From assembly GCA_030432235.1 (NCBI GenBank), contig JAUIHT010000004.1, forward strand, positions 248,001-312,000: a DNA stretch of 64,000 bases, in the 5' to 3' direction. The stretch's first letter is position 1, and each line of letters starts with the position of its first letter. Position numbers and translations under genes: made by a program. This document shows, piece by piece, positions 1 through 64,000 of the stretch. Source of the DNA: Verrucomicrobiia bacterium. Its GTDB lineage: Bacteria > Verrucomicrobiota > Verrucomicrobiia > Opitutales > Cerasicoccaceae. The notes under the pieces were generated by a model that saw only the letters and a list, made by a program, of their open reading frames with translations, ran no database searches and was not told where the DNA came from.

Positions 1-1
1 C

Positions 2-709
2 TGCTCAACCATTGAGCTACCTGGCACACGCCTCGACATACAGTCAGAATACTATCATGAACTCCCATTCGATTCTCAAAAGCTGAATACGTTAAGGCAC
101 TTCCCTGGCCTGCGGCCAGAGGCCGAATTCCCCATCTTACTCATTCGTAAAATCTATACCTACAATTGCCTTAGCGCATGTATCGCGTACCTGGGAGCGT
201 ACAAGAACTATCAGTGGTATGCCGACGCAGCCAACGATCCCGAAATCAGTGAAATACTCGACCAAATCGCAGAGCCGCTGAACAAAGCGATTTCGAAAAC
301 CTATAACGTCGATATTGATAAGCAACGGCTCTTCTCCCAAGCAGCCTTGAAAAAATTCAGGGATTACAACATTCGGGATAGCATCGCCCGTAATGCTCGC
401 AATGCCATAGGAAAGCTCTCTCCCAATGACCGGTTGGCCGGTCCCGCAAGATTGATCAGTGAGCAAGGGGACTCCGTCACTTCCTTAGCCTTGGTAATCG
501 CTTCGGTATTGCTGTATGCAGAGGAACACGAACCCTCAGCCAAGGCACTCTTGAATGACCCTGTGACGGAGCATACCATTGAGACTCTCACGGGCCACAA
601 GCATGATAGCGAACTAGCCCGAGCCAGCGCTTCGTTCTATCATCGGCTTAAGAAAAGCCACCACCAGTCATTAAGCGATGTTCTCGCATTATCGAAATGC
701 AGCCAATAA
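2..709 (+). CDS. Mannitol dehydrogenase family protein, C-terminal part (cut by window edge)
   Basis: The frame is open from the window edge to the stop at 707-709 (about 235 residues) and has no plausible ATG, so the 5' end lies outside. The text resembles the C-terminal helical domain of polyol dehydrogenases of the MtlD type: R-K-I-Y-x-Y-N-x-x-x-A-x-I-A-Y-L-G at about residues 49-65, then a stretch with K-F-R-D-Y-N-I-R-D followed by K-L-S-P-N-D-R-L, comparable to the N-P-Y-L-x-D and R-K-L-S-x-x-D-R-L segments of mannitol-1-phosphate 5-dehydrogenase. The NAD-binding half is not visible. It probably oxidises a sugar alcohol or reduces a keto-sugar; the exact substrate is open (mannitol-1-phosphate, fructuronate and tagaturonate reductases share the fold). 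It is followed 49 bp later by a GH36 gene, probably in one transcript. Confidence 0.72.
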   Translation, partial: CSTIELPGTRLDIQSEYYHELPFDSQKLNTLRHFPGLRPEAEFPILLIRKIYTYNCLSACIAYLGAYKNYQWYADAANDPEISEILDQIAEPLNKAISKTYNVDIDKQRLFSQAALKKFRDYNIRDSIARNARNAIGKLSPNDRLAGPARLISEQGDSVTSLALVIASVLLYAEEHEPSAKALLNDPVTEHTIETLTGHKHDSELARASASFYHRLKKSHHQSLSDVLALSKCSQ

Positions 710-758
710 CCCGCTCTCTTTTTCATAATAAACAATCTGAATATTAAACGAATCAGTC

Positions 759-3005
759 ATGGCATCAAATGAACATACCCCTCAATCAAGCGAGGCTAGT
801 ACTTCTTCTAACAGCGCATTAAGCCCCGAACCACTATCAACCCAAAACCCTATCGTAGAATATCGCTGTGGGGATTTCACGGTTACCTACATTCTGGATC
901 CCGAGACCTCCGCGGTGGGGTTAAGGCTGCTGCCTACTTCGAAGGCAGGAAGCGTCGTGAAAGCCCGTAAGCATTTGTTGACACCCGAAATACTGGCACA
1001 GCCCGATCACCTTCAGCCTTTTCTGGCATCTCATGGTGAAACCTCTCTGATACAAATAAAACTCATGGAGGACAACACCTGCGGTGGCTTCTCTGCCGGA
1101 CGTACAATGCGTTTTAATGAAACGGTAAATGCGCTTCGCCTAGACTGCCAGGAGGTTCACATGCTACCAAAAGGCGGCTTTCGGATACAAACCAAGCTCC
1201 GCGGCTCTCGCAACTTTGTTTGTATGCATGTCCTCAGCTACCAATCAGGGGATGACGCCGTTACCGTATACACTGAGTTTACCAATACCGGGGAAGATAT
1301 TTTATCCCTGGAAATGCTCTCAAGCTTCGCCTTGGGGCACCTCTCTCCTTTCGACGGTGAAGAATCAAAAGAACGCCTCAATGTTCACCGCTTCCGCAGC
1401 AACTGGTCCGCCGAAGGCCGTCATGACGCAGTTCTGCTGGAAGACATGCACTTGGAGCGCTCCTGGAGTTGCGCTAGCGTGGTCAACGAGCGCTTCGGAC
1501 AAGTCGGCTCAATGCCCGTGAGGGGATTTTTTCCCTTTGTAGCCATTGAAGACACATCCGAAGGGGTCTTTTGGGGAGCTCAACTAGCCTGTGCATCTTC
1601 CTGGCAGATGGAAGTTTACCGGAAGGATGACAAGGTAAGCCTCTCTGGAGGTTTAGCCGACCGTGAGTTTGGGCATTGGATAAAGCGGGTTGTGCCCGGC
1701 GAAACCTTTGTTACGCCACATGCATGGCTATCTACTGCTGCCTCCGGCCTGGATTCTTTCTGTCAGAGACTCACGCGGATGCAGTCGCACGCACTTGATA
1801 ACCTACCCTCTATCGAGGAAAATCTGCCCATCTTATTTAACGAATACTGCTCCACCTGGAATAAGCCAAATCCAGAGCATATCCGTAAGACTGTAGAGTG
1901 TTTGAAGGGCCTGCCTATTCGTGTTTTTGTTATAGACGATGGTTGGACCGCTCGCCCTGATAACGCCTTCCAGTTTAATGGAGACTGGGAAATCGCCACA
2001 TATGCCTTTCCGGAAGGCCTCAAACCGGTTTCACAATTCCTTAAAGATAACGGAATGGTAGCCGGACTTTGGTTTGAGTTTGAAATTTGCACCGAGGGCA
2101 CTGAAGCCTTCAAAATCAACGATCATAAATTAAGGCGTGATGGCCGCATTTTACAGGTAGGCACGCGACACTTCTGGGATTTCAATGATCCTTGGACATT
2201 TGAGTATCTGACGAACAAAGTGATTAACCGCCTCAGGGATGACGGCTTTGGGTACATCAAAATCGATTATAATGATAATATCGGATTGGGTTGTGATCAC
2301 CCCGATTCTCTTGGAGAGGGACTTCGCCATCACATTCAGGGAGTTCAGCGTTTTTTTGCAAAATTACGCGAGGAAATCCCGGGCCTGATTATCGAAAACT
2401 GCGCTTCAGGCGGGCATCGTCTAGAGCCATCAATGATGGGGCTAGCTTCAATGGCATCTTTCAGTGACGCCCATGAAACTCCGGACATTCCCATTATAGC
2501 GGCAAACCTCCACCGCCTTATTTTGCCGCGGCAATCTCAAATTTGGGCAGTCCTGAGAAAGCAGGATTCAGATAGGCGCCTCCTCTATTCCCTGGCCGCC
2601 TGCTTTCTGGGGAGAGCATGTCTCTCTGGCGACATGATATCCATGAGCTCGCAACAGATGCATCTGATAGGCGATATACTAAACCTTTATGAAGAAATCT
2701 CCTATATCATTAAAGACGGGGAAACATATATATATAGGGATATAAATAAGTCATACCGATCACCAGAAGGCTGGCAAGTGATTCTCCGCGAGTCCAGGCA
2801 AAATCCGGGACACTGGCTTGTTGTCGCCCATACTTTTGCTAAATCCGCAGGAGCAGAGTTTAGCATCTCCCTATCAGGCACATCTTGGCAGCTTGTTAAA
2901 AGCAATAGCACCGGCATTAAAGCCCAGCCTCAGGAATCAAATCTTCATTTCATTTGCTCCGAAGAGTTCTCCGCCTACATAGGTTATTATCAATCCAAAG
3001 CCTAG
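759..3005 (+). CDS. GH36-type alpha-galactosidase
   Basis: This 748-residue protein has the length and order of GH36/GH27-clan alpha-galactosidases: an N-terminal beta-sandwich (to about residue 340), a TIM barrel with N-E-Y-C-S-T-W-N near 361, V-I-D-D-G-W near 390 and W-F-E-F-E near 435, and a C-terminal beta domain. The likely nucleophile is the Asp of K-I-D-Y-N (about 503). The likely acid/base is an Asp in the S-D-A-H-E-T-P-D segment near 567-574. There is no signal peptide, so it should act in the cytoplasm on imported alpha-galactosides; other alpha-glycosides are possible within the clan. It sits between a polyol-dehydrogenase-like gene and a LacI regulator on the same strand. No Shine-Dalgarno sequence is visible before the ATG. 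Confidence 0.88.
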   Translation: MASNEHTPQSSEASTSSNSALSPEPLSTQNPIVEYRCGDFTVTYILDPETSAVGLRLLPTSKAGSVVKARKHLLTPEILAQPDHLQPFLASHGETSLIQIKLMEDNTCGGFSAGRTMRFNETVNALRLDCQEVHMLPKGGFRIQTKLRGSRNFVCMHVLSYQSGDDAVTVYTEFTNTGEDILSLEMLSSFALGHLSPFDGEESKERLNVHRFRSNWSAEGRHDAVLLEDMHLERSWSCASVVNERFGQVGSMPVRGFFPFVAIEDTSEGVFWGAQLACASSWQMEVYRKDDKVSLSGGLADREFGHWIKRVVPGETFVTPHAWLSTAASGLDSFCQRLTRMQSHALDNLPSIEENLPILFNEYCSTWNKPNPEHIRKTVECLKGLPIRVFVIDDGWTARPDNAFQFNGDWEIATYAFPEGLKPVSQFLKDNGMVAGLWFEFEICTEGTEAFKINDHKLRRDGRILQVGTRHFWDFNDPWTFEYLTNKVINRLRDDGFGYIKIDYNDNIGLGCDHPDSLGEGLRHHIQGVQRFFAKLREEIPGLIIENCASGGHRLEPSMMGLASMASFSDAHETPDIPIIAANLHRLILPRQSQIWAVLRKQDSDRRLLYSLAACFLGRACLSGDMISMSSQQMHLIGDILNLYEEISYIIKDGETYIYRDINKSYRSPEGWQVILRESRQNPGHWLVVAHTFAKSAGAEFSISLSGTSWQLVKSNSTGIKAQPQESNLHFICSEEFSAYIGYYQSKA

Positions 3006-3060
3006 TATTTGGGGATAGCTAACTTGTGGAATGTGTTTTGATTTGACGCATATACAAGCG

Positions 3061-3074
3061 TGCAGCAAGCTGCC
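3061..3074. promoter_or_regulatory. Putative LacI-type operator, TGCNGCNNGCNGCA family, site A
   Basis: TGCAGCAAGCTGCC is a near-perfect inverted repeat (GCAGC-AA-GCTGC) ending 4 bp before the GTG chosen as start of the LacI-family gene. The same 9-mer GCAAGCTGC sits in a larger palindrome at 6977-6998, in front of the next secreted beta-helix gene. I infer autoregulation plus control of the neighbouring target. Binding is not shown. Confidence 0.4.
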
Positions 3075-3078
3075 TAAA

Positions 3079-4161
3079 GTGTCGAAAATTCCTACCATTC
3101 GGAAAATCGCCGAGGCCTGTGGCTACCATAATACAACCGTATCCCGTGCCCTTAGCAACAAGCCCAATATCCCAGAGAAGACACGTAAGCGTATTCTGGA
3201 GGTGGCCAACGAATTAGGCTGGCGGCCGAATCCGATGGCCTCCGCCTATCTGGCTCATCGGTATGCGACTCGCGAGCCATCCTTTCGCGCAACCATTGCC
3301 TGGATCAATCCCTACAGGGTTGAGTCAGACGCTAGCCTATTCCATTTATTCGGCTATGAAGGAGCCAAGGAGCGAGCCTCCACCTTAGGTTACTCTTTGG
3401 AAAAGATATGGTTGGGCGATGCTGGCTTCAACGGCAAGCGACTGACACAGATGCTGAAGGCCCGGGGGATTCCCGGCATGATATTTGAAAACCGGGGCGA
3501 AGCCGTATCAACATTGAAGAACTTTGACTGGGACTCGTTTTCTATAGCGACCTGGTCAGTTAGATTTTCAGAGCCACCCCTACACCATGCATCTTACCAT
3601 CATGCCCAGGGCATCAGCACAATACTTCACAAGCTGCTTGAGATAGGCTATACGCGCATTGCCATGATGCTATCGGAGGAAACCAATAAATGGGCGGAGA
3701 ACTCTTTTTATCAGACTTTCTTCTACATGGAAAAACACAGCCCTCCAAAGGTCTGGATGCGCTCCTACAAGTTTAATGCCGCGCTCTCAGACGGGTCCGA
3801 AAGAAAGCGAATCAAGGCTTGGATACTACGCAACAAACCAGAGGTTATTTTGGGGCAGGTAAACGTATGGGAAGCCCTTCAAGAAATGGGGTGGCGCATT
3901 CCAGAAGACGTGGCCTTTGTCTCACCGTATTGCTCCGAAGCCTGGCCAGACATCGGCGGTGTAAACCAGCAACCAGAGGTCATCGCGTCGAATGCTGTCG
4001 ACCTCGTAGCCACACAATTACTTCACAATGAGCGAGGCATTCCGAAGATACCGAAATTGCTCCTCAACGAGGGAGAGTGGTTCGATGCCAAGAGCGTGCC
4101 ACACCTGATTCAGAGGGAAAAGCAGCCTGCGCACTCGAAAAAGAGAAAGCTTGCGCATTAA
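3079..4161 (+). CDS. LacI/GalR-family transcriptional regulator
   Basis: The N-terminus carries a LacI-type helix-turn-helix (I-R-K-I-A-E-A-C-G-Y then T-V-S-R-A-L-S-N, followed by the hinge R-I-L-E-V-A-N-E-L-G-W-R-P-N-P). A periplasmic-binding-protein-like sensor domain covers the rest. An in-frame ATG at 3031 would add 16 residues ahead of the HTH that do not look like LacI. GTG 3079 puts the HTH at the normal distance from the N-terminus and leaves a palindromic operator-like site directly upstream, so I prefer it (360 residues). The likely inducer is a sugar released from the locus substrate. Probable targets are the GH36 transcript and the secreted beta-helix gene downstream. It converges with the minus-strand gene ending at 4282. 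Confidence 0.88.
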   Translation: MSKIPTIRKIAEACGYHNTTVSRALSNKPNIPEKTRKRILEVANELGWRPNPMASAYLAHRYATREPSFRATIAWINPYRVESDASLFHLFGYEGAKERASTLGYSLEKIWLGDAGFNGKRLTQMLKARGIPGMIFENRGEAVSTLKNFDWDSFSIATWSVRFSEPPLHHASYHHAQGISTILHKLLEIGYTRIAMMLSEETNKWAENSFYQTFFYMEKHSPPKVWMRSYKFNAALSDGSERKRIKAWILRNKPEVILGQVNVWEALQEMGWRIPEDVAFVSPYCSEAWPDIGGVNQQPEVIASNAVDLVATQLLHNERGIPKIPKLLLNEGEWFDAKSVPHLIQREKQPAHSKKRKLAH

Positions 4162-4281
4162 AAACCGAAGGGCTCGAATGCACAACTTTCGAGGTTATTA
4201 GCGGCAACGCCTTGAAGCTACCAATCCCACAACACACGAGGCCGAAAGCATACTGCGTGCTGCGAGAGCATTCAGTATCTC

Positions 4282-6888
4282 TTAATTGCCGGCTCCGGTA
4301 ATCCATATCGGACGATTGGTGGATGTGGTATTGTTCCACTGCGTTACCTGAGGATAACTAATTTCCATGTAGCGTGAAAGGACGCAATTCCCAGGATTGT
4401 CATAGTTATTGTTGCTAATGCTAACGCTCGACCAAGTTGAGCCTTGGGATATGATAATAACGTCAACATAGTTTTCGTTAACCTCGGGAATATTATTAAT
4501 ATTCGTGAACTGGTTGTCATCGATGACGAAGGAGCCCGTGGCATTAGGGGCGTAGCTGAAGATGCCATAGTGACCCGTTTCCTCTATCGTGTTGGACGCG
4601 ATAGTGATGTTCTCAATATCATTTTGGCAATCGATACCGGAGTCGACCGTGCTCCATATGTAGTTATTCTGGACGGTAACATTATGGGCATTGTCCAGAA
4701 TGCGCATTCCATAGCTCTTGCTGTTGAGAATGACGTTCCCATCGACGAGAACATTATCTACCGAGTAACCCGGGCGACCCTGCACGGTAATGCCGCCATG
4801 AGAACTTTCGTTGGCCGTATCGGTGATATAGTTGTCCAGCACGGACACATTCGAGACAGGATAGATATCATAGGATACTTCCGAAACGACGTGAACGCCG
4901 GAGCCATCACTCTTTTCAATATAGTTGCCCTCGATGACCATGTCCTTACTGCCCACGCAGGAAATGCCTCGTCCGTGGGTTTGTCGACGCACATCGTTCC
5001 CAATCACCCAGATGTTGTTACACTGGGAGGGTTGATTCGCATATGATACTACGGCGATCATATCATCTCCTGTGTCACGCACGTGGTTGTTCCAAATGTC
5101 GATGTGGTGGGCGCCTCTTGTCAGGTGGATACCGTCCGAAAATGTATTCCAGACCCAATTATCATAGATGTCGCCGTAAGCTGAGGTGATGTCAGAGGCG
5201 ATAATCGCGTTGCAAGCAGCTCCCTCGAAGTAACATCCACTGACCTCGAAATTGGTCGCGCCGATCAAATGGAGAGAGGTCTGCGCCGGATTGAACTCGC
5301 GCTGAGTGGCGCCAAGCACGACAAAGCGGCATTTGCGCACATAGGTATTATCTCCGTTCAGTCTGACAGCGGCGTTCATCGGGTCGGATGCGGCCAAAAC
5401 GCTGATGTAGCCGTGGCCAAACAAGCTTGCCCCATTGAGCGGCAAAACGGAGGAGTGCCTGAAGACGCCAGGCGGAACATACAGTGGCTTGTTTTGGCTG
5501 ACAGCGGCGGCAATAGCGCTGGTGAGCGCCGCCTGATTATCCGTTACCCCATCCCCGACAGCACCATGGGAGGTAATGTTTATCGCGGCATTTATCTCCG
5601 CCGCAGTTGGCGGAGTATCGCAAAGAAGGGTAACATCGTCGAAATAGGAGGTCGTATTTCCGCGCAGGTAAACCCGGCTGAAGTTGCTAAAACTGGTATC
5701 CGTTGCCTGTGCTATTGGCATTCCATTCACCCTGAGGTATAAAGTACTACTGGCCGCATCCCGGCTTAGCTCTATTACTGCCATGGGCGCACTCAACGCG
5801 CCATGACCGCTATCTGTAGGCGTAGTCAACTGGGTTCCCGTGTCACCCCAGCCGGGCTCACCGCTTAGTGAAAATTTCCGAATGCTGACATAACCTTCAC
5901 CATTTGCCTGAGAGCTTGTAGATGAATCCCAGAGGACGCCATAGCCTGTAGTGCCCTCCGCATTGAGCACGCTTGCGCAAAGCGCTCGTTGCCATGTGCT
6001 ATGGCTGGCCTTGAAGCGCAGAGTCCAGTTGCCCGTCACCGTGGTTCCGATTTCTGCCCGTGCAACGCCATTGTTGAGCGCCAGGTAGGGCGCAGAGGTC
6101 AATGAACTATTAGCGCTGGACAGGGCCGGACTAGCGCCACCGACAGACGTCCAGCTCGCGAGCGTTTCCATGGAATCCTCAAACACAGTTTGGAGTCGAA
6201 CATCATCAAAGTAGGAGGTCGTGTTCCCCCGCAGATAAATGCGGCGGAAACTGCTAAAGCTGCTATCGGTTGCCTGAGCAACAAGAACGCCATCCACCCT
6301 CACTGAGAGCTTACTGCTGGCAGCTTCCCATTTCAGTTCGATTTCCGCCATGGGTGAGCTGAGCGCCCAGTGGCCGCTGTCCACGGCGCTGCTCAGGCTC
6401 GTGCCCGCATCGCCCCAGTTAACCTCGCTGCCGAGATCAAATTTCCTGATGCTGATATAGCCTGTGCCGCCGGCTTGGGAACTGAGAGCAGAATCCCAGA
6501 AAACGCCATAGCCTTCAGTGCCACTGGCATTAAACACACCGGCATAGAGGCCACGTTGCCAAGAGGCATGGCCAGCCCTAAAGCGCAGTGTCCAGTCGCC
6601 AGTAAGGGTGGAGGGCAACTGAGCATAGATAACACCATTATTCAGCGCCATATAAGGAATACCTGAAAGAGAGCTATTGGAAGAGCTCAAGGCGGGATTG
6701 GCACCATCTACCGTGGTCCATTCCGACAGGCTGCTCATGTCGCTTTCAAAGACGTGTCCGTGCAGGGCTGTACATGCAAAAAGCAGACAAGATATATATA
6801 GAGTTAGCCTGTAGAAGAAAATCCGTGTGATGTTTTTGCTCTCTTGGGCATATTCAATTTCGGACAGGGGTATATTTGGGGTATTCAT
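4282..6888 (-). CDS. Secreted right-handed beta-helix (pectate-lyase-like) protein with two tandem N-terminal beta-sandwich domains
   Basis: The 868-residue product has a hydrophobic export segment at about residues 24-44. Two near-identical domains of about 188 residues each follow (about 47-235 and 236-423). Each runs from F-E-(S/D)-x-M through a W-Q-R block to S-Y-F-D-D-V and resembles a concanavalin/LamG-like sandwich, possibly carbohydrate-binding. The remainder starts with I-T-S-H-G-A-V-G-D-G-V-T-D-N-Q-A-A, the opening of the pectate-lyase superfamily beta-helix, and then shows repeated beta-helix rungs with N-N-Y and D-N-x-I segments. Substrate and mechanism (lyase or hydrolase) cannot be read. 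The ATG is preceded immediately by CCCC. A palindromic site lies 90-110 bp upstream. It is separate from the following gene by about 230 bp. Confidence 0.82.
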   Translation of the reverse strand: MNTPNIPLSEIEYAQESKNITRIFFYRLTLYISCLLFACTALHGHVFESDMSSLSEWTTVDGANPALSSSNSSLSGIPYMALNNGVIYAQLPSTLTGDWTLRFRAGHASWQRGLYAGVFNASGTEGYGVFWDSALSSQAGGTGYISIRKFDLGSEVNWGDAGTSLSSAVDSGHWALSSPMAEIELKWEAASSKLSVRVDGVLVAQATDSSFSSFRRIYLRGNTTSYFDDVRLQTVFEDSMETLASWTSVGGASPALSSANSSLTSAPYLALNNGVARAEIGTTVTGNWTLRFKASHSTWQRALCASVLNAEGTTGYGVLWDSSTSSQANGEGYVSIRKFSLSGEPGWGDTGTQLTTPTDSGHGALSAPMAVIELSRDAASSTLYLRVNGMPIAQATDTSFSNFSRVYLRGNTTSYFDDVTLLCDTPPTAAEINAAINITSHGAVGDGVTDNQAALTSAIAAAVSQNKPLYVPPGVFRHSSVLPLNGASLFGHGYISVLAASDPMNAAVRLNGDNTYVRKCRFVVLGATQREFNPAQTSLHLIGATNFEVSGCYFEGAACNAIIASDITSAYGDIYDNWVWNTFSDGIHLTRGAHHIDIWNNHVRDTGDDMIAVVSYANQPSQCNNIWVIGNDVRRQTHGRGISCVGSKDMVIEGNYIEKSDGSGVHVVSEVSYDIYPVSNVSVLDNYITDTANESSHGGITVQGRPGYSVDNVLVDGNVILNSKSYGMRILDNAHNVTVQNNYIWSTVDSGIDCQNDIENITIASNTIEETGHYGIFSYAPNATGSFVIDDNQFTNINNIPEVNENYVDVIIISQGSTWSSVSISNNNYDNPGNCVLSRYMEISYPQVTQWNNTTSTNRPIWITGAGN
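5620..6750 (-). repeat. Tandem duplication of a domain-coding segment (two copies of about 565 bp)
   Basis: Within the 868-residue gene two successive segments (about 6750-6186 and 6185-5620) encode the same domain with most residues conserved in order, including the blocks T-x-x-G-(A/G)-A-x-P-A-L-S-S, L-R-F-(R/K)-A, G-Y-G-V-(F/L)-W-D-S and L-R-G-N-T-T-S-Y-F-D-D-V. The two DNA copies remain visibly alignable, so the duplication is internal and fairly recent, or held similar by selection or gene conversion. Confidence 0.8.
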
Positions 6889-6976
6889 GGGGCAGGGGTA
6901 TCATTGAGCTTTATAACGGGGTAGTGAAAGAACTACCAAGAACTTAGCTCGAAAGCTTCAAGGCATCCACCCATGA

Positions 6977-6998
6977 GTCATGCTGCAAGCTGCATGAC
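6977..6998. promoter_or_regulatory. Putative LacI-type operator, TGCNGCNNGCNGCA family, site B
   Basis: Seven-base arms GTCATGC and GCATGAC flank TGCAAGCT. The inner 14 bp TGCTGCAAGCTGCA match site A at 3061-3074 in the pattern TGCNGCNNGCNGCA. It lies 89-110 bp upstream of the 868-residue beta-helix gene on the minus strand. There is no T-run after the hairpin on either strand, so an operator fits better than a terminator. Confidence 0.42.
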
Positions 6999-7116
6999 AC
7001 CCGTAAATACACTCCAGAATAATATGTAAGAAAATCGCCGCCGAGCTGGTCGCACCCCAAGAATCCCTGCCCGAATGGGCGCGGAGAGCTTCGTTGCCAG
7101 CGAGCATGATAAAGAC

Positions 7117-10100
7117 CTACTCTCGTGCAACTATACGAAGGTTATCGCAGTGCATAGTTCCCGTATAGTAATTACCCATGCCGAAGTTAAACGTTTTCAA
7201 ATAACGATTCAGGGCGCAAGTCTTATAGCAAAAATCTATATTGGAAAGACTAGCCCTGCCATTAACATAAACAGTGGAAACTTGCCGTACGGTGTCGGCT
7301 AGAATTCCAATCTTATAATACGTATTCGGCTCAACTATTATGTCAGTAGAATGCCAGGCCCCACTGTCATCTTGCACCTGAATATATCCATTATGGAATG
7401 CAACACGGACCACTTCCTTTCCGATACTGTCACGTAAGTAGACGGCACGTTGATGATAATAGCTTGAAGCAATATCAGTTTTCAGGAATGCCTCAACATA
7501 GACTCGCCCATGTAGTGGCTCAAAAGTATAGGCACCCATGAGGTCACCTGCGGCATCGGCCTTCTCAAGCCTCAATGCTTGCCCATGCAAGCCTCCGGAT
7601 GATTCCACAGTAATGCCATTGGCATTAGTCCAACCAGTCGGCAATTGTGAACCAGCGGGCACCATTTCAAAATCGTGCTCGTATATATGCTTTCCGACAA
7701 GTCGACCGACCCTTACATTGTCTACCGACAAAGTATTGTTGTAGCTACCTTCCGCAGCAGAAATCACAAAGTAGCCTACGTCATTAACCGCATTCCTGAA
7801 TGGCTCATTCTGTAACAGTAGCTGCATAAATCCAGAGCCTTCTTGCATGCCTAAATCTAAGAAATATAAGTCGAAAGATTGGCCTTTCACGTCAAAATCG
7901 ACCCGCAACCGATACCATTCGTTGCTTTGTAAATTCGTCAAAAGCTCTTGGGTAACAGCACCATCGTAGACAACAAGGGAGCCACCACTCATAGCGACAC
8001 TCAAAGCCAATTGATTTCCCGCGGATGAGTATAAGTAGATTAGCTTTTTGTAGTTAAGCAAATTGCTCGAATTAAAATCCAAGATTATTGAGCCATAATC
8101 TTTAATTTTATCAAAGCTCAGCCATGCATACGCGTAGCCTCCGCCTGTTTGGCTCATTTCCATGCAGCGTTGAGGTACTGCGGATCCGGGATAAACCAGG
8201 CTCGACGCACCCGCCACTTGAACCACACCATTACTCGATGTAGAATATCCCCAGTCAAGAGGCGTATCTTCGGGATCCAAATCGAAAATCTGATCCGCCA
8301 AAGGTTCAAAATAATAATCAGTCAATCCCGCCCGCTCTACTACATGAGAGTCACTAGTATTGGCATTTGAATAAATATTATTCTGAGCCCCAAGCTGGAA
8401 ATGCTCATATACATTTAAGCCTCCTGAGTCGTGGTTAATATTCGTATAGTAGTTATTATTGACCACGGCATACTCAGTATTATTATCCAAGTAAATCGGA
8501 ACCATCGGGAATGGATAAGCCGGAGGAGTGTCATATGCGGAAAATGGATTCCGGGTCATATTGGCTATGGTATTCTCGAAAATATAAGAACTCCGCCCCG
8601 GAGGACTCATCATAGTTTTCTGACGTGCTAACGTATATATGGCAGCACCATCATCATGGGTCGTCATCACACCACTGATGTAGTTGTATTGTATCCGGTT
8701 ATTTCCCTGAGGCACATCCTGGTGGCCGCTTATAAAATTCCCCATCTGTATGCCCATATAGCGACTCGATAATATTTCATTATATTCTATATAGCTGTCC
8801 GAAACGAAATTTGACCAAATGCCAACCGCATTTGTGTAAAGCCTACCAACGCCTTTAATATAGTTATTTGCAATGGTAAGCCCATATGATTCTTCACCAG
8901 GAATCACCGTGCCCTGCAGTGAAGCAGTAATATCCGTATCAAGGCATATGCCAGAAGCAGCAATATCAGTGATATTGTTGTACGTAATTTTAGTGTTCCT
9001 AACACAGGTTGAAAAATCTATTGCGGATCCGCCCAGCTGGGTGAACTCATTATTTGTAATTGCGATTCTCCGTGAGTATTTTGCCTGAAAGGCAGCGCTA
9101 ACTTTTTCTCCAACAGAAGGCGCACCACGGATTTGCATGGCCTGTGTTGCGACCAATCCTGCCCCGCTAGGGTCACGACCATCTATTCGCCACGCAGTAT
9201 GCCGAAACACCAATCCACTGAATACCAAATCCTCAACCATGCTATTATCAGATGTGCCCGCCAACTGAATCAGCGTCTTAACTTTGGGCACAACAAATGA
9301 GTACTCTGAAATTTGACTCCCACTCATCTCTCCGGCTCGTATTCGATAGTAGAGCGTGCGATCTCCACTAACAGGCATATCTAAAAACCACTCATCGCTT
9401 GTATCAATGAAACCGAGAGCATTCTCAAAATAATACGGACAGTCATAGAAAAACAATGTACTTTTTGCATAGGAGGTAAAGTAGCTACCTTCCGGATTCC
9501 GAAATGTCAGATAGGTAAGGTCATTTTCCGTTGAAGTAGATGAAATGCGCAACCTGTCATGGTAGTAATGCTGCAATAGAACCAACTCTGCATCTTCGAT
9601 ACTTCCTGAGCCTACCCGATTACTTATATCCTGAAAATCAGTATACTTGATTGCCAGGCTATCGCTTGCGTCGGATATATGGGCATCGGCGCTTGTGAAT
9701 TCCTCATGACCAGGGCCGATATAGGCGCCTCTAGTTACGAAACAGTTCCCTAAGGTTTCTTCATCCACTTTATTCGGATGCCTGGCCCGAATTGCGCGAG
9801 ATAATTTTTCATCACTTATTCCCACGTATAGCTCTACAAAGTTTGGCACGCCGGGGTCCGTTATGGCTGCTGAGTAGCGGTTAAAGAAACCCGTATCAGC
9901 TACCCAATTAAGGCCCGCAAGCTTTACTCCTCCGGATAGAATTGGCTGCTCGCCAGAATAGGCCGTATAATAAATCTTGTAACCATTAGTGCCAGAATCG
10001 CTTGGGGTAAAAATAATCGGCTCATCAATATAATACACACCACCTCTGAGATATACCTTTATATCATCAGTCATATTATCATTCACCAGAGAAACCAACT

Positions 10101-10290
10101 GCCGTGCTTTTTCAATCGTACGCACTGCCGTGCCAACAGTAGTTCCAGCATTTGCATCATGACCGTATGTTGGATCGACATAATAGGAAATCACACCTGA
10201 TGCCTTTGGGATATCGCTGAAGAGCAATATGCTTATTATAAACAATAGATTTATGATTTTTTGAATAGTTGGGGCTGGGGTAGGTTTCAT
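7117..10290 (-). CDS. Large secreted right-handed beta-helix protein (GH141-like opening) with C-terminal LamG-like domains
   Basis: This 1057-residue protein begins with a signal peptide (hydrophobic run about 13-31). It then has Y-Y-V-D-P-x-x-G-x-D-A-N-A-G-T and V-Y-L-R-G-G-V-Y-Y-I, followed by S-G-E-Q-P-I-L-S-G-G. This opening is typical of parallel beta-helix glycosidases such as GH141 and related unclassified families. Beta-helix rungs continue to about residue 640. Two beta-sandwich segments follow (about 660-860 and 865-1057), each with W-Y-(R/K)-type and D-N-(V/L)-R endings like LamG-type modules. It is probably extracellular and polysaccharide-active. The function at the level of bond or sugar is inference. 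It is separated from the SDR gene by about 120 bp with no recognisable terminator. Confidence 0.8.
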   Translation of the reverse strand: MKPTPAPTIQKIINLLFIISILLFSDIPKASGVISYYVDPTYGHDANAGTTVGTAVRTIEKARQLVSLVNDNMTDDIKVYLRGGVYYIDEPIIFTPSDSGTNGYKIYYTAYSGEQPILSGGVKLAGLNWVADTGFFNRYSAAITDPGVPNFVELYVGISDEKLSRAIRARHPNKVDEETLGNCFVTRGAYIGPGHEEFTSADAHISDASDSLAIKYTDFQDISNRVGSGSIEDAELVLLQHYYHDRLRISSTSTENDLTYLTFRNPEGSYFTSYAKSTLFFYDCPYYFENALGFIDTSDEWFLDMPVSGDRTLYYRIRAGEMSGSQISEYSFVVPKVKTLIQLAGTSDNSMVEDLVFSGLVFRHTAWRIDGRDPSGAGLVATQAMQIRGAPSVGEKVSAAFQAKYSRRIAITNNEFTQLGGSAIDFSTCVRNTKITYNNITDIAASGICLDTDITASLQGTVIPGEESYGLTIANNYIKGVGRLYTNAVGIWSNFVSDSYIEYNEILSSRYMGIQMGNFISGHQDVPQGNNRIQYNYISGVMTTHDDGAAIYTLARQKTMMSPPGRSSYIFENTIANMTRNPFSAYDTPPAYPFPMVPIYLDNNTEYAVVNNNYYTNINHDSGGLNVYEHFQLGAQNNIYSNANTSDSHVVERAGLTDYYFEPLADQIFDLDPEDTPLDWGYSTSSNGVVQVAGASSLVYPGSAVPQRCMEMSQTGGGYAYAWLSFDKIKDYGSIILDFNSSNLLNYKKLIYLYSSAGNQLALSVAMSGGSLVVYDGAVTQELLTNLQSNEWYRLRVDFDVKGQSFDLYFLDLGMQEGSGFMQLLLQNEPFRNAVNDVGYFVISAAEGSYNNTLSVDNVRVGRLVGKHIYEHDFEMVPAGSQLPTGWTNANGITVESSGGLHGQALRLEKADAAGDLMGAYTFEPLHGRVYVEAFLKTDIASSYYHQRAVYLRDSIGKEVVRVAFHNGYIQVQDDSGAWHSTDIIVEPNTYYKIGILADTVRQVSTVYVNGRASLSNIDFCYKTCALNRYLKTFNFGMGNYYTGTMHCDNLRIVARE

Positions 10291-10409
10291 GTTATAGCCA
10301 TACTAGGGGTTCATGTCTAATATTCTCATACTGATTAAGAAATGAATTTTATTATTTTATACTAGCAAACATCTACCAGCTAGGCCCATACCCGCGCTAT
10401 GCTACGCGT

Positions 10410-11240
10410 TTAGCCTCTAGCTATAAAATCGATCTCGCGCTCGATAGCCTCGGATTCAAAAATGGCAGGTTGTCCAATCTCAGCTTCTGATGAAAAGTCT
10501 CCCATGCTATAGTCCTTACCCCACCAGGACTCCAGAATGGCTGCCAATGGGCCTTCGCACCAGGATTGGCGACTAACTGCATTCAAGATGCGTACTCCAG
10601 GCCGGCGAGGCGCCTCGACCGCACGCGTGAAGGCCTCCAACGCCTGGGAACGAGATAGCTGCGTAAGTTGCGCAAGTGCCCACTCAGATATTTTGCCGGG
10701 GCGAATCTTGGGGGGAGGAGTTTCATCAGGATAGACTGCTGCCAAGCGAAGATTAACCACATCGATCTCCGGATTCTGCCGGTGCAAATAACGTGTCACT
10801 TCTTCCATGAGGTACTTGGAAAGACCGTAGCCATCACGATCCAGGCAGGGGTGTCCATCCGGGATGGGTAATTGCAAAGGCCGAAATGCCACCGACTGCA
10901 ATCCGACAACTGCTATCGAACTGGCATTGACGAACTTCCGGCACCCCCGGTCGATGAGGTAGCGCATCAGCGCGTGAGTTCCCTCGACGTTGACCCGCAA
11001 TCCGTCTGCCTCTGAGCAGCCGCCTGTCACGGCAGCCAAATGCACGACCGCGTCGACCTTGTGTGAGTCGAGGACGCTTAAATCATTCGAATCGGCAAAG
11101 CTGCCTTGGTAGTGTGTCTGATTCTCACCGTCAGGCAGCCCGTTGCGTGTTAGCGTGACGACGTGATGACGCTGCGACAGCTCATTGAGCAAAGCACTGC
11201 CAAGAAATCCGTTGGCACCAGTCATTAAAATCGTGAACAT
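10410..11240 (-). CDS. NAD(P)-dependent extended SDR / epimerase-dehydratase family protein
   Basis: The 276-residue product opens with the Rossmann motif T-G-A-N-G-F-L-G (residues 7-14). It has D-A-V-V-H-L-A-A near 63-70 and the catalytic pair Y138-x-x-x-K142 (Y-G-L-S-K). It is shorter than typical epimerases, so the C-terminal substrate domain is small. It is the last gene of the minus-strand operon that begins at 18536, 37 bp after the MDR dehydrogenase. A role in redox conversion of a sugar released by the GH4 or beta-helix enzymes is likely (context), but the substrate is unknown. Confidence 0.83.
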   Translation of the reverse strand: MFTILMTGANGFLGSALLNELSQRHHVVTLTRNGLPDGENQTHYQGSFADSNDLSVLDSHKVDAVVHLAAVTGGCSEADGLRVNVEGTHALMRYLIDRGCRKFVNASSIAVVGLQSVAFRPLQLPIPDGHPCLDRDGYGLSKYLMEEVTRYLHRQNPEIDVVNLRLAAVYPDETPPPKIRPGKISEWALAQLTQLSRSQALEAFTRAVEAPRRPGVRILNAVSRQSWCEGPLAAILESWWGKDYSMGDFSSEAEIGQPAIFESEAIEREIDFIARG

Positions 11241-11277
11241 AGCTAATTGCTTTTAACTGTGAGAATACGTCAGAGCC

Positions 11278-12282
11278 TTAAGGCCAGCGAACGACAACGC
11301 CCATGTAGGATTTATCCCCTTGAAGTATCTTTTCGTAGGCCGCAGGTGCGTCAGTAGCATCGACACGATGCGTGATCGTTTTCTCCCAAGGCAACAACCC
11401 CATGGACATGTGCTTGAGCACGGTCATACGGCAGGGCATATAGCCATCATCGCAAGGGAAGAACATTTTCAGGCGACGTTCGTGAGAAGGTAGAAACGAA
11501 AAGTTAAATGGCTCTTTCCCATAGTTACCCTGCCAGATGAATTTGCCTTCGAGGCGACATAGCTCGATGGCGGGCTGAATCATTGCGGGGATGCCGGTCG
11601 ACTCATAAACCACATCGGCACCGTTGGGGCAAAGGCGCTTTACCGCTTCACCCATCGGCTGCTCGTTCACATTGATAAGCTCATCTGCTCCAAACGCACG
11701 CGCCAACTCCAGCTGATGTGGCTCCAAATCAACCGCAATCACACGACACCCCCGCATGACGCAGGCAGCGATGACACCTAGACCAATCAGGCCACACCCC
11801 ACCACAACAACAGACTCACCCATCTGAGGTGCCGATGTGTCAACCGAGATATAGCCCACTGCCGGCATTACGAACATACTACTCGTCTCTGGGTCGCAAT
11901 CCTCCGGAAGCAGCCCAAGTCCAGGCGTCCCACCCACCTCCGATATGACATGTGAACAATGCGTTCCCGAGACGGCGCTGACAACGGTACCATCCTCAAG
12001 AACCGGGCTGACTACAGAGCTACGAACAAATACACGATCGCCCACCTTGATGCCTTTGATATCGGAACCGGTTTGTTCAACGACACCCGTGGACATATAG
12101 CCCGTGCACAAGGGATAAGGGCCCCAGCTGATCTTATTGCGTATCAGGGCAAACTCAGTGCCGATGCTGACTCCCGAGAAGCTTGTTTTTACCAGTACCT
12201 GGTTTCCCTTCGGCTCGGGTAAGCGAACAGGCCGCAAAGAGAATTGGCGATTCTCATCGGTGATCAAAGCGGTTGCTTCCAT
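11278..12282 (-). CDS. Medium-chain (MDR) zinc-type dehydrogenase
   Basis: The 334-residue protein shows the GroES-like N-terminal half (V-L-V-K-T-S-F-S-G-V-S-x-G-T-E, then G-Y-M-S-T-G-V-V and G-D-R-V-F-V) and a nucleotide-binding half with V-V-G-C-G-L-I-G-L-G near residues 160-170. The cysteine-rich structural zinc lobe of classical alcohol dehydrogenases is not visible. This fits the subfamily of sugar or polyol MDR oxidoreductases found next to glycosidases. It lies between the GH4 and SDR genes in the same operon. The likely job is oxidation or reduction of a monosaccharide from the pathway (inference). Confidence 0.83.
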   Translation of the reverse strand: MEATALITDENRQFSLRPVRLPEPKGNQVLVKTSFSGVSIGTEFALIRNKISWGPYPLCTGYMSTGVVEQTGSDIKGIKVGDRVFVRSSVVSPVLEDGTVVSAVSGTHCSHVISEVGGTPGLGLLPEDCDPETSSMFVMPAVGYISVDTSAPQMGESVVVVGCGLIGLGVIAACVMRGCRVIAVDLEPHQLELARAFGADELINVNEQPMGEAVKRLCPNGADVVYESTGIPAMIQPAIELCRLEGKFIWQGNYGKEPFNFSFLPSHERRLKMFFPCDDGYMPCRMTVLKHMSMGLLPWEKTITHRVDATDAPAAYEKILQGDKSYMGVVVRWP

Positions 12283-12327
12283 AATGTCTTATTTCAATGG
12301 TGAAAATTTCGGCAGCTTCGCGGTCGT

Positions 12328-13755
12328 TTAGCCGTGAAATTGAGGCAGCAGCTCACGGCCGGCTGCCAGTAGCTCATCGAGCATACTGGCGATATTCCTG
12401 TAGTCGTTTGAGTTATTCAAGGGATCGGCAAGCATGGCCTGCAGGGCCAGTTCACGGCATCCAGTGAGGGCTGCTTCGACGGTGAGGTTTTGATTAACAC
12501 AGTGCTTATGCGTGAGTGATAAAATGGCATCAGGAATGGGTCCAGAAACATGTGGCGCCAAAAGATTCCTCTGAAACGTACCCAGAGTCTCCACTACTGC
12601 CCCCATGGGTAAATTCGCAATTTGCCCGCGGTTCGGTACCGCAACGGGTTGCACCGTGGAAGGGCCGCCTGTTAAAGCTGCGATAATAGGGGCCAAAGAT
12701 TCTTCGGACGGCTTAGTCGGGACGGATTCGGGATCGTCATTCGTCCATGTCTCTATGCGGTCATTGAAGTAATCCATCCACAAGGTCTTGCGGTCCTCAA
12801 TGGAGGTCAAATCCACGCCAAAATCTGCGCCGTAGTGTGTTTTCTCCGAGAGAAAAAAGGGAAAGAATTCAACCAGGTGACGATCACCCGGATACGGCAT
12901 CACACCGTAATCCTTAAACAGCTGGAACTTGACTGACTCGGGGCTTCTTTTTGCGCTTAAGTTTACCAGTTTGCTCTCGGACTTACTCAGATTGCGTACC
13001 CCACCCTTGACATCAAAGCGCTTCAGCAGGGCCAGACCATCGTCACCCATGATGTCCAACTGCGTGATCCAGGCGAAGTGATTTATCCCGGCAATGGTTG
13101 CAGAACAGTTCTCCTGAAAGTTTTCGAACCCGAGCCATTCCTCCAACTTACCCATGAAGCCCATGTACTCATGGCAGAGCCCTACCACGCGAATAGAGGT
13201 TGTTCGGCTGATGGCCTGAACAATCTGACTCATCGGGTTGCTTAGATTAAGCAGCCAGGCCTTTGGGCAATGCCTTTCCATGGCCTTGGCGATATCCACG
13301 ACCACGGGTACATTCCTCAAGGTACGCGATATCCCTCCCGGACCCGTTGAATCCCCTACCGGTTGATAAATTCCATATTTTTTGGGAATCTCGATATCAT
13401 GCTCCATCGCATCTAGCCCACCGGTGGAAATGCATAATACCACAATGTCGGCATCAGCCAAGGCGAGCTCCAGCGAGGCCTCAGTATCAAGTCCGATCTG
13501 GGCATTCACCTTGCGGCTAATCGTCTCACAGACCTCCGCCATGGTGCTATTGCGCTCCCGGTCAATGTCATGCAGCACAAAAGTGGCATTTTGCAGATGC
13601 TCATTGACCGCGATATCCCTGAAGAGCACAGGCACCCATTGATAACTACCACCACCGATAAAAGTAATCTTGGGATGCGTTCTGTGCGATGGAATGCACT
13701 TGTCCTTTGGCCCAGCGAACTCGGCCTCTCCTATCGATTCCAATTGTCCAATCAT
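12328..13755 (-). CDS. GH4-family glycosidase (NAD- and metal-dependent)
   Basis: The 475-residue protein has the GH4 layout: Rossmann start K-I-T-F-I-G-G-G-S-Y-Q-W (about 29-40), L-H-D-I-D-x-E-R, the N-P-M-S segment, G-L-C-H-E-Y-M-G with the metal-ligand Cys/His, and G-I-N-H-F-A-W-I. The family cleaves glycosides by a redox-assisted elimination that uses NAD and a divalent metal. Members act on alpha-galactosides, alpha-glucosides, their 6-phosphates or alpha-galacturonides. There is no signal peptide, so it is cytoplasmic. The two dehydrogenases downstream in the operon fit an oxidised-sugar pathway. The substrate is not readable from sequence. Confidence 0.9.
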   Translation of the reverse strand: MIGQLESIGEAEFAGPKDKCIPSHRTHPKITFIGGGSYQWVPVLFRDIAVNEHLQNATFVLHDIDRERNSTMAEVCETISRKVNAQIGLDTEASLELALADADIVVLCISTGGLDAMEHDIEIPKKYGIYQPVGDSTGPGGISRTLRNVPVVVDIAKAMERHCPKAWLLNLSNPMSQIVQAISRTTSIRVVGLCHEYMGFMGKLEEWLGFENFQENCSATIAGINHFAWITQLDIMGDDGLALLKRFDVKGGVRNLSKSESKLVNLSAKRSPESVKFQLFKDYGVMPYPGDRHLVEFFPFFLSEKTHYGADFGVDLTSIEDRKTLWMDYFNDRIETWTNDDPESVPTKPSEESLAPIIAALTGGPSTVQPVAVPNRGQIANLPMGAVVETLGTFQRNLLAPHVSGPIPDAILSLTHKHCVNQNLTVEAALTGCRELALQAMLADPLNNSNDYRNIASMLDELLAAGRELLPQFHG

Positions 13756-13770
13756 AATTGCATTCGCATG

Positions 13771-14409
13771 TTAGCGATTCTGGTAGTTTAAGACGTATTC
13801 CTTAAGCGTCGCCTCGTCGGCCTTGTTTATGCTTTCGACATGTCCATCGACAAAAAGTACATTCAGCGCCTCATCATGTCGCCAGTCAGCATACGCATCA
13901 AAGCTGCCGGCACCAAAAGCATAATAGCCATCGCCACCACTCATGTGAGCCGTGTCCATAATCAGTACGGTCGAGGCGGGGTTGAGAAAGGTGTCTGGGT
14001 TGATCGCGATATTTCCACCAGTGCCTGCCGCATTCATACCGTAAGTACGACGCGCATTGCCATTGGGATAGGTGTCCAACGCCGCAGGACATAACAGGAT
14101 GTTATTCTCATTCATGTCTGGAAAGCGCTGCTCCATAAACTCATAAAGCGCCATCATCCAACTTAAGCCGGTCCCTACTCCCGGAACCGTATTATAGTTT
14201 CCGGACGTGGGCAGTTTACTGTCATTCTCCTGAGAGTATAACCGAAGTCCCATACCGATATTGCGTAAGTTAGACGTGCACTCAGCGCTCTCCGCCATGC
14301 TACGAACACTCGAAATCGAAGCGATGAGCAACGAACCCAGAATGGCTAATACTGCAATGACGGAAAGTAACTCCACCAGCGTAAAACCACGACTTCGATT
14401 CTCTCTCAT
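13771..14409 (-). CDS. Pseudopilin-like secreted protein (N-terminal methylation motif)
   Basis: The 212-residue protein starts with a short basic leader and the prepilin signature G-F-T-L-V-E-L-L followed by a hydrophobic helix (about residues 9-33). The body has the features common in Verrucomicrobiota and Planctomycetota pseudopilin-like proteins: C-x-x-N-L-R-x-I-G at about 51-59, and near the C-terminus H-x-x-x-x-N-V-L-F-V-D-G-H-V. It is embedded between glycan-degrading genes, 15 bp ahead of GH4 and 22 bp behind a beta-helix gene, which suggests a surface or secretion-related role tied to this locus rather than general pili. A second one occurs at 35230-35940. Confidence 0.85.
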   Translation of the reverse strand: MRENRSRGFTLVELLSVIAVLAILGSLLIASISSVRSMAESAECTSNLRNIGMGLRLYSQENDSKLPTSGNYNTVPGVGTGLSWMMALYEFMEQRFPDMNENNILLCPAALDTYPNGNARRTYGMNAAGTGGNIAINPDTFLNPASTVLIMDTAHMSGGDGYYAFGAGSFDAYADWRHDEALNVLFVDGHVESINKADEATLKEYVLNYQNR

Positions 14410-14431
14410 GCGCGTAAAATAATATGCTAGA

Positions 14432-16036
14432 TTATAGAGCGGTGATTAATGCAGGGAGGCTTCCGCTCATTTTTGTCTTTGAATCGACCACCAAGGGAAT
14501 ACTGCTCGGGGCCTTGCCCGCGGATTCCTTGTAAGTAACCCAGGGCCGCGAACTCCATTTGGGCTGTTCGGCAGTCACGTTGGTCCACGTAACATCCGCA
14601 TCCGTCAAAATAATCTGGGCTAGACCGTTACCGCGGACGGATACCTGATCCAATACGGCCGAACACTCCAAGAGGAACAGCCCCCAACCGAGATTATCGT
14701 AGATTTCGAGATTGGACGCCGTCATTGCACTGTGGCCGATGTTAACGAGACCGTTATCATTACCATAGAAAGAGCCTCCCGAAATTTCGCAATGGATGTC
14801 GTCATGTGCGGAAAAGCCTTCATCCAAAGAATGAAAACCTTCAATATCCTCAAAGACTAAGCTGTCTCCTGCGCCATGCAAATTGAAGGCATCATTCTGC
14901 GCACCCGACGCACGCAGGTTACGATAAATATGATGGGAAACATTCCACACTTTAACGACATAGGTACGCGTGGAAACCTCCCAACCCTCTGGACTCACCC
15001 CCGGAAGCAAAGTAATGCTTTGCTTGTCTTCGGATAGCATCGCGTACTGGGTAAACTGCTCTGTCTGCGCATCTTGACGCAACCGCTTCCCCTGGTAAGT
15101 CAGGACGTAGGGATACTCGACAGGAATTTTGCAAACATAGGTATCGCCCTCCTTACGAAATCCCGTCAATGGCTCGAAGCCCGTCACCAGCTCGCCATTA
15201 CCCTCAACAATGATAGGTGCTCCTGCCTTACCCGAAGTGGTAATCTCCAAGGCTTCGCGATAAGGGCCGCTCCCTTTGGCAATGCGAATAATATCACCGG
15301 ACCGACAAGCCGCCGCGGCCTCCTTCAGGCTGGCATAGGCGGCACCACCACGCTGATTCACCTCCAGGATACGCGGGCCAATCGCCGCGGAGTCACCGGA
15401 TGCTTTTGAAGAGGACGAGAGGATAAAATAAAGCGGCACGCCATAGTTCATTTTATCCGGATTGCTGGAATCCGACATGATTCCACGTCCACCGGAGTAG
15501 GCACCCGGATCAGAGTTAACCTCAAACACTAGAGAACGCCCTGCTGTACCCGGCTCCGTGTACTGGAGAATGAAGACGTAGTCGCCAGGGGCAAATTCAA
15601 CCGCTGGAAAACTAAGCACAAGCCATTTGCCGCTTGCCGGTTTCAGCCCATCGGTCATTGTGCCATCGAACTCAGCAATGACATCACCGGGCTGAGCTTT
15701 GCCGCTCTCTGATTTTGCAAAGACTAGCTTAAAGGGCGCATAAGCATCAAAGCCATCTGTACCGGAATTGATTTTTAGAGCCAGTTGCGTAGCGCTAAAA
15801 GCCTTCTCCACTGTAAATTGCTGACCAAGGTCACGTCTCCCTTGCCCTTCGATCCAGAATACGCGCATCCCCGCGGCTTTACCTGTGGGCACAAATGATA
15901 CGTCCTGCGCTAAACGCACCTCACCATCAACGAGTTCGCATTTAAAAGAACCCTTTTCCACGCCAGCTCCGCATAATAGACAGGGAGCCAGTATGGCTAA
16001 GCTAAGCGCGTAAAATATTGGATTCTTATTCATCAT
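14432..16036 (-). CDS. Secreted right-handed beta-helix protein, 534 residues
   Basis: There is a signal peptide (hydrophobic run about 9-23, A-P-C-L-L-C-G-A-G; a lipoprotein-like Cys is present). The N-terminal half (to about 210) looks like a beta-sandwich. After I-L-E-V-N-Q-R-G-G-A-A-Y-A-S-L-K-E-A-A, beta-helix rungs follow (G-D-I-I-R-I-A-K-G, A-P-I-I-V-E-G, and later N-L-x-I-Y-D-N and V-S-V-R-G-N repeats). The likely role is binding or cleavage of an extracellular polysaccharide. The family was not identified. The start is the last of M-M-N at 16036; CCCC lies 5 bases upstream of the first ATG. It has operon neighbours on both sides with gaps of 22-26 bp. Confidence 0.75.
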   Translation of the reverse strand: MMNKNPIFYALSLAILAPCLLCGAGVEKGSFKCELVDGEVRLAQDVSFVPTGKAAGMRVFWIEGQGRRDLGQQFTVEKAFSATQLALKINSGTDGFDAYAPFKLVFAKSESGKAQPGDVIAEFDGTMTDGLKPASGKWLVLSFPAVEFAPGDYVFILQYTEPGTAGRSLVFEVNSDPGAYSGGRGIMSDSSNPDKMNYGVPLYFILSSSSKASGDSAAIGPRILEVNQRGGAAYASLKEAAAACRSGDIIRIAKGSGPYREALEITTSGKAGAPIIVEGNGELVTGFEPLTGFRKEGDTYVCKIPVEYPYVLTYQGKRLRQDAQTEQFTQYAMLSEDKQSITLLPGVSPEGWEVSTRTYVVKVWNVSHHIYRNLRASGAQNDAFNLHGAGDSLVFEDIEGFHSLDEGFSAHDDIHCEISGGSFYGNDNGLVNIGHSAMTASNLEIYDNLGWGLFLLECSAVLDQVSVRGNGLAQIILTDADVTWTNVTAEQPKWSSRPWVTYKESAGKAPSSIPLVVDSKTKMSGSLPALITAL

Positions 16037-16062
16037 TAATGGGGTTGGGTTTAAGCAAAGAA

Positions 16063-17835
16063 TTAACGTAGGCTGTTCACTTTGATGGTATTGTTTTCAA
16101 TCAATACGTCAGCCTGATTGATCATAATCGGCTGACCACCACTGAGACCAAAGGTTTTTCCCATGGAACTCATATCCACCTGATTGACCGACTCGATGTG
16201 ATTATTGCGAATGACCACATCGCGCGCAGCGGAAACATTGATGCCATCGCGCGCGCTACCGCATATGGTATTATCCTCGATAATCAAATGACTGTTCCCT
16301 GGAAAATAAACGGGATCACCGTCGGTGGGGCTAATACGTGCAAATACGCAAATCACCCCAAACGTATATAAGTCATTCGGAAATGCCGGCATACCGTTTC
16401 CTACATCGGTAAAGTGATTACCTTTGACGGTGACGTCCTTAACCCAGCCGGCTTCTCGCCAGAAATCAAACTCTGGCCCCATGCTGATTCCCACGTCCTT
16501 GATCCGCTCAAAGCGGTTGTTCTCAATCAGCCCGTGGCCCGCCAAAATACGCAGCCCGCGAGCGCGGTGATCGTGAAAATAGGAATCGCGAACGACAAAG
16601 TCTGGCGTGGCCGTGGCGGGATATTCGCTAACGCTGCCTACGGGCACATTTTCAACCGGTTCCTCCAGACGAACCTGAAAGAAGGTGGCTTTTTTAGAAT
16701 GTTTGAAAGTGGGCCAGAATTGCAGTGCAAGTGGCCTCCACGCTTCGTAAGGCCTATCGACAATCTTGAATTCCTGCACCTTTCCTGTGGCCAAGGTGGC
16801 GTAATTCGTATCCGTAAGAAAACGAACGTCATCGCCAGGGTGAATGACGAGGTCGAAGAGCTCATCAGCCTGTGGTCGCATGGATAGAAAAGTATTTTCA
16901 TCAATCCATTCCAAAACAGGCAGCACCACCCCGTGAAGATTCATCGAGTCATCGCCCATGAATGCGAACTCACAGTTTTTCAGGAGTGGCCCTTTTCTCG
17001 TGTAAGCGGCGTTAAAGCCATCCGCGCACGTTGACAGGAGACGCTCTGCGGTCGCGCCTTCAGGTGGTGGCCCGGGTAGGATTTTCAACCTATCGAATTC
17101 GCCGGCTTCTTCGGCAAAACGGACAATAACCCCCAGGCCAGGAGACGCATTTATCGTCAGATCCTTAAACCGTAAGCCCTTACAGGCTTCCATGATTTTT
17201 AACGCGGATTCCGAGCGGTGGTTGAAAGCTACCCGGTCGCCAACTTCAACCATATCGAATCCCACTTCCCCTTCGCGGAAAGTAATCAGGCCACGCCTGT
17301 CATTAATCTTTTCGAAACGCTTCAAGTAGTAGTCTGGCGCCCCTGGCTTTAAGCAGTGCTCATCTGGCTCAAACAAATGCATACGGTTGACCAGGTACAG
17401 TTCACTCAATGCCGGATAACCGACGTCTATCTCCACCTCGGCAGTACCTGATGCTTCATCGACCTTGACTATTCTGCCCTGCGTGAAGGGCAAGGGGTCA
17501 TAGTCAATGGTCAAGCCCTGCACGGCTATGTCGGAACAGTGTTTGAAGGTAAGCGCTGGACCACTTGGATTCGTAGCCAGGAAGGTAACACCGTCGGCGA
17601 CGATTTTAAAGCCGCTCTTATTTTTAAGCACCAAGCCCTGAGGCGGCAATGGGTATACGCCTGGAGCAATGGTCACCTCGGAAACCCCCTCCCTCAGAGC
17701 GGGCAAAGCGGCTACAGGATCGGTAAGCGTCGCGGCCTCGGCGCTACCTAATTCGAATTGGGTCACCAGCGCCGCCATCAGAATGTAATTTAGTACTTTC
17801 ACTGAACATTGATCTCCGTTGCTACTACTTCGCAA
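16063..17835 (-). CDS. Secreted right-handed beta-helix glycosidase-like protein (GH110/GH28-like)
   Basis: In 590 residues a signal peptide (about 13-34, ending A-E-A) is followed by V-T-I-A-P-G-V-Y. Next comes C-S-D-I-A-V-Q-G-L-T-I-D-Y-D-P-L-P-F-T-Q-G, an opening shared by GH110 alpha-1,3-galactosidases and other parallel beta-helix enzymes. Later rungs include N-C-E-F-A-F-M-G-D-D-S-M-N-L-H-G and repeated I-E-(N/D)-N segments. The G-D-D-S-x-N-x-H-G block with paired Asp residues is a plausible catalytic region. It is second in the LacI-controlled operon. A perfect palindromic LacI-type site lies inside its signal-peptide coding region. Hydrolase rather than lyase activity is inference. Confidence 0.76.
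   Translation of the reverse strand: MRSSSNGDQCSVKVLNYILMAALVTQFELGSAEAATLTDPVAALPALREGVSEVTIAPGVYPLPPQGLVLKNKSGFKIVADGVTFLATNPSGPALTFKHCSDIAVQGLTIDYDPLPFTQGRIVKVDEASGTAEVEIDVGYPALSELYLVNRMHLFEPDEHCLKPGAPDYYLKRFEKINDRRGLITFREGEVGFDMVEVGDRVAFNHRSESALKIMEACKGLRFKDLTINASPGLGVIVRFAEEAGEFDRLKILPGPPPEGATAERLLSTCADGFNAAYTRKGPLLKNCEFAFMGDDSMNLHGVVLPVLEWIDENTFLSMRPQADELFDLVIHPGDDVRFLTDTNYATLATGKVQEFKIVDRPYEAWRPLALQFWPTFKHSKKATFFQVRLEEPVENVPVGSVSEYPATATPDFVVRDSYFHDHRARGLRILAGHGLIENNRFERIKDVGISMGPEFDFWREAGWVKDVTVKGNHFTDVGNGMPAFPNDLYTFGVICVFARISPTDGDPVYFPGNSHLIIEDNTICGSARDGINVSAARDVVIRNNHIESVNQVDMSSMGKTFGLSGGQPIMINQADVLIENNTIKVNSLR
17747..17762. promoter_or_regulatory. Putative intragenic LacI operator, CAATTCGAATTG family (third site)
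   Basis: CCTAATTCGAATTGGG is the exact reverse complement of the 16-mer at 18578-18593. It lies about 75-90 bp inside the coding region of the 590-residue protein. A site inside the second gene of the operon could act as an auxiliary operator for looping or as a roadblock, as in other LacI systems. Codon choice alone (Q-F-E-L-G) could also produce it, but a 16-base match by chance is unlikely. Confidence 0.45.
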
Positions 17836-17852
17836 CCAGAGGGTTGTAAGAT

Positions 17853-18536
17853 TTATTTACGGCGACGGAAATACAAAGCCAGCCCAAGAACACCAAGACC
17901 GATTCCCATGGCCATCGTGGCCGGCTCGGGCACAGCCTGGACAGTAAATGCCATATCGTAGCCTGGTGCGGAGAATGAACCCCCATCGTATTGCCACAGG
18001 CGGCCGTCAGTATAGTTATTTAACGTATCAACGTTAAACACCTGATCCTGGTCTGTCACACTCGCAATATTCCAAGAGAGCATGATGGTGTAGTAATTAC
18101 CCGATGTCAGACTGACGTTCTCTTCTAAGTCGAATAACAACCAATTGCCGTCGATTGGATTACTTGCCTGAGTCAGGTAATTGCCTGTCTGACTAGAAAT
18201 CGAAGAACCAACCGAGGTAATCACACTGCTCTCATAAACCGTCGCGGTGAAGGCCGCATCGTCGGCGCCCACCTGGACATTGCCGTTTGCCAAAAAGCTA
18301 AAAGAATCCAGGACGAAGTCCGAAGTCGCCAGAAAGGACTGACCCAAGTCGCGGCGCGAGGCCTCGTTATCACGCCACTGATAGCCGGCGTTACCTGTGG
18401 TTTGGCTGGCCATGACGTTCTCCGTAGGAGGCGTAGTGCCTAATTCGGTGACGGTAACACCGTGGGCAAAGGGTAAAAACAGGCTAACAACAGTAGATAA
18501 GGAAATCGTTTTAATGGTATTCATGGAGTATTTCAT
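17853..18536 (-). CDS. PEP-CTERM secreted protein
   Basis: The 227-residue protein has an N-terminal signal peptide (about 8-26) and a classic C-terminal sorting tail: V-P-E-P-A, a hydrophobic helix and a terminal F-R-R-R-K cluster. This tail is the substrate signal for an exosortase, which would cut and anchor the protein at the outer surface; no exosortase gene is in the window. The middle, with W-R-D-N-E-A-S-R-R-D-L-G-Q-S-F and beta-rich text, resembles carbohydrate-binding-like sandwiches seen in other Verrucomicrobiota PEP-CTERM proteins. It is the first gene of the operon that continues to 10410. An operator-like palindrome lies about 50 bp upstream. Confidence 0.87.
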   Translation of the reverse strand: MKYSMNTIKTISLSTVVSLFLPFAHGVTVTELGTTPPTENVMASQTTGNAGYQWRDNEASRRDLGQSFLATSDFVLDSFSFLANGNVQVGADDAAFTATVYESSVITSVGSSISSQTGNYLTQASNPIDGNWLLFDLEENVSLTSGNYYTIMLSWNIASVTDQDQVFNVDTLNNYTDGRLWQYDGGSFSAPGYDMAFTVQAVPEPATMAMGIGLGVLGLALYFRRRK

Positions 18537-18577
18537 TGCTGAGGGTTTAAGCGATGGGGATTAATCGAGCCGGGTTT

Positions 18578-18593
18578 CCCAATTCGAATTAGG
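18578..18593. promoter_or_regulatory. Putative LacI operator, CAATTCGAATTG family (operon promoter)
   Basis: CCCAATTCGAATTAGG lies between the LacI gene stop (18627) and the PEP-CTERM start (18536). It has a 10-bp perfect palindromic core with central CG, the usual geometry of LacI/GalR operators. It shares its core with sites at 19728-19739 and 17747-17762. Confidence 0.6.
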
Positions 18594-18626
18594 TGAAGGT
18601 TTGCTGATTAATAAAATTCATGCAAG

Positions 18627-19676
18627 CTAATTTTTTTGATTAATGACTTGGCCCGTGGATTCTCTTACCAGCAACTCCGGCTTTATCATTTCAGGCAGTC
18701 CCGACGATGGCTGACCTGAAATCAAATCCATCAGCAGCTCACACGACCGTTTCATCAGGATATGCGGGCTTTGATCAATCGTTGTGATGGTAGGATAAAG
18801 CTCACGCGAAATCTCCTCGTTATTAAATCCAGTTACCGAAAAGTCCTCTGGAATACGGAACCCTTTTCGCAACAAGGCCTGAATCGCACCAACGGCAATC
18901 AGATCGTCCAGGCATACAAGGGCGCGAGGGCGTTCTGACTCGGGAAGCCCAAGAAACTGGTCAACAAGCATACGTCCTCCACGCAGGTAGTTATCCATCT
19001 CCTTGAATTCCGGTGTAGCCCATAGGGCCTTGGCAGGATCCAGCCCCAATTCCTTGACCATCGATTCCACGGGGGCCCAGCGCCACCGATTACCCTTGCC
19101 TATCCCGATCATGGCGAACCGCCGATGCCCCAGTCGGAAGAGGTGCTGAATGATATCACGCATCGCCTGGCTGCGGTCCAACGTGACATGAACAATTTTT
19201 CCGGTATTCTCCTCGGCCGATTCAAGTAATACGCAAGGTGTGGTCCCGAGGTGCTCTTCCAGCTTTTTTTCCTTTAGAACGGAATTGATGTTAATAATGC
19301 CGTCCACGCCGAAACGCTGGAAATCCTTGATAACACTTACTTCGCGGTCAGCCTCGCCCATCGTCGTCTCAAACAAGTAATGAAAACCGTACGTGCGCAA
19401 CACACGCTGCAATTCGGCCAGCTTAACGTTAATAATGGGAATGCTGAAATTACGAAAGCAGACACCAATGAGTTTGGAGGTCTGCCCCCTCAATTTTCGC
19501 GCATGAAGATTCGGCTCAAAACCACATTCTTCCATCGCCTCGAAGACCCGCTTTCGTGTCTCTTCACTGACATCCTTATGCCCGTTGATGGCCCTGGAAA
19601 CAGTCCATTGGGAAACATTCAGGTACCTAGCGAGGTCTGCGGTGGATTGTATAGACTGGGAAGACTCTGATGCCAT
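18627..19676 (-). CDS. LacI/GalR-family regulator of the beta-helix/GH4 operon
   Basis: The 349-residue protein has the LacI HTH near residues 11-35 (S-T-A-D-L-A-R-Y-L-N-V-S-Q-W-T-V-S-R-A-I-N-G) and the hinge R-V-F-E-A-M-E-E-C-G-F-E-P-N-L-H-A-R. Its sensor domain keeps I-G-V-C-F-R, D-G-I-I-N-I and the D-D-L-I-A-V-G-A-I-Q-A-L segment of the family. It lies just upstream of, and on the same strand as, the seven-gene operon 18536-10410. Palindromes with a shared core sit in front of its own start and in front of the operon, which fits autoregulation and repression relieved by a pathway sugar. Confidence 0.92.
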   Translation of the reverse strand: MASESSQSIQSTADLARYLNVSQWTVSRAINGHKDVSEETRKRVFEAMEECGFEPNLHARKLRGQTSKLIGVCFRNFSIPIINVKLAELQRVLRTYGFHYLFETTMGEADREVSVIKDFQRFGVDGIININSVLKEKKLEEHLGTTPCVLLESAEENTGKIVHVTLDRSQAMRDIIQHLFRLGHRRFAMIGIGKGNRWRWAPVESMVKELGLDPAKALWATPEFKEMDNYLRGGRMLVDQFLGLPESERPRALVCLDDLIAVGAIQALLRKGFRIPEDFSVTGFNNEEISRELYPTITTIDQSPHILMKRSCELLMDLISGQPSSGLPEMIKPELLVRESTGQVINQKN

Positions 19677-20007
19677 TTGAATTCCAGCTCTATAGCCGCA
19701 TCATCCACCAATGTCACGCCTTATACCCAATTCGAATTGTGTTCGAGCTGCAATTCCCCGAATAGAGTGCAATCATTTGGTGATGACACACCTCAGACAA
19801 CGTGAAGCATGGAATTCCGTTATTCATGAAAAAACCCAGGCTCAAGGCGGACCGCTTTTACCTGCTCTTTCGGTCTTCAGCCCGATGGTGATGTCGTGCA
19901 ACGGCACAAGGTCTTCGATTATTTCCGTAAGAAGCCGTCCGACTCTACCCGCCAGAGCCTCCTAGCAATGGTACGGTTTCAGGGTCACACTACCATTGCG
20001 AGCCCTG
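19677..20007. other. Intergenic region between regulator and beta-helix gene
   Basis: About 330 bp. It holds the palindrome at 19728-19739 and otherwise no gene I can support. One plus-strand frame from about 19825 to 20030 is free of stops (it includes V-F-D-Y-F-R-K-K-P) but has no start and no recognisable family, so it may be a decayed gene end. Confidence 0.5.
19728..19739. promoter_or_regulatory. Putative LacI operator, perfect palindrome CAATTCGAATTG (autoregulatory)
   Basis: This is a perfect 12-bp palindrome, 52 bp upstream of the start of the LacI gene on the minus strand, in position to control its own promoter. It shares the 10-bp core AATTCGAATT with two more sites inside the downstream operon region. 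Confidence 0.6.
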
Positions 20008-22434
20008 TTACTTTTTCCTTATTTTGACATACTCATAGGTAACATCAGAAGTAGGATTCGCAGCGCGTAGTTCAATGGTGAAGGATGACTGAGAAGTCGA
20101 GACGGTAAAGTCTTGAGAAAGCACACCGCCCATACTGGTGCTGCTACTAATTATCAAACTGCCAAACGAGCCTTCACGCAGGCGTATGGTTCCCAGGCCA
20201 GCATCGACAATGCATTTATACTCCAAAGTATAATCGCCGGCTGCCAACTCATCACCGACTACTTTGAATAGCTTCGCGTCGTAGTTATTGGCTTCCAATC
20301 GGACCCCATCAACCGTAAGGGTTGCAGTCACTGCTGAAGTCGCGGACCACAAATCAAGCGCTTCATCGTAATAGAATCCATAATTTAGCACTTCAGCATC
20401 GGCCTCAACCAATTCGATATAGTCGACCCATCCCCAATCATAGCTCTCTTTCAGGCCGGCAAGAGTCAGCGTGTCACTGGGGGTCAACTTGACATCTTCA
20501 ACGACCCACATGGTTTTATTGGCCGTGGTGTTTGTGGAAGTATTGTCCGGCGAAGTTGCCAAAAACTCATTAGAAGTAAGAGCACCGATCGCGCCTCCGT
20601 TCTTCCGGAGTTCAAGAGAGGCTTCACCGTCACTTTCATCATAGTATATGACTCGGATATCATAATAGCCGTCGGCAATAGAAGAGAGGCCGTAATCCGC
20701 CGTTCCCCAGTTCGCAGTGCTATTAAACCGAATCGCCCCGCCGGAAGAGGCCGAAGACCACGAACCGATGATATCACAGTAGCTGTTGTTGCTTGAACAG
20801 CTTTCCGCCTCGATGACATAGATTGCCGGAATGGCATCGTAGCCGGCATCCGCAAGCCGATTAATATACTGTTGATGGTATAGAGAATCCACACCCTTGG
20901 CACTTGTCGGATTTTCAATAATGCCACCCCCCATGGCAGCCTGACCCGATTGATAATCCACCTGAAACACGGGGAAGTTATTCCACAAGTAATTATAAAT
21001 ACCACTATAGTTTGGATTTGAGCTGTACCAGTTTTTGACCCCAAGAATAAAGTTATCGACACCGGGATAATCCGGTACGGACTGGGCCCATATGATTGGG
21101 GCGCTGCAATTCCAAAACACCTGGTTGGCAGCAGCCCAGCCATGCTCCCCTGCCCCTATATGGCTGCGATTCGTAGCTTGAAGGGACGCACGCCCCGAGA
21201 TATCAATGTTGTCATAGAGGGCGCCGACACCCCATTTTTGATGGGCTTCGTTGAAGTCATAACCGTGCTCGGCAACGGAATCCACGAACACATTAGGCCC
21301 CGGAGTCCGATCCTGCTGAACAAAGTCGTGGCGCCCTGAATGACTGTAGGAATTGCGCACCAGGCACAGCTGGCCGTCAATACAGTAGGTGTACCGACGC
21401 GTCCCTTGGTTACACTCAGAAACGGGGTCATAGTTCATGCAGCTGTCCACGGTTATATGACTGGCATAGTTACCCATATGGACCAGGGAGTACCCCCAAT
21501 AGCGGCCTACTGTGTTGTAAACGAAACAATCGCGCGCATTGTTAAAATGGATGGCCTTCCAGGGATGGTCTTCGCGATAGTAATAGTATTCGCCCGAATA
21601 TACCGGATCAGCCTTCGTATCCAAGACCGCATTGGTCTGCAACTCCAAGTTGAGAATGGCGACATGGCTTATCCTGGAATCGGCCATTCTCGCGACCAAG
21701 CCGAAGCCATATTGAGCCTCGATCGGCTCGGGGATCGGGATATCCAAGTAAATATAATTGCCGCTTTTGTCGACCACGCGACGTTCATAGCGGTATTCAA
21801 ACGTTCCCGGCTTCCAGTCAGCATGTGTAACGCCAAGCCGGTCCACCCAACTTTGGTTTCGCTTTATCAACACCACGATCTTATCTCCCACCACATAGTT
21901 CGCAGCATTGTTGACTTCGAGCAGTCTGGAACCCGCAGGGACATACTCGGATGTTATTGTGCGATAAGTGTAGAGACTGTTTTTATTACCACCGTTTATG
22001 TAAAATCCATCTATCTGGCTGCTTGAATGAAACTTAACAACCGTCGACCCTGAACCTTCAATGACGATGCCGCTATCACTGATAGTAATCGTATCATAAA
22101 TATTGAACTGGCCGTTTGAGAGTTTCACCGAGCCGCGAAAGCCATTACCGTTAATCGAATAGGATGCGACAGTGGCGATGGCATTATTCAGTGCGGCCGT
22201 ATCATCGCCCCCTGATGGAGTCAACGTAACCACGACGCTCCATTGGCTCGTTAGATTAGATACATCGATTCCATTCAAATATCCGACGCGGGAATAGTCG
22301 GGTATCTGATCTCCCTTGGTGGAATAACTGTTATAGCCTAGTTTTCCATCGATTCGACTTTCGACTAAGTCCCCGAAGCAAGGGGTCAGGAGGATGAAGC
22401 ATAGCACAGATTTTAGTATGAGTTTTGTATACAT
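20008..22434 (-). CDS. Secreted right-handed beta-helix protein with C-terminal carbohydrate-binding-like domains
   Basis: An upstream ATG (22497) would add 21 residues, but the ATG at 22434 gives a clean signal peptide (M-Y-T-K-L-I-L-K then a hydrophobic run ending C-F-G) and is preceded by ACCCCATC, so I use it (808 residues). Beta-helix text runs from about residue 70 (D-T-A-A-L-N-N-A-I-A, then I-V-I-E-G-S-G-S) to about 510. It includes H-Y-S/T-type and N-x-H-I-type rungs and an S-Y-S-H-S-G-R-H-D segment. From about 540 a sandwich domain (Y-V-I-E-A-E-S-C, later W-V-D-Y-I-E-L-V) looks like a CBM6/35-type module, and a further sandwich closes the protein. It is probably extracellular and glycan-active; the family is not assigned. 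An AraR-like half-palindrome lies about 145 bp upstream. Confidence 0.76.
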   Translation of the reverse strand: MYTKLILKSVLCFILLTPCFGDLVESRIDGKLGYNSYSTKGDQIPDYSRVGYLNGIDVSNLTSQWSVVVTLTPSGGDDTAALNNAIATVASYSINGNGFRGSVKLSNGQFNIYDTITISDSGIVIEGSGSTVVKFHSSSQIDGFYINGGNKNSLYTYRTITSEYVPAGSRLLEVNNAANYVVGDKIVVLIKRNQSWVDRLGVTHADWKPGTFEYRYERRVVDKSGNYIYLDIPIPEPIEAQYGFGLVARMADSRISHVAILNLELQTNAVLDTKADPVYSGEYYYYREDHPWKAIHFNNARDCFVYNTVGRYWGYSLVHMGNYASHITVDSCMNYDPVSECNQGTRRYTYCIDGQLCLVRNSYSHSGRHDFVQQDRTPGPNVFVDSVAEHGYDFNEAHQKWGVGALYDNIDISGRASLQATNRSHIGAGEHGWAAANQVFWNCSAPIIWAQSVPDYPGVDNFILGVKNWYSSNPNYSGIYNYLWNNFPVFQVDYQSGQAAMGGGIIENPTSAKGVDSLYHQQYINRLADAGYDAIPAIYVIEAESCSSNNSYCDIIGSWSSASSGGAIRFNSTANWGTADYGLSSIADGYYDIRVIYYDESDGEASLELRKNGGAIGALTSNEFLATSPDNTSTNTTANKTMWVVEDVKLTPSDTLTLAGLKESYDWGWVDYIELVEADAEVLNYGFYYDEALDLWSATSAVTATLTVDGVRLEANNYDAKLFKVVGDELAAGDYTLEYKCIVDAGLGTIRLREGSFGSLIISSSTSMGGVLSQDFTVSTSQSSFTIELRAANPTSDVTYEYVKIRKK

Positions 22435-22576
22435 GATGGGGTAGTTTTTTTGATGATAACCACTCCGCCAAAATGAAGGAAACAAAAGCCGCTTCACTTT
22501 GCCGCCGATGGACCAATTTGAGGAGTAGCATGGGTAAGGGGTAAACTAATCGCTGTTTAGTAGCCATCATGCGCAT

Positions 22577-22591
22577 ATTTGTCAATCAATT
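22577..22591. promoter_or_regulatory. Putative operator, degenerate ATTTGT-N3-ACAAAT site
   Basis: ATTTGTCAATCAATT keeps the left half-site exactly and 4 of 6 bases on the right. It shares the right half TCAATT with the site at 33671-33685. It is placed about 145 bp upstream of the beta-helix gene starting at 22434. Confidence 0.35.
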
Positions 22592-22701
22592 TAATTTTGA
22601 CCTTCATTTTCAGCATTTTAGGCAAATCAATATAAACTCGCCTAAGCAAAAAGTCAGTGAATTCACATGTTGGATGGCAATTCCTACCTCGACCACCTTA
22701 T

Positions 22702-22727
22702 TGACTAGCAAATATTTTCGTTAGTCA
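22702..22727 (-). terminator. Possible hairpin after the DUF4380-like gene
   Basis: TGACTA and TAGTCA arms lie 14 bases apart, directly after the stop of the gene ending at 22734. The interior pairs only partly and is AT-rich, and there is no clear U-tract, so it may be a weak terminator or a protein-binding site. Confidence 0.25.
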
Positions 22728-22733
22728 GGATAT

Positions 22734-23861
22734 TCAGCGAAGGAGCGCCCTCAGGCACCTAACATGAGCATCCCTCTGGTTGGGTCCACTGTAGGGAAGC
22801 ACCGTCCAAACCTCCTCGAAACGCGTGATCTGCCCAGGCTCAAGCACTACCTCGGGACCGATAAACTCCAGCTCAAGAATGCCCCATCCGGATGAATCGG
22901 CAGGCACCTTGTTGTATATTTCCGCAAACCGATGTTCCGGATGCACTTTGGAGGCTTGCGAGCTGTTCGCCTGCTTGATAAAAACCGCGCCCTTCGGAAA
23001 TGCCGCAAGACAACCACCTTCTGGGAGCGCGCTGACTTTATTACTCCAGCTTGCCAGTCCCTCTGGCACCGGCAAATCCACCCGGAATGTAAAAAAGCCA
23101 TTAGCCACCTCGAAGGGCAACACCGCTTCCCCGGAGAGCGAATCAGGACTGATAAATTCGTAAGGCGGCTTTGCCCCACCCGACAGAGCGAAATAGCTGG
23201 GAGTACGGGCCGCAAAGCGAGTATTCATCCATATTCCCCAAGAACGTTCGGCGGCAGAACAATTCTCCAACATGGCCGCAACCAGGACTCGACCCTCACC
23301 CAAAAGCCGGATCTCTTTCGTAAGACAAACGCCCGAAACGGGGCTGACCGGGCCCTGCAGCACAATGGCATCCCGGCTACGCTTGAGAATCTGATAGTTC
23401 CCATAAATCAGGTGAGGATCTGGCGGCCAGTTGCGGTTTCGCATGTTCGGATATATCTCTTGCGTGGCCCACCAGGCCGATTGAGGAGCGAGCCAGACGA
23501 TATGACCACCATACTCCTTCCATACGGGCGATTCCGACAGCCTGGGACGCTCCGAAGGCAACTCACCCCAAAGCGACTCGTCTGACTTGAGTAGATTATT
23601 GCCGTCCGGTAGTCTTAGGGATACAATCCGACCACCAACTTCCGGCAAAACCCCCACCTCAACGGTATTATCGCGCAGATATATAACAGAACCCTCGCCG
23701 CCTTCCCCATCGGCATATTTGGCAAAGGCCAACACAACCACCATAAAGAGCCCCAGCCTTGCCGCAGATGAGCGGGCAAGTACCGCTATCAGGGCAAGAC
23801 GATACGGTATTTTTTTCAAAGCAACCACACAAAGCATTGAAACCATGTCGACAGATTTCAA
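22734..23861 (-). CDS. DUF4380-like / aldose-epimerase-fold secreted protein
   Basis: The 375-residue protein has a hydrophobic segment at about residues 30-50 that could be a signal peptide or anchor. It then has V-E-V-G-V-L-P-E-V-G-G-R-I-V-S-L-R-L, the opening of the galactose-mutarotase-like superfamily seen in DUF4380 proteins. E-Y-G-G-H-I-V-W-L-A-P-Q and W-P-P-D-P fit that family. It may bind or epimerise a sugar outside the cytoplasm; catalytic residues cannot be fixed. Start choice is open among M1, M6 and M9 (23861, 23846, 23837). It diverges from the SGNH operon, with an ATTTGT-TCG-ACAAAT palindrome just upstream. Confidence 0.62.
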   Translation of the reverse strand: MKSVDMVSMLCVVALKKIPYRLALIAVLARSSAARLGLFMVVVLAFAKYADGEGGEGSVIYLRDNTVEVGVLPEVGGRIVSLRLPDGNNLLKSDESLWGELPSERPRLSESPVWKEYGGHIVWLAPQSAWWATQEIYPNMRNRNWPPDPHLIYGNYQILKRSRDAIVLQGPVSPVSGVCLTKEIRLLGEGRVLVAAMLENCSAAERSWGIWMNTRFAARTPSYFALSGGAKPPYEFISPDSLSGEAVLPFEVANGFFTFRVDLPVPEGLASWSNKVSALPEGGCLAAFPKGAVFIKQANSSQASKVHPEHRFAEIYNKVPADSSGWGILELEFIGPEVVLEPGQITRFEEVWTVLPYSGPNQRDAHVRCLRALLR

Positions 23862-23866
23862 TGATT

Positions 23867-23881
23867 ATTTGTTCGACAAAT
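23867..23881. promoter_or_regulatory. Putative AraR-like operator, ATTTGTTCGACAAAT
   Basis: This perfect inverted repeat (arms ATTTGT/ACAAAT, three-base centre) lies between two divergent genes, 5 bp before the DUF4380-like ATG at 23861 and 45 bp before the SGNH start at 23927. The same arms occur at 32605-32619. Confidence 0.55.
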
Positions 23882-23926
23882 AGATTCGCCTATTCATTTT
23901 AGCATTGCATGTATGTTACCCTCCCC

Positions 23927-25726
23927 ATGTCCAAGAAGCCTCAGCCACTGTTCTGTCTAGTCAAAATCACCTGCCTGGCCTGTCTGGTCTTAGCAAATCC
24001 TCCTCTCGGGGCTGTCACCGTGCCGGTCGTGACCGGCTACGACGGCTATCCTATAGATCAGAACGGAGATGAGGGCGGAGATGTAAAAATCCTCGGCTCG
24101 AAGGTCAACGACCTGCCCGTAGGAGAAACCGGAAACGATACGAATGAAGCCCGTGTCTGGCTGCCTTTTGTGCTTAGCGAGACCGAGCGCGAAGCAGCGC
24201 TTGAGCCCGGAACATCCATCACATTGCAAATATTTTTATCGGGCAAGAGCGCCGTACACGGGCTGACTGCCTCCATCCATGGAGCCGGATACCGGAGCGC
24301 CTATCGTGTAAACCAAAGCGATTATGCCACGCTGACGAAAGAGCTGATCCCATACGCCCTCAATGAAAAGACCGCTACCGGTATCCTTACTTACGACGTA
24401 ACTGCCTTCGTCCAGGAAGAAGCAGCGCGTCCCAATACCGCAGGCATCGGCTTCGGTTTTCTCATTCGGCTGGAGGATGAAAATGCCCTGCCCAACTCCG
24501 ATGGCCAACGCAATGCCTTCCTAATCGGCAGCTCCAACCGCGATCCCGCAGAGGCCGCCCAGCTTATCATCGAGCAAACTCCGCGAGCGAACAATCCCGA
24601 GGACCCGTCGCCTCCCGATCCAGCGGCTGTCCGCGTGCTCATTCTTGGCAACAGCATCCTGCACAACAGCCCGTTGCCTGACATCGGCTGGGCAGGCAAC
24701 TGGGGAATGGCCGCCAGTGAGGAAAGCAAAGACTTTGCCCACTTGCTCATGGAGCGCATTGAGACCACCATTAAACGACCGGTGATTTTCAAGCTGCACA
24801 ACATCGCCTTCTGGGAAAACACTTGGTCGAGCATCCGGCATGACATTCCCATCGTCACCTATGCACGTGACTTCAACCCGCACATAATCATCTCCTGCAT
24901 TTCCGAAAACACAGGCCTGACCGACGCCAATGTCTCCCCCTACAAAGAAAAATACCGCGACATGATCCATATAATGGCCGCAGGTGACGACGGCGAGGGA
25001 CAGGCCGATGTCATCGTGCGCGGCAGCTTCTGGAGCATCAACAACAACACCGACCTGGCGCTCTCTGAGGTCGCCGCCGAGGAAGGCTACCCTTATGTAC
25101 GTTGCGATATGCTCAGCGACATTCCCGAAAACCAGGCATGGGAAGCTGACTATTACCTGGGACCCGAGCCTGTCGACGCCTCTGTGCTTAATCACCCAAG
25201 CGATGCAGGCATGCAAGCCATCGCCGATAAAATCTGGAACGAAGCCCTCCAGCAACTATTAGAGGAAAAGTACGTGCCCTCCGATTCGACGAGCGGGTAT
25301 TTCAACTGGGACAGCATATTCTCGCCCATCGACGACCTCTGGCGCATCGGACCGGACGATGACTTCGACGGTGACGGCAAAAGCAATTTTGCGGAATATG
25401 TATTCTACTCAGATCCTACCTCCAAAGAGTCACGCTCGCAACCTGTCATCACTCATTCCACGGATCGTTTGACCCTATCCTTTGGAGCCCGGGAAAACGA
25501 TGCGGAGCTCAACTACATCATCGAGTGGAGCGAAGACCTGAGCCAATGGAACGCACTCGATCTCATTTACGCAGACGGCATCTGGAATCTTGACCCGCCC
25601 GACTCGCCGTTGCAGGTCGTCGGCTCGCCCACCGGCGAAGGCTGGACATTGACGGTCAGCCAGAAACAATCTCTAGGCACTGGCATCCCAATATTCCTGC
25701 GAGTGTCCGCCAACGGAAACAGCTGA
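23927..25726 (+). CDS. Secreted SGNH-type hydrolase with N-terminal sandwich and C-terminal calcium-type repeat
   Basis: The ATG at 23927 directly follows CTCCCC and gives a signal peptide (K-K-P then a hydrophobic run to about 32); an ATG 18 bp earlier is less likely. Residues about 35-215 resemble the sandwich domain often seen in secreted polysaccharide enzymes (D-V-T-A-F-V-Q, near L-I-I-E). An SGNH fold follows: V-L-I-L-G-N-S-I near 236-243 replaces the G-D-S block, and N-H-P-S-D-A-G near 422-428 supplies the block V Asp/His region. Near 475 there is a D-F-D-G-D-G-K-S-N-F-A-E-Y calcium-binding-type repeat. A carbohydrate esterase role (removing O-acyl groups) is likely. The Ser in G-N-S should be the nucleophile. 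Confidence 0.72.
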   Translation: MSKKPQPLFCLVKITCLACLVLANPPLGAVTVPVVTGYDGYPIDQNGDEGGDVKILGSKVNDLPVGETGNDTNEARVWLPFVLSETEREAALEPGTSITLQIFLSGKSAVHGLTASIHGAGYRSAYRVNQSDYATLTKELIPYALNEKTATGILTYDVTAFVQEEAARPNTAGIGFGFLIRLEDENALPNSDGQRNAFLIGSSNRDPAEAAQLIIEQTPRANNPEDPSPPDPAAVRVLILGNSILHNSPLPDIGWAGNWGMAASEESKDFAHLLMERIETTIKRPVIFKLHNIAFWENTWSSIRHDIPIVTYARDFNPHIIISCISENTGLTDANVSPYKEKYRDMIHIMAAGDDGEGQADVIVRGSFWSINNNTDLALSEVAAEEGYPYVRCDMLSDIPENQAWEADYYLGPEPVDASVLNHPSDAGMQAIADKIWNEALQQLLEEKYVPSDSTSGYFNWDSIFSPIDDLWRIGPDDDFDGDGKSNFAEYVFYSDPTSKESRSQPVITHSTDRLTLSFGARENDAELNYIIEWSEDLSQWNALDLIYADGIWNLDPPDSPLQVVGSPTGEGWTLTVSQKQSLGTGIPIFLRVSANGNS

Positions 25727-25727
25727 G

Positions 25728-27035
25728 ATGTCTTTACCCAATACCACCCACGAACCCGCGCGTGAGTTACCCATCGCCGCCGAATATGACGTACTGGTCT
25801 GCGGTGGAGGCCCGGCCGGCATTGCGGCAGCCCTCGCCGCAGCCCGTGGCGGAGCCCGCACCGGCCTGCTGGAGCTACACGGGTGCCTCGGAGGAGTCTG
25901 GACCGCCGGGCTGCTCTCGTGGATTATTGATCATGAGAACAAGCAAGGCATCATGCCAGAGATTCTCTCTGAGGTGCAAAAGCGTGGAGGGCGATCCAGT
26001 GGAGCGGATGGACGCCCCACCTCCGCCTATGACGCCGAAATAATGAAATGGACGCTTGAGGAAATGGTCAGCGCAACCGGCGTCCACCTGCACCTGATGA
26101 CCAGGCTTTGCTCGACCAAGAAGGATGCATCAGGCCGTCTAACTCACGCCATTGTCGAATCCAAGTCCGGCCGCCAGGCCATCGCCGCCAAAGTATTTAT
26201 CGATGCCACTGGCGACGGCGATCTTGGGGCTCTGGCCGGATGCGGCTTTGAGGTTGGGCATCCCGAGACGGGTCTGACACAGCCCATGACACTTATGGCG
26301 CTGGTCACAGGGCTGGAAGCCAAGTCCATCCGGCAATTCTTCAACTACGACGCCGCTTCGGGCGGAACCTTCGAACCCAAGGAGCGTCTCAACGACTTGC
26401 TTACCAGCCTGGGTACCCCGCCTTCCTATGACAAGCCGACGCTCTTCTGGATCCGCGACGACCTTTTTGCCTTCATGGCAAACCACGAATATGGAGTGCG
26501 TGCCGACGACGCGGCAGGCATTACGCAGGCCACCGTGCATGCCCGCGCGGAAGTCCACCGCCTGGTACGTACCTTGGCTGGAGCCGGAGGCGTTTGGAAA
26601 GGCCTTCGCCTGGTAGCCACCGGCTCGCAGCTGGGTGTGCGGGAAGGACGGAGATTGCACGGTCTTTATCAAGTAGGGCTGTCCGACATACTTGAGGGAG
26701 CACGCCACCCGGATGCTGTATGCCGTGGACGCTTCATGATCGATATCCATGCCTTCGGCACCGGAAAAACACGCGGCCTCGAAAAGGCTCCCGGCAAGAC
26801 ACGCCCTTACGATATTCCCGCACGGGCACTGGTAGCGCGCGATGTCGACGGACTGCTCTTTGCCGGACGCTGTATCAGCGGCGATTTTTTTGCACATGCC
26901 AGCTATCGTGTCACCGGCAATGCCGTAGCTCTCGGCGAAGGCGCAGGAAACATCGCAGCCGCCTGTTACCACACCGGACAGACCCCGAGGGATTTTGTCA
27001 CCCAACAATACGAACAACACTTCACTCAGACTTGA
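25728..27035 (+). CDS. FAD-dependent oxidoreductase
   Basis: The 435-residue protein begins its Rossmann domain with Y-D-V-L-V-C-G-G-G-P-A-G-I-A-A-A-L-A-A-A-R (about 20-40). It has C-L-G-G-V-W-T-A-G-L-L near 51-61 and F-I-D-A-T-G-D-G-D-L-G-A near 155-166, the hallmarks of the FAD_oxidored group frequent in Verrucomicrobiota and Planctomycetota catabolic loci. No signal peptide was seen. The start lies one base after the stop of the first SGNH gene, and the next SGNH gene follows 10 bp after its stop, so the three form one operon. The natural substrate of this group is mostly unknown. Confidence 0.83.
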   Translation: MSLPNTTHEPARELPIAAEYDVLVCGGGPAGIAAALAAARGGARTGLLELHGCLGGVWTAGLLSWIIDHENKQGIMPEILSEVQKRGGRSSGADGRPTSAYDAEIMKWTLEEMVSATGVHLHLMTRLCSTKKDASGRLTHAIVESKSGRQAIAAKVFIDATGDGDLGALAGCGFEVGHPETGLTQPMTLMALVTGLEAKSIRQFFNYDAASGGTFEPKERLNDLLTSLGTPPSYDKPTLFWIRDDLFAFMANHEYGVRADDAAGITQATVHARAEVHRLVRTLAGAGGVWKGLRLVATGSQLGVREGRRLHGLYQVGLSDILEGARHPDAVCRGRFMIDIHAFGTGKTRGLEKAPGKTRPYDIPARALVARDVDGLLFAGRCISGDFFAHASYRVTGNAVALGEGAGNIAAACYHTGQTPRDFVTQQYEQHFTQT

Positions 27036-27045
27036 ACGGAATAAC

Positions 27046-27816
27046 ATGAAAGCCGCCCTTCCCCTCCTCGCGATGTGCATTTGCGCCTATAGTACGACCA
27101 TTGCCAACGACGACGCGCTGAAATCACAACTCGACACTCCCATGGATGCCATGCCGACAGAGAAAAGTGAAAGTGAATATCGTATTCTGTTCATCGGCGA
27201 CAGCATCACTCGTCACGGCACTAACGCCAACGTACGGGAAAAACTCGGCTGGGGGCACATCGCGGGGATGGCAGCCAGCACGGAGGCGAACGACTTCGCT
27301 CATGTGTTGGCTAATAAAATCGCCGAGGCACGCGACACGGAAGTGGGCATCTACTTTCATACCGCCGGAGGGGGCGGCTCGGTTAAACAACGACTGGATG
27401 CCTTTGAAGCCGTGGAGGATGTCGATCCCAATCTCGTCGTCATCCAGCTCGGCGAGCATGAAAAGCGCGAAAACGGCACAGCACAGTTGAGCAAAGACTT
27501 CGCCGCGCTGATTGATAAAGCCCAAGCCTTTCCTGGCACTCCGCAGGTCATCTGCGTCGGGCCCTGGTCGCCAACGAATGACTTCGGGGCACGCTCCATG
27601 TACAACGGTTGGGCGGGAGAAGTGGAGGCCACCATGAAAAGCGTATGCGAAGCCAAGGGCGTGGTCTACGTATCCATTCGCAAAGCGGCCGAAAACCCGG
27701 CCAACAGCGGTTGGGGCGAGAGTGGCGGGGTACGCTGGCATCCAAATGATGCCGGACACGCCGCCTATGCGGATGCCCTATTCATGCAGTATCAGGAAAC
27801 GACAGATCAGCCCTGA
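27046..27816 (+). CDS. Secreted SGNH/GDSL hydrolase
   Basis: The chosen ATG gives a clean signal peptide (M-K-A-A-L-P-L-L-A-M-C-I-C-A) and does not overlap the oxidoreductase, unlike the ATG-less extension back to 26995. In 256 residues the blocks are visible: F-I-G-D-S-I-T near 48-54 with the catalytic Ser, T-A-G-G-G-G-S as the glycine block, L-G-E-H-E in place of G-x-N-D, and R-W-H-P-N-D-A-G-H near 231-239 with the Asp/His pair. It is probably a carbohydrate esterase acting outside the cytoplasm. It converges with the gene ending at 27827, with only 10 bp between stops and no visible terminator. Confidence 0.85.
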   Translation: MKAALPLLAMCICAYSTTIANDDALKSQLDTPMDAMPTEKSESEYRILFIGDSITRHGTNANVREKLGWGHIAGMAASTEANDFAHVLANKIAEARDTEVGIYFHTAGGGGSVKQRLDAFEAVEDVDPNLVVIQLGEHEKRENGTAQLSKDFAALIDKAQAFPGTPQVICVGPWSPTNDFGARSMYNGWAGEVEATMKSVCEAKGVVYVSIRKAAENPANSGWGESGGVRWHPNDAGHAAYADALFMQYQETTDQP

Positions 27817-27826
27817 GCATATACAA

Positions 27827-28552
27827 TCAGTCCGACTTGCGCGTCACCTTGACTTTGCCCAACGTGGCCGTCGTACCCTCGTCGACCGCGCCCCAATTGA
27901 GCACTCCCAGCGCGAGGTAAGTATTGCCATCAGCCAATTGCATGACGGAACGCGGCAGGTCTCCAGAGACCTCATCTGAATCCTCGTCGATAAAAAGAGC
28001 GTCTACGACCTTCATCGTCCATGTGCCTTTGGCCCGATCGAGCGTAAGGGTGAAAGCGGTGGGAACGGCACTCAGGTAATAACGCTGCTCGCCGACCTTG
28101 TCCGCGCGCCCGGGGTAGACGAAGAGTTCATAGCCCTGCCGCTTACGTATGATATTAAACGACGCGCCATCCGTAAGAGCGAGCGGATAAAAATCCTGCG
28201 CATTGGTGGACTTGCTATTGTTGCCAACAAGAATAAACAGGTCGTTTGACCCCTGCTCCCCGGGCAACCCGCCATAGAGAATACCGGAAACTTCAATCAC
28301 CAACGGCCCTCTATCCAGGCCGAAGCTCGCTTCCGGTGATCGCAAAACCGCCCGCCAGGGTGAGGAACCCGTAGCCAGCTCAAGCATGATACCATCATCC
28401 GTTACGCTCGCGTCCCCGCGAACGACTGCAGCGGCCGGCCATGCTTTCAGCGCCGAGGTTGGCCCGGGTAGAAGCTCCGCCTCGTCGGCTTGCGCCAGAC
28501 TACTCGATAGAGCAATTCCGAGAGAGGTTATAAGTGCGAGAGAAGTTTTCAT
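27827..28552 (-). CDS. Secreted protein of unknown function, beta-rich
   Basis: The 241-residue protein has a signal peptide (M-K-T-S-L-A-L-I-T-S-L-G-I-A-L, cleavage likely after A-Q-A). The mature part is beta-rich, with G-P-L-V-I-E-V-S-G, F-T-L-T-L-D-R-A-K-G-T-W-T-M and a C-terminal L-G-K-V-K-V-T-R, like a jelly-roll or LamG-type fold. I do not recognise the family. Its ATG overlaps the stop of the 1308-residue gene by 4 bp (ATGA), so the two are translationally coupled and probably work together, perhaps as a binding partner. Confidence 0.7.
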   Translation of the reverse strand: MKTSLALITSLGIALSSSLAQADEAELLPGPTSALKAWPAAAVVRGDASVTDDGIMLELATGSSPWRAVLRSPEASFGLDRGPLVIEVSGILYGGLPGEQGSNDLFILVGNNSKSTNAQDFYPLALTDGASFNIIRKRQGYELFVYPGRADKVGEQRYYLSAVPTAFTLTLDRAKGTWTMKVVDALFIDEDSDEVSGDLPRSVMQLADGNTYLALGVLNWGAVDEGTTATLGKVKVTRKSD

Positions 28553-31500
28553 GATTGCGAGGGTTCGGGGATAATTTCAATTGCGTTAAGAAAGGGCACG
28601 GAAGGATCGGTCGTAGGTGCACGAACAAACTCGAGGTCCAGCGTCCCGTCCTCGACCTGAATCGGCGGGTAGTCGCGAATAAGCACCTTATTGCCATCGC
28701 GTCCCAGAGTTTCAAAAATATCTTCAATCGGGGCCAGCTCCCCGTCTTCAGCACGTATGCCGAAGACGACTTTTCCGGACGCACGATTGGGCTCGTAGCC
28801 AATCTTCTGATAGGTGCGCAGGTGATAACTGCCGGGCGGCAGATCTATGCGATAGCCCTGCATCATCCAACGTTCAGTCTCAAAAAGTACCGGATCATTC
28901 GTGGCCTGCATGTTGCCTGTCAGACGCACCACCGTCTTGTCCGGTCCAACGAAACCGTACCCACCTTCATGATAAGGTTGGTCGGGAAAAAAAAGTGTGC
29001 CATCCGAAGCTTCGTAAAATTCGCCCGACCCGAGATCGATGGCGACACGCCCTTGCCCTAGCAGTGATTGGCGGCGGCCCATGTATCCCTTCTCCAACGC
29101 GGCGCGGGAGGCCTCCAGTTGTCGCACGGGCAAGCAAAAGAGTAAGCGGTGAGCCTCGGCATAGCGTCCCTCCTCCACAGCCTCTCTCAAACCGGAAAGA
29201 ATAGCCCGCTCGACCTCCATATCGCCACCTTGCGCAGCCGCTGCTTGCATCACCGACTCCAGCTCTGCGAGCTGCCCACGATAGTAGGCCGCCAGTTGAA
29301 GACTGCCGTCAACCGTCAACTCAGCCGGCTGAAAATTGCCATCCGTATGGAAGCTGCGTAGTTCGTAGGGCTTGAGCGTCACAGAATACGCGTTTGCTTT
29401 GGAATGCAAAGTACCCCCTGTTGAAAGGTCCGTCAATTGCGGTTTCACCGTAGCGGGCCAGTGTACGGTTAGTGGTGCCCAGGTGCGATTTATCAGATAG
29501 ACCCAGGTGTCATCACCAGATGTAACCCAGCGTGCGAGCACGGGGTCGCCTTGACCGGGAAAATCATTGAACGGCAAGGCAGGCAAGGCATTGAACGCTT
29601 GGGCAAACTCCCTCGACTCTGCCTCCCGCCCCAGTGTGGCGAACGGCTGCCCGCCAATCAACACGTCCCGGGGGTCGAGATTGACCACCGCTTCTGCTAT
29701 TGCCTTAAGGAAATACCTCCCATGCGGCTTGGCATCGGCGCTTTGAAAATAGCTGCCAAACCTCTCGGCGCGAATAGGCTTCTGGTAGGATTCGAAAAAC
29801 CTGAAAAAGCTGGCGGCAGCCAGCGGCACGCCAACTTTGCGGAAGAACGCGTAGTTTGCTCTTGATCCGAACAATGCGTCGAGGTTGGTCGGGATTCCGG
29901 TACGATGCATCTGCCAACGATTCATGCTGGGGTTACTGACCGGCATCAGGACCAGCGCAGGGATGCTCCTCAACATCAAGAGATCAAATCCAAGCAGGCG
30001 CAAGGTCTCCTCGTATTGCCCCTCATTCAACGTACGTTCCCATCCTTGGGGGAAAATCTGTTCGATGCCCGAAAAACTCAGGTACAAATGCAGGTCCGGA
30101 TTCACCGCAAGCATCCTGGCGGAAAACTCCGCGATAATTTCCGCCGTTTTTTCACAGCGCCAGTCAAGCCAGACTTCGCGCTGCTCACCCAGGAGGAAGT
30201 CGCGGCGTTTGGCAAAGCGATCTTTGCCGTCACCTCCCGGGACAGCGATACCGGTGTCGGCCTCGAATTGCTGAATAGTAAAGTCTGAAAAGCCACCCTC
30301 GGCATCCCAGAAAACATCTCTCGCCCAAAGGTTAAAGCCGGCAAAGCCAGGATGCCGACCATAGCGGCTCAGAATTTCATCCACATGACCCATGAAGGAT
30401 GCCCGTGCCTCATGATGCAAAAGATTCGCACGACCATAGCCCACACGTGGGGCGATGACCTCGCCCTTCGCATCCGTCTGAAAATAGCCTACGCGCTTAC
30501 GACGTCCATTCTGCTCGGGCTGGAGCGAGGTCTCGGGCAACGCATAGAGGTCGATACCTGCCAGAATGGCTTTGTTGCGCGCCGCGAACATATCGAGCAT
30601 GAGCGGAAAAAATCCGGGCGCACTGCGAAGGTTGTGAATGCTCTGAATGGCACCGGGGATATCGTAGCGCACATAGTCGTAGCGCACCAATTGATAACTG
30701 AGCACATCCTGACCAACGTAATCGAGGTAATCCACAATCTGGTCAAGTAGGCGTGGCAGGTAGAGCGGCTCGAAGCGGTCCTGATCGAAATTGAAGACAA
30801 TCTCGAAGGTCTGGTCCTCGTCAAAGACACCAAAACTCCGCGCGGGAAACCCTTCAGGGGGATTTAGCGCGAGACGCGGCAGACGGCCAGCCAACGGGCT
30901 GACCTCCATTCGGGACAATGCTCCCGGCATATCTGCAATGAGGCTTCGCATTTCAAACAGATATCTGCCCGCCCAAGGGAAAAACAGATAACGCGTCCGT
31001 TGCAGCTCACCGCTGACCGGATACTCCAGGCCGCTCTGGATGCCGCCCATGAGGCGATCGCGATGATGTGGGCGGCCACGGTTCTCAGGATAGAGGTACA
31101 GACCGAAAGCCCGCGGTTTGTCATCCGGCCAATAGAAATCGATGACCAGCGGTCCACCGTCACGATAGGCTTTCGGCACGTCGAATTCAAAGAAAACACT
31201 GCTGTGGTTTTCTTCAGCCGTCTCGCGGTAGGCCGGAAGCTTACCCGTGGGAACAACCCGGGATGGATGCACATCCTCGAAGGCATTCCCCATCGTAGTC
31301 GCATCCAGCGTCAACAAGGGCCGGCCAACCTGGATATCAACGTCACTGACAGGTGCGGGCGGTTGCGGCGTGTAGGCGCTAACAATGAAGCTGCGCTGAT
31401 GTGTCGCGCCATGGGCCGTGGTTCGGCATTGGAGGAAGAACACGCCCTCTTCCAAAGGAGGCAGTTCCAGCGTGAACGCTTCGGGTTGTGTAATGCGTGA

Positions 31501-32475
31501 CGACCATTGCCACTGCATCACTGTTTCGTCCGTCGGGTAGCGGTAAAGCCGGCAATCGATGGCCGCCTCAATCGGTTGTCCGGACGGCGCCGGGGACGGT
31601 TTTTCCGCCATGCCCGCCGGATAGGCGTCAAGGGTCAGAGTCACCGGTTTGTTTGCCACGAAGTAGCGCTGGTCCATCCGCAAGGCAAGTGGGCAATCGG
31701 CACGGTAAGCCTCGGCAATGGCCGCCTCATCGAGCGCCTCACGATAAACCTTGAGTTCGTCGAACGCGGCATCCGCCCCGAGATTGGCGGAACCACTTCC
31801 GGGCCTGCTGCCGACGAAGAATTTATCAACCCCGTAGAAGTTCGCCAATGCCGGCACCGGATACAGATTCCAGCTACGTGCGCCGTCAGCATGGTTGTAA
31901 GGCAGGCCGTTGAGATAAAACTTCAGGTAGCCGTCGTTATTCCACACCAAGGCGACATGAAACCAGTCGTCTTGCCCCATCGAAAAGGCATAGGGATTAC
32001 CTTGATGCAAACTGACCGGCGTCTCGGCCTTACCACGGAAAACATCCGCACGGAGCTGGTTCCACAAAAATATGCGTAAACGCTCCGACGGGTCGGCTCC
32101 GGTTTCCTCGGCAACGAACAGATTGTACGGTGGCATGCGGTTGTCGCCATAACTCTCCCCTTTCCAATCAGGGCGAAACCAGAACATCACCGTGCCACCG
32201 CGTCCGCGAAAGGCCTTACCCGCATCGTATCCCAACAACCCACGAGGCCCCGACACACCTGCTGGAATATATACCGCCTGTCCGCGAATACCCTCTACAA
32301 AGTGGAGGTTTTGGTTTTCCACCGGAAACACGGCGCCTCCATCCCTAAGCCGTCCTTCCAACGACCCGTCGAAATCAGCGCGAAAGTCTGGTGAGGCCGC
32401 ACGAACCGAAGTCGCGGCCAGGAGTGCCGCCAATAGCACAATAGGACATGCGGGGAAGGTCATCTTATTTCTCAA
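28549..32475 (-). CDS. Large secreted protein with LamG domain and glycosidase-like barrel
   Basis: The 1308-residue protein has a signal peptide (about 8-26). A LamG/concanavalin-type domain covers about 30-250 (G-G-T-V-M-F-W-F-R-P-D-W, F-H-V-A-L-V-W-N-N-D-G, D-E-L-K-V-Y). Beta-sandwich segments continue to about 530. A barrel-like region from about 560 to 920 includes G-F-N-L-W-A-R-D-V-F-W-D, W-L-D-W-R-C-E-K-T and L-H-L-Y-L-S-F-S-G. A beta domain follows (W-V-Y-L-I-N-R-T-W, then Y-S-V-T-L-K-P-Y-E-L-R-S-F), as after many glycoside hydrolases, and a final jelly-roll closes the protein. I cannot assign a GH family. The catalytic acids are probably among the Asp/Glu of the barrel strands. An AraR-like operator lies 130 bp upstream. 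Confidence 0.7.
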   Translation of the reverse strand: MRNKMTFPACPIVLLAALLAATSVRAASPDFRADFDGSLEGRLRDGGAVFPVENQNLHFVEGIRGQAVYIPAGVSGPRGLLGYDAGKAFRGRGGTVMFWFRPDWKGESYGDNRMPPYNLFVAEETGADPSERLRIFLWNQLRADVFRGKAETPVSLHQGNPYAFSMGQDDWFHVALVWNNDGYLKFYLNGLPYNHADGARSWNLYPVPALANFYGVDKFFVGSRPGSGSANLGADAAFDELKVYREALDEAAIAEAYRADCPLALRMDQRYFVANKPVTLTLDAYPAGMAEKPSPAPSGQPIEAAIDCRLYRYPTDETVMQWQWSSRITQPEAFTLELPPLEEGVFFLQCRTTAHGATHQRSFIVSAYTPQPPAPVSDVDIQVGRPLLTLDATTMGNAFEDVHPSRVVPTGKLPAYRETAEENHSSVFFEFDVPKAYRDGGPLVIDFYWPDDKPRAFGLYLYPENRGRPHHRDRLMGGIQSGLEYPVSGELQRTRYLFFPWAGRYLFEMRSLIADMPGALSRMEVSPLAGRLPRLALNPPEGFPARSFGVFDEDQTFEIVFNFDQDRFEPLYLPRLLDQIVDYLDYVGQDVLSYQLVRYDYVRYDIPGAIQSIHNLRSAPGFFPLMLDMFAARNKAILAGIDLYALPETSLQPEQNGRRKRVGYFQTDAKGEVIAPRVGYGRANLLHHEARASFMGHVDEILSRYGRHPGFAGFNLWARDVFWDAEGGFSDFTIQQFEADTGIAVPGGDGKDRFAKRRDFLLGEQREVWLDWRCEKTAEIIAEFSARMLAVNPDLHLYLSFSGIEQIFPQGWERTLNEGQYEETLRLLGFDLLMLRSIPALVLMPVSNPSMNRWQMHRTGIPTNLDALFGSRANYAFFRKVGVPLAAASFFRFFESYQKPIRAERFGSYFQSADAKPHGRYFLKAIAEAVVNLDPRDVLIGGQPFATLGREAESREFAQAFNALPALPFNDFPGQGDPVLARWVTSGDDTWVYLINRTWAPLTVHWPATVKPQLTDLSTGGTLHSKANAYSVTLKPYELRSFHTDGNFQPAELTVDGSLQLAAYYRGQLAELESVMQAAAAQGGDMEVERAILSGLREAVEEGRYAEAHRLLFCLPVRQLEASRAALEKGYMGRRQSLLGQGRVAIDLGSGEFYEASDGTLFFPDQPYHEGGYGFVGPDKTVVRLTGNMQATNDPVLFETERWMMQGYRIDLPPGSYHLRTYQKIGYEPNRASGKVVFGIRAEDGELAPIEDIFETLGRDGNKVLIRDYPPIQVEDGTLDLEFVRAPTTDPSVPFLNAIEIIPEPSQS

Positions 32476-32604
32476 CAGGGAGTACCATATCAGATTCGCT
32501 CGCAGCGGAATCCATTTACACGTTAGCCGATTTTCAAGGGATTGTCACCCTGCCAGAATGGAGCCTTGTGGAAGAGGTGATGGCAGAGCACTAGCCTGCC
32601 CCTT

Positions 32605-32619
32605 ATTTGTCAAACAAAT
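32605..32619. promoter_or_regulatory. Putative AraR-like operator, ATTTGTCAAACAAAT
   Basis: This perfect inverted repeat has arms ATTTGT/ACAAAT and a three-base centre, the same as at 23867-23881. It lies 130-144 bp upstream of the 1308-residue gene start and downstream of the PEP-CTERM gene stop. Confidence 0.55.
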
Positions 32620-32691
32620 TAAATATCCGACTTAAAGACAAAAAATACCCGCCCCAAGAGACGGGTATTGACGCTGGAGGAATTGAAGCTG

Positions 32692-33561
32692 CTAGCGCTT
32701 TCTGCGGAAGAAAACCAATACGCCCACCAATGCCGATACGATCAGCGCATAAGCTCCTGGCTCAGGTACGGGCACGACGTCACCCCAGGCCGTACCCAAG
32801 GCAATGGAATCCATGGTATAGCCCGATCCACCGGTCATGTTCAAAACCTGAATACCGAGCCCTCCTATCGCGCTGAGTGTCTGCGCCGCATCGCTGGAAG
32901 TGGCAATTGGAGTACCTGAATCACCGTAAGCCGGATTTACCCACAGGGCCACTGATTCATACTGACCGCTGACCCCATCCTTGGTAAATCTGGCCACCAG
33001 CAGTTGCGCCGTGCTGGAGGGAGCACCATCGGAGGCCCGCCCCGTGGAGGTTACCTGAGCACTGTCATTATTACCCAAAATCCCCGACGCCAGAGAGTCT
33101 CCAAGGTGATTCGACGTGTCGCCTGCGGTGGACAACCACCAGAATACGTAGTCATCGGCCGCGCTCGCGGTGTCTAACTGGATGACCATGCGGAAATACA
33201 CTTCGGTATCAGAAGCACTGCCGGTCAGGCTACGTATCAGCAAGGTGTTAACCGAGGCGTCTCCCGACTGCTGCTGATAGCGGAGAGCCTGCGTGCCACC
33301 ATCGATCAACCCACCACCGGAGACCTGGTAATTCAGTCCGCCTGAAACAATCTGTATGTCATCGCTGACATCCGGTGATTGTGTCGGAACAGACCATGTA
33401 CCAGACAAACCGACATCATTCGTGCCAGACTGGCTGTTAATAGTGCCAAGCGAGTAGCCTGCATCGAAGTCTGCAGAAACAAGCGTAGTCGCTCCAAGGG
33501 GTTGTGTGCAAATCGAGAGGCCAAACAAGGCCGCAACTAAGGATTGGACGGGGATTTTCAT
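32692..33561 (-). CDS. PEP-CTERM secreted protein
   Basis: An upstream TTG-type start (33624) is possible, but ATG 33561 gives a normal signal peptide (M-K-I-P-V-Q-S-L-V-A-A-L-F-G-L) and leaves room for a divergent promoter; 289 residues. The C-terminus is P-V-P-E-P-G-A-Y followed by a hydrophobic helix and F-F-R-R-K-R, an exosortase sorting tail. The body, with F-D-A-G-Y-S-L-G-T-I-N-S-Q and many G-G-S stretches, looks like a LamG-type or discoidin-like sandwich. The role is surface-anchored, possibly glycan-binding. It diverges from the ADP-ribosylglycohydrolase-like gene. Confidence 0.85.
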   Translation of the reverse strand: MKIPVQSLVAALFGLSICTQPLGATTLVSADFDAGYSLGTINSQSGTNDVGLSGTWSVPTQSPDVSDDIQIVSGGLNYQVSGGGLIDGGTQALRYQQQSGDASVNTLLIRSLTGSASDTEVYFRMVIQLDTASAADDYVFWWLSTAGDTSNHLGDSLASGILGNNDSAQVTSTGRASDGAPSSTAQLLVARFTKDGVSGQYESVALWVNPAYGDSGTPIATSSDAAQTLSAIGGLGIQVLNMTGGSGYTMDSIALGTAWGDVVPVPEPGAYALIVSALVGVLVFFRRKR

Positions 33562-33670
33562 AATACTAACAGAGGTGAGGTGAAGCGAGGGTGAGGGGTT
33601 AATGCACTCCAGATAAGTGAACAAATTGAGACTTGTAAAGAATAATCAGACATTTTGCTTGCTAATTTTT

Positions 33671-33685
33671 ATTTGTTGGTCAATT
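33671..33685. promoter_or_regulatory. Putative operator, degenerate ATTTGT-N3-ACAAAT site
   Basis: ATTTGTTGGTCAATT keeps the left arm and has the same TCAATT right half as the site at 22577-22591. It lies between divergent genes, directly before the likely start of the ADP-ribosylglycohydrolase-like gene. Confidence 0.35.
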
Positions 33686-33694
33686 ATGCGCCTC

Positions 33695-35191
33695 ATGTCT
33701 CAGATGATAACTGTTACCCAGACAGAATCTCAAATCCGCGCCTGTTGGTTAGGTAAAAACATTGGCGGCACCCTTGGTGGCCCTCACGAAGGCAAATCCG
33801 GACCGCTGGAGCTGACTTTTTATGACCCAGTACCGGACGGAGTGCTGCCCAACGACGATTTGGACCTTCAACTGGTCTGGCTGCACCATTTGCGTCACAC
33901 GGGAGCACGTACAGTTACCCCGGAGTTGCTCGCACAGGCCTGGGAAAAGCACGTTCGCTTTCCATACGATGAGTACGGCTACGGTCTCCGCAATGCCGCC
34001 CTGGGTATTACCGGGTCAGCCCGTGGCGCAATGGACAACTGGTTCGGCGAAGGCATGGGCGCGGCCATCCGCAGTGAGCTCTGGGCCTGCATCTGCGCAG
34101 GCGACCCCGCACGGGCGGCCGGCTTTGCCTGGGCCGACGCCGTCAACGACCACTGTGGTGAAGGCGTCTGGGCGGAGGTATTTCTCGCCGCCCTGCAGGC
34201 CATAGCCTTCGGGGGCGGAGAGAAGGAAGCACTGATCCTGCAGGCCCTTAACTATGTCCCGGAAGATTCCTTGATCAGGCAAGCGGTACTGCACTGCTTG
34301 AACTCCTGGCAGGAAGGCAGCGACTGGCTCAGCTTACGCAATGCCCTGGTGGAGCGCTACTACAACGGCAACTTCACCCATGTGGTTATCAACATCGCTT
34401 TTACCATACTAGGCTGGCTCGCAGGCAAGGGCGACTTTGCCCACTCCATCTGTATTGCGGTTAACTGCGGTATGGATACTGACTGCACCGGGGCCACCCT
34501 GGGAGCTCTTATGGGCATTCACGACCCCAATTGTATCCCGGACGCATGGCTCGTCCCCATCGGAGAAGCCATTGTCGTCTCGCCGGAAATAGTTGGGATT
34601 AAACCCCCTCTGGACATCGACGATCTGGTATCGCAAACGCTGGCCCTGAAAGAGCAACTGACTGACGCTCAACCTCAATTGGGACTGGTGGCAGCCTGCC
34701 GCCCCTTGCTGGAAAACACCGCTTTTGCCATTCCCTGCCGCTTCAGTCCCATCAGCGCCGAGGCTTTTGCAGCCAATACCAGTCCGGCCATGACCCAGAG
34801 CAAGGATCACCCATTGCCTGGCCACTGGTTTCACCTTAACGGCGAGTTCGATGGCGGTGATTACCTGGCCCTCTCTTTCGAGTTGAAGTATGAAGGGGAG
34901 CGCCCATTGGAAGTCATGACCTATGCCGACACCGAAACCTCGGTCTGGGTGGACGGTCAGCGACTCAACCACTTCACAACCGAAGAGGCCACCCGGAATC
35001 CCTATTTTTCCGCCTCACCGCACCGGGCCGGAGCCTATAGAACCGAGCTGCCTGCCAGCCACGCGACCTCCCGCCGCCTCACCGTCGCTTACCGGCGTAA
35101 GCATAACGGCGAGCCGGTTGACGCCGTTGTGGCAGTAGCCGACGCCAAAAGCCACTTATGGATACCCGACGCTTTGGCGCGAAAACATTGA
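33695..35191 (+). CDS. ADP-ribosylglycohydrolase-fold protein with extra C-terminal beta domain
   Basis: The ORF could start at 33617, but M-S-Q-M-I-T-V-T-Q at 33695 (or ATG 33686) fits the family N-terminus and leaves the operator-like site outside (498 residues). Family motifs: G-x-x-x-G-G-x-L-G-G-P-H near 17-27, N-D-D-L-D-L near 52-57 and N-C-G-M-D-T-D-C-T-G-A near 257-267. These are the acidic metal-binding blocks of the DraG/ARH fold. After about residue 370 an additional sandwich domain follows (H-W-F-H-L-N-G-E-F-D-G-G-D-Y), like domains in glycan enzymes. Its place in a glycan locus suggests a glycosidase-like role rather than protein de-ADP-ribosylation; this is inference. Confidence 0.82.
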   Translation: MSQMITVTQTESQIRACWLGKNIGGTLGGPHEGKSGPLELTFYDPVPDGVLPNDDLDLQLVWLHHLRHTGARTVTPELLAQAWEKHVRFPYDEYGYGLRNAALGITGSARGAMDNWFGEGMGAAIRSELWACICAGDPARAAGFAWADAVNDHCGEGVWAEVFLAALQAIAFGGGEKEALILQALNYVPEDSLIRQAVLHCLNSWQEGSDWLSLRNALVERYYNGNFTHVVINIAFTILGWLAGKGDFAHSICIAVNCGMDTDCTGATLGALMGIHDPNCIPDAWLVPIGEAIVVSPEIVGIKPPLDIDDLVSQTLALKEQLTDAQPQLGLVAACRPLLENTAFAIPCRFSPISAEAFAANTSPAMTQSKDHPLPGHWFHLNGEFDGGDYLALSFELKYEGERPLEVMTYADTETSVWVDGQRLNHFTTEEATRNPYFSASPHRAGAYRTELPASHATSRRLTVAYRRKHNGEPVDAVVAVADAKSHLWIPDALARKH

Positions 35192-35229
35192 TTTTTACCC
35201 ACAATCTTGACAATCTCCTCTGCCCCCCA

Positions 35230-35940
35230 ATGAAGAACCGCTTACGTTCTCCAGATGCACTAATCGGTCGCGGTGGCTTTTCCCTCGTGGAGTTGCTAAC
35301 GGTGATCGCCGTCATCGCCGTTCTCGCCGCCATCCTGATTCCTGTCATCAGCTCGGTCAGAGAGCGTAGCATGGTTTCCACAAACGTCTCGAACCTGCGT
35401 CAAATAAACCAGGCAGCCGGCCTGTGGTCAGTGGAAAACCAGGGAGGCGTTGTGCCCAGCTATGATCCCGGCGATGCCTTGGGCGATTCCCTCAATCACT
35501 GGACGGGCCTGCTCGCCCCCTACATGGGTTGGCAAAACGATCGTATCCCTTTCAAAAGCTTTTTTAGCACCCCCAACGCCATGCCCGTCTACATCAATCC
35601 CTTCCATCCCAGCCGCTGGGGTTACGGGCACAACGTCAACGCATTTCACTTCATCAAGCGCGATAGCAACAGTGCCATCTACAACGAAACGCTGGTCCAG
35701 TCGGACACCGTGGAGAACCCCGCTCAAACCGTCTTTTTCGTGACTTCATGTTCCGGGAACGGTAATGAAACCTTCGATCGTGGCTGGCGCGGCTACGTCC
35801 GTCCGCCGGGCGGCTACGATGATTATATCGTCGATTATAGCGGGCCCGGTAACGAAGCAGTCGTGCTCTGGTTCGACGGCCATATCACCACTGAAACGGA
35901 AGACTACCTTGGCAACGCCGAACTCTGGGATATCAATTGA
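35230..35940 (+). CDS. Pseudopilin-like secreted protein (N-terminal methylation motif)
   Basis: The ATG at 35230 follows TGCCCCCCA and leads within 16 residues into G-G-F-S-L-V-E-L-L-T-V-I-A-V-I-A-V-L-A, the prepilin cleavage and methylation signature with its hydrophobic helix; 236 residues. The body has N-V-S-N-L-R-Q-I-N-Q-A and ends V-V-L-W-F-D-G-H-I, as in the other pseudopilin at 13771-14409. It follows the ADP-ribosylglycohydrolase-like gene by 38 bp, probably co-transcribed. Repeated linkage to glycan genes suggests a locus-specific surface or secretion component. It converges with the GntR/LacI regulator gene. Confidence 0.85.
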   Translation: MKNRLRSPDALIGRGGFSLVELLTVIAVIAVLAAILIPVISSVRERSMVSTNVSNLRQINQAAGLWSVENQGGVVPSYDPGDALGDSLNHWTGLLAPYMGWQNDRIPFKSFFSTPNAMPVYINPFHPSRWGYGHNVNAFHFIKRDSNSAIYNETLVQSDTVENPAQTVFFVTSCSGNGNETFDRGWRGYVRPPGGYDDYIVDYSGPGNEAVVLWFDGHITTETEDYLGNAELWDIN

Positions 35941-35957
35941 GCCCGGGACACTCCTCG

Positions 35958-37073
35958 CTACTTTTGAGCAAGCGCTTCCACCAGACCACACTCCAATAGC
36001 TCGCCACCTTGAAAAACCTCGCGCATGCACTGGGAAGATGTCTCGGCACGAAGGAGCCCATCAAGAACCCTGAAAGCGCTTCGGCCAATTTCACGGTGAT
36101 CGATACGATAGGCAGTCATATTGGCATCGGGCCGTTCGCAAAGAGAGTTGTGATCGAGCACGCCGATTTGAAAATCCCCGGGGACTTCCCGCCCCGCTTC
36201 ACGAACCGCCCGAAGACAGCCATAGCCGAGGAACGCATCCGTACAGACAATGGCGTCAAGCTCAGGATGCTCCGCCAAAAAGGCCTTGCCCGTTTCATAG
36301 CCCTCCTGAGTGGGCTCAGTGAAATTTGCCCGCGTCGGGTAGTCCTGCCTCACACAATCCTCGCGCCAGGGAAGCTTGGCTTCCTGCAAGGCACGCCGAA
36401 ACCCTTGAAGCCGATCGCGCGCCACCAGTGTCCAGCCGTTATTACCGATGTAACCAATGCGTTTGGCTCCCTTGGCAATCAGGGCCGCCGTAACGGAAAG
36501 CCCGGCATCAAAACCATCGATGACCACCATGGGGCGCTCAATGCCACCGGCTGCCAGACAGACAAAAACCAACGGAATGGTACTACGTTCACTCGCTTCG
36601 ATAAGCTTGACCGCCATCGACGTGGAATGGACCACCGGGTAAACCGCCGCGCCTTCCAGCATGAAGTCGCCCAAGTGCCCGAGAATATCCAGCTCGCGCT
36701 CCTGGTCATTGTGATAGCTGATAGCCACGGTGCGGCGTCCTGCCGCCTCCGCGGCTTCACTGAACCCGCGGATGGCCTCCCATATCTGCTCGTGCTGCTC
36801 GGAAGGGTGAATAAAGCCGTAGGCGTTAAGCGAGGGCACCGGCGCCTTGGGTGTCTGGCTGATCACACGGGTGCCCACACGGGTTTTACGGATAACCAGG
36901 CCCTGCTGCACCAGCCGGTCGAGCGCTTTGCCCACCGTTCCACGGCTACAACCAAACTGGGCGGCCAGCTCCGTTTCGGTAGGCAAATGGTCGTCTACCT
37001 GCAAATCGCCATTGATGATGCGCTGTCGCAAGGAAACGGTTATGTCATCGAGCTTGGTCTTTTTTTTCTTCAT
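35958..37073 (-). CDS. AraR-like regulator: GntR winged helix fused to LacI-type sensor
   Basis: ATG 37073 is preceded by GACCCCA and yields M-K-K-K-K-T-K-L-D-D; the longer version from 37115 adds 14 residues without homology. 371 residues. Residues about 8-70 form a GntR winged helix (L-R-Q-R-I-I-N-G-D-L, L-P-T-E-T-E-L-A-A-Q-F-G-C-S-R-G-T-V, L-V-I-R-K-T-R-V-G-T). From about 95 a LacI-type sugar-sensor domain follows (Y-G-F-I-H-P, A-K-R-I-G-Y-I-G-N, D-A-I-V-C-T-D-A). This chimera is the architecture of Bacillus AraR, whose operator has ATTTGT/ACAAAT arms. The same arms occur upstream of several genes here, so it is the probable regulator of the 20-40 kb block. Confidence 0.88.
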   Translation of the reverse strand: MKKKKTKLDDITVSLRQRIINGDLQVDDHLPTETELAAQFGCSRGTVGKALDRLVQQGLVIRKTRVGTRVISQTPKAPVPSLNAYGFIHPSEQHEQIWEAIRGFSEAAEAAGRRTVAISYHNDQERELDILGHLGDFMLEGAAVYPVVHSTSMAVKLIEASERSTIPLVFVCLAAGGIERPMVVIDGFDAGLSVTAALIAKGAKRIGYIGNNGWTLVARDRLQGFRRALQEAKLPWREDCVRQDYPTRANFTEPTQEGYETGKAFLAEHPELDAIVCTDAFLGYGCLRAVREAGREVPGDFQIGVLDHNSLCERPDANMTAYRIDHREIGRSAFRVLDGLLRAETSSQCMREVFQGGELLECGLVEALAQK

Positions 37074-37174
37074 TGGGGTCGGTCCCACGCATGTCATATG
37101 TGATTTACGCACCAATTCTTGGATTTAATAATCAAAACAGCTAAAAGCTTGTCAATTGCACACTTGCTACCCCC

Positions 37175-39535
37175 ATGAACTCCCTTTCGTGCTCCGATCC
37201 ATTCCCTGATGCCTTCTGGATATGGCCCCAAAACTTCGGCTGGGACCTGTATAATTGCTATGCACTGATGAGAAAAGGCTTCACCCTGGAGGCGACGCCT
37301 GCCGAGGCTATCTTCCATGTCAGTGCCGACCAGGCCTATCAATTGTACGTCAACGGCGAGTTCGTCTGCCGAGGGCCGGCACGCGGATTCCAGGAAAGCT
37401 GGCCGTACGACACAGTCAACCTGGCCCCTTACCTGTGCGCGGGGGAAAACGTCATTGCGGTGCGCGCGTATCACCCCGGGGTGAGTAGTTTTCAATACGT
37501 TAGCAGACACTGCGCGGGCTTCATTCTGGAGGGAAACGCAGGCGGGCAACGCGTCGTTTCAGACGACACTTGGCGGGTACGGCGACAGCAGGGCATCGAG
37601 CGCGGCACCGTACCGGTCAGCATCCAGTTGTTTCCCCAGGAGCACATCGATCTACGCATTGAGCCGCAGGACTGGACCGAATCGGGGTTCGACGACGCAG
37701 CCTGGGATACGCCCTTCAAGCGCATGGCCTATTCCCTACCCTGGCCAAGCATGGAGCCACGTGGCATCCCCATGCTCTCCGAGGTGCCCCACGATGCCTT
37801 TACGCTTATTGGCACCGGCGAGACAGCCTGTGCATCAGGCTACCAGCACACCCGGGATGTCGTCGGCCTGCGGCACGGCGAAAGCATCGATCTACAACGC
37901 GTGGATGCGGTAACGAGCAATCAAATCGAAATCCCGCCGACCGGTGCACACCGACTGCGCAGCTACCTTTTTGATCTAGGACATATCTGCGTGGGAAACC
38001 TCGAAATTACCATCAATGGTGCTAAGGGCGGTGAGATTTTCGATACGCTGCATGTCGAAGGCGTGAATCAGGAAACCCTTGCCCTGGAATTAAAAATCCC
38101 GGACTGGTGCCGGATGGCCTTCGGAAGCCGCCTGGTCTGCGACCGAGGTGAAAACCACCATCGCTTTTACCACTATTACGGATTCCGCTACCTGCTGCTG
38201 ACCGTGCGCAATAGCACGGCGCCTGTAAGCGCAAAACTCCGCCTCCACACCATCGGCTATCCTCTTAGGAAAAATGGCGCATTTGAATCGTCTGACCCGT
38301 TGCTGAATGGACTCTGGGAAGCCTGTGAAAGAACACAGCGAGTGTGCAGTCTCGACGCCTACGTGGACACCCCCTGGCGGGAGCAGGCGCAATGGTGGGG
38401 CGATGCCCGCATTCAGGCATGGAATACCTTCCACCTGGATGGTGACACACGTCTCTTTGAACGGGGCATACGCCAACTCGCCACGCAACGCACCCCCAAA
38501 GGACTAACTTACGGCCACGCCCCCACGGCCTCCCACCACTGTGTGTTGCCGGATTTCAGCCTGACCTGGATACTCACCCTCTGGGACCACTATTGGCAAA
38601 CCGGCTCCCTGCGATGCTTCGAGCAACACCGCGAAACCGCGCTCGGCATTTTCAAGTATTTCAAAGACAATCTCGATCCCGCACACAACTTAGTGAAAGC
38701 CGACCAGCGGCATTGGCTTTTCCTCGACTGGGCGCAGCTGCCGACCAGCGGCTGCCCAACCCTCCTTTCGCTCTGGTTGCTCTATGCCCTTGAGCGATTT
38801 ACCGAGATGAATAGCCTCGCCGGTATCCCCATGGGAGACAACGACGCCTCGGCCTGGGCTGGGGATCTCCGTAATGCTCTGCGCGCCAGGCTGAACCCCG
38901 ATGGGCTGCTCGACGACGGCATCGCGCCCGACGGCCTGCCCTACGCCAGTGCCTCAATCCACGCACAGACTCTGGCCTCGTTGCTCGACCTCGCCCCGGA
39001 ACACCGCAGTGCCATGTTTTCCGAACGCATTCTGCCTTGGCTACGCGGTGAAAGCACCGAAGCGATCATTCCTTCCTGCTACTGGGCTGCCTATGTGCTG
39101 GATGAAGCCATACGCCATGGCCATAGCACTGAAGCACTGGCCTGCATCCGGCGAGAATGGGCCGAAATGTCCGCGTTCGGCACCACCTTTGAGCGTTTCC
39201 ACGGAGAAATTGGCTCCAGTAGTCGTTCCCACGCCTGGTCCGCCCATCCGCTCTATCTGCTCATGCGCATTCTAGGTGGCGTCCGCCAGTCAGCCCCCGG
39301 ATGGTCCGAAGTCGATTTTAGCCCCAACTTTTTAGTGAGTAACTGCGCAGTAACAGTCCCGACGCCACACGGAAAAATCGAAGTCCGGTGGACTAAAACC
39401 GCAGAGGGCGTTCATATCTCACTGGAGCATCCGGATGTGGTAACAATCCATCCTCTCCTGCCCGCAAACACTGAAATGCTCGCCAGCACAGCCAACCGCA
39501 AAGAATGGTACTCCCGCCAGGAAGATGAGTGTTAA
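37175..39535 (+). CDS. GH78-type alpha-L-rhamnosidase
   Basis: The 786-residue protein has an N-terminal sandwich with F-H-V-S-A-D-Q-A-Y-Q-L-Y-V-N-G-E-F and R-G-P-A-R-G (about 49-73), the usual lead-in of GH78. It then has an alpha/alpha-barrel with L-W-E-A-C-E-R-T, D-T-P-W-R-E-Q-A-Q-W-W-G-D-A-R near 401-415, and a C-terminal beta domain. The D-x-P-W-R-E-Q and W-G-D blocks carry the conserved acids of the family. It has no signal peptide, so it is probably cytoplasmic and removes rhamnose from imported oligosaccharides. Its ATG directly follows CTACCCCC. It diverges from the AraR-like regulator gene and overlaps the sulfatase by 11 bp. Confidence 0.85.
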   Translation: MNSLSCSDPFPDAFWIWPQNFGWDLYNCYALMRKGFTLEATPAEAIFHVSADQAYQLYVNGEFVCRGPARGFQESWPYDTVNLAPYLCAGENVIAVRAYHPGVSSFQYVSRHCAGFILEGNAGGQRVVSDDTWRVRRQQGIERGTVPVSIQLFPQEHIDLRIEPQDWTESGFDDAAWDTPFKRMAYSLPWPSMEPRGIPMLSEVPHDAFTLIGTGETACASGYQHTRDVVGLRHGESIDLQRVDAVTSNQIEIPPTGAHRLRSYLFDLGHICVGNLEITINGAKGGEIFDTLHVEGVNQETLALELKIPDWCRMAFGSRLVCDRGENHHRFYHYYGFRYLLLTVRNSTAPVSAKLRLHTIGYPLRKNGAFESSDPLLNGLWEACERTQRVCSLDAYVDTPWREQAQWWGDARIQAWNTFHLDGDTRLFERGIRQLATQRTPKGLTYGHAPTASHHCVLPDFSLTWILTLWDHYWQTGSLRCFEQHRETALGIFKYFKDNLDPAHNLVKADQRHWLFLDWAQLPTSGCPTLLSLWLLYALERFTEMNSLAGIPMGDNDASAWAGDLRNALRARLNPDGLLDDGIAPDGLPYASASIHAQTLASLLDLAPEHRSAMFSERILPWLRGESTEAIIPSCYWAAYVLDEAIRHGHSTEALACIRREWAEMSAFGTTFERFHGEIGSSSRSHAWSAHPLYLLMRILGGVRQSAPGWSEVDFSPNFLVSNCAVTVPTPHGKIEVRWTKTAEGVHISLEHPDVVTIHPLLPANTEMLASTANRKEWYSRQEDEC

Positions 39536-40946
39536 ACCTAAAAACCTGCTCTTTGTTTTCGCCGACCAGCTTCGCGGTATGGACCTGGGCTGCGCAGGCA
39601 ATAAGGAAATCAGAACGCCGAATTTCGATGCCCTGGCCGCCGACGGACTCCGCCTGACCAACGCCATCGCGAACTTTCCCGTCTGCGGGCCAAGCCGTGC
39701 CTGTATGCTGACAGGTCAATTACCAACAAGCATAGGCGTGCCAGCCAACGACCTGCCATTGTTGGAAGGAACCCCTACCCTTGGCACCATTGCGCAGGCC
39801 AATAACTGTCAGACCGCCTACATCGGCAAGTGGCACCTCGATGGCGTGCCACGGGATAAGTTCACCCCGCCAGGTCCACGTCGTTTTGGCTTCGAACACT
39901 GGGCGGCCTTCAACTGCAGCCACGATTACTTCAGACCTTGTTTTTACCGGGACGCTCCGGAGCTACAAATCGGTGAAGGCTACGAACCGGAGTTTCAAAC
40001 CGAGCTTGCCATCGACTTCCTGCAAAAGCGCGACCCCGATAAACCGTTTTGCCTGACCCTGTCTTGGGGACCTCCGCACGACCCCTACTGGATGGTCCCT
40101 GAACACTTTAAAGACGGTATTGACGCGAATGCGATTACCCTAAGGCCAAATGTAAGGGACAATCCGAATAACCCCTTAATGAAAAATGCTGACTGTCGGC
40201 AGGCTCATGCCAGCTACCGCGCCGCAATTCAAGCTCTGGACGTTCAGTTCGGTCGCTTGATTCGCGCTCTGAACGAGCTGGGGCTCGCCGATGAAACATG
40301 TATCGTATTTACCTCCGATCACGGAGACATGCTTTGGTCGCATGGCTGGATGAAAAAGCAGTCCCCCTATGCAGAATCGTTGTCCATTCCCTTTATCATT
40401 CGCGCACCCGGCATAATCGCATCTCAAACGACATGCAGTATGACCTTCGGCACGCCGGATATTTTGCCCACCTTGTGTGGCTTGATGGATTGGCAGGCAC
40501 CCCATACATTCTACGGCGAGGACCTTTCGACCGAGATTATCTCAGGGTCCACCAGGCAACGCGACCTGCTCATTGCCAACTATGTTTCTTCTGATGAGGC
40601 ACAGGTTCAGGGCATGCCGGAATGGCGCGGCATCCACAATGAACGATACACTTACGTAGAAACAGTTCCGGGACAAGCTTGGCTTCTTTTCGATAACCAT
40701 ACGGATCCATACCAAATGCAAAACCTGCTTGAAGAGCCCGAAAAACATGACCTACAGCAAGACTACCGTAGACGACTCCACTTAGCTCTTGAAGAAGCCC
40801 GGGATACATTTGCATCCGGCTCGCCCCTATTGGAAGAACTGAATCTGGAGCAGCTTTTTCAAAAGATCTCTGATGAACGATATACGCCAGAATTCTTTGA
40901 AGCATATAAGCAATCACTTGAGCAATCGCGGGAAAAGTTGATATGA
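39525..40946 (+). CDS. S1-family sulfatase
   Basis: The 473-residue protein starts directly with K-N-L-L-F-V-F-A-D-Q-L-R-G (metal-binding Asp) and has no signal peptide. The formylglycine motif is C54-G-P-S-R, followed by A-C-M-L-T-G-Q. Later family blocks are G-K-W-H-L-D-G near 105, P-P-H-D-P-Y near 184 and T-S-D-H-G-D-M near 263. A cytoplasmic location implies desulfation after import. The start overlaps the rhamnosidase end (ATGAGTGTTAAA), indicating coupling. The text after its stop is a decayed tail of another sulfatase. Cys-type sites need a formylglycine-generating enzyme or anSME, neither of which is in the window. Confidence 0.92.
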   Translation: MSVKPKNLLFVFADQLRGMDLGCAGNKEIRTPNFDALAADGLRLTNAIANFPVCGPSRACMLTGQLPTSIGVPANDLPLLEGTPTLGTIAQANNCQTAYIGKWHLDGVPRDKFTPPGPRRFGFEHWAAFNCSHDYFRPCFYRDAPELQIGEGYEPEFQTELAIDFLQKRDPDKPFCLTLSWGPPHDPYWMVPEHFKDGIDANAITLRPNVRDNPNNPLMKNADCRQAHASYRAAIQALDVQFGRLIRALNELGLADETCIVFTSDHGDMLWSHGWMKKQSPYAESLSIPFIIRAPGIIASQTTCSMTFGTPDILPTLCGLMDWQAPHTFYGEDLSTEIISGSTRQRDLLIANYVSSDEAQVQGMPEWRGIHNERYTYVETVPGQAWLLFDNHTDPYQMQNLLEEPEKHDLQQDYRRRLHLALEEARDTFASGSPLLEELNLEQLFQKISDERYTPEFFEAYKQSLEQSREKLI

Positions 40947-41134
40947 CTCCAGCGTTAATTCCGGAGATAACCAAGCCGCAAGCAAAACGATGTGCTAAAC
41001 ACTTTGCGCCGATTTTCGACCCGTTCGTATTTTCAAAGATGTTTGGGCGGCCAAGCAATAGCCTTAAGCACGAATAGGCAAAGATATGCATTGCCCAATG
41101 AGTTCCCTAATGTCTGCTTCATCGCGCATCCTTT

Positions 41135-41410
41135 ATGCTTACTGACTCCGGCGTCATTAAATTCTATGACTTGGCATTTGGCAAGCGTCCACATATCGAA
41201 CTCTATAATATTTCAGACGATCCACACTGCATGAAAAACCTCGCTGAATATCCAGTGTGAGATCAAGTCAGAAACGATCTTAGACTAGAACTTGAGGCCT
41301 ATCTGAATTTTACCGGAGATCCATGTTTTCTAGAAGAGGGAGATTTTTTTGAGCAATCTGAATACGTTGATTACGACAAAGCAAAGCACCCGTGGAAAGC
41401 CTATCTTGAG
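41135..41410 (+). pseudogene. Decayed C-terminal fragment of a second sulfatase
   Basis: In one frame the text reads K-F-Y-D-L-A-F-G-K-R-P-H-I-E-L-Y-N-I-S-D-D-P, then M-K-N-L-A-E-Y-P, a stop (TGA 41258-41260), and on to L-E-L-E-A-Y-L-N-F-T-G-D-P and W-K-A-Y-L-E. The E-L-Y-N-x-x-D-D-P-x-x-x-x-N-L-A block is the standard C-terminal signature of S1 sulfatases. It differs from the tail of the intact sulfatase just upstream. No catalytic domain is present. The frame continues without interruption into the integrase remnant, marking a deletion junction around 41410-41530. Confidence 0.7.
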
Positions 41411-41918
41411 GGGATGGTTTGCACCACAGGATTATTAAAATTGGGAATCAACCTACGCGCCAACCTTGACATGCGTAAGCATCACGCGAAGCGACATCGG
41501 ATAGCACTTGCAGTGACCATTTGCATCGTAGGCGTCACGACCAAGGACGCAACCATCCCCCTGCATCCGCGCTTGGCGGCGGAACTCCTTACTGTGCGGC
41601 CACAGGATGCCAAAGCCAACGATCCTGTATTTCCGGCAATGAAAGACATTAGCCACGCCATCCGGCGGGATATTGAGCGGGCGGGGATTGAACGCATTGA
41701 CGCTATGGGTCGGAAGCTGGATTTCCACGCCTTACGCTACACTTTCGCTACTCGACTGGCCCGCGAGGGCACAGCGCAACGCACCGCTCAGGAGCTTATG
41801 CGCCACAGTGACCCCAAGTTGACGGCTCAGATTTACACAGACGCCAGCCAACTGCCGACTTTCGATGCGGTCAAATCGCTTTCCTGGGTAGACGGGAAGG
41901 GCGATAGCGCGGATGGGG

Positions 41919-42171
41919 TTTCCCCACACATAGCCCCACTTTTGCCAGACTTTTCGGGTCCTTTCCAGTCACGGCATGGCACAGTCAATCATTGCAATGT
42001 ATCCACGAAACCCGTTTTGGATGAGTCGGATAGTCTCGAATTGGCAGGCACTGTCGCCGACGCTAAATGGCGTCCCCACGGGGATTCGAACCCCTCTAAG
42101 ACCGCTCCGCAGCCCTCTATTCAAGGGGATTCTGATTCTGAAAAGGTGATTTCCCCACACATAGCCCCACT
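41919..42171 (+). repeat. 22-bp direct repeat within the integrase tail
   Basis: TTTCCCCACACATAGCCCCA plus CT occurs exactly at 41919-41940 and again at 42150-42171, in the same frame (S-P-H-I-A-P-L). The repeats bracket the antisense tRNA 3' end at 42068-42095, as if a 231-bp segment holding that tRNA end had been inserted or duplicated. Confidence 0.85.
42068..42095 (-). other. tRNA 3'-end fragment (T arm plus acceptor), possible attachment site
   Basis: Read on the minus strand this is AGGGGTTCGAATCCCC followed by GTGGGGACGCCA: a T arm with loop TTCGAAT, the acceptor 3' strand and CCA, very like the 3' end of bacterial tRNA-Glu. The anticodon and D arms do not follow, so it is only an end fragment, as left at an integrase attachment site. 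On the plus strand it is translated inside the integrase tail (W-R-P-H-G-D-S-N-P). Confidence 0.65.
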
Positions 42172-42277
42172 CAAAAATGACGCACTCTGCCCTCGACTGG
42201 CACGGGTAGTCGAGAGTTGGAAATCCTTGCCTGAGGCATTCAAGCTGGCGATAATCGCAATCATAGATGCTCGCTGA

Positions 42278-42744
42278 GGAACGAAAAGCATGCCAGAACT
42301 CGAATCGTACCCTCAATCACTTTCAAAATAGAAATTGTTTCGTTTAGTGGATTAGGTGCGACTCACTTGGTCGCTGGTTCGATCCCAGCCCGGGCAGATA
42401 GCTCGCATGCGATTGTTCTTGTGTTTTAGCGGAAAGCTGAAAGTGTGGTGCCTCAATCGCAGCTTAGCTGCAGGAAGCCGGTCAACGAAATTTGCGCGGT
42501 AACCAAGCCCGACCGGCCTGAAATCGATGAGAGGTTTGCCTGGGATATATAACTCGTCGACAACGGCACACGCATCCCAAACCGAATTAACCTCGCCACG
42601 TCGGCGCCTCCGCAAACGGAGGCTTCGGCTACGGCCATCTCTTTAAGCTTGCGGGTCAATTTCCCGCAGGCACGCAAACCTGGGCCTTTCGTCATTTTGC
42701 CCGGCGCTGCCGTAAAAGCAACCAATGACGAAGAAAGTAAGATA
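42278..42744. other. Intergenic region with leader hairpins before the RRM gene
   Basis: About 470 bp without a gene. It holds the orphan tRNA half (42361-42396). It also has two clear stems in the likely 5' leader of the RRM gene: GCCTCCG/CGGAGGC with loop CAAA (42606-42623), and GCGGG/CCCGC (42651-42667). Neither is followed by a T-run. A long structured leader would fit post-transcriptional control of a cold-shock-type RNA-binding protein. Confidence 0.45.
42361..42396 (+). other. Orphan tRNA 3' half
   Basis: GCTGGTTCGATCCCAGC (42373-42389) is a perfect T arm (5-bp stem, 7-base loop). It is followed by CCGGGCA as acceptor 3' strand and preceded by ACTCACTTGGTC, which looks like an anticodon-arm remnant. 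No matching 5' half lies upstream. It is probably a second scar of site-specific integration; the ACTCA suggests a methionine tRNA, but weakly. Confidence 0.55.
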
Positions 42745-43074
42745 ATGGATATATTCGTAGGCAATCTGCCTTATGAAGTTGAAGAAAGCGCTATCGAAGC
42801 GGCATTTGCCGCCCATGGCTCTGTAAGCAAAGTCAAGCTGCTGCTCGACCGTGAAACCGGCCGCTCCCGCGGCATCGCCTTCGTCACGATGGACGATCTC
42901 AAGGAAGCCCAGGCCGCCATCAAGGCCACGGACGGCCAGGAACTAGCTGGCCGCCCCATGAAGGTCAACCAGGCCCGCGAACGCGAAGCCAGTGCTCCCC
43001 GCTCCGGCGGAGGTGGAGGCGGCTATCGTTCTGGCGGTGGCGGGGGGCATCGCAGCGGTCGTGATCGCTACTAG
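42745..43074 (+). CDS. RRM-type RNA-binding protein
   Basis: ATG 42745 is preceded by AAGTAAG and gives a 109-residue protein that begins directly with the RRM: RNP2 I-F-V-G-N-L (residues 3-8) and RNP1 R-G-I-A-F-V-T-M (about 40-47). The fold ends near 75 and a Gly/Arg-rich tail follows (G-G-G-G-G-G-Y-R-S-G). These small single-RRM proteins occur in several bacterial phyla and are usually cold-induced RNA chaperones. An extended start at 42649 would enter the hairpin leader and adds no domain. A desaturase gene follows closely, consistent with cold adaptation. Confidence 0.92.
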   Translation: MDIFVGNLPYEVEESAIEAAFAAHGSVSKVKLLLDRETGRSRGIAFVTMDDLKEAQAAIKATDGQELAGRPMKVNQAREREASAPRSGGGGGGYRSGGGGGHRSGRDRY

Positions 43075-43093
43075 CCCGACCAGCCCAACGCCT

Positions 43094-44128
43094 TTGACGC
43101 CGTGCCCGGATAAGCCCGGGCGCGGCCCAAGGGCTCCCTACCTGCGGCGGGCTCAACCCCGCACCAGTAAGGCGCTTATACTGGCAACGAAGCCGTTCGC
43201 GCAGGAAAATCGTGCCAAGAGCTGGTGGGTGGTGCTCTCGACCCTGTTTTACTTCGTCCTAGCTATGACAGGCACGCTACTGCCCTGGGCCTGGGCCGCG
43301 AAGCTCATTTGCAGTATCCTTTGCGGGCTCGTCATGGTGCGCGTATTCGTCATTTACCACGATCACCAGCACCATGCCATCCTTGACCGCTCATTTTCTG
43401 CGGACTTTCTCATGCGCTTTATCGGCATCCTAGCGTTGACCCCGAGCAGTGTCTGGAAAAGTTCGCACAACTACCACCACAACCACAACTCCAAGCTCCG
43501 TAGTGCCCGCATTGGCTCTTTCCCCATCATGACGCGCGAACACTATGCGCAGGCGGGGTTCGGAGCGCGTTTCGTTTACCGCTTCATGCGGCATCCGCTG
43601 ACCATGCTCTGCGGCTATTTCACCGTGTTCTTCATGGACATGGCCCTCATTTCTTTTTTCCAACATCCAAAGAAGCACTTCGACGGCCTCCTGGCCGTGG
43701 TGTTGCACCTCGCCTTCGCCGCCACGCTTGTAATCTACGGTGGCTTTACCGCGCTGTTCTTCACACTCCTGCTACCCTTCACCCTGGCCATGGCGCTCGG
43801 CACCTACCTCTTTTACATCCAGCACAACTTTCCCGATGTCACCTTCCGCGACTCCCAAGGCTGGACCTACGAGGGCGCAGCCATGGACTCCTCCAGCTAT
43901 TGTCAAATGTCCACGATGATGCACTGGTTTACCGCAAACATCGGCTACCACCACATCCACCACCTCAACGCCAGGATTCCCTTCTACCGCCTCCCTGAAG
44001 CCATGCGCGCCTTGCCCGAGTTGCAAAACCCCCGTAGCATCTCTCTGAGCCCACGCGACATGTGGACTTGCCTGCGCCTATGCGTCTGGGACGTCCATGC
44101 CCAACGCCTGATTCCCCTACCGAGGTAA
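43094..44128 (+). CDS. Fatty acid desaturase
   Basis: Three histidine boxes bind the di-iron centre: H-D-H-Q-H-H (about residue 92), H-N-Y-H-H-N-H (about 126) and H-H-I-H-H (about 289). Four or more hydrophobic segments mark an integral membrane protein. The open frame reaches back to 42992 inside the RRM gene; no ATG precedes the first membrane segment. The TTG at 43094, 20 bp after the RRM stop, is a plausible start (344 residues), but the true start is uncertain. It introduces double bonds into membrane acyl chains; the pairing with an RRM protein points to low-temperature response. Confidence 0.85.
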   Translation: MTPCPDKPGRGPRAPYLRRAQPRTSKALILATKPFAQENRAKSWWVVLSTLFYFVLAMTGTLLPWAWAAKLICSILCGLVMVRVFVIYHDHQHHAILDRSFSADFLMRFIGILALTPSSVWKSSHNYHHNHNSKLRSARIGSFPIMTREHYAQAGFGARFVYRFMRHPLTMLCGYFTVFFMDMALISFFQHPKKHFDGLLAVVLHLAFAATLVIYGGFTALFFTLLLPFTLAMALGTYLFYIQHNFPDVTFRDSQGWTYEGAAMDSSSYCQMSTMMHWFTANIGYHHIHHLNARIPFYRLPEAMRALPELQNPRSISLSPRDMWTCLRLCVWDVHAQRLIPLPR

Positions 44129-44290
44129 ACGGCAGGGGAAAGGATCCACCCTTCGTCAAAAGGCTTTCATCAATGGTTAGTGAAATCCAACGAGACGATG
44201 TCGCTCTCGCTCATGCAACATCTGAGTGGAAAGAAAATGTCCACCGAAGCGGGCGCTTCAAAAGTGGCGCATTTCTATCGTCAAGATCCA

Positions 44291-45772
44291 TCAAACCATT
44301 GCCGCTAATACGTCGGCAATAGGGACCGTCGCGAAGCGTGTGGACGTGTCGGAGACCGCATAGGGAATGACGAGGTGCTTATTATGGACGAGGGCACCGC
44401 AGGAATAGACAACGTTGGGCACGTAACCTTCTCGTTCATCTTCAGCCGGGGTGATAAGGGGCTCGTGTAGTCGACCAAGCACTTTTGTGGGATCGTGACG
44501 GTCTAAGAGAAAGGCTCCGATGGAGTATTTACGCATAGCGCCGACCCCATGACTCAATACCAGCCAGCCTTGATCGGTTTCGATGGGAGAACCACAATTG
44601 CCGAGTTGCACGAACTCCCAGGCAAAGGTTGGCTTCAGGATCAGTTCTGCGGTATTCCAGAAGTACAGTTCATCGGAGAACATGATGTAGATGTTCTCGT
44701 TATCCTGACGGGACAGCATAGCGTAGCGGCCATTGATTTTACGGGGAAAGAGAGCCATGCCTTTGTTCTCCACAACCGCGCCGGAGAGCACGCTGAATGT
44801 AAAATGCTTAAAATCCGAGGTTTCAAGCAACTGTGGGCGTGTAACACGCCCGTCATAGGCGGTATAAGTGGCCATATAAGTGCTTTTGCTCCCGCCCAGG
44901 CGAAAGCAAACGAAACGTGCGTCTTCAATGCCATTACTCTGACTTGGGGAATGGGGGAATATGACACGTTCCGAGAGCTTTTGATCGGTGGGGAAGCGGA
45001 GCTGACAGCTCGAAAGAGCCAGATCTAGAATAGCCTTGGTGACGGGTGCCATGTCTGAGGCCTTTATCGTGCCCAAGTGATATTGCACCAAGGTGATCGT
45101 GGACCGCAATTCGACAAGGGTAAATGATTCACCCAGATTGGCCAGAATACGTTGGGTAAATTCATCCTTGTAGCCCAACTCGGCGAGTTGCCTGGTAAAC
45201 CGATGCTTGTCATAGGTCAAGTCTGTCACAGATCGCGGTTCGGTCACAAAGCGTGTCGGTGTTGATATCGTAATCGTGTTGTTCGCGTCAATTTCGCCGG
45301 TGCGAAAGGTAATAGACGACAAGTGGCCTTCGCCGGTAGCCCGCAGGCTAAGCACGAAACGCAAGGACCCGGGTAAAACACCACTTTGATCCGGATGGGG
45401 AACCATGGAGGGATTAAAGAGCGCTGCTGCCTCCAGCGAATACTCGTGTGTGAAGTAGGAACCAATAACAATCTTACGCGCCTCCGAAAGCTCGAGATCA
45501 CTGACGAGATGATGACGTATGGCCTCGAAGCGTGCGAGAAAGATATCCTTTGTCTTCTGGTGCCGACCTGAGAATTCCTTCAGCACTTGTCCAAGCAAAG
45601 TCTCGATCTCGGTTTCTGTAAGCGCTAGCAAACGGGCAATGATTTTTACGATACGGTGCTCGCTGGCTGGAGTGAATGGTCGAATCAAAACCCGCTCATG
45701 ATCGGGATTGATGCAAACATCACTGCGCTTGACGACAGGCGTTGAAGTTGAGGTGGTAGAATTTATTGTCAT
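44291..45772 (-). CDS. GH130-family mannoside phosphorylase / mannosidase
   Basis: The 493-residue protein has a helical N-terminal part (to about 150) and then the five-bladed propeller of GH130: N-G-I-E-D-A-R-F near 300, T-A-Y-D-G, N-K-G-M-A-L-F-P-R-K, G-S-P-I-E-T-D-Q-G-W-L-V-L-S-H-G and Y-V-P-N-V-V-Y-S-C-G. The Asp of E-D-A-R-F is the usual general acid. GH130 enzymes phosphorolyse or hydrolyse beta-mannosides. It has no signal peptide. Its start overlaps the stop of the GT4 gene by 4 bp, so the pair is coupled. A role in turnover of a mannose-containing storage or surface glycan made by the partner is likely. Confidence 0.87.
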   Translation of the reverse strand: MTINSTTSTSTPVVKRSDVCINPDHERVLIRPFTPASEHRIVKIIARLLALTETEIETLLGQVLKEFSGRHQKTKDIFLARFEAIRHHLVSDLELSEARKIVIGSYFTHEYSLEAAALFNPSMVPHPDQSGVLPGSLRFVLSLRATGEGHLSSITFRTGEIDANNTITISTPTRFVTEPRSVTDLTYDKHRFTRQLAELGYKDEFTQRILANLGESFTLVELRSTITLVQYHLGTIKASDMAPVTKAILDLALSSCQLRFPTDQKLSERVIFPHSPSQSNGIEDARFVCFRLGGSKSTYMATYTAYDGRVTRPQLLETSDFKHFTFSVLSGAVVENKGMALFPRKINGRYAMLSRQDNENIYIMFSDELYFWNTAELILKPTFAWEFVQLGNCGSPIETDQGWLVLSHGVGAMRKYSIGAFLLDRHDPTKVLGRLHEPLITPAEDEREGYVPNVVYSCGALVHNKHLVIPYAVSDTSTRFATVPIADVLAAMV

Positions 45773-48114
45773 GTTATGAATGCTATGGGCTCCTGAAAGG
45801 CCGCAAGGTCGTTGTTGACCATACGCATCTGAGCCAGTGCCAGGTGAAAAGCTAGAGTCGATTCGGCGCCCTGGTTTTCATTCACGCGATCCGCGTGCAG
45901 TGCATCACGGCAGCCTCCCGTTTTTGTGTCATAGAGCATCTGGCCAAGATCGTTGCGGCCCAGAAACCACTCGAAGGCAATGCGGGCGTGGTCGAGCCAA
46001 ACGGCATCCTCTGTCGTTCGGAAAGCCTCCAAGCATGCTGCCACGGTACCCTGAACCTCAATCGGCTGCTGGTCGAAATAGGCCCGCGTGCCATTGCGGT
46101 GACAGAACCCATCGGAGCCAATGGGTTGAAAATGTCCGGTTTCAGAAGTCTGGATGGTGACGAGCCAGCGCAACGCCCGCAGACCAATCCCGATGACATC
46201 GGGTCGTTCCATACTATGGCCACACTGGATCAAAGCCTGCGTTAGGCGGGCATTGTCATAGGTGGCGTCATCGGCCAACCAGTGCCAATCCCCCCGGGAG
46301 TGTTCGGAAAAGCGATTCAGCAGTTTTTCAACCAGTAAAGCTCGCATCCGCTTGGCTGGTTGGTCGTCGGGATGCTTACGCAGATAGGCGTCAATGCCCA
46401 GCAAGGCAAAGGCCCAAGTACGTGGATGGACCAATTCGGCAACCGGTGGCAGCGCCTGTGTGAAGAGCTCCTCCGCTAGAAGTGAGACGCCTCGGTTGCG
46501 CGTCTGTTCGACACAGAGGCCGAGAGCCCAAAGGGCACGACCGTGGGAATCCTCGGATCCCATTTCCTCAAGCCAATTACGATTGTAGCCCATGAAGTTA
46601 CGGAATCGTTTGGTGTCGGGGTGGAGCGCATAGGCGAGGAAGGCCATATAACTCGTGGCAAGCGTATCCAAAGCGGGTGTCGTCTCACCCAGTTGGTCCC
46701 AGCTAAAGGTTAGGATGAGGGCGCGGGCATTGTCGTCGGTACAATAGCCGTGTGAGTAATTCGGAAGTGAGTAAAGGGCGTGTTGCATCATGCCCGTGGA
46801 GTCACTCATGCGAAGCACGTGATCGACGTTGATGGGGGGCAGGCCGATGGGTTCTTCAGCCAGTGTCCTGACCAGAAGCGCCTGAGGCTGTGAGGCTTCA
46901 TGATGCACACGGGCTTGAGCAAAACTTTCTTGATAGTGCTCAGCTGCCCGACTCCAGATCATTTCTCGACCGAGTTGATAGGCACGCTGGCGCATGGTTT
47001 GCCTCCTTTGACTATCGCGAAGCAAAGCGCATACTTCCCGGGTAATGGCCTCGCTATCAGCAAAGGGAACAATCGCACCACGGCCATCGGTCAGAAGCTC
47101 GGACGCGTGCCAATAGGGCGTAGAGATCACGGCCTTGCCGGCTCCGAAAGCATAGGCCAGAGTGCCGGAGACAATCTGCCGCTCATTCAAGTAAGGCGTC
47201 AGGTAAATATCGGACGCGCCTATGAAGTCGGTCAACTCGGCTAAATCGGCGAACCGATTATAGAAGATGACATGCTTATCCACCCCTTTTCTCTTGGCGA
47301 GGCTTTCCAAGCCGATGCGATAGGCTTCGCCCTCATCGCGAAGCAGATTCGGGTGAGTGGCCCCTAACACCATGTAGACAACTTGCGGAAACTCCGCGAC
47401 AATCGCGGGTAAGGCATTGATCACATGTTCGATACCCTTATTGGCTGAAAGCAGTCCAAAGGTGAGTAAGACAAGCCTATCCTCCATGGCGAAGAGGCCC
47501 TTATAGACCCCGGGCTCCTCAAAGGGTACGTCATGAATGCCATGTGCTATGACATCGATCTTGTCGCTGGGCGCGCGATAGGTTTCGCGCAGCATCAATC
47601 TGCCGCGCTCAGTCATCACCACAAGCCGACTGGATTCCTCAATTAGAATCTCCATTACTTTGCGTTGCTCCGGGCTTGGGTCATGGAGGATGGTATGAAG
47701 CGTTGTCACGACTGGCATTTTCAGCGCACGTACCAAGGCCAGGATATGGCCACCGGCGCTCCCTCCAAAAATGCCATACTCATGCTGAAGACAAACAACG
47801 TCCGCGTTGCTGCGATTCAAGAATTCCGCTGCCCGTTCGTAACTGTCGATATCCTGAGCGCGAATTTTGAAGACCACTTCTGGCGGATAATCATCGTTAT
47901 CGCCGCTCTGGCAGAGGGCGACGACTTGTGAGCAGTTTTCTCCATATTGAGCTGCCACCGCATGACGCAAATCGTGGGTAAACGTCGCTATCCCGCATTT
48001 GCGGGGCAGGTAGGTCCCCACAAAAGCGACTTTCATTGCCTCCGTGGGCAGTAGAATTGGCTCGCAAGTGCGGGCTTCTGATCGCTGGCCATTGCAGACG
48101 TGTCTTTCGATCAT
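45769..48114 (-). CDS. GT4 glycosyltransferase fused to a C-terminal alpha-helical glycosidase-like domain
   Basis: In 781 residues, positions about 28-420 form a GT-B enzyme: K-V-A-F-V-G-T-Y-L-P-R-K-C-G-I-A-T-F at the start, L-Q-H-E-Y-G-I-F-G, T-F-G-L-L-S-A-N-K-G and the acceptor-site region Y-A-F-G-A-G-K-A-V-I-S-T-P. From about 430 a second domain begins (H-V-L-R-M-S-D-S-T-G-M-M-Q-H-A, Y-C-T-D-D-N-A-R-A) that resembles an alpha/alpha-barrel glycan-processing domain. Start: the ATG at 48114 is within the preceding small gene (4-bp overlap); an inner ATG at M-K-V-A-F-V is also possible. It makes or edits a polysaccharide together with GH130. The donor sugar is unknown. Confidence 0.85.
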   Translation of the reverse strand: MIERHVCNGQRSEARTCEPILLPTEAMKVAFVGTYLPRKCGIATFTHDLRHAVAAQYGENCSQVVALCQSGDNDDYPPEVVFKIRAQDIDSYERAAEFLNRSNADVVCLQHEYGIFGGSAGGHILALVRALKMPVVTTLHTILHDPSPEQRKVMEILIEESSRLVVMTERGRLMLRETYRAPSDKIDVIAHGIHDVPFEEPGVYKGLFAMEDRLVLLTFGLLSANKGIEHVINALPAIVAEFPQVVYMVLGATHPNLLRDEGEAYRIGLESLAKRKGVDKHVIFYNRFADLAELTDFIGASDIYLTPYLNERQIVSGTLAYAFGAGKAVISTPYWHASELLTDGRGAIVPFADSEAITREVCALLRDSQRRQTMRQRAYQLGREMIWSRAAEHYQESFAQARVHHEASQPQALLVRTLAEEPIGLPPINVDHVLRMSDSTGMMQHALYSLPNYSHGYCTDDNARALILTFSWDQLGETTPALDTLATSYMAFLAYALHPDTKRFRNFMGYNRNWLEEMGSEDSHGRALWALGLCVEQTRNRGVSLLAEELFTQALPPVAELVHPRTWAFALLGIDAYLRKHPDDQPAKRMRALLVEKLLNRFSEHSRGDWHWLADDATYDNARLTQALIQCGHSMERPDVIGIGLRALRWLVTIQTSETGHFQPIGSDGFCHRNGTRAYFDQQPIEVQGTVAACLEAFRTTEDAVWLDHARIAFEWFLGRNDLGQMLYDTKTGGCRDALHADRVNENQGAESTLAFHLALAQMRMVNNDLAAFQEPIAFIT

Positions 48115-48377
48115 TTCGCTCCGTGCCCTTTTCGCGCTGGGGCTACTTTAGCGGGACTATCGAGTGCCTCTGCCTGCCGCTCGGGATCTGACTCGCCCGT
48201 TACCTCTCGCTTTGCTTGTTCATAGTCACTCTGCTCGACTTGAGACGGCGTTCGACCAGCGCGTAAAGCGAGTTCACGTGTGCGTAGATTGACTATGGCG
48301 CGGGTGACACGCCCGTAACAGGACTTATTTCCTGACTGCAAAAATCTGCTGGGAGCGTTATTTTTCATTTTTGCCAA
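48111..48377 (-). CDS. Small basic protein, DUF2934-like
   Basis: The 88-residue, charged, cytoplasmic-looking protein has the segment R-T-R-E-L-A-L-R-A-G-R-T then D-Y-E-Q-A-K-R-E-V-T-G, similar in style to small DUF2934-type proteins of stress-related clusters. I am not certain of the family. It leads the three-gene minus-strand unit (small protein, GT4, GH130), each overlapping the next by 4 bp. It diverges from the DUF3309 / PTS enzyme I operon. Confidence 0.65.
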   Translation of the reverse strand: MAKMKNNAPSRFLQSGNKSCYGRVTRAIVNLRTRELALRAGRTPSQVEQSDYEQAKREVTGESDPERQAEALDSPAKVAPARKGHGAK

Positions 48378-48571
48378 TCAGAATACGCTTATTAATCGGC
48401 CCCAGCAATGGGGTGTTACCCGTATAACCGAGACATCACTGGGTCTATTGTTGACTACCATTCAGGTAGGGAAAGACCCCGTACCAACCCAACGCAAAAT
48501 AGAGTATGATATGCGCCGGAGGAAGTCCAGGCAGAGACAAACTCTCTCATCATTTAAATAGAAAGCACATC

Positions 48572-48727
48572 ATGTTAGGGACTTTACTCATTATTTTGCT
48601 ATTACTCCTCTTGGTTGGGGCGGTTCCGATTTGGCCCTACAGTCTGAAATGGGGAACACGTCCAGCTAGCGTGCTAGGCCTGCTTCTGGTTATCGTGATC
48701 GCGCTTCTGGTGCTGGGGCATATTTGA
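48572..48727 (+). CDS. DUF3309-family small membrane protein
   Basis: The ATG at 48572 gives a 51-residue protein with two hydrophobic helices around V-P-I-W-P-Y-S-L-K-W-G, the compact pattern of DUF3309. The frame is open further upstream, but that part is not family-like. It sits 19 bp before PTS enzyme I, likely in one transcript. Function is unknown; such proteins often appear in stress-response clusters. Confidence 0.8.
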   Translation: MLGTLLIILLLLLLVGAVPIWPYSLKWGTRPASVLGLLLVIVIALLVLGHI

Positions 48728-48746
48728 GCACACTAAGCTTATTGGT

Positions 48747-50429
48747 ATGTCCGAAGAAAATTCAAAAGCCATATTGCAAGGCAAAGTAATCTCCCCCGGC
48801 TTGGCGGAGGGAAAAACCTTCGTTCTTAGAAACAGACTCAGTCAGTTGGATGCACCGGGGTTGATTGAATTCAAAGATATTGAGCAGGAACTCGAATATC
48901 TCGATGACGCGACAGCATCGATTTCCCAAGGGCTCCTTTTTCTTGCCACAAAAGTGGAGAAGGAGATGAATTCACGACTTGCATCGGTATTTGAGGCGCA
49001 TCAGCTCATGCTCAACGATCCCCTGCTCAAGCTGGAATTACAGGCTGAAATACGGGAGAATCTGGTCAGTGCAAGCAGCGCGGTGAAGGCCGTCTTCCTC
49101 CGCTGGGAAAAGCGCTTTCAGATGATGGAATCCCAGATCGCGCAACATAAGGGTGATGATATGCGTGACCTTTCCAATCGCTTGTCAAATGAACTTTCCG
49201 GGATAAAGATTCATCCGTTGGAGAATATCCCAGCCGGATGTATTCTGGTGGCTACTCGTTTGCTGCCTTCCGACACGGTTCACCTGTCGCAGCATTCCGC
49301 CTCAGCGGTCCTTCTGGAATACGGCGGAGCCGGTTCGCACGCGGCATTGTTTGCGAGAGAAATGGGCCTGCCCTGTATCGCGGGCATTGCAGATATTATT
49401 AAAAAAATTCCAACGGGTGCCTTAACTCTGGTGGATGCGCATAAAGGCGAAGCGATCATCCATCCCGAAGCGGAGGACGCAGAGGAATTTCATTCTAAGG
49501 TTCATAAACAGCAAAAGCTTTTTGCCGAGGCCAGGCAGAAAGCTCATGAACAAGCTGTAACCCAAGATGGAGTAGCCATTAGTGTCCTCGCAAATGTGGG
49601 TTGCCGCGCTGATACCGAAAAAGCGATGGAAAATGGCGCAGAGGGCATCGGGTTGTATCGTACGGAACACGCCTATATGGGCCGCATAACGCCACCCAGC
49701 GCGGATGAGCTTTTTGACGAAATGCGAGACACACTGGCTCCGGCCATAGGCAAACCCATCTGTGTGCGGATTCTAGACATTGGAGCAGACAAACTGCTTC
49801 CCTTTACCGGTTTCCTGGCGGAATCAAATCCCGCACTGGGACGCCGTGGAATCCGCTTTCTACGCGAATACCCCAATCTTCTGGAAACGCAATTGCGGGC
49901 CGTGCTGAAACTTACCAGTGAGTTTGATATAAGTCTTCTTGTTCCCATGGTCACTCTCCCCAGTGATATGGCGATGGTAAAGGAAGCGTTGAAGCGCCTG
50001 GGCGCGGAATTGGGCCTCGCCGTCCTTCCCCCGCTCGGGGCCATGATCGAAACCCCGGCGGCGGCACTTTCAGCCCGGCGTTTGGCGCTCTATGCGGATT
50101 TTTTTAGTTTCGGCACCAACGATCTGATTCAGTATACTTTTGCCTCCGACCGGGACAATGCGGCCGTCGAGCAGTATACAGTGAATTCTAGCGAGGTCAT
50201 CCTCCGGCTGTTGCGAATCGTGCATGAGGATGTCCCGGACATGCCACTTTCTGTTTGCGGGGAGTTGGCCGGAGGCAAGGAACATATTGCCGCTCTCCTG
50301 GGATCTGGGATTCGTGCACTCAGTTTGGCATCGCCATTGATACCGGCCATCAAGGAAGTCATTCGTGGCGTAACGCAGGTTAACGTCTCAGAGGATTCAC
50401 ACCTGGCTGAAAAAATGATGCTGATCTGA
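48747..50429 (+). CDS. ptsI: PTS enzyme I (phosphoenolpyruvate-protein phosphotransferase)
   Basis: The 560-residue protein is the normal length. Near residue 10 it has G-K-V-I-S-P-G-L-A-E-G. The phospho-accepting site is G-G-A-G-S-H198-A-A-L-F-A-R-E, altered from the common G-G-x-T-S-H-T-A-I. The PEP-binding half has G-A-E-G-I-G-L-Y-R-T-E, G-T-N-D-L-I-Q-Y and L-S-V-C-G-E-L-A-G with the catalytic Cys. It phosphorylates HPr-type proteins with PEP. No HPr or EII gene is in the window, so it may serve a regulatory phosphorelay. It lies between DUF3309 and a transglutaminase-like gene. Confidence 0.9.
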   Translation: MSEENSKAILQGKVISPGLAEGKTFVLRNRLSQLDAPGLIEFKDIEQELEYLDDATASISQGLLFLATKVEKEMNSRLASVFEAHQLMLNDPLLKLELQAEIRENLVSASSAVKAVFLRWEKRFQMMESQIAQHKGDDMRDLSNRLSNELSGIKIHPLENIPAGCILVATRLLPSDTVHLSQHSASAVLLEYGGAGSHAALFAREMGLPCIAGIADIIKKIPTGALTLVDAHKGEAIIHPEAEDAEEFHSKVHKQQKLFAEARQKAHEQAVTQDGVAISVLANVGCRADTEKAMENGAEGIGLYRTEHAYMGRITPPSADELFDEMRDTLAPAIGKPICVRILDIGADKLLPFTGFLAESNPALGRRGIRFLREYPNLLETQLRAVLKLTSEFDISLLVPMVTLPSDMAMVKEALKRLGAELGLAVLPPLGAMIETPAAALSARRLALYADFFSFGTNDLIQYTFASDRDNAAVEQYTVNSSEVILRLLRIVHEDVPDMPLSVCGELAGGKEHIAALLGSGIRALSLASPLIPAIKEVIRGVTQVNVSEDSHLAEKMMLI

Positions 50430-50439
50430 CATTTCCGTT

Positions 50440-51321
50440 ATGCAGTTTGAAATTTCTCACCTCACACGATACAGCTATGATCGGTCTGTGCGGCTCATGC
50501 CTCACCTGATTTACTTGCGCCCACGTGAAACCCCGCTTTTGAAAGTGAACCGTTTTGAGTTCACCTTTTCGCCTCAAGCTCAAGTATCCTGGATGCGGGA
50601 CGACTTTGACAACCTGCCGGCCAGTGTTCGCTTTTCCAGCGATTCTGCGACCCTTGAAATTCATTCCCGGTGCGGTATCACTACTGCCGATACTGAACCA
50701 TTCGACTTTCTGGTCAGGGACACTGCGCTCTTGTTTCCCTTTGATTACGAGCCATTGCACCGGTTCAATCTCTCCATTTATCTCATGCCGCCGACGGCTG
50801 ATATCCAAGAGGCATTGCGAGGTTGGCTCGAACAACGCTTTACTGTTCGCCCCCGGGAAACAGTTGCCTGGCTCTTTGCGCTCAACCAAGTCCTTCATCA
50901 AAGTCTTCGCTACCAGCGCCGCGAGGATCAAGGCATTCAGGATTCGATGACCACGATGCGCCTCGGTTCAGGCTCCTGTCGGGATTATGCCGTGCTGTTG
51001 GTGGAGTGCGCCCGCACCCTCGGCTTGGCGGCACGTTTCGTTAGCGGCTATCTCTTTGACTCTGCGATTAACGGCTCTTCGCCCGGAGACATGCACGCCT
51101 GGGTCGAAATATTCCTGCCCGGCGCGGGCTGGCGGGGAATGGATCCGACGCACGGCATTTTCTGCACAAACGCTTATGTGCCCGTCGCCCAGGCAGTCGT
51201 GGCCGAGAGCGTCAATCCCATCCAAGGGGCGTTTGTTAGCGCCGCCCCTGCCGTCGCGCAGTTGAGCGTGGATGTACGTGTGAGGCAGGCGGTTCTGGCC
51301 CTGACGGGTGGCGAACCGTGA
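50440..51321 (+). CDS. Transglutaminase-like protease-fold protein
   Basis: The 293-residue protein has the bacterial transglutaminase N-terminal sandwich (Y-S-Y-D-R-S-V-R-L-M-P-H, L-R-P-R-E-T-P) followed by the catalytic core: G-S-C180-R-D-Y-A, H219-A-W-V-E and the Asp at 235 in M-D-P-T-H-G, a complete Cys-His-Asp triad. There is no signal peptide. The family includes peptidases and amidases. It follows ptsI by 10 bp, so it is co-transcribed. Its link to the PTS protein is not known. It converges with the response regulator gene. Confidence 0.88.
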   Translation: MQFEISHLTRYSYDRSVRLMPHLIYLRPRETPLLKVNRFEFTFSPQAQVSWMRDDFDNLPASVRFSSDSATLEIHSRCGITTADTEPFDFLVRDTALLFPFDYEPLHRFNLSIYLMPPTADIQEALRGWLEQRFTVRPRETVAWLFALNQVLHQSLRYQRREDQGIQDSMTTMRLGSGSCRDYAVLLVECARTLGLAARFVSGYLFDSAINGSSPGDMHAWVEIFLPGAGWRGMDPTHGIFCTNAYVPVAQAVVAESVNPIQGAFVSAAPAVAQLSVDVRVRQAVLALTGGEP

Positions 51322-51336
51322 AAAATGGAAGAGGCA

Positions 51337-52014
51337 TCAAGTGGTTGTTACTTGAATATTGCTTTCGATAACGCCCGTGGCAATTGCATGGCGGGTCAGG
51401 CCTGCGGTATCATGGATGTCGAGCTTATCCATGAGTTGCTGCCGGTGCTTTTCGACTGTCTTGATGCTGATACCGAGGAGAACGGCGATTTGTTTGTTAG
51501 CAGAGCCTTCGGCTACGAGTTGCAGGACCTCCGCCTCACGCGTAGTCAAGGAGCGCCTGGCTTTCGCGGGGCAGGTGCCCGACTCGCGAGCTTTGCGTTC
51601 CGCGTTCCTGATGCGTTTGGTGATGGCTTTGCTGAAATAAGGGCGTCCATCGGCGATTTCCTGAATGGCGTGGGCTAGCACCTCCCCGGAGTTCTGTTTC
51701 AAAATGTAACCAGAGGCGCCAACTGACGCCATATGTGAGACATATTCGTCATCACAGTAAGCGGAGAGTACCAGCACTTTGGAGTTGGGTGAAACAGCCA
51801 GTATCTGTTTGGTCGCTTCGAAGCCGTTGAGTTCAGGCATGGCGATGTCCATCACGACCACATCTGGACGCATTTTGCGGGCGATATCCACCGCCTCCCG
51901 TCCGGTTGAGGCTTCACCTATGACATCAAAGACGTCTTTCAAGTCCAGCAAGGTCCGCAGTCCCTCGCGGACGATAGCGTGATCCTCGGCCAATAACACA
52001 GTGATTCGCTTCAT
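51337..52014 (-). CDS. NarL/FixJ-type response regulator
   Basis: In 225 residues an N-terminal receiver domain has the acidic pocket E10-D11, the phospho-acceptor D56 in V-V-M-D-I-A-M-P and a conserved Lys near 106. A LuxR-type HTH follows at the C-terminus (L-T-T-R-E-A-E-V-L-Q-L-V-A-E-G-S-A-N-K-Q-I-A). It pairs with the histidine kinase gene, whose stop overlaps its start by 4 bp. Targets are unknown; the adjacent transglutaminase / PTS cluster is a candidate. Confidence 0.93.
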   Translation of the reverse strand: MKRITVLLAEDHAIVREGLRTLLDLKDVFDVIGEASTGREAVDIARKMRPDVVVMDIAMPELNGFEATKQILAVSPNSKVLVLSAYCDDEYVSHMASVGASGYILKQNSGEVLAHAIQEIADGRPYFSKAITKRIRNAERKARESGTCPAKARRSLTTREAEVLQLVAEGSANKQIAVLLGISIKTVEKHRQQLMDKLDIHDTAGLTRHAIATGVIESNIQVTTT

Positions 52015-53159
52015 GGTTTTACGCTAGCGGTGGATTTAAATGGGATCTCGGCTCGCACGGTGGTGCCCTTTCCGGGAACAGAAGTAACGGTGAATTTGCC
52101 TCCAGCCATCTCGATTCGCTCACGCATGCCCAGTAAACCGAGCCGCTTATGAGTTCGGGACGTCAGAATACGTTCTACCGGGAAAGACTTACCATCGTCT
52201 TTGACCTCAAGACGAATACCTTCAGGGGTTTTTTGAATACGTACGATAGCGATTTGCGCATGGGCATGACGGGCCACATTTGTGAGCGCCTCCTGCGCTA
52301 CACGGTAAAGCATGGTGCGCTGATTATTGTCCAGAGCCTCGATGCCGGGAAACGCTGTAAAGTGAATCCGCAACCCTTTACTGCCGGGCAGATCCTTGAT
52401 GAAGGAGCGTAGAGTTGGAATGAGCCCCAGATCATCGAGCATTGTGGGGCGCAGTTTGCGTGCATAGCGATGCACGACTTTGACTGATTTCTCAACCAAG
52501 CGCTGGGTTCGGGTGATGTTGCGTTGCAGCTCACGCTTGTTTGTTACCCCGGTTTCTTTGAGTGCGGCCAGTCGCACATTTATGCCGACCAGGATTTGCC
52601 CCACCTCGTCATGCAGCTCACGGCTGATTTCCTTGCGCTCTTCTTCCTGTGCCATCAGTAGCTCATGCGTGAGACGCTGCAATTCAGCCTGGAGTCTCTG
52701 AGAATCGGCCAAAAGCTGCTTGTTTCGCTGGACTTCAAGCGCAAGCTGCTCAACACTAAGCTGCTTCGTTGCATTCGCGGACTGTATTTGGCGTTGGCGC
52801 TCCTCTTCGAAGGGTCTCATCGCCTCAAGTAAAAAATTCTCTACTGGTGGAGCGGTTTTCTCTTCAGTCTGACCGGCGTTGGTCGAAGGTGGCTCTGATA
52901 GAGTAGCTACTGCCTGGGTATGCGCACGGACAAGCTCGAAAATATTCATCCCAAGGGCAACACCTTCGCCTCCCAATGAACGTGCCAACTGTGAAGTTGA
53001 ACGCCTGCCGGTCCGCCACATCATATGCTCTTTCAGAGAATTTTGATAGCGTTGCAAAAATGAAGCTTTAGCATCGTGAGCCATGGCTACGTCACTGTAG
53101 GGGAAGCTTGAGAGCGAGAGTCCCATGCCCTTGTTGCAGGCAGTTCTTTGCTTCCGCAT
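52011..53159 (-). CDS. Soluble NarL-partner histidine kinase with RsbU-like N-terminal region
   Basis: The protein has 382 residues, or about 357 if it starts at the inner ATG 53084. The C-terminal half is a HisKA_3 / HATPase kinase: E-L-H183-D-E-V-G-Q with the phospho-His, R-V-A-Q-E-A-L-T-N-V-A-R-H-A-H (N box), D-D-G-K-S-F and G-L-L-G-M-R-E-R. No transmembrane segment is present. The N-terminal region (F-L-Q-R-Y-Q-N-S-L, G-V-A-L-G-M-N-I-F) resembles the small helical domain of RsbU-type phosphatases, so it may sense a cytoplasmic partner protein. A coiled-coil-like Gln/Leu-rich stretch lies at about 110-175. Confidence 0.87.
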   Translation of the reverse strand: MRKQRTACNKGMGLSLSSFPYSDVAMAHDAKASFLQRYQNSLKEHMMWRTGRRSTSQLARSLGGEGVALGMNIFELVRAHTQAVATLSEPPSTNAGQTEEKTAPPVENFLLEAMRPFEEERQRQIQSANATKQLSVEQLALEVQRNKQLLADSQRLQAELQRLTHELLMAQEEERKEISRELHDEVGQILVGINVRLAALKETGVTNKRELQRNITRTQRLVEKSVKVVHRYARKLRPTMLDDLGLIPTLRSFIKDLPGSKGLRIHFTAFPGIEALDNNQRTMLYRVAQEALTNVARHAHAQIAIVRIQKTPEGIRLEVKDDGKSFPVERILTSRTHKRLGLLGMRERIEMAGGKFTVTSVPGKGTTVRAEIPFKSTASVKP

Positions 53160-53209
53160 GTAAGGAACATAGGCCAGCCCCAGGCCGATAGCGAGGAGTC
53201 ATTTATGGG

Positions 53210-53512
53210 GTGATGACCTACTGGCTTCCAACTCTTGAGGCCCCAAAGATTGACCCTGATCGGGCTAATGGAATAGATTTTCGAGCCAGTTCTCCAGGGA
53301 GTAATATGCCCGCAGGTGTCGGTGAGTATAATATTTCGAAGCTTGGAATCCCGCTAGATATGATTCACGGTGTATATCTACATAGCTTGGAGAGTCGCAC
53401 GATTACCGAATTTGCCTTTGTGCTGGGGTTGAAAGATGCCAACGAGCATGAACGGTTAACCGGGACAGCACCACGAGGCGGGCTAGGTGTTTCGTTGTTC
53501 AGTAAGATATAG
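53210..53512 (+). CDS. Possible small protein or gene remnant, unrecognised
   Basis: A 100-residue frame opens with M-M-T-Y-W-L-P-T-L. The text has no low-complexity or shadow character (I-P-L-D-M-I-H-G-V-Y-L-H-S-L-E-S-R and F-A-F-V-L-G-L-K-D-A-N), but I do not recognise it. It lies in a gene-poor stretch beside the intron remnant and may be the end of a decayed gene. Confidence 0.3.
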   Translation: MMTYWLPTLEAPKIDPDRANGIDFRASSPGSNMPAGVGEYNISKLGIPLDMIHGVYLHSLESRTITEFAFVLGLKDANEHERLTGTAPRGGLGVSLFSKI

Positions 53513-53607
53513 GCGAGATTAGCTCCTGAATACATAACATGGAGGGTTGGTAGCTGAGAAGCTTTTCAATGCGTAAAAATAGTGGCATCATTCATGCCAT
53601 GGTGCTA

Positions 53608-54234
53608 GGTAGAGCCGCCCATTGCTGGGCGACTCCCCCCACAGACCCGGACGTGCACGTTTGAGGTTCTCGGTGTAACCATCGTGTTTCCCGTTTACGA
53701 TTCTCATTCTCAGACCTTTCCCTTCCCTACAGCGGCTCCCGGTGAGTCCGGTTCGCCGCCTACTAACGGTACTATGAAAAGGCTACGACTTCCCATCGGC
53801 GATACGTCCGCCTCGGTTTTGCTTCGGTATGACGCTCCTTGCTTACGCAAGACACCGGTGGGATCTCCCATGTTCCCGGAATGCCCCTGCTTTATGCCTA
53901 TGCCGTGCTCTTAGACTCCGGGCGGACTCTTGACCACCGTGGCCTGCCGTATCTGACTACGGTCTTATTGTAGTAGCCGAGCGCCGTCCCCTCAAAAGAG
54001 CCAAGCAAGAGGACTCCATCCAAACATACCTATTTCGAAGCTCAATTACACAGCCTCAGCATCACCTGTCTACGCTTCATGCCTTCGTTGCCTCCGGCTA
54101 TGCAAGACTCGGTTCTGACTGTTTGCCTAACGCTATCAGACGGGACTCTCACCCGCTGGGCATCTGCTCTGATTTTCAATGAACGATTTTCTTTGCTACG
54201 TCATGTCCCATTAGACTGGGCTTGCATGGCGCAA
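53608..54234 (-). mobile_element. Group II intron remnant lacking its reverse transcriptase
   Basis: On the minus strand the 5' side shows TTGCGCC near the expected GTGCG start and AGCGGGTGAGAGTCCCG (54157-54141), typical domain I text. It then has GATCCCACCGG, as found before intron-encoded RT genes. Near the 3' end CGTGCACGTCCGGGTCTG is followed by GGGGGG and a hairpin GCCCAGCAATGGGC ending CTACC (to about 53608), like domains V-VI. No RT/maturase frame is present, and the 5' half of domain V is not found. I conclude an internal deletion. Ends are approximate. Confidence 0.55.
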
Positions 54235-54438
54235 TGGCCTGTAGGTTGATATTTATCGGCTCCTGACTCAGGTACGAAATTGCTCACGTTGCGTAAATTG
54301 ACCACCATTTTGACTTCACCGACGGACTCGACTACACTTCAATCCCATCCCACAAAATCACTCTCTGGGCTTGCCCAGTTCCAATAACTTCGCAAAATCA
54401 AACACTGCCGAACATCCCATAGCCATATCACTTCTTGT

Positions 54439-55515
54439 ATGAAAGGCCGTTGGCAACTACTCGGCTCTTTATTGTTTTTGATTCTTCCCTGTATCCTCGG
54501 TGCCGAGACAGGGAAGCGGACTGAAAACGATGATGTTACTCATCTACGCTACTTCGGTTATTACTGGAGTAATATCACGCTCCCGGAAACAGTCACCGTC
54601 GATGGCGCTGAGGGTAAACTCGCACAGACAAAAGACGCGGTGAACTACAGCGACGAAATGGCGGACCACACCAATATCGTCTGGATTGTGGCTCAGCACG
54701 ATTACAAGCAACAACTGGAACAAGCCCGGCAACGGGGTCAGGTAGTCATTCTGGATGTCGCACGCTTCTTTTTTTACGATCCAGGCAAGCCCCAGGTAGG
54801 ACCGATACTTTATCGGGACTATGCTGGCGCCAAGCAGCGATTCAGGGATTTCTGGGAAAGCGAAATAATGGGCAAATATGACGATGTCGTGAAAGTCATT
54901 TACCCGATGGATGAACCTTACCACCATTTCGTGAATGCCTTTTTCCCTTGGTCCAGAGCCAAGGAACAGGAAGCAGTTTACAATCATCTCATACAAGTCG
55001 GCCATGCCATTAAATCCGTAGCACCAACAGTGAAGCTGGCACTCACCTTCGATCCGGTAAACGCCATGGATCCCCGAAGCAAAGTCCCACCCAATTACGA
55101 TTGGGCCGGGTATTACTTTTACGATGATTTCGACAACTGCCAGGCAGTAAATGCACCGAACCCATCCAAGCAGAATAAAAGCAACCGCTTTGCCAAGATG
55201 TATGAAGCGGTTGAAAACAAACTGACTGATGACAGTCAGCGAATCTATTTAATCCCCCCATGCTTCCAGAGGCTGGACAAGAACACAATCGCCCCGATGA
55301 AAACCCGGGAGAAGTTGCTGTACGCTTACAGGCTCGCCGCCTCCCGGGAAAAAACGATCATGATTACACCCTTTCTGTGGCGTTCGTTTACCGACGGCAA
55401 GCAAGGCCAAAAAGTGTACCGAGGCGCCCGGGAGATCCCCGAACTCCAACTCCTGCTCAAAGAAATGGGGCAAGCAATCATACACCACAAAGCGCTGGAA
55501 CCACAGGATATCTAA
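54439..55515 (+). CDS. Secreted barrel-like protein of unknown function, glycosidase-like
   Basis: The 358-residue protein has a signal peptide (M-K-G-R-W-Q-L-L-G-S-L-L-F-L-I-L-P-C, cleavage after L-G-A). The body reads as an alpha/beta barrel: Y-F-G-Y-Y-W near 35, I-V-W-I-V-A-Q-H, V-I-Y-P-M-D-E-P-Y near 152-160 with a strand-end D-E that could be a catalytic acid, V-K-L-A-L-T-F-D-P, W-A-G-Y-Y-F-Y-D and I-Y-L-I-P-P-C. It resembles clan GH-A-like proteins, but no family could be assigned. It is convergent with the sulfatase that ends at 55547. Confidence 0.68.
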   Translation: MKGRWQLLGSLLFLILPCILGAETGKRTENDDVTHLRYFGYYWSNITLPETVTVDGAEGKLAQTKDAVNYSDEMADHTNIVWIVAQHDYKQQLEQARQRGQVVILDVARFFFYDPGKPQVGPILYRDYAGAKQRFRDFWESEIMGKYDDVVKVIYPMDEPYHHFVNAFFPWSRAKEQEAVYNHLIQVGHAIKSVAPTVKLALTFDPVNAMDPRSKVPPNYDWAGYYFYDDFDNCQAVNAPNPSKQNKSNRFAKMYEAVENKLTDDSQRIYLIPPCFQRLDKNTIAPMKTREKLLYAYRLAASREKTIMITPFLWRSFTDGKQGQKVYRGAREIPELQLLLKEMGQAIIHHKALEPQDI

Positions 55516-55546
55516 CGTTGGAAATTCAGTCGCGGCTCCTGTCGCG

Positions 55547-56980
55547 TTATACTGGCACAGCGTGTGGCAATCTGCCGCCGTGCGCTTGTCCCGGGACGAG
55601 TTTGCCGTTTTTAACAAAGCCTTCGGGACGTTCTTCAAGGTGGCGGACAAGACGAGTGCGCCACTCATTCAACTCGGCGCTCCGGGAAGCGTCACCAGAT
55701 AACTCACGGCATTCGCGCGGGTCCTCATCCAGGTCAAAGAACTGTTCGTGGCCGGTTCTGCTATGCCAGATGTATTTCCGACGACCGTCGGTCAGGCAGT
55801 GCCAGCCCTGCATGTTTTCGTTTTTTTCGGCATGCTCACTGTGGGTACAGGTGCGCCAATCCTCACGCTTCCCTTGTAACAACGGCAAAACGCTACGGCC
55901 CTCCACATGTGACGGCGCTTCCAGCCCGGCGATTTCGCAAAGTGTCGGCAAGATATCCTCCAGGGTGACGGGCGCGTCGACGATAAGCTCGCTGGGGATG
56001 TCCGGCCCGGCCAGCATCATCGGCACATGGATGGAGCCCTGGTAGGGGCGGCTCTTACGGAACATGAGGTGGTCGCCTAGCATCTCCCCGTGGTCCGAAC
56101 AAAACAGGACATAGGTGGGGCGATCATTGATATAGGAGACGCGGTGCAGCAGGTTGTGCAGCATGTCGTCAAGGTGGTTGATCATGCCGTAATAGCCCGC
56201 CATGGACTCATGCAGGACGTTAGCATCGTGGGGAATCCAGTAGCCGCTCGGGCCCAGCCCAATCAGTTTGTCCGGCCTTTCAACCCAGGTGTCGACCCAG
56301 TCACCGACCACCGGTGGAACCAATTCCTTGCGATCGTAGCGATCATAATAGCATTGCGGCGGCACCAGTGGCGGATGCGGCGCGACAAAACCGACAGAGG
56401 CGAAAAACGGGTCCTCTTCATCGCGGCGGTCCATAAGCTCGATGGCCTTATTGGTGCTCCAGGTGGTCTCGTGAAAGGCCTCGTCATAAGGCCAGGGACG
56501 GGCTCCGTAGCCGCAGAGGGGTAGGCTGTGATTTAGCAGGTGGGGCCAGTTGTCAAAATTGCCCGTGCTGGAGGTCTGGCGAATGGTCCAGTGCACGTGC
56601 GAATCGTGACTCAGGAAAGGTGAAGGCTCGTTGATTTCGAATCCGTAGCGGGCATGCCGGGGGTACTGATGCATGTCACGTCCGATGCAAGCCGTCTGAT
56701 AACCCGCGCGGCGCAGGAGATTTGGAAGGGTGTCCTCCGGTATGGGAATACGTATCGGGGTGTTATCCAGAGCGCCGTCCGTGGCGGGACTATGCCCTGT
56801 CAAGAGCGAGCGCCGGGCCGGGCTGCAGATAGGCGTGGGCGAGTAGGCATTGGTAAAGCGAACGCCCGAACGGGCGAGTGCGTCGAGATTCGGTGTCGCC
56901 AAGTCCGGGTGCCCGGCAATACTGAGACAGTCGGCGCGAAACTGGTCCGAGTGAATAAGCAAAATATTGGGCTGCGTCAT
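55547..56980 (-). CDS. S1-family sulfatase
   Basis: The 477-residue protein begins P-N-I-L-L-I-H-S-D-Q-F-R-A-D without a signal peptide. The formylglycine motif is C52-S-P-A-R-R-S-L-L-T-G-H. Other blocks are G-R-D-M-H (in place of G-K-x-H), A-P-H-P-P, C-S-D-H-G-E-M-L-G-D-H and the C-terminal E-Q-F-F-D-L-D-E-D-P. The C-S-P-A-R form is the most common maturation motif. It is the last gene of a minus-strand operon with GH151, another sulfatase and the symporter. Cytoplasmic desulfation of imported oligosaccharides is inferred. Confidence 0.93.
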   Translation of the reverse strand: MTQPNILLIHSDQFRADCLSIAGHPDLATPNLDALARSGVRFTNAYSPTPICSPARRSLLTGHSPATDGALDNTPIRIPIPEDTLPNLLRRAGYQTACIGRDMHQYPRHARYGFEINEPSPFLSHDSHVHWTIRQTSSTGNFDNWPHLLNHSLPLCGYGARPWPYDEAFHETTWSTNKAIELMDRRDEEDPFFASVGFVAPHPPLVPPQCYYDRYDRKELVPPVVGDWVDTWVERPDKLIGLGPSGYWIPHDANVLHESMAGYYGMINHLDDMLHNLLHRVSYINDRPTYVLFCSDHGEMLGDHLMFRKSRPYQGSIHVPMMLAGPDIPSELIVDAPVTLEDILPTLCEIAGLEAPSHVEGRSVLPLLQGKREDWRTCTHSEHAEKNENMQGWHCLTDGRRKYIWHSRTGHEQFFDLDEDPRECRELSGDASRSAELNEWRTRLVRHLEERPEGFVKNGKLVPGQAHGGRLPHAVPV

Positions 56981-57022
56981 GATGCTACTATGAAACTATT
57001 TTGAGACCATGTGGAGGCGGAG

Positions 57023-59086
57023 TCAATCGACTCCCTCGTGCAAGACGACCATCTGGTGCGCAGTGAACTCCGGCACGGTAAAGGAGAGGCACCCGCTTTC
57101 CAATGACAGCGGCAATGCTTCGCCCTGAGGCTCAAGCGTGGCGCGCTGAACCGGAGCAGGCAGCTTCAACGAAACCTCCACGTCTCGCAGCGGAATAAAG
57201 TCCTCGATGACCTGGGTATCCTGCCCAGAGCTAATCATGGTCCCCGCATCGATCTCGACCTTGCCGCCGCGATTAACGATCGGAGCGAAAAGCAGGTGGA
57301 CAATCCAGCGGCGCTGCTTTGCCTGGCGGGTCACGGTAATGCGGCCGAGGGAAGGCAGGTTCGTCGTAACCGGAACATCGTCTCCCAGCAAAAGGCGCAA
57401 AGCCTGTGCCACGTAACGGCGACAAGTAATGTGCCCCATCGCACGGTAGGCGGTGAACACTGGATGAGCCAGATAGACGATACTGCCGTGCTCGACTCCG
57501 CAGTCGTACCCCGAGGGTTCGTCTTTCATGGGTGTGTGCTGGTGACCGCTAAACTGCGCATAGCTACGATTGAACCAAGGGTCGTAAACCTCGCCGAGGC
57601 TCTCCCCCGCACGCGCGCGGATCCGTTGCGAGCGCCGATAGTGAACAAAGGGCGCGTCCACACCTTCCGGGCGCAGGCCCTCGCGTGGCCGAACGTAATC
57701 TGGCTCAAAGGGGCTGGTCCCTTCCCAATCCGCGCCGACGTCCAGGGCAAAGGTGTCGCTGTCCGTACGCAGGCCACTTTCGCCGCTGATGAAAACCTTG
57801 CCGCCGGCATCCAGATAGGCCTGCACCTTGATCGTCAGCTCGTCGTCAAAGCGAATGTCATCCGGCAAGACCACCGCCGCATATGGCGAAAAATCCATCG
57901 AGCGGTCCAAAAGAGCGAAAGGCAAATGCTCCTCCAGCAACAAGCGCACCGCGCCGGTGTCAGGAGCGTTCTCGCGACCCAAACGACCAGGGACAGGAGC
58001 AGCCCCGCGAAGCTTCCTACCCGTCTCGGCCGCACTTGAGAGAACCGCGATGCCGGGCGTATAGACCGCGCCCACGCACCAGGGCTCTTTGGCTTTTACC
58101 TCCCGATAGGCTGCGCCGATCAGCTCGTAGGTACTCGAATCGAGTTCCCCACTGGGCGATAGCTGGTCCCCCACACTGCAAGCGGCCCCGTAGGCCAGCA
58201 TGGCGGCGCATTCGTAGCGCAAGGCATTCGTGTGCTTGTAACCCCCGATTTCGCCCCAGGTGGAGTGGAACTTGCCGGTCATGCCCAGGTAGGCCTTACC
58301 CAACTGCGAGACATAGGCGGCGCTCTCCGGAAAGTGATCGTAGCCCCAGCCGCCGGTGGGCAAAGACTCCAGCTCGAAGTGGCTCTGGCAGTCGTTAAAG
58401 TCGTCGCGCCCACGGTAAACATGGCCGGAGTTATGAAAAACCGGCATGTCCGCGCGACGGCTCCGGCAGGCGGCGTTGGTGCGGTCGAAGTAACGCCGCA
58501 AGGCCTCGGAGGCGGCTTCTTTGCGGGACTCCGGCAGGCGCGCATCCAGCCCATGCTCGACCATGTAAGCCATGGCCCAGGGCGAGCAGCCTGCGGCTTG
58601 ATTGACGATGTCCAGGAAGATGCCGTCACAGTCGTCAAAGAGTTCTGCGGCCTCTTCAATCTGGGCGCAAAGATAATCCAGATACGGCGACAGGAAACAC
58701 AACTTGTCGAAGCCGGGCTTGAGCGGCTGGCGCTGCACCGGAGCTCCCTGCGTGTCGAGTTCCAGCCACTCGGGATGCTCCCGCGCCGCCAGACTATCGA
58801 AGCCGGCGGACAGATAAACCTGTACGCGGACGCCGATTTCGCGGGAGGCATCCACCTGAGCACGCAGGAGGTCGAAGTCCAGATGCGGGTGCATCTTCCC
58901 CACCTTGGTCGGGTGATAACTCCAGCCGTGGACGCATTTGGAAAAGCAGGTGATGGAATTCACCTCGGCCCGCCGGAGGGTCTCCTGCCAACGCCGCTTG
59001 TCGAAACGCGCCCCGATATCTCCAAGATGCTCCGACATATGGAAGTCGAGGTGTATCTGGCGCAGGAGGAAATCTTCGTTTTCCAT
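57023..59086 (-). CDS. GH151-like alpha-L-fucosidase candidate
   Basis: The 687-residue protein starts L-R-Q-I-H-L-D-F-H-M-S-E and has K-C-V-H-G-W-S-Y-H-P-T-K-V-G (about 50-63), followed by a barrel with D-G-I-F-L-D-I. These are the openings of GH151 fucosidases and related barrel enzymes. A middle domain resembles the beta-galactosidase trimerisation fold (A-A-V-V-L-P-D-D, then G-G-K-V-F-I-S-G-E-S-G near 430-440). No signal peptide. It probably removes fucose or a similar deoxy sugar from imported, desulfated oligomers. It lies between two sulfatases in one operon. Family assignment is by remembered motifs and should be taken as likely, not certain. Confidence 0.7.
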   Translation of the reverse strand: MENEDFLLRQIHLDFHMSEHLGDIGARFDKRRWQETLRRAEVNSITCFSKCVHGWSYHPTKVGKMHPHLDFDLLRAQVDASREIGVRVQVYLSAGFDSLAAREHPEWLELDTQGAPVQRQPLKPGFDKLCFLSPYLDYLCAQIEEAAELFDDCDGIFLDIVNQAAGCSPWAMAYMVEHGLDARLPESRKEAASEALRRYFDRTNAACRSRRADMPVFHNSGHVYRGRDDFNDCQSHFELESLPTGGWGYDHFPESAAYVSQLGKAYLGMTGKFHSTWGEIGGYKHTNALRYECAAMLAYGAACSVGDQLSPSGELDSSTYELIGAAYREVKAKEPWCVGAVYTPGIAVLSSAAETGRKLRGAAPVPGRLGRENAPDTGAVRLLLEEHLPFALLDRSMDFSPYAAVVLPDDIRFDDELTIKVQAYLDAGGKVFISGESGLRTDSDTFALDVGADWEGTSPFEPDYVRPREGLRPEGVDAPFVHYRRSQRIRARAGESLGEVYDPWFNRSYAQFSGHQHTPMKDEPSGYDCGVEHGSIVYLAHPVFTAYRAMGHITCRRYVAQALRLLLGDDVPVTTNLPSLGRITVTRQAKQRRWIVHLLFAPIVNRGGKVEIDAGTMISSGQDTQVIEDFIPLRDVEVSLKLPAPVQRATLEPQGEALPLSLESGCLSFTVPEFTAHQMVVLHEGVD

Positions 59087-59118
59087 CGTTGGTTTGCTTC
59101 AGCTCAGGTTTTTACCGT

Positions 59119-60600
59119 TCATGGTTTGGCGTCACGGGCAGGCGCCGCTTCGGCATCGACTTCATGGAGGTAAGCGAGCAATGCGCTGAGCATCTCCTTA
59201 GCTTTTTCGGGGTCTTTCTTTGCCAAGTTGTTGGTCTCACCGATGTCCGTATCGAGGTTGAACAACTCCAGCTTTTTGACCTCCCACGGGCCTGCCCAGG
59301 TAACCACCAGTTTATAATCGCCCTGACGCAAAGCCGAGTGCGACTGTTGTTTCCATTTGGGTCGATGGAAGACCAGGCCCGGTGTGGAGCGGTCCACGTC
59401 ACCAGACTGTGGGTCCTCCAGCAAAGGCAGCAAGCTGACTCCGTCCATCGTGTCAGGCAGCGACGCCTTCCCCCCGGCCATAGCGTAAAACGTCGGCAGC
59501 AGATCGTAGAGCGCGACCGGGACGGTGCAGATCGCATCGCGGGGAATGCCCGGGCCTGAAATCATGAAAGGCACGCGGATTCCGCCCTCGTATAGCGACC
59601 CTTTGTATTGCCTAAGCGGCGCATTGCGGTCCGGCAGATTGACGCTGCCCTGCGGTAAAGGCACATAGGAACGCTCTCCACCATTGTCGGAGGCCAAAAC
59701 GATGACCGTGTTCTCTGCTATTCCCAAATCCTCCACCGCTTGGTAAAGCTGCCCAACCGCGACATCCAGATCCTCCAGCATGGGGCCGATGTCGGGGAGT
59801 GTCTTGCGCTCAGGCAAAGGCTTGTCCTTGTACTTCTCGATGGTTTCCGCACGCGCCTGATAAGCCGTGTGTATGGCGTAGTAATTGATTTGCAGGTAAA
59901 AAGGACGCCCTGCCGCCACCTGCCTCTGCATGAAATCAATCGAGCGGTTAGTCAGCGAGAACGTGCGCTTGGGATCTTCATCGGCCTCAACAATAAAGTT
60001 CATCTTAAACGCTTCCTTGTCCTTTGGATGGTAAAAGGTGCCCTTGGCATTACCACCGCGCCCGTCGTTTTCGTCGTAACCAAGCGCTTCAGGATAAACA
60101 GTCAGGTTCTGTTCCTGCCAGGTGCGCCCGGACATCGCCTCGCCCCATTTGCCGAAGACCGCACAGGCATAGGCGGGGTCCGCCTCCTTGATATACTCCG
60201 CGATGGAAAAAAGTCCCTCCCCGGTAAACTCACTGAGAAACTCGGTGCCATGTTGCCGCGCCGGGGTCATGCCGTACTGAATGCTACGGCGGGTTGGCGT
60301 GCAAATGGGTGCGGGCGAGTAGGCATCGACAAAGATCGTGGAATCTTCCGCCAGACGGTTCATGTTCGGTGTCTCAAATACCGGCGTGCAGGCTTCCGGA
60401 TGCTCCGGATCGAGCGGTTGGGAAATATCCGCCCAGCCTTGGTCGTCCGTTAAAATAAACACGATGTTAGGCTGCCGGAATACCAACTGCGCCGGGGCTG
60501 CGACCATGCCCAACAGGAGCGCCCCAAGGCTCCAGAGTCGTGCCCGATAGCCGAAGCAAAACCGGTGGCATTTAAAGTCCATGAAGAATCGTTTATTCAT
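59119..60600 (-). CDS. Secreted S1-family sulfatase
   Basis: The protein has about 493 residues from ATG 60600 (an ATG 18 bp upstream is possible). A hydrophobic export segment ends at A-A-P-A-Q, then P-N-I-V-F-I-L-T-D-D-Q-G-W. The formylglycine motif is C-T-P-T-R-R-S. Further blocks are F-G-K-W-G-E (in place of G-K-W-H), Q-I-N-Y-Y-A-I-H, L-A-S-D-N-G-G-E and a C-terminal L-E-L-F-N-L-D-T-D-I-G-E-T-N-N-L-A. Unlike the other sulfatases here it is exported, so it could act on the polymer outside the cytoplasm. It overlaps the symporter stop by 8 bp. Confidence 0.9.
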   Translation of the reverse strand: MNKRFFMDFKCHRFCFGYRARLWSLGALLLGMVAAPAQLVFRQPNIVFILTDDQGWADISQPLDPEHPEACTPVFETPNMNRLAEDSTIFVDAYSPAPICTPTRRSIQYGMTPARQHGTEFLSEFTGEGLFSIAEYIKEADPAYACAVFGKWGEAMSGRTWQEQNLTVYPEALGYDENDGRGGNAKGTFYHPKDKEAFKMNFIVEADEDPKRTFSLTNRSIDFMQRQVAAGRPFYLQINYYAIHTAYQARAETIEKYKDKPLPERKTLPDIGPMLEDLDVAVGQLYQAVEDLGIAENTVIVLASDNGGERSYVPLPQGSVNLPDRNAPLRQYKGSLYEGGIRVPFMISGPGIPRDAICTVPVALYDLLPTFYAMAGGKASLPDTMDGVSLLPLLEDPQSGDVDRSTPGLVFHRPKWKQQSHSALRQGDYKLVVTWAGPWEVKKLELFNLDTDIGETNNLAKKDPEKAKEMLSALLAYLHEVDAEAAPARDAKP

Positions 60601-62026
60601 CATTATTCTCGTTCTCATTTAGGGCCGTAGCCTTCCTGTCTTCAAGTTGCTGGCGGATCTCCTCCGCCTTTTGACGCGTAATCGGGTAGAAGCGGAAGAG
60701 CAGAATACCAAAGAAACAGGCTGCCGCCGGAATGAACGCAAACTGCATCCGCGAGCTATAGATGAACTCGGAGGTTTGCGCCTCGCCCAGCTCCGCGTCG
60801 AACCCGGCAAGCCAGAGCCCCATGCCGGAGAGCAGGATGGCCAGCGAGGAACCCGTCTTGTAAACCCAGCCCGCAACCGCGCCGTAGCTGGCCTCACGGC
60901 GCAGCCCTGTCTTGAGTTCATCGAGGTCGCAAACATCGGCGACCATCGAGTGATAGAGCATGAATATACCGGCGATGGCCGGGTCGACGATGAGCTGCGG
61001 CAAAAGCGCCAGGTAGGGCATATCCGGCCTCATGAAAAAGATGGTCGAAAGCGAACCGAACATCATCAGGCCGAGCGCGAGGTACATCGCCTTCTTCTTG
61101 CTCGTGTGCGTGGCAACGTAGGCGAACACCGGGGCCATGAACATGGCAAAGATATGGCTGATGGTGTAGAACGTCGCGGCATAGGCCGAGCCCTTGGCTA
61201 AATCTCCCTCGAAGACGCAGTAGACATTGACGTAGAGAAAAAACTGGCTGCGGTAATTAAGGCTCATGGCCACGATCACACAAGGGACCAGCGCGAAGAT
61301 GAAGGCTCGGTTCTTCAAGGTCGAGATGATGGACTTGAGGAACTTCATCCGCGGCGCCCCCTTCGTATGGGAGGCGTTGTGATTCGGCACGAAGAGGATG
61401 GGCAACAACGCAAAGCCCACAAATACGACCCCGGCGCCGACGGCCACCCAACGCGCCCCGGCCACCGAATTGGAGAACAGGCCGGATTGCGAAAGGGGGA
61501 AAAGCCACATCATGAGAAAGGCCCCAATCGGCATCAGGAAAGTCCGAAAAGCCATCAAACGGCTACGCTCATCGTAACTATCGGTGTATTCATAGCCCAT
61601 CGCGATGTAGGGAATGCAGTACATCGTGGCGGTGGTGAAAAAGATGATCGCCGAGGTGATGAGGAAACCAAACAAGACCATGTCCGGCCAGTCGGGGCTG
61701 GCAAAAAAGGCCAGAGAGAAAGCGAACGCCGACAAGAGGATGCCGGATAGCATCAGCGGCTTGCGACGTCCCCAGCGCGTATTCAGCTTATCGCTCCAGT
61801 TGCCAACGATGGGATCCACAATCGCGTCCCATATTCGTGGTATGGCCAGAGCCAAACCGACCAGAGCGGGATTCAGCCCAAAAGTAATAGCATAAACATT
61901 ATTGCCGAATTGCTGCATCCCCTGGTTCAGGATGCCTTCAGGTATCGAACCTGCGCCGAAGGCTGTTTTCTGCCAGAAAGCCTTTCGTGATTGAATGGGT
62001 TCCTGTAGGGGCGGATTTTCAGTCAT
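60593..62026 (-). CDS. GPH-type sugar:cation symporter (MFS)
   Basis: The 477-residue integral membrane protein has about 12 hydrophobic helices. The family signature is present: R-I-W-D-A-I-V-D-P-I-V-G-N-W-S-D-K followed by W-G-R-R-K-P-L-M (about 65-93), as in melibiose, xyloside and glucuronide permeases. It imports glycosides with Na+ or H+. It is the only sugar importer in the window, set between two sulfatase genes, so the imported molecules may be oligosaccharides that still carry sulfate. A small hydrophilic C-terminus ends the protein. Confidence 0.9.
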   Translation of the reverse strand: MTENPPLQEPIQSRKAFWQKTAFGAGSIPEGILNQGMQQFGNNVYAITFGLNPALVGLALAIPRIWDAIVDPIVGNWSDKLNTRWGRRKPLMLSGILLSAFAFSLAFFASPDWPDMVLFGFLITSAIIFFTTATMYCIPYIAMGYEYTDSYDERSRLMAFRTFLMPIGAFLMMWLFPLSQSGLFSNSVAGARWVAVGAGVVFVGFALLPILFVPNHNASHTKGAPRMKFLKSIISTLKNRAFIFALVPCVIVAMSLNYRSQFFLYVNVYCVFEGDLAKGSAYAATFYTISHIFAMFMAPVFAYVATHTSKKKAMYLALGLMMFGSLSTIFFMRPDMPYLALLPQLIVDPAIAGIFMLYHSMVADVCDLDELKTGLRREASYGAVAGWVYKTGSSLAILLSGMGLWLAGFDAELGEAQTSEFIYSSRMQFAFIPAAACFFGILLFRFYPITRQKAEEIRQQLEDRKATALNENENNDE

Positions 62027-62056
62027 GAAAAAAGCACAAGCCGGACGGCTCGCAGG

Positions 62057-63556
62057 TTAAGTATTAGATTCGCGGGTTCGCCAGGCGGACACATTCGGTT
62101 CGTGCAAAAGATAATCCAACAGGCGGCTCTTCAGCTCGTCCCGCACCGCTTGGTGTTCCCGGGCTCCGGCCAGATTGTGAATTTCGTACGGGTCGTCCTT
62201 GAGGTTATAAAGTTCTTCCGTGTCAAAGGCATAGCGGCAGTATTTCCAGTCTCCGCGCTTGATCATGGCACAACGGCCTTTGGTGGTGTAGTCGACAAAC
62301 CAAAACCAGCCCGCCTCCTCGGACCGCACAGCATTCTCGGCGGCATACTCCCTGTGCGGAAAAGGCTCGGGCGGTCTTTCCGGGATGCCACATTCGGCAA
62401 AGACCTCCTCGCGATGAGATAAGTCGGGATTGTTGATGACCGGCATGAACGAGCGCCCCCCAACGGTTTGCGGAACAGGCAATCCCAAGTATTCCAACAT
62501 CGTCGGCATAAAGTCGATGTTACTGACAAGCGCCCGCGAATGTGTACCGGCGGGAACATCTGGACCGGCCAGGAGCAAGGGAATACGCACCAAGGAATCA
62601 TAGAAGGCACCTGTCTTGCCTGGCAGTCCAAAGTGGCCGGCAAAGCACCCATGATCGGCCGTGAACAAAACAAGGGTATTGTCGAGTATTCCCTGCTCCT
62701 CCAGCGCTGCCATCAGGCGGCCGACCGCATCGTCGATGAAAGTGATCATGCCGTAGTAGATGGCCAGAATACGTTTGCGGTCAGCCTCGGAGAGCTCATT
62801 CAGACCACAGGCTTGCGACTGGACGAAGTGCCGGAAGGGATGTGTGGCCCAGTCGATTTCATGAAAGCCCGGCAGTGCCTCGATATCGTCCGGCGAGTAC
62901 ATCGAATAGTAGGGCTCGCAAACGGTGACCGGCCAATGCGGATCCGGAAAGGAATACTTCATGAAGAAAGGACGGCCACCGGTGTTTTTCAAAAAGTCTT
63001 CCGCGTCCTCGGCGATGCGCGCGGTCATGCACTGCTCGGGGGGAAACGGTTCCGGTGTTTCGATCAACCCCTCGCCCAACACCGTATTGCCGCCTTGCTG
63101 GGCGAATTTGGCAAAGCCCGGGCGGGTGTCACTGTGCCGCCAGTCATAAACTGCCTGATCCGCCAGGCGCATCTCACCGCGTTGCTTGCCCCAGTGGTGA
63201 TACTCCTCCACCCGGTCGAACCATCGCTTCAGAAAGTCCCCATTGAAGCAGTGGTTTTTGCCAATCAACGCAGTCAGGTACCCCTGTTCTTTGAGCAACT
63301 GCACCAGGGTCGGCACTTCCGGGCCGACATGCGAAGCCTCATCGACGAAGAAGCGCTGGTGCGTGTGCGGGCACTGCCCGGTAAACATGGAAACACGTGA
63401 AGGCGTACAGAGCGGAGTGACACAATACGCTTCGTCAAACTGCATGCCTCGCTGCGACAACGCATCGATGTGCGGCGTCTTGACCACCGAGTTTCCCGTG
63501 CAGCCCAGTCCGGAAGCCACCAGTTCATCGACAACTATCCAAACGATGTTCTTCAT
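62057..63556 (-). CDS. S1-family sulfatase
   Basis: The 499-residue protein starts K-N-I-V-W-I-V-V-D-E-L without a signal peptide (the usual D-D or D-Q is D-E here). Formylglycine motif C50-T-P-S-R-V-S-M-F-T-G-Q, then G-K-N-H, K-Y-S-F-P-D-P-H, T-A-D-H-G and a C-terminal E-L-Y-N-L-K-D-D-P-Y-E-I-H-N-L-A. It is 30 bp upstream of the symporter gene and 27 bp after the beta-helix gene at the window end, so it is part of one long operon. A cytoplasmic exo-sulfatase role is inferred. Confidence 0.92.
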   Translation of the reverse strand: MKNIVWIVVDELVASGLGCTGNSVVKTPHIDALSQRGMQFDEAYCVTPLCTPSRVSMFTGQCPHTHQRFFVDEASHVGPEVPTLVQLLKEQGYLTALIGKNHCFNGDFLKRWFDRVEEYHHWGKQRGEMRLADQAVYDWRHSDTRPGFAKFAQQGGNTVLGEGLIETPEPFPPEQCMTARIAEDAEDFLKNTGGRPFFMKYSFPDPHWPVTVCEPYYSMYSPDDIEALPGFHEIDWATHPFRHFVQSQACGLNELSEADRKRILAIYYGMITFIDDAVGRLMAALEEQGILDNTLVLFTADHGCFAGHFGLPGKTGAFYDSLVRIPLLLAGPDVPAGTHSRALVSNIDFMPTMLEYLGLPVPQTVGGRSFMPVINNPDLSHREEVFAECGIPERPPEPFPHREYAAENAVRSEEAGWFWFVDYTTKGRCAMIKRGDWKYCRYAFDTEELYNLKDDPYEIHNLAGAREHQAVRDELKSRLLDYLLHEPNVSAWRTRESNT

Positions 63557-63583
63557 GTGCTGTGCGTATGGTTCCTACCCATA

Positions 63584-64000
63584 TTAGCTGTCGGCATGCT
63601 CACTCACACCCTTTCCGTGTTGAAGGCCCATTTGTTCAAAGGGAATCGGTTTGAAGTTTTTTGCCCGTGTAATCACTTCGGCTAAAGGCGGCTCCTGCAG
63701 CATGGCCAAGCTGAAAACCTCGGCAGGCAGCTCAAGGGTCTCGGTTTGATTGCCCTCCTGGAGGACATCCCCGTCCTTATCGAAGCCCACTTCACCGTGA
63801 CTGGTAAGCACATTCCAACCGATATTGATAAAAAGATTGTCACGCACGTAGTTGATGCGCGTGTCAACATCCACGTAGCCGTCCAAAGCCGGGTAGCGGT
63901 CGGAATAAGGCGGGCAGGTGATATCCACATCCTCAAAGAGCCGCTTTTGCCAGAGAACGCTGGTACGGCGCCTTTCCCAGCGCTTTGTCGCCAACAAGTA
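63584..64000 (-). CDS. C-terminal part of a secreted-type beta-helix or related glycan enzyme (cut by window edge)
   Basis: The frame is open through the right edge of the window (the residue before the apparent TTG start is Tyr), so only the last 138 residues are seen. The text Y-P-A-L-D-G-Y, R-I-N-Y-V-R-D-N-L-F-I-N-I and P-A-E-V-F-S-L-A resembles the last rungs and tail of right-handed beta-helix glycan enzymes. It heads the operon as seen here. Family and activity remain unknown. Confidence 0.55.
   Translation of the reverse strand, partial: YLLATKRWERRRTSVLWQKRLFEDVDITCPPYSDRYPALDGYVDVDTRINYVRDNLFINIGWNVLTSHGEVGFDKDGDVLQEGNQTETLELPAEVFSLAMLQEPPLAEVITRAKNFKPIPFEQMGLQHGKGVSEHADS

Follow-up and report, generated by a model that had tools for sequence, protein, structure and literature searches.

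Operators that lie inside genes have rarely been shown to matter by sequence alone. The locus described here, from the 5.72 Mb genome of a Verrucomicrobiia bacterium (G000), raises the question of whether a palindrome written into the codons of an operon gene serves the neighbouring LacI-family repressor and, if so, what a repressor bound there would do. Its presence in three genera provides a natural test.

Gene content of the lacI locus

The locus lies in a stretch of 64,000 nucleotides (the window), where lacI and the operon genes are all on the minus strand. lacI (18627–19676) encodes a protein of 349 amino acids with the recognition helix SQWTVSR. Pfam assigns it a LacI-type helix–turn–helix (PF00356, E 1.3e-14) and a periplasmic-binding-like effector domain (PF13377, E 2e-30), and solved relatives found by PDB comparison include CcpA, LacI and PurR. 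The alignment to intact LacI covers that protein up to residue 328 of 360, beyond which the query has only eight residues more; therefore, the tetramerisation helix at the tail appears to be missing, and the repressor appears to be a dimer.

Gene 1 (17853–18536) encodes a PEP-CTERM protein of 227 amino acids (PF07589), whose counterparts in the relatives (loci L036 and L038) were assigned by place and by eye. Gene 2 (16063–17802), identified by Pfam (PF13229) and alignment, encodes a beta-helix protein that is likely a secreted carbohydrate enzyme. Gene 3 (14432–16036), taken from the open reading frame (ORF) list, has no Pfam match. By Pfam, the operon continues with a pseudopilin-like (N-methyl/DUF1559) protein (13771–14409) and ends with a GH4 family glycosidase (12328–13755; PF02056 and PF11975). 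The pseudopilin-like gene, which carries DUF1559 and an H-X9-DG motif, sits within a sugar operon and has similar ORFs in the orthologous operons. Genes 2 and 3 form, by eye, a single fused frame in both copies found in Cerasicoccus arenae (G003), L038:14272–17616 and L103:6858–10118. Among the ORFs scanned, polysaccharide-use genes are abundant at 759–13755 and 37175–63556 of the window, and comprise a melibiase-like glycoside hydrolase, a rhamnosidase, a GH130-like protein, four sulfatases, an MFS sugar transporter and a second LacI (3031–4161).

From GTG 17802, the gene 2 frame begins with what was judged by eye to be a signal peptide, as it does in Verrucomicrobiota bacterium JB024 (G008; GTG, VKTIVTLFTLATATQYVLGS) and in C. 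arenae (ATG, MSVYRCFVQVACAALLTQYVLGS). Because the relatives and the signal peptide agree there, GTG 17802 was taken as the start of gene 2 in preference to TTG 17835.

Three palindromic sites and their rarity

Three sites, given here without strand, lie at this locus. O3 (19728–19739), a putative autoregulatory operator, has its centre some 57 bp before the start codon of lacI (ATG); rechecking its letters bore out the perfect 12-bp palindrome (CAATTCGAATTG) that a preliminary description had placed before the LacI gene. The same description had claimed a 16-mer before the operon with an exact reverse complement in the second gene, and both were found: O1 (18578–18593, CCCAATTCGAATTAGG), the putative main operator of the operon, lies between lacI and gene 1, and O2 (17747–17762, CCTAATTCGAATTGGG), a putative intragenic operator, occupies signal-peptide codons of gene 2 that encode T-Q-F-E-L-G. 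The spacing had been put at about 830–1150 bp, and the centres are indeed 831 bp (O1–O2) and 1148 bp (O3–O1) apart. The placement of O2 within gene 2 also held, but its distance of 75–90 bp inside the gene did not, as this requires the TTG 17835 start (+74 to +89) and the GTG 17802 start gives +41 to +56. Together, the sites give an approximate consensus of ACCYAATWCGWATTRGGT.

Exact AATTCGAATT occurs five times in the 5.72 Mb genome, and three of these copies are O1, O2 and O3; three of five random genome points fell within 2 kb of each other in only 3 of 200,000 simulations. In the window, CAATTCGAATT has four matches at the three places (O3 matching on both strands) against 0.12 expected, a number reached in none of 100 shuffles. 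When the 10-mer is allowed one mismatch, the window has 3 matches and the shuffles a mean of 2.7, which is chance level; the signal therefore resides in exact, longer matches. This mismatch count speaks for three chance palindromes, but the exact matches, their genome-wide rarity and their conservation at the same places in relatives (see below) make such a coincidence extremely improbable.

The remaining two genomic copies of AATTCGAATT, on contigs C7 and C37, fall within mechanical ORFs (524 and 293 amino acids, respectively). The C7 copy (L040:8922, G000:C7:38923) has CCAATTCGAATTGT in common with O3 and differs from the 16-letter consensus at more than one base; it might be an additional, weak site. 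For the C37 copy, the match is extended by just one base of the core's right side.

Counterparts in other genera

LacI orthologues were found in JB024 (69% identity) and in C. arenae KCTC 12870, a member of the Puniceicoccales (47% identity). O1 and O2 are kept in place in all three genera: the sites read CCTAATACGTATTAGG (O1, L036:13257) and CCCAATACGTACTAGG (O2, L036:14105) in JB024, and CCCAATACGTATTAGG (O1, L038:13496) and CCCAATACGTGTTAGG (O2, L038:14322) in C. arenae. Thus, an even palindrome with a central CG precedes the target operon in each genus, and an operator-like site lies within the gene 2 coding frame in each, with the frame and signal peptide retained. O3 has a counterpart in C. 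arenae (TCCAATACGAATTGGG, L038:12323), centred about 22 bp before the lacI ATG, and a scan of the JB024 locus found none, so that two of the three genomes carry an operator-like site before their own lacI.

With one mismatch allowed, genome-wide matches number four in G000 (three at the locus), two in JB024 (both at the locus) and six in C. arenae (three at the locus, one before a paralogue of gene 2 and two elsewhere); the reversed pattern, used as a control, matched 0, 1 and 2 places, respectively. Among 372 genomes of the order, an even draw from a larger group, the strict 16-mer CCYAATWCGWATTRGG occurs in three genomes at five places, four of which are at these loci: O1 and O2 of G000, O1 of JB024, O1 of C. 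arenae and the position upstream of the C. arenae gene 2 paralogue. Reversed CCYAATWCGWATTRGG matched once in each of two of the 372 genomes.

Only three species were found to carry this system. A search of genome contigs with gene 2 alone found nothing; a second search, with an alignment of gene 2, confirmed 195 relatives, of which the best 80 comprise the two known genomes followed by more distant ones, and a palindrome scan took in 22 of these 80 (L129–L150). One of these regions, L132, has a palindrome-like stretch in gene 2 that lacks the CG centre and is unlike O2. In Spartobacteria LR76, which has the same gene order and a LacI with a different recognition helix (SYC), no CG-centred O2-like palindrome is visible at the start of gene 2, and none was found at the gene 2 start of SCN18, where gene order was judged from similar stretches.

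Recognition helix and palindrome centre

Recognition helices were compared across 33 of the 44 lacI loci, with 11 more distant ones (L025–L035) set aside, and the comparison of sites set aside five loci that repeat the window or JB024. QW helices occur in four of the 33 homologues, three of which have TWCGWA-centred palindromes beside lacI; the fourth is a broken gene in G076. RW helices occur in 27, and CACGTG-centred palindromes accompany 16 of these, one of which also has a TACGTA palindrome with unrelated flanks. The other two homologues have DW (no site) and RT (CACGTG) helices. This pattern is a correlation, because the homologues are related.

RW-type lacI genes of the order (L016, L084, L088, L089 and others) are preceded, and often also followed, by CCCAACACGTGTTGGG-like palindromes. 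In a scan for CACGTG-centred palindromes in the surroundings of homologous lacI genes (20 regions, each up to 20 kb), the best matches adjoined lacI, and the ORFs overlapping them were mechanical. The broken QW-type lacI belongs to another family of the order (G076:C126, L104:9810–11310) and shares 70% identity with the window's protein over 183 amino acids. It matches to residue 183 only, has no site upstream and has lost its downstream side; beyond the break, the sequence looks like that of a transposase. Horizontal transfer and later disruption could account for this gene.

Concerted difference of the operator centres

Within each of G000 and JB024, the centres of O1 and O2 match: both are TTCGAA in G000 and TACGTA in JB024, so that the two genomes differ, in both sites, at the base pair flanking the central CG on either side. 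The C. arenae centres are TACGTA (O1), TACGTG (O2) and TACGAA (O3). The encoded residues track the O2 centre, with F-E accompanying TTCGAA in G000 and Y-V accompanying TACGTA in JB024. Should C. arenae be the outgroup, which the identities suggest without a tree, four substitutions in two operators would have occurred in the G000 line, and two of these would have changed Y to F and V to E in the signal peptide. It is somewhat more probable than the contrary that the specificity of the repressor here dictates protein sequence: O2 would have followed the TACGTA/TTCGAA switch, forcing the Y/F and V/E differences, and a tolerant signal peptide would provide a refuge for regulatory DNA inside operons.

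Constraint on O2 at the DNA level

In the gene 2 codon alignment of G000 and JB024, the seven codons of O2 are identical at 18 of 21 bases and at all seven third positions. Identity at seven of seven third positions is found in one of 560 windows of this size, O2 alone, and the gene-wide mean is 0.40. Total base identity in O2 is not special between these genomes, since 56 of 560 windows reach 18 of 21. The 22 flanking signal-peptide codons retain 23% amino-acid and 44% base identity. The preliminary description had called for site conservation to be set against synonymous drift in relatives, and had named as telling against it an intragenic site that drifts while its flanking codons are kept; the opposite was observed. 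Against C. arenae, third positions are identical at five of seven for both G000 and JB024, values equalled by 21 and 29 of 545 windows, respectively.

Codon choice in JB024 is also unusual at O2. Third-position GC content in this genome is 0.82 (eight genes), and O2 includes four minor codons that account for small fractions of their amino acids: CAA (Gln, 0.117), GTA (Val, 0.025), CTA (Leu, 0.016) and GGT (Gly, 0.115). When 3840 seven-codon windows are ordered by codon rarity, the first two overlap O2; the in-frame heptamer starting three codons earlier, at ACC, comes only 24th. Taken together, these comparisons indicate that O2 is held at the DNA level.

A conserved signal-peptide motif, TQxxLGS, of which the palindrome is a by-product, would be favoured by the C. 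arenae paralogue of gene 2, which retains Q-F-V-x-G-S and shares six of seven third positions with O2 of C. arenae (as do 9 of 560 windows). However, this explanation does not sit well with the complete third-position identity between G000 and JB024, the rare codons in a GC-rich genome or the exact match between amino-acid and operator-centre differences. Moreover, the paralogue's stretch that is codon-homologous to O2 (GGC CAG TTC GTG CAA GGT AGT) has lost a good palindrome though its peptide stays similar. A peptide motif is thus a very improbable source of O2, and selection on the DNA remains the preferred reading; the degenerate stretch may be a weak remnant.

The paralogue lies on another contig and has a putative operator upstream (L103:10212). 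This second gene 2 family gene of C. arenae (L103:10200–10230, G003:C9:125210), with the same operator upstream, would represent a distant regulon member and lies next to a divergent large gene (L103:10500–13544).

Proposed action of the repressor

O1 and O2 are taken to be operators because of their kept positions, the concerted difference of their centres, third-position conservation and their near-exclusive occurrence at the regulator's loci. This evidence strongly supports the preliminary assignment for O1 and O2; for O3, a counterpart exists in one of two relatives. Overall, O1, O2 and O3, the intragenic O2 included, are very probably operators of the adjacent LacI-family regulator.

From the sequence, we infer binding by this LacI, repression, a dimeric state and a roadblock step, which may be combined as follows. 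A LacI-family dimer on O3 would autoregulate lacI, and repressor bound at O1 would repress the polysaccharide-use operon at its promoter. O2 would add another operator, embedded in those codons of gene 2 that encode the signal peptide. In the absence of inducer, repressor at O2 would most likely act as a local block to RNA polymerase at the 5′ end of the gene, stopping either transcripts that leak past O1 or initiation or escape at a promoter between genes 1 and 2. As a result, the enzyme genes would be shut off more tightly than gene 1.

The preliminary description had offered DNA looping or a roadblock, and the two have fared differently. In a looping mechanism, LacI would bridge O1 and O2 and repress via a DNA loop of about 830 bp, as lac O1–O2 do. 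The similar O1–O2 spacing in the three genera (826–848 bp) and the near-consensus sequences of both sites are compatible with this arrangement. Against it, spacings of 831, 848 and 826 bp correspond to 79.14, 80.76 and 78.67 turns at 10.5 bp and share no common phase, albeit a weak test at such length; the spacing is set by the length of gene 1; and the protein, by its sequence, is without the tetramerisation tail. Looping is therefore considered unlikely.

Alternatively, O2 may be the ordinary operator of a separate gene 2 promoter, located in the 50-bp gap or at the end of gene 1, with no block to elongating polymerase. The intercistronic region between genes 1 and 2 folds into a stable hairpin in JB024 (z −2.87, followed by a T run) and C. 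arenae (z −4.01), and a weak one in G000 (z −0.83), which suggests a separation of gene 2 from gene 1 in the two relatives; neither stable hairpin was among the results of a simple terminator scan. In the C. arenae paralogue of gene 2, the putative operator lies directly upstream of the gene, and the window contains two coding-strand promoter-like matches 207–308 bp upstream of gene 2, inside gene 1, a number expected by chance. On the other hand, promoter matches were no more frequent than in shuffles. The 200 bp upstream of gene 2 contain none on the gene's strand, JB024 has none, and in C. arenae, where the gap between genes 1 and 2 is just 35 bp, the coding strand is free of them from O1 to O2. 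A separate promoter is accordingly the less favoured, though credible, option.

A local block at O2 is preferred over looping because the protein looks dimeric, the O1–O2 phase is not kept and a hairpin, stable in JB024 and C. arenae but not in G000, separates gene 2 from gene 1. For a strict roadblock, the roadblock half of the preliminary proposal, the chances appear about even.

Comparison with known systems

The lac repressor is a tetramer that loops DNA, and its O2 in E. coli lacZ, like the site described here, is a LacI-family auxiliary operator within a structural gene; in contrast, the window LacI, judged by its sequence, is without the tetramerisation tail. In the gal system, OI lies inside galE, GalR is dimeric and the operators, about 113 bp apart, form a loop with HU. 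The likeness is that a dimeric LacI-family repressor has an operator within a gene, close to where the gene starts, whereas the distance here is 831 bp. He and Zalkin reportedly described, in 1992, a PurR operator inside E. coli purB that acts as a transcription roadblock. As in purB, a LacI-family operator lies in a coding region and likely blocks elongation; unlike purB, the putative operator here occupies signal-peptide codons of the second gene, is paired with a pre-operon operator and varies in step with the latter from genus to genus.

In the titles and abstract openings of the open-access papers searched, no paper on Verrucomicrobia LacI operators or on operators in signal-peptide codons was found. 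According to extracts of Ravcheev 2014 (PMC4052901), which name lacZ and purB, coding regions contain less than 1% of LacI-family sites, and 72% of the LacI-TFs studied there are autoregulated. The CG-centred even palindrome, the putative autoregulation and the local sugar operon resemble the local LacI-family regulons described in parts of that work and of Camas 2010 (PMC2978694). In the latter extracts, residues 15–16 are linked to positions 4–5 from the centre (NT-5/NT-4), whereas here the R/Q difference is associated with position 3. The locus thereby supplies a contrast of QW and RW recognition helices in LacI regulators of the Verrucomicrobiota.

By these comparisons, the putative operator O2 is a well-conserved case of a rare but known arrangement, that of lacZ O2 and purB. 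Intragenic operators are already known; what the sequences point to as unusual is the evolutionary record, namely conservation across genera, placement in a signal peptide and residues that track the operator. It offers a clean case for asking how transcription factor specificity constrains protein sequence.
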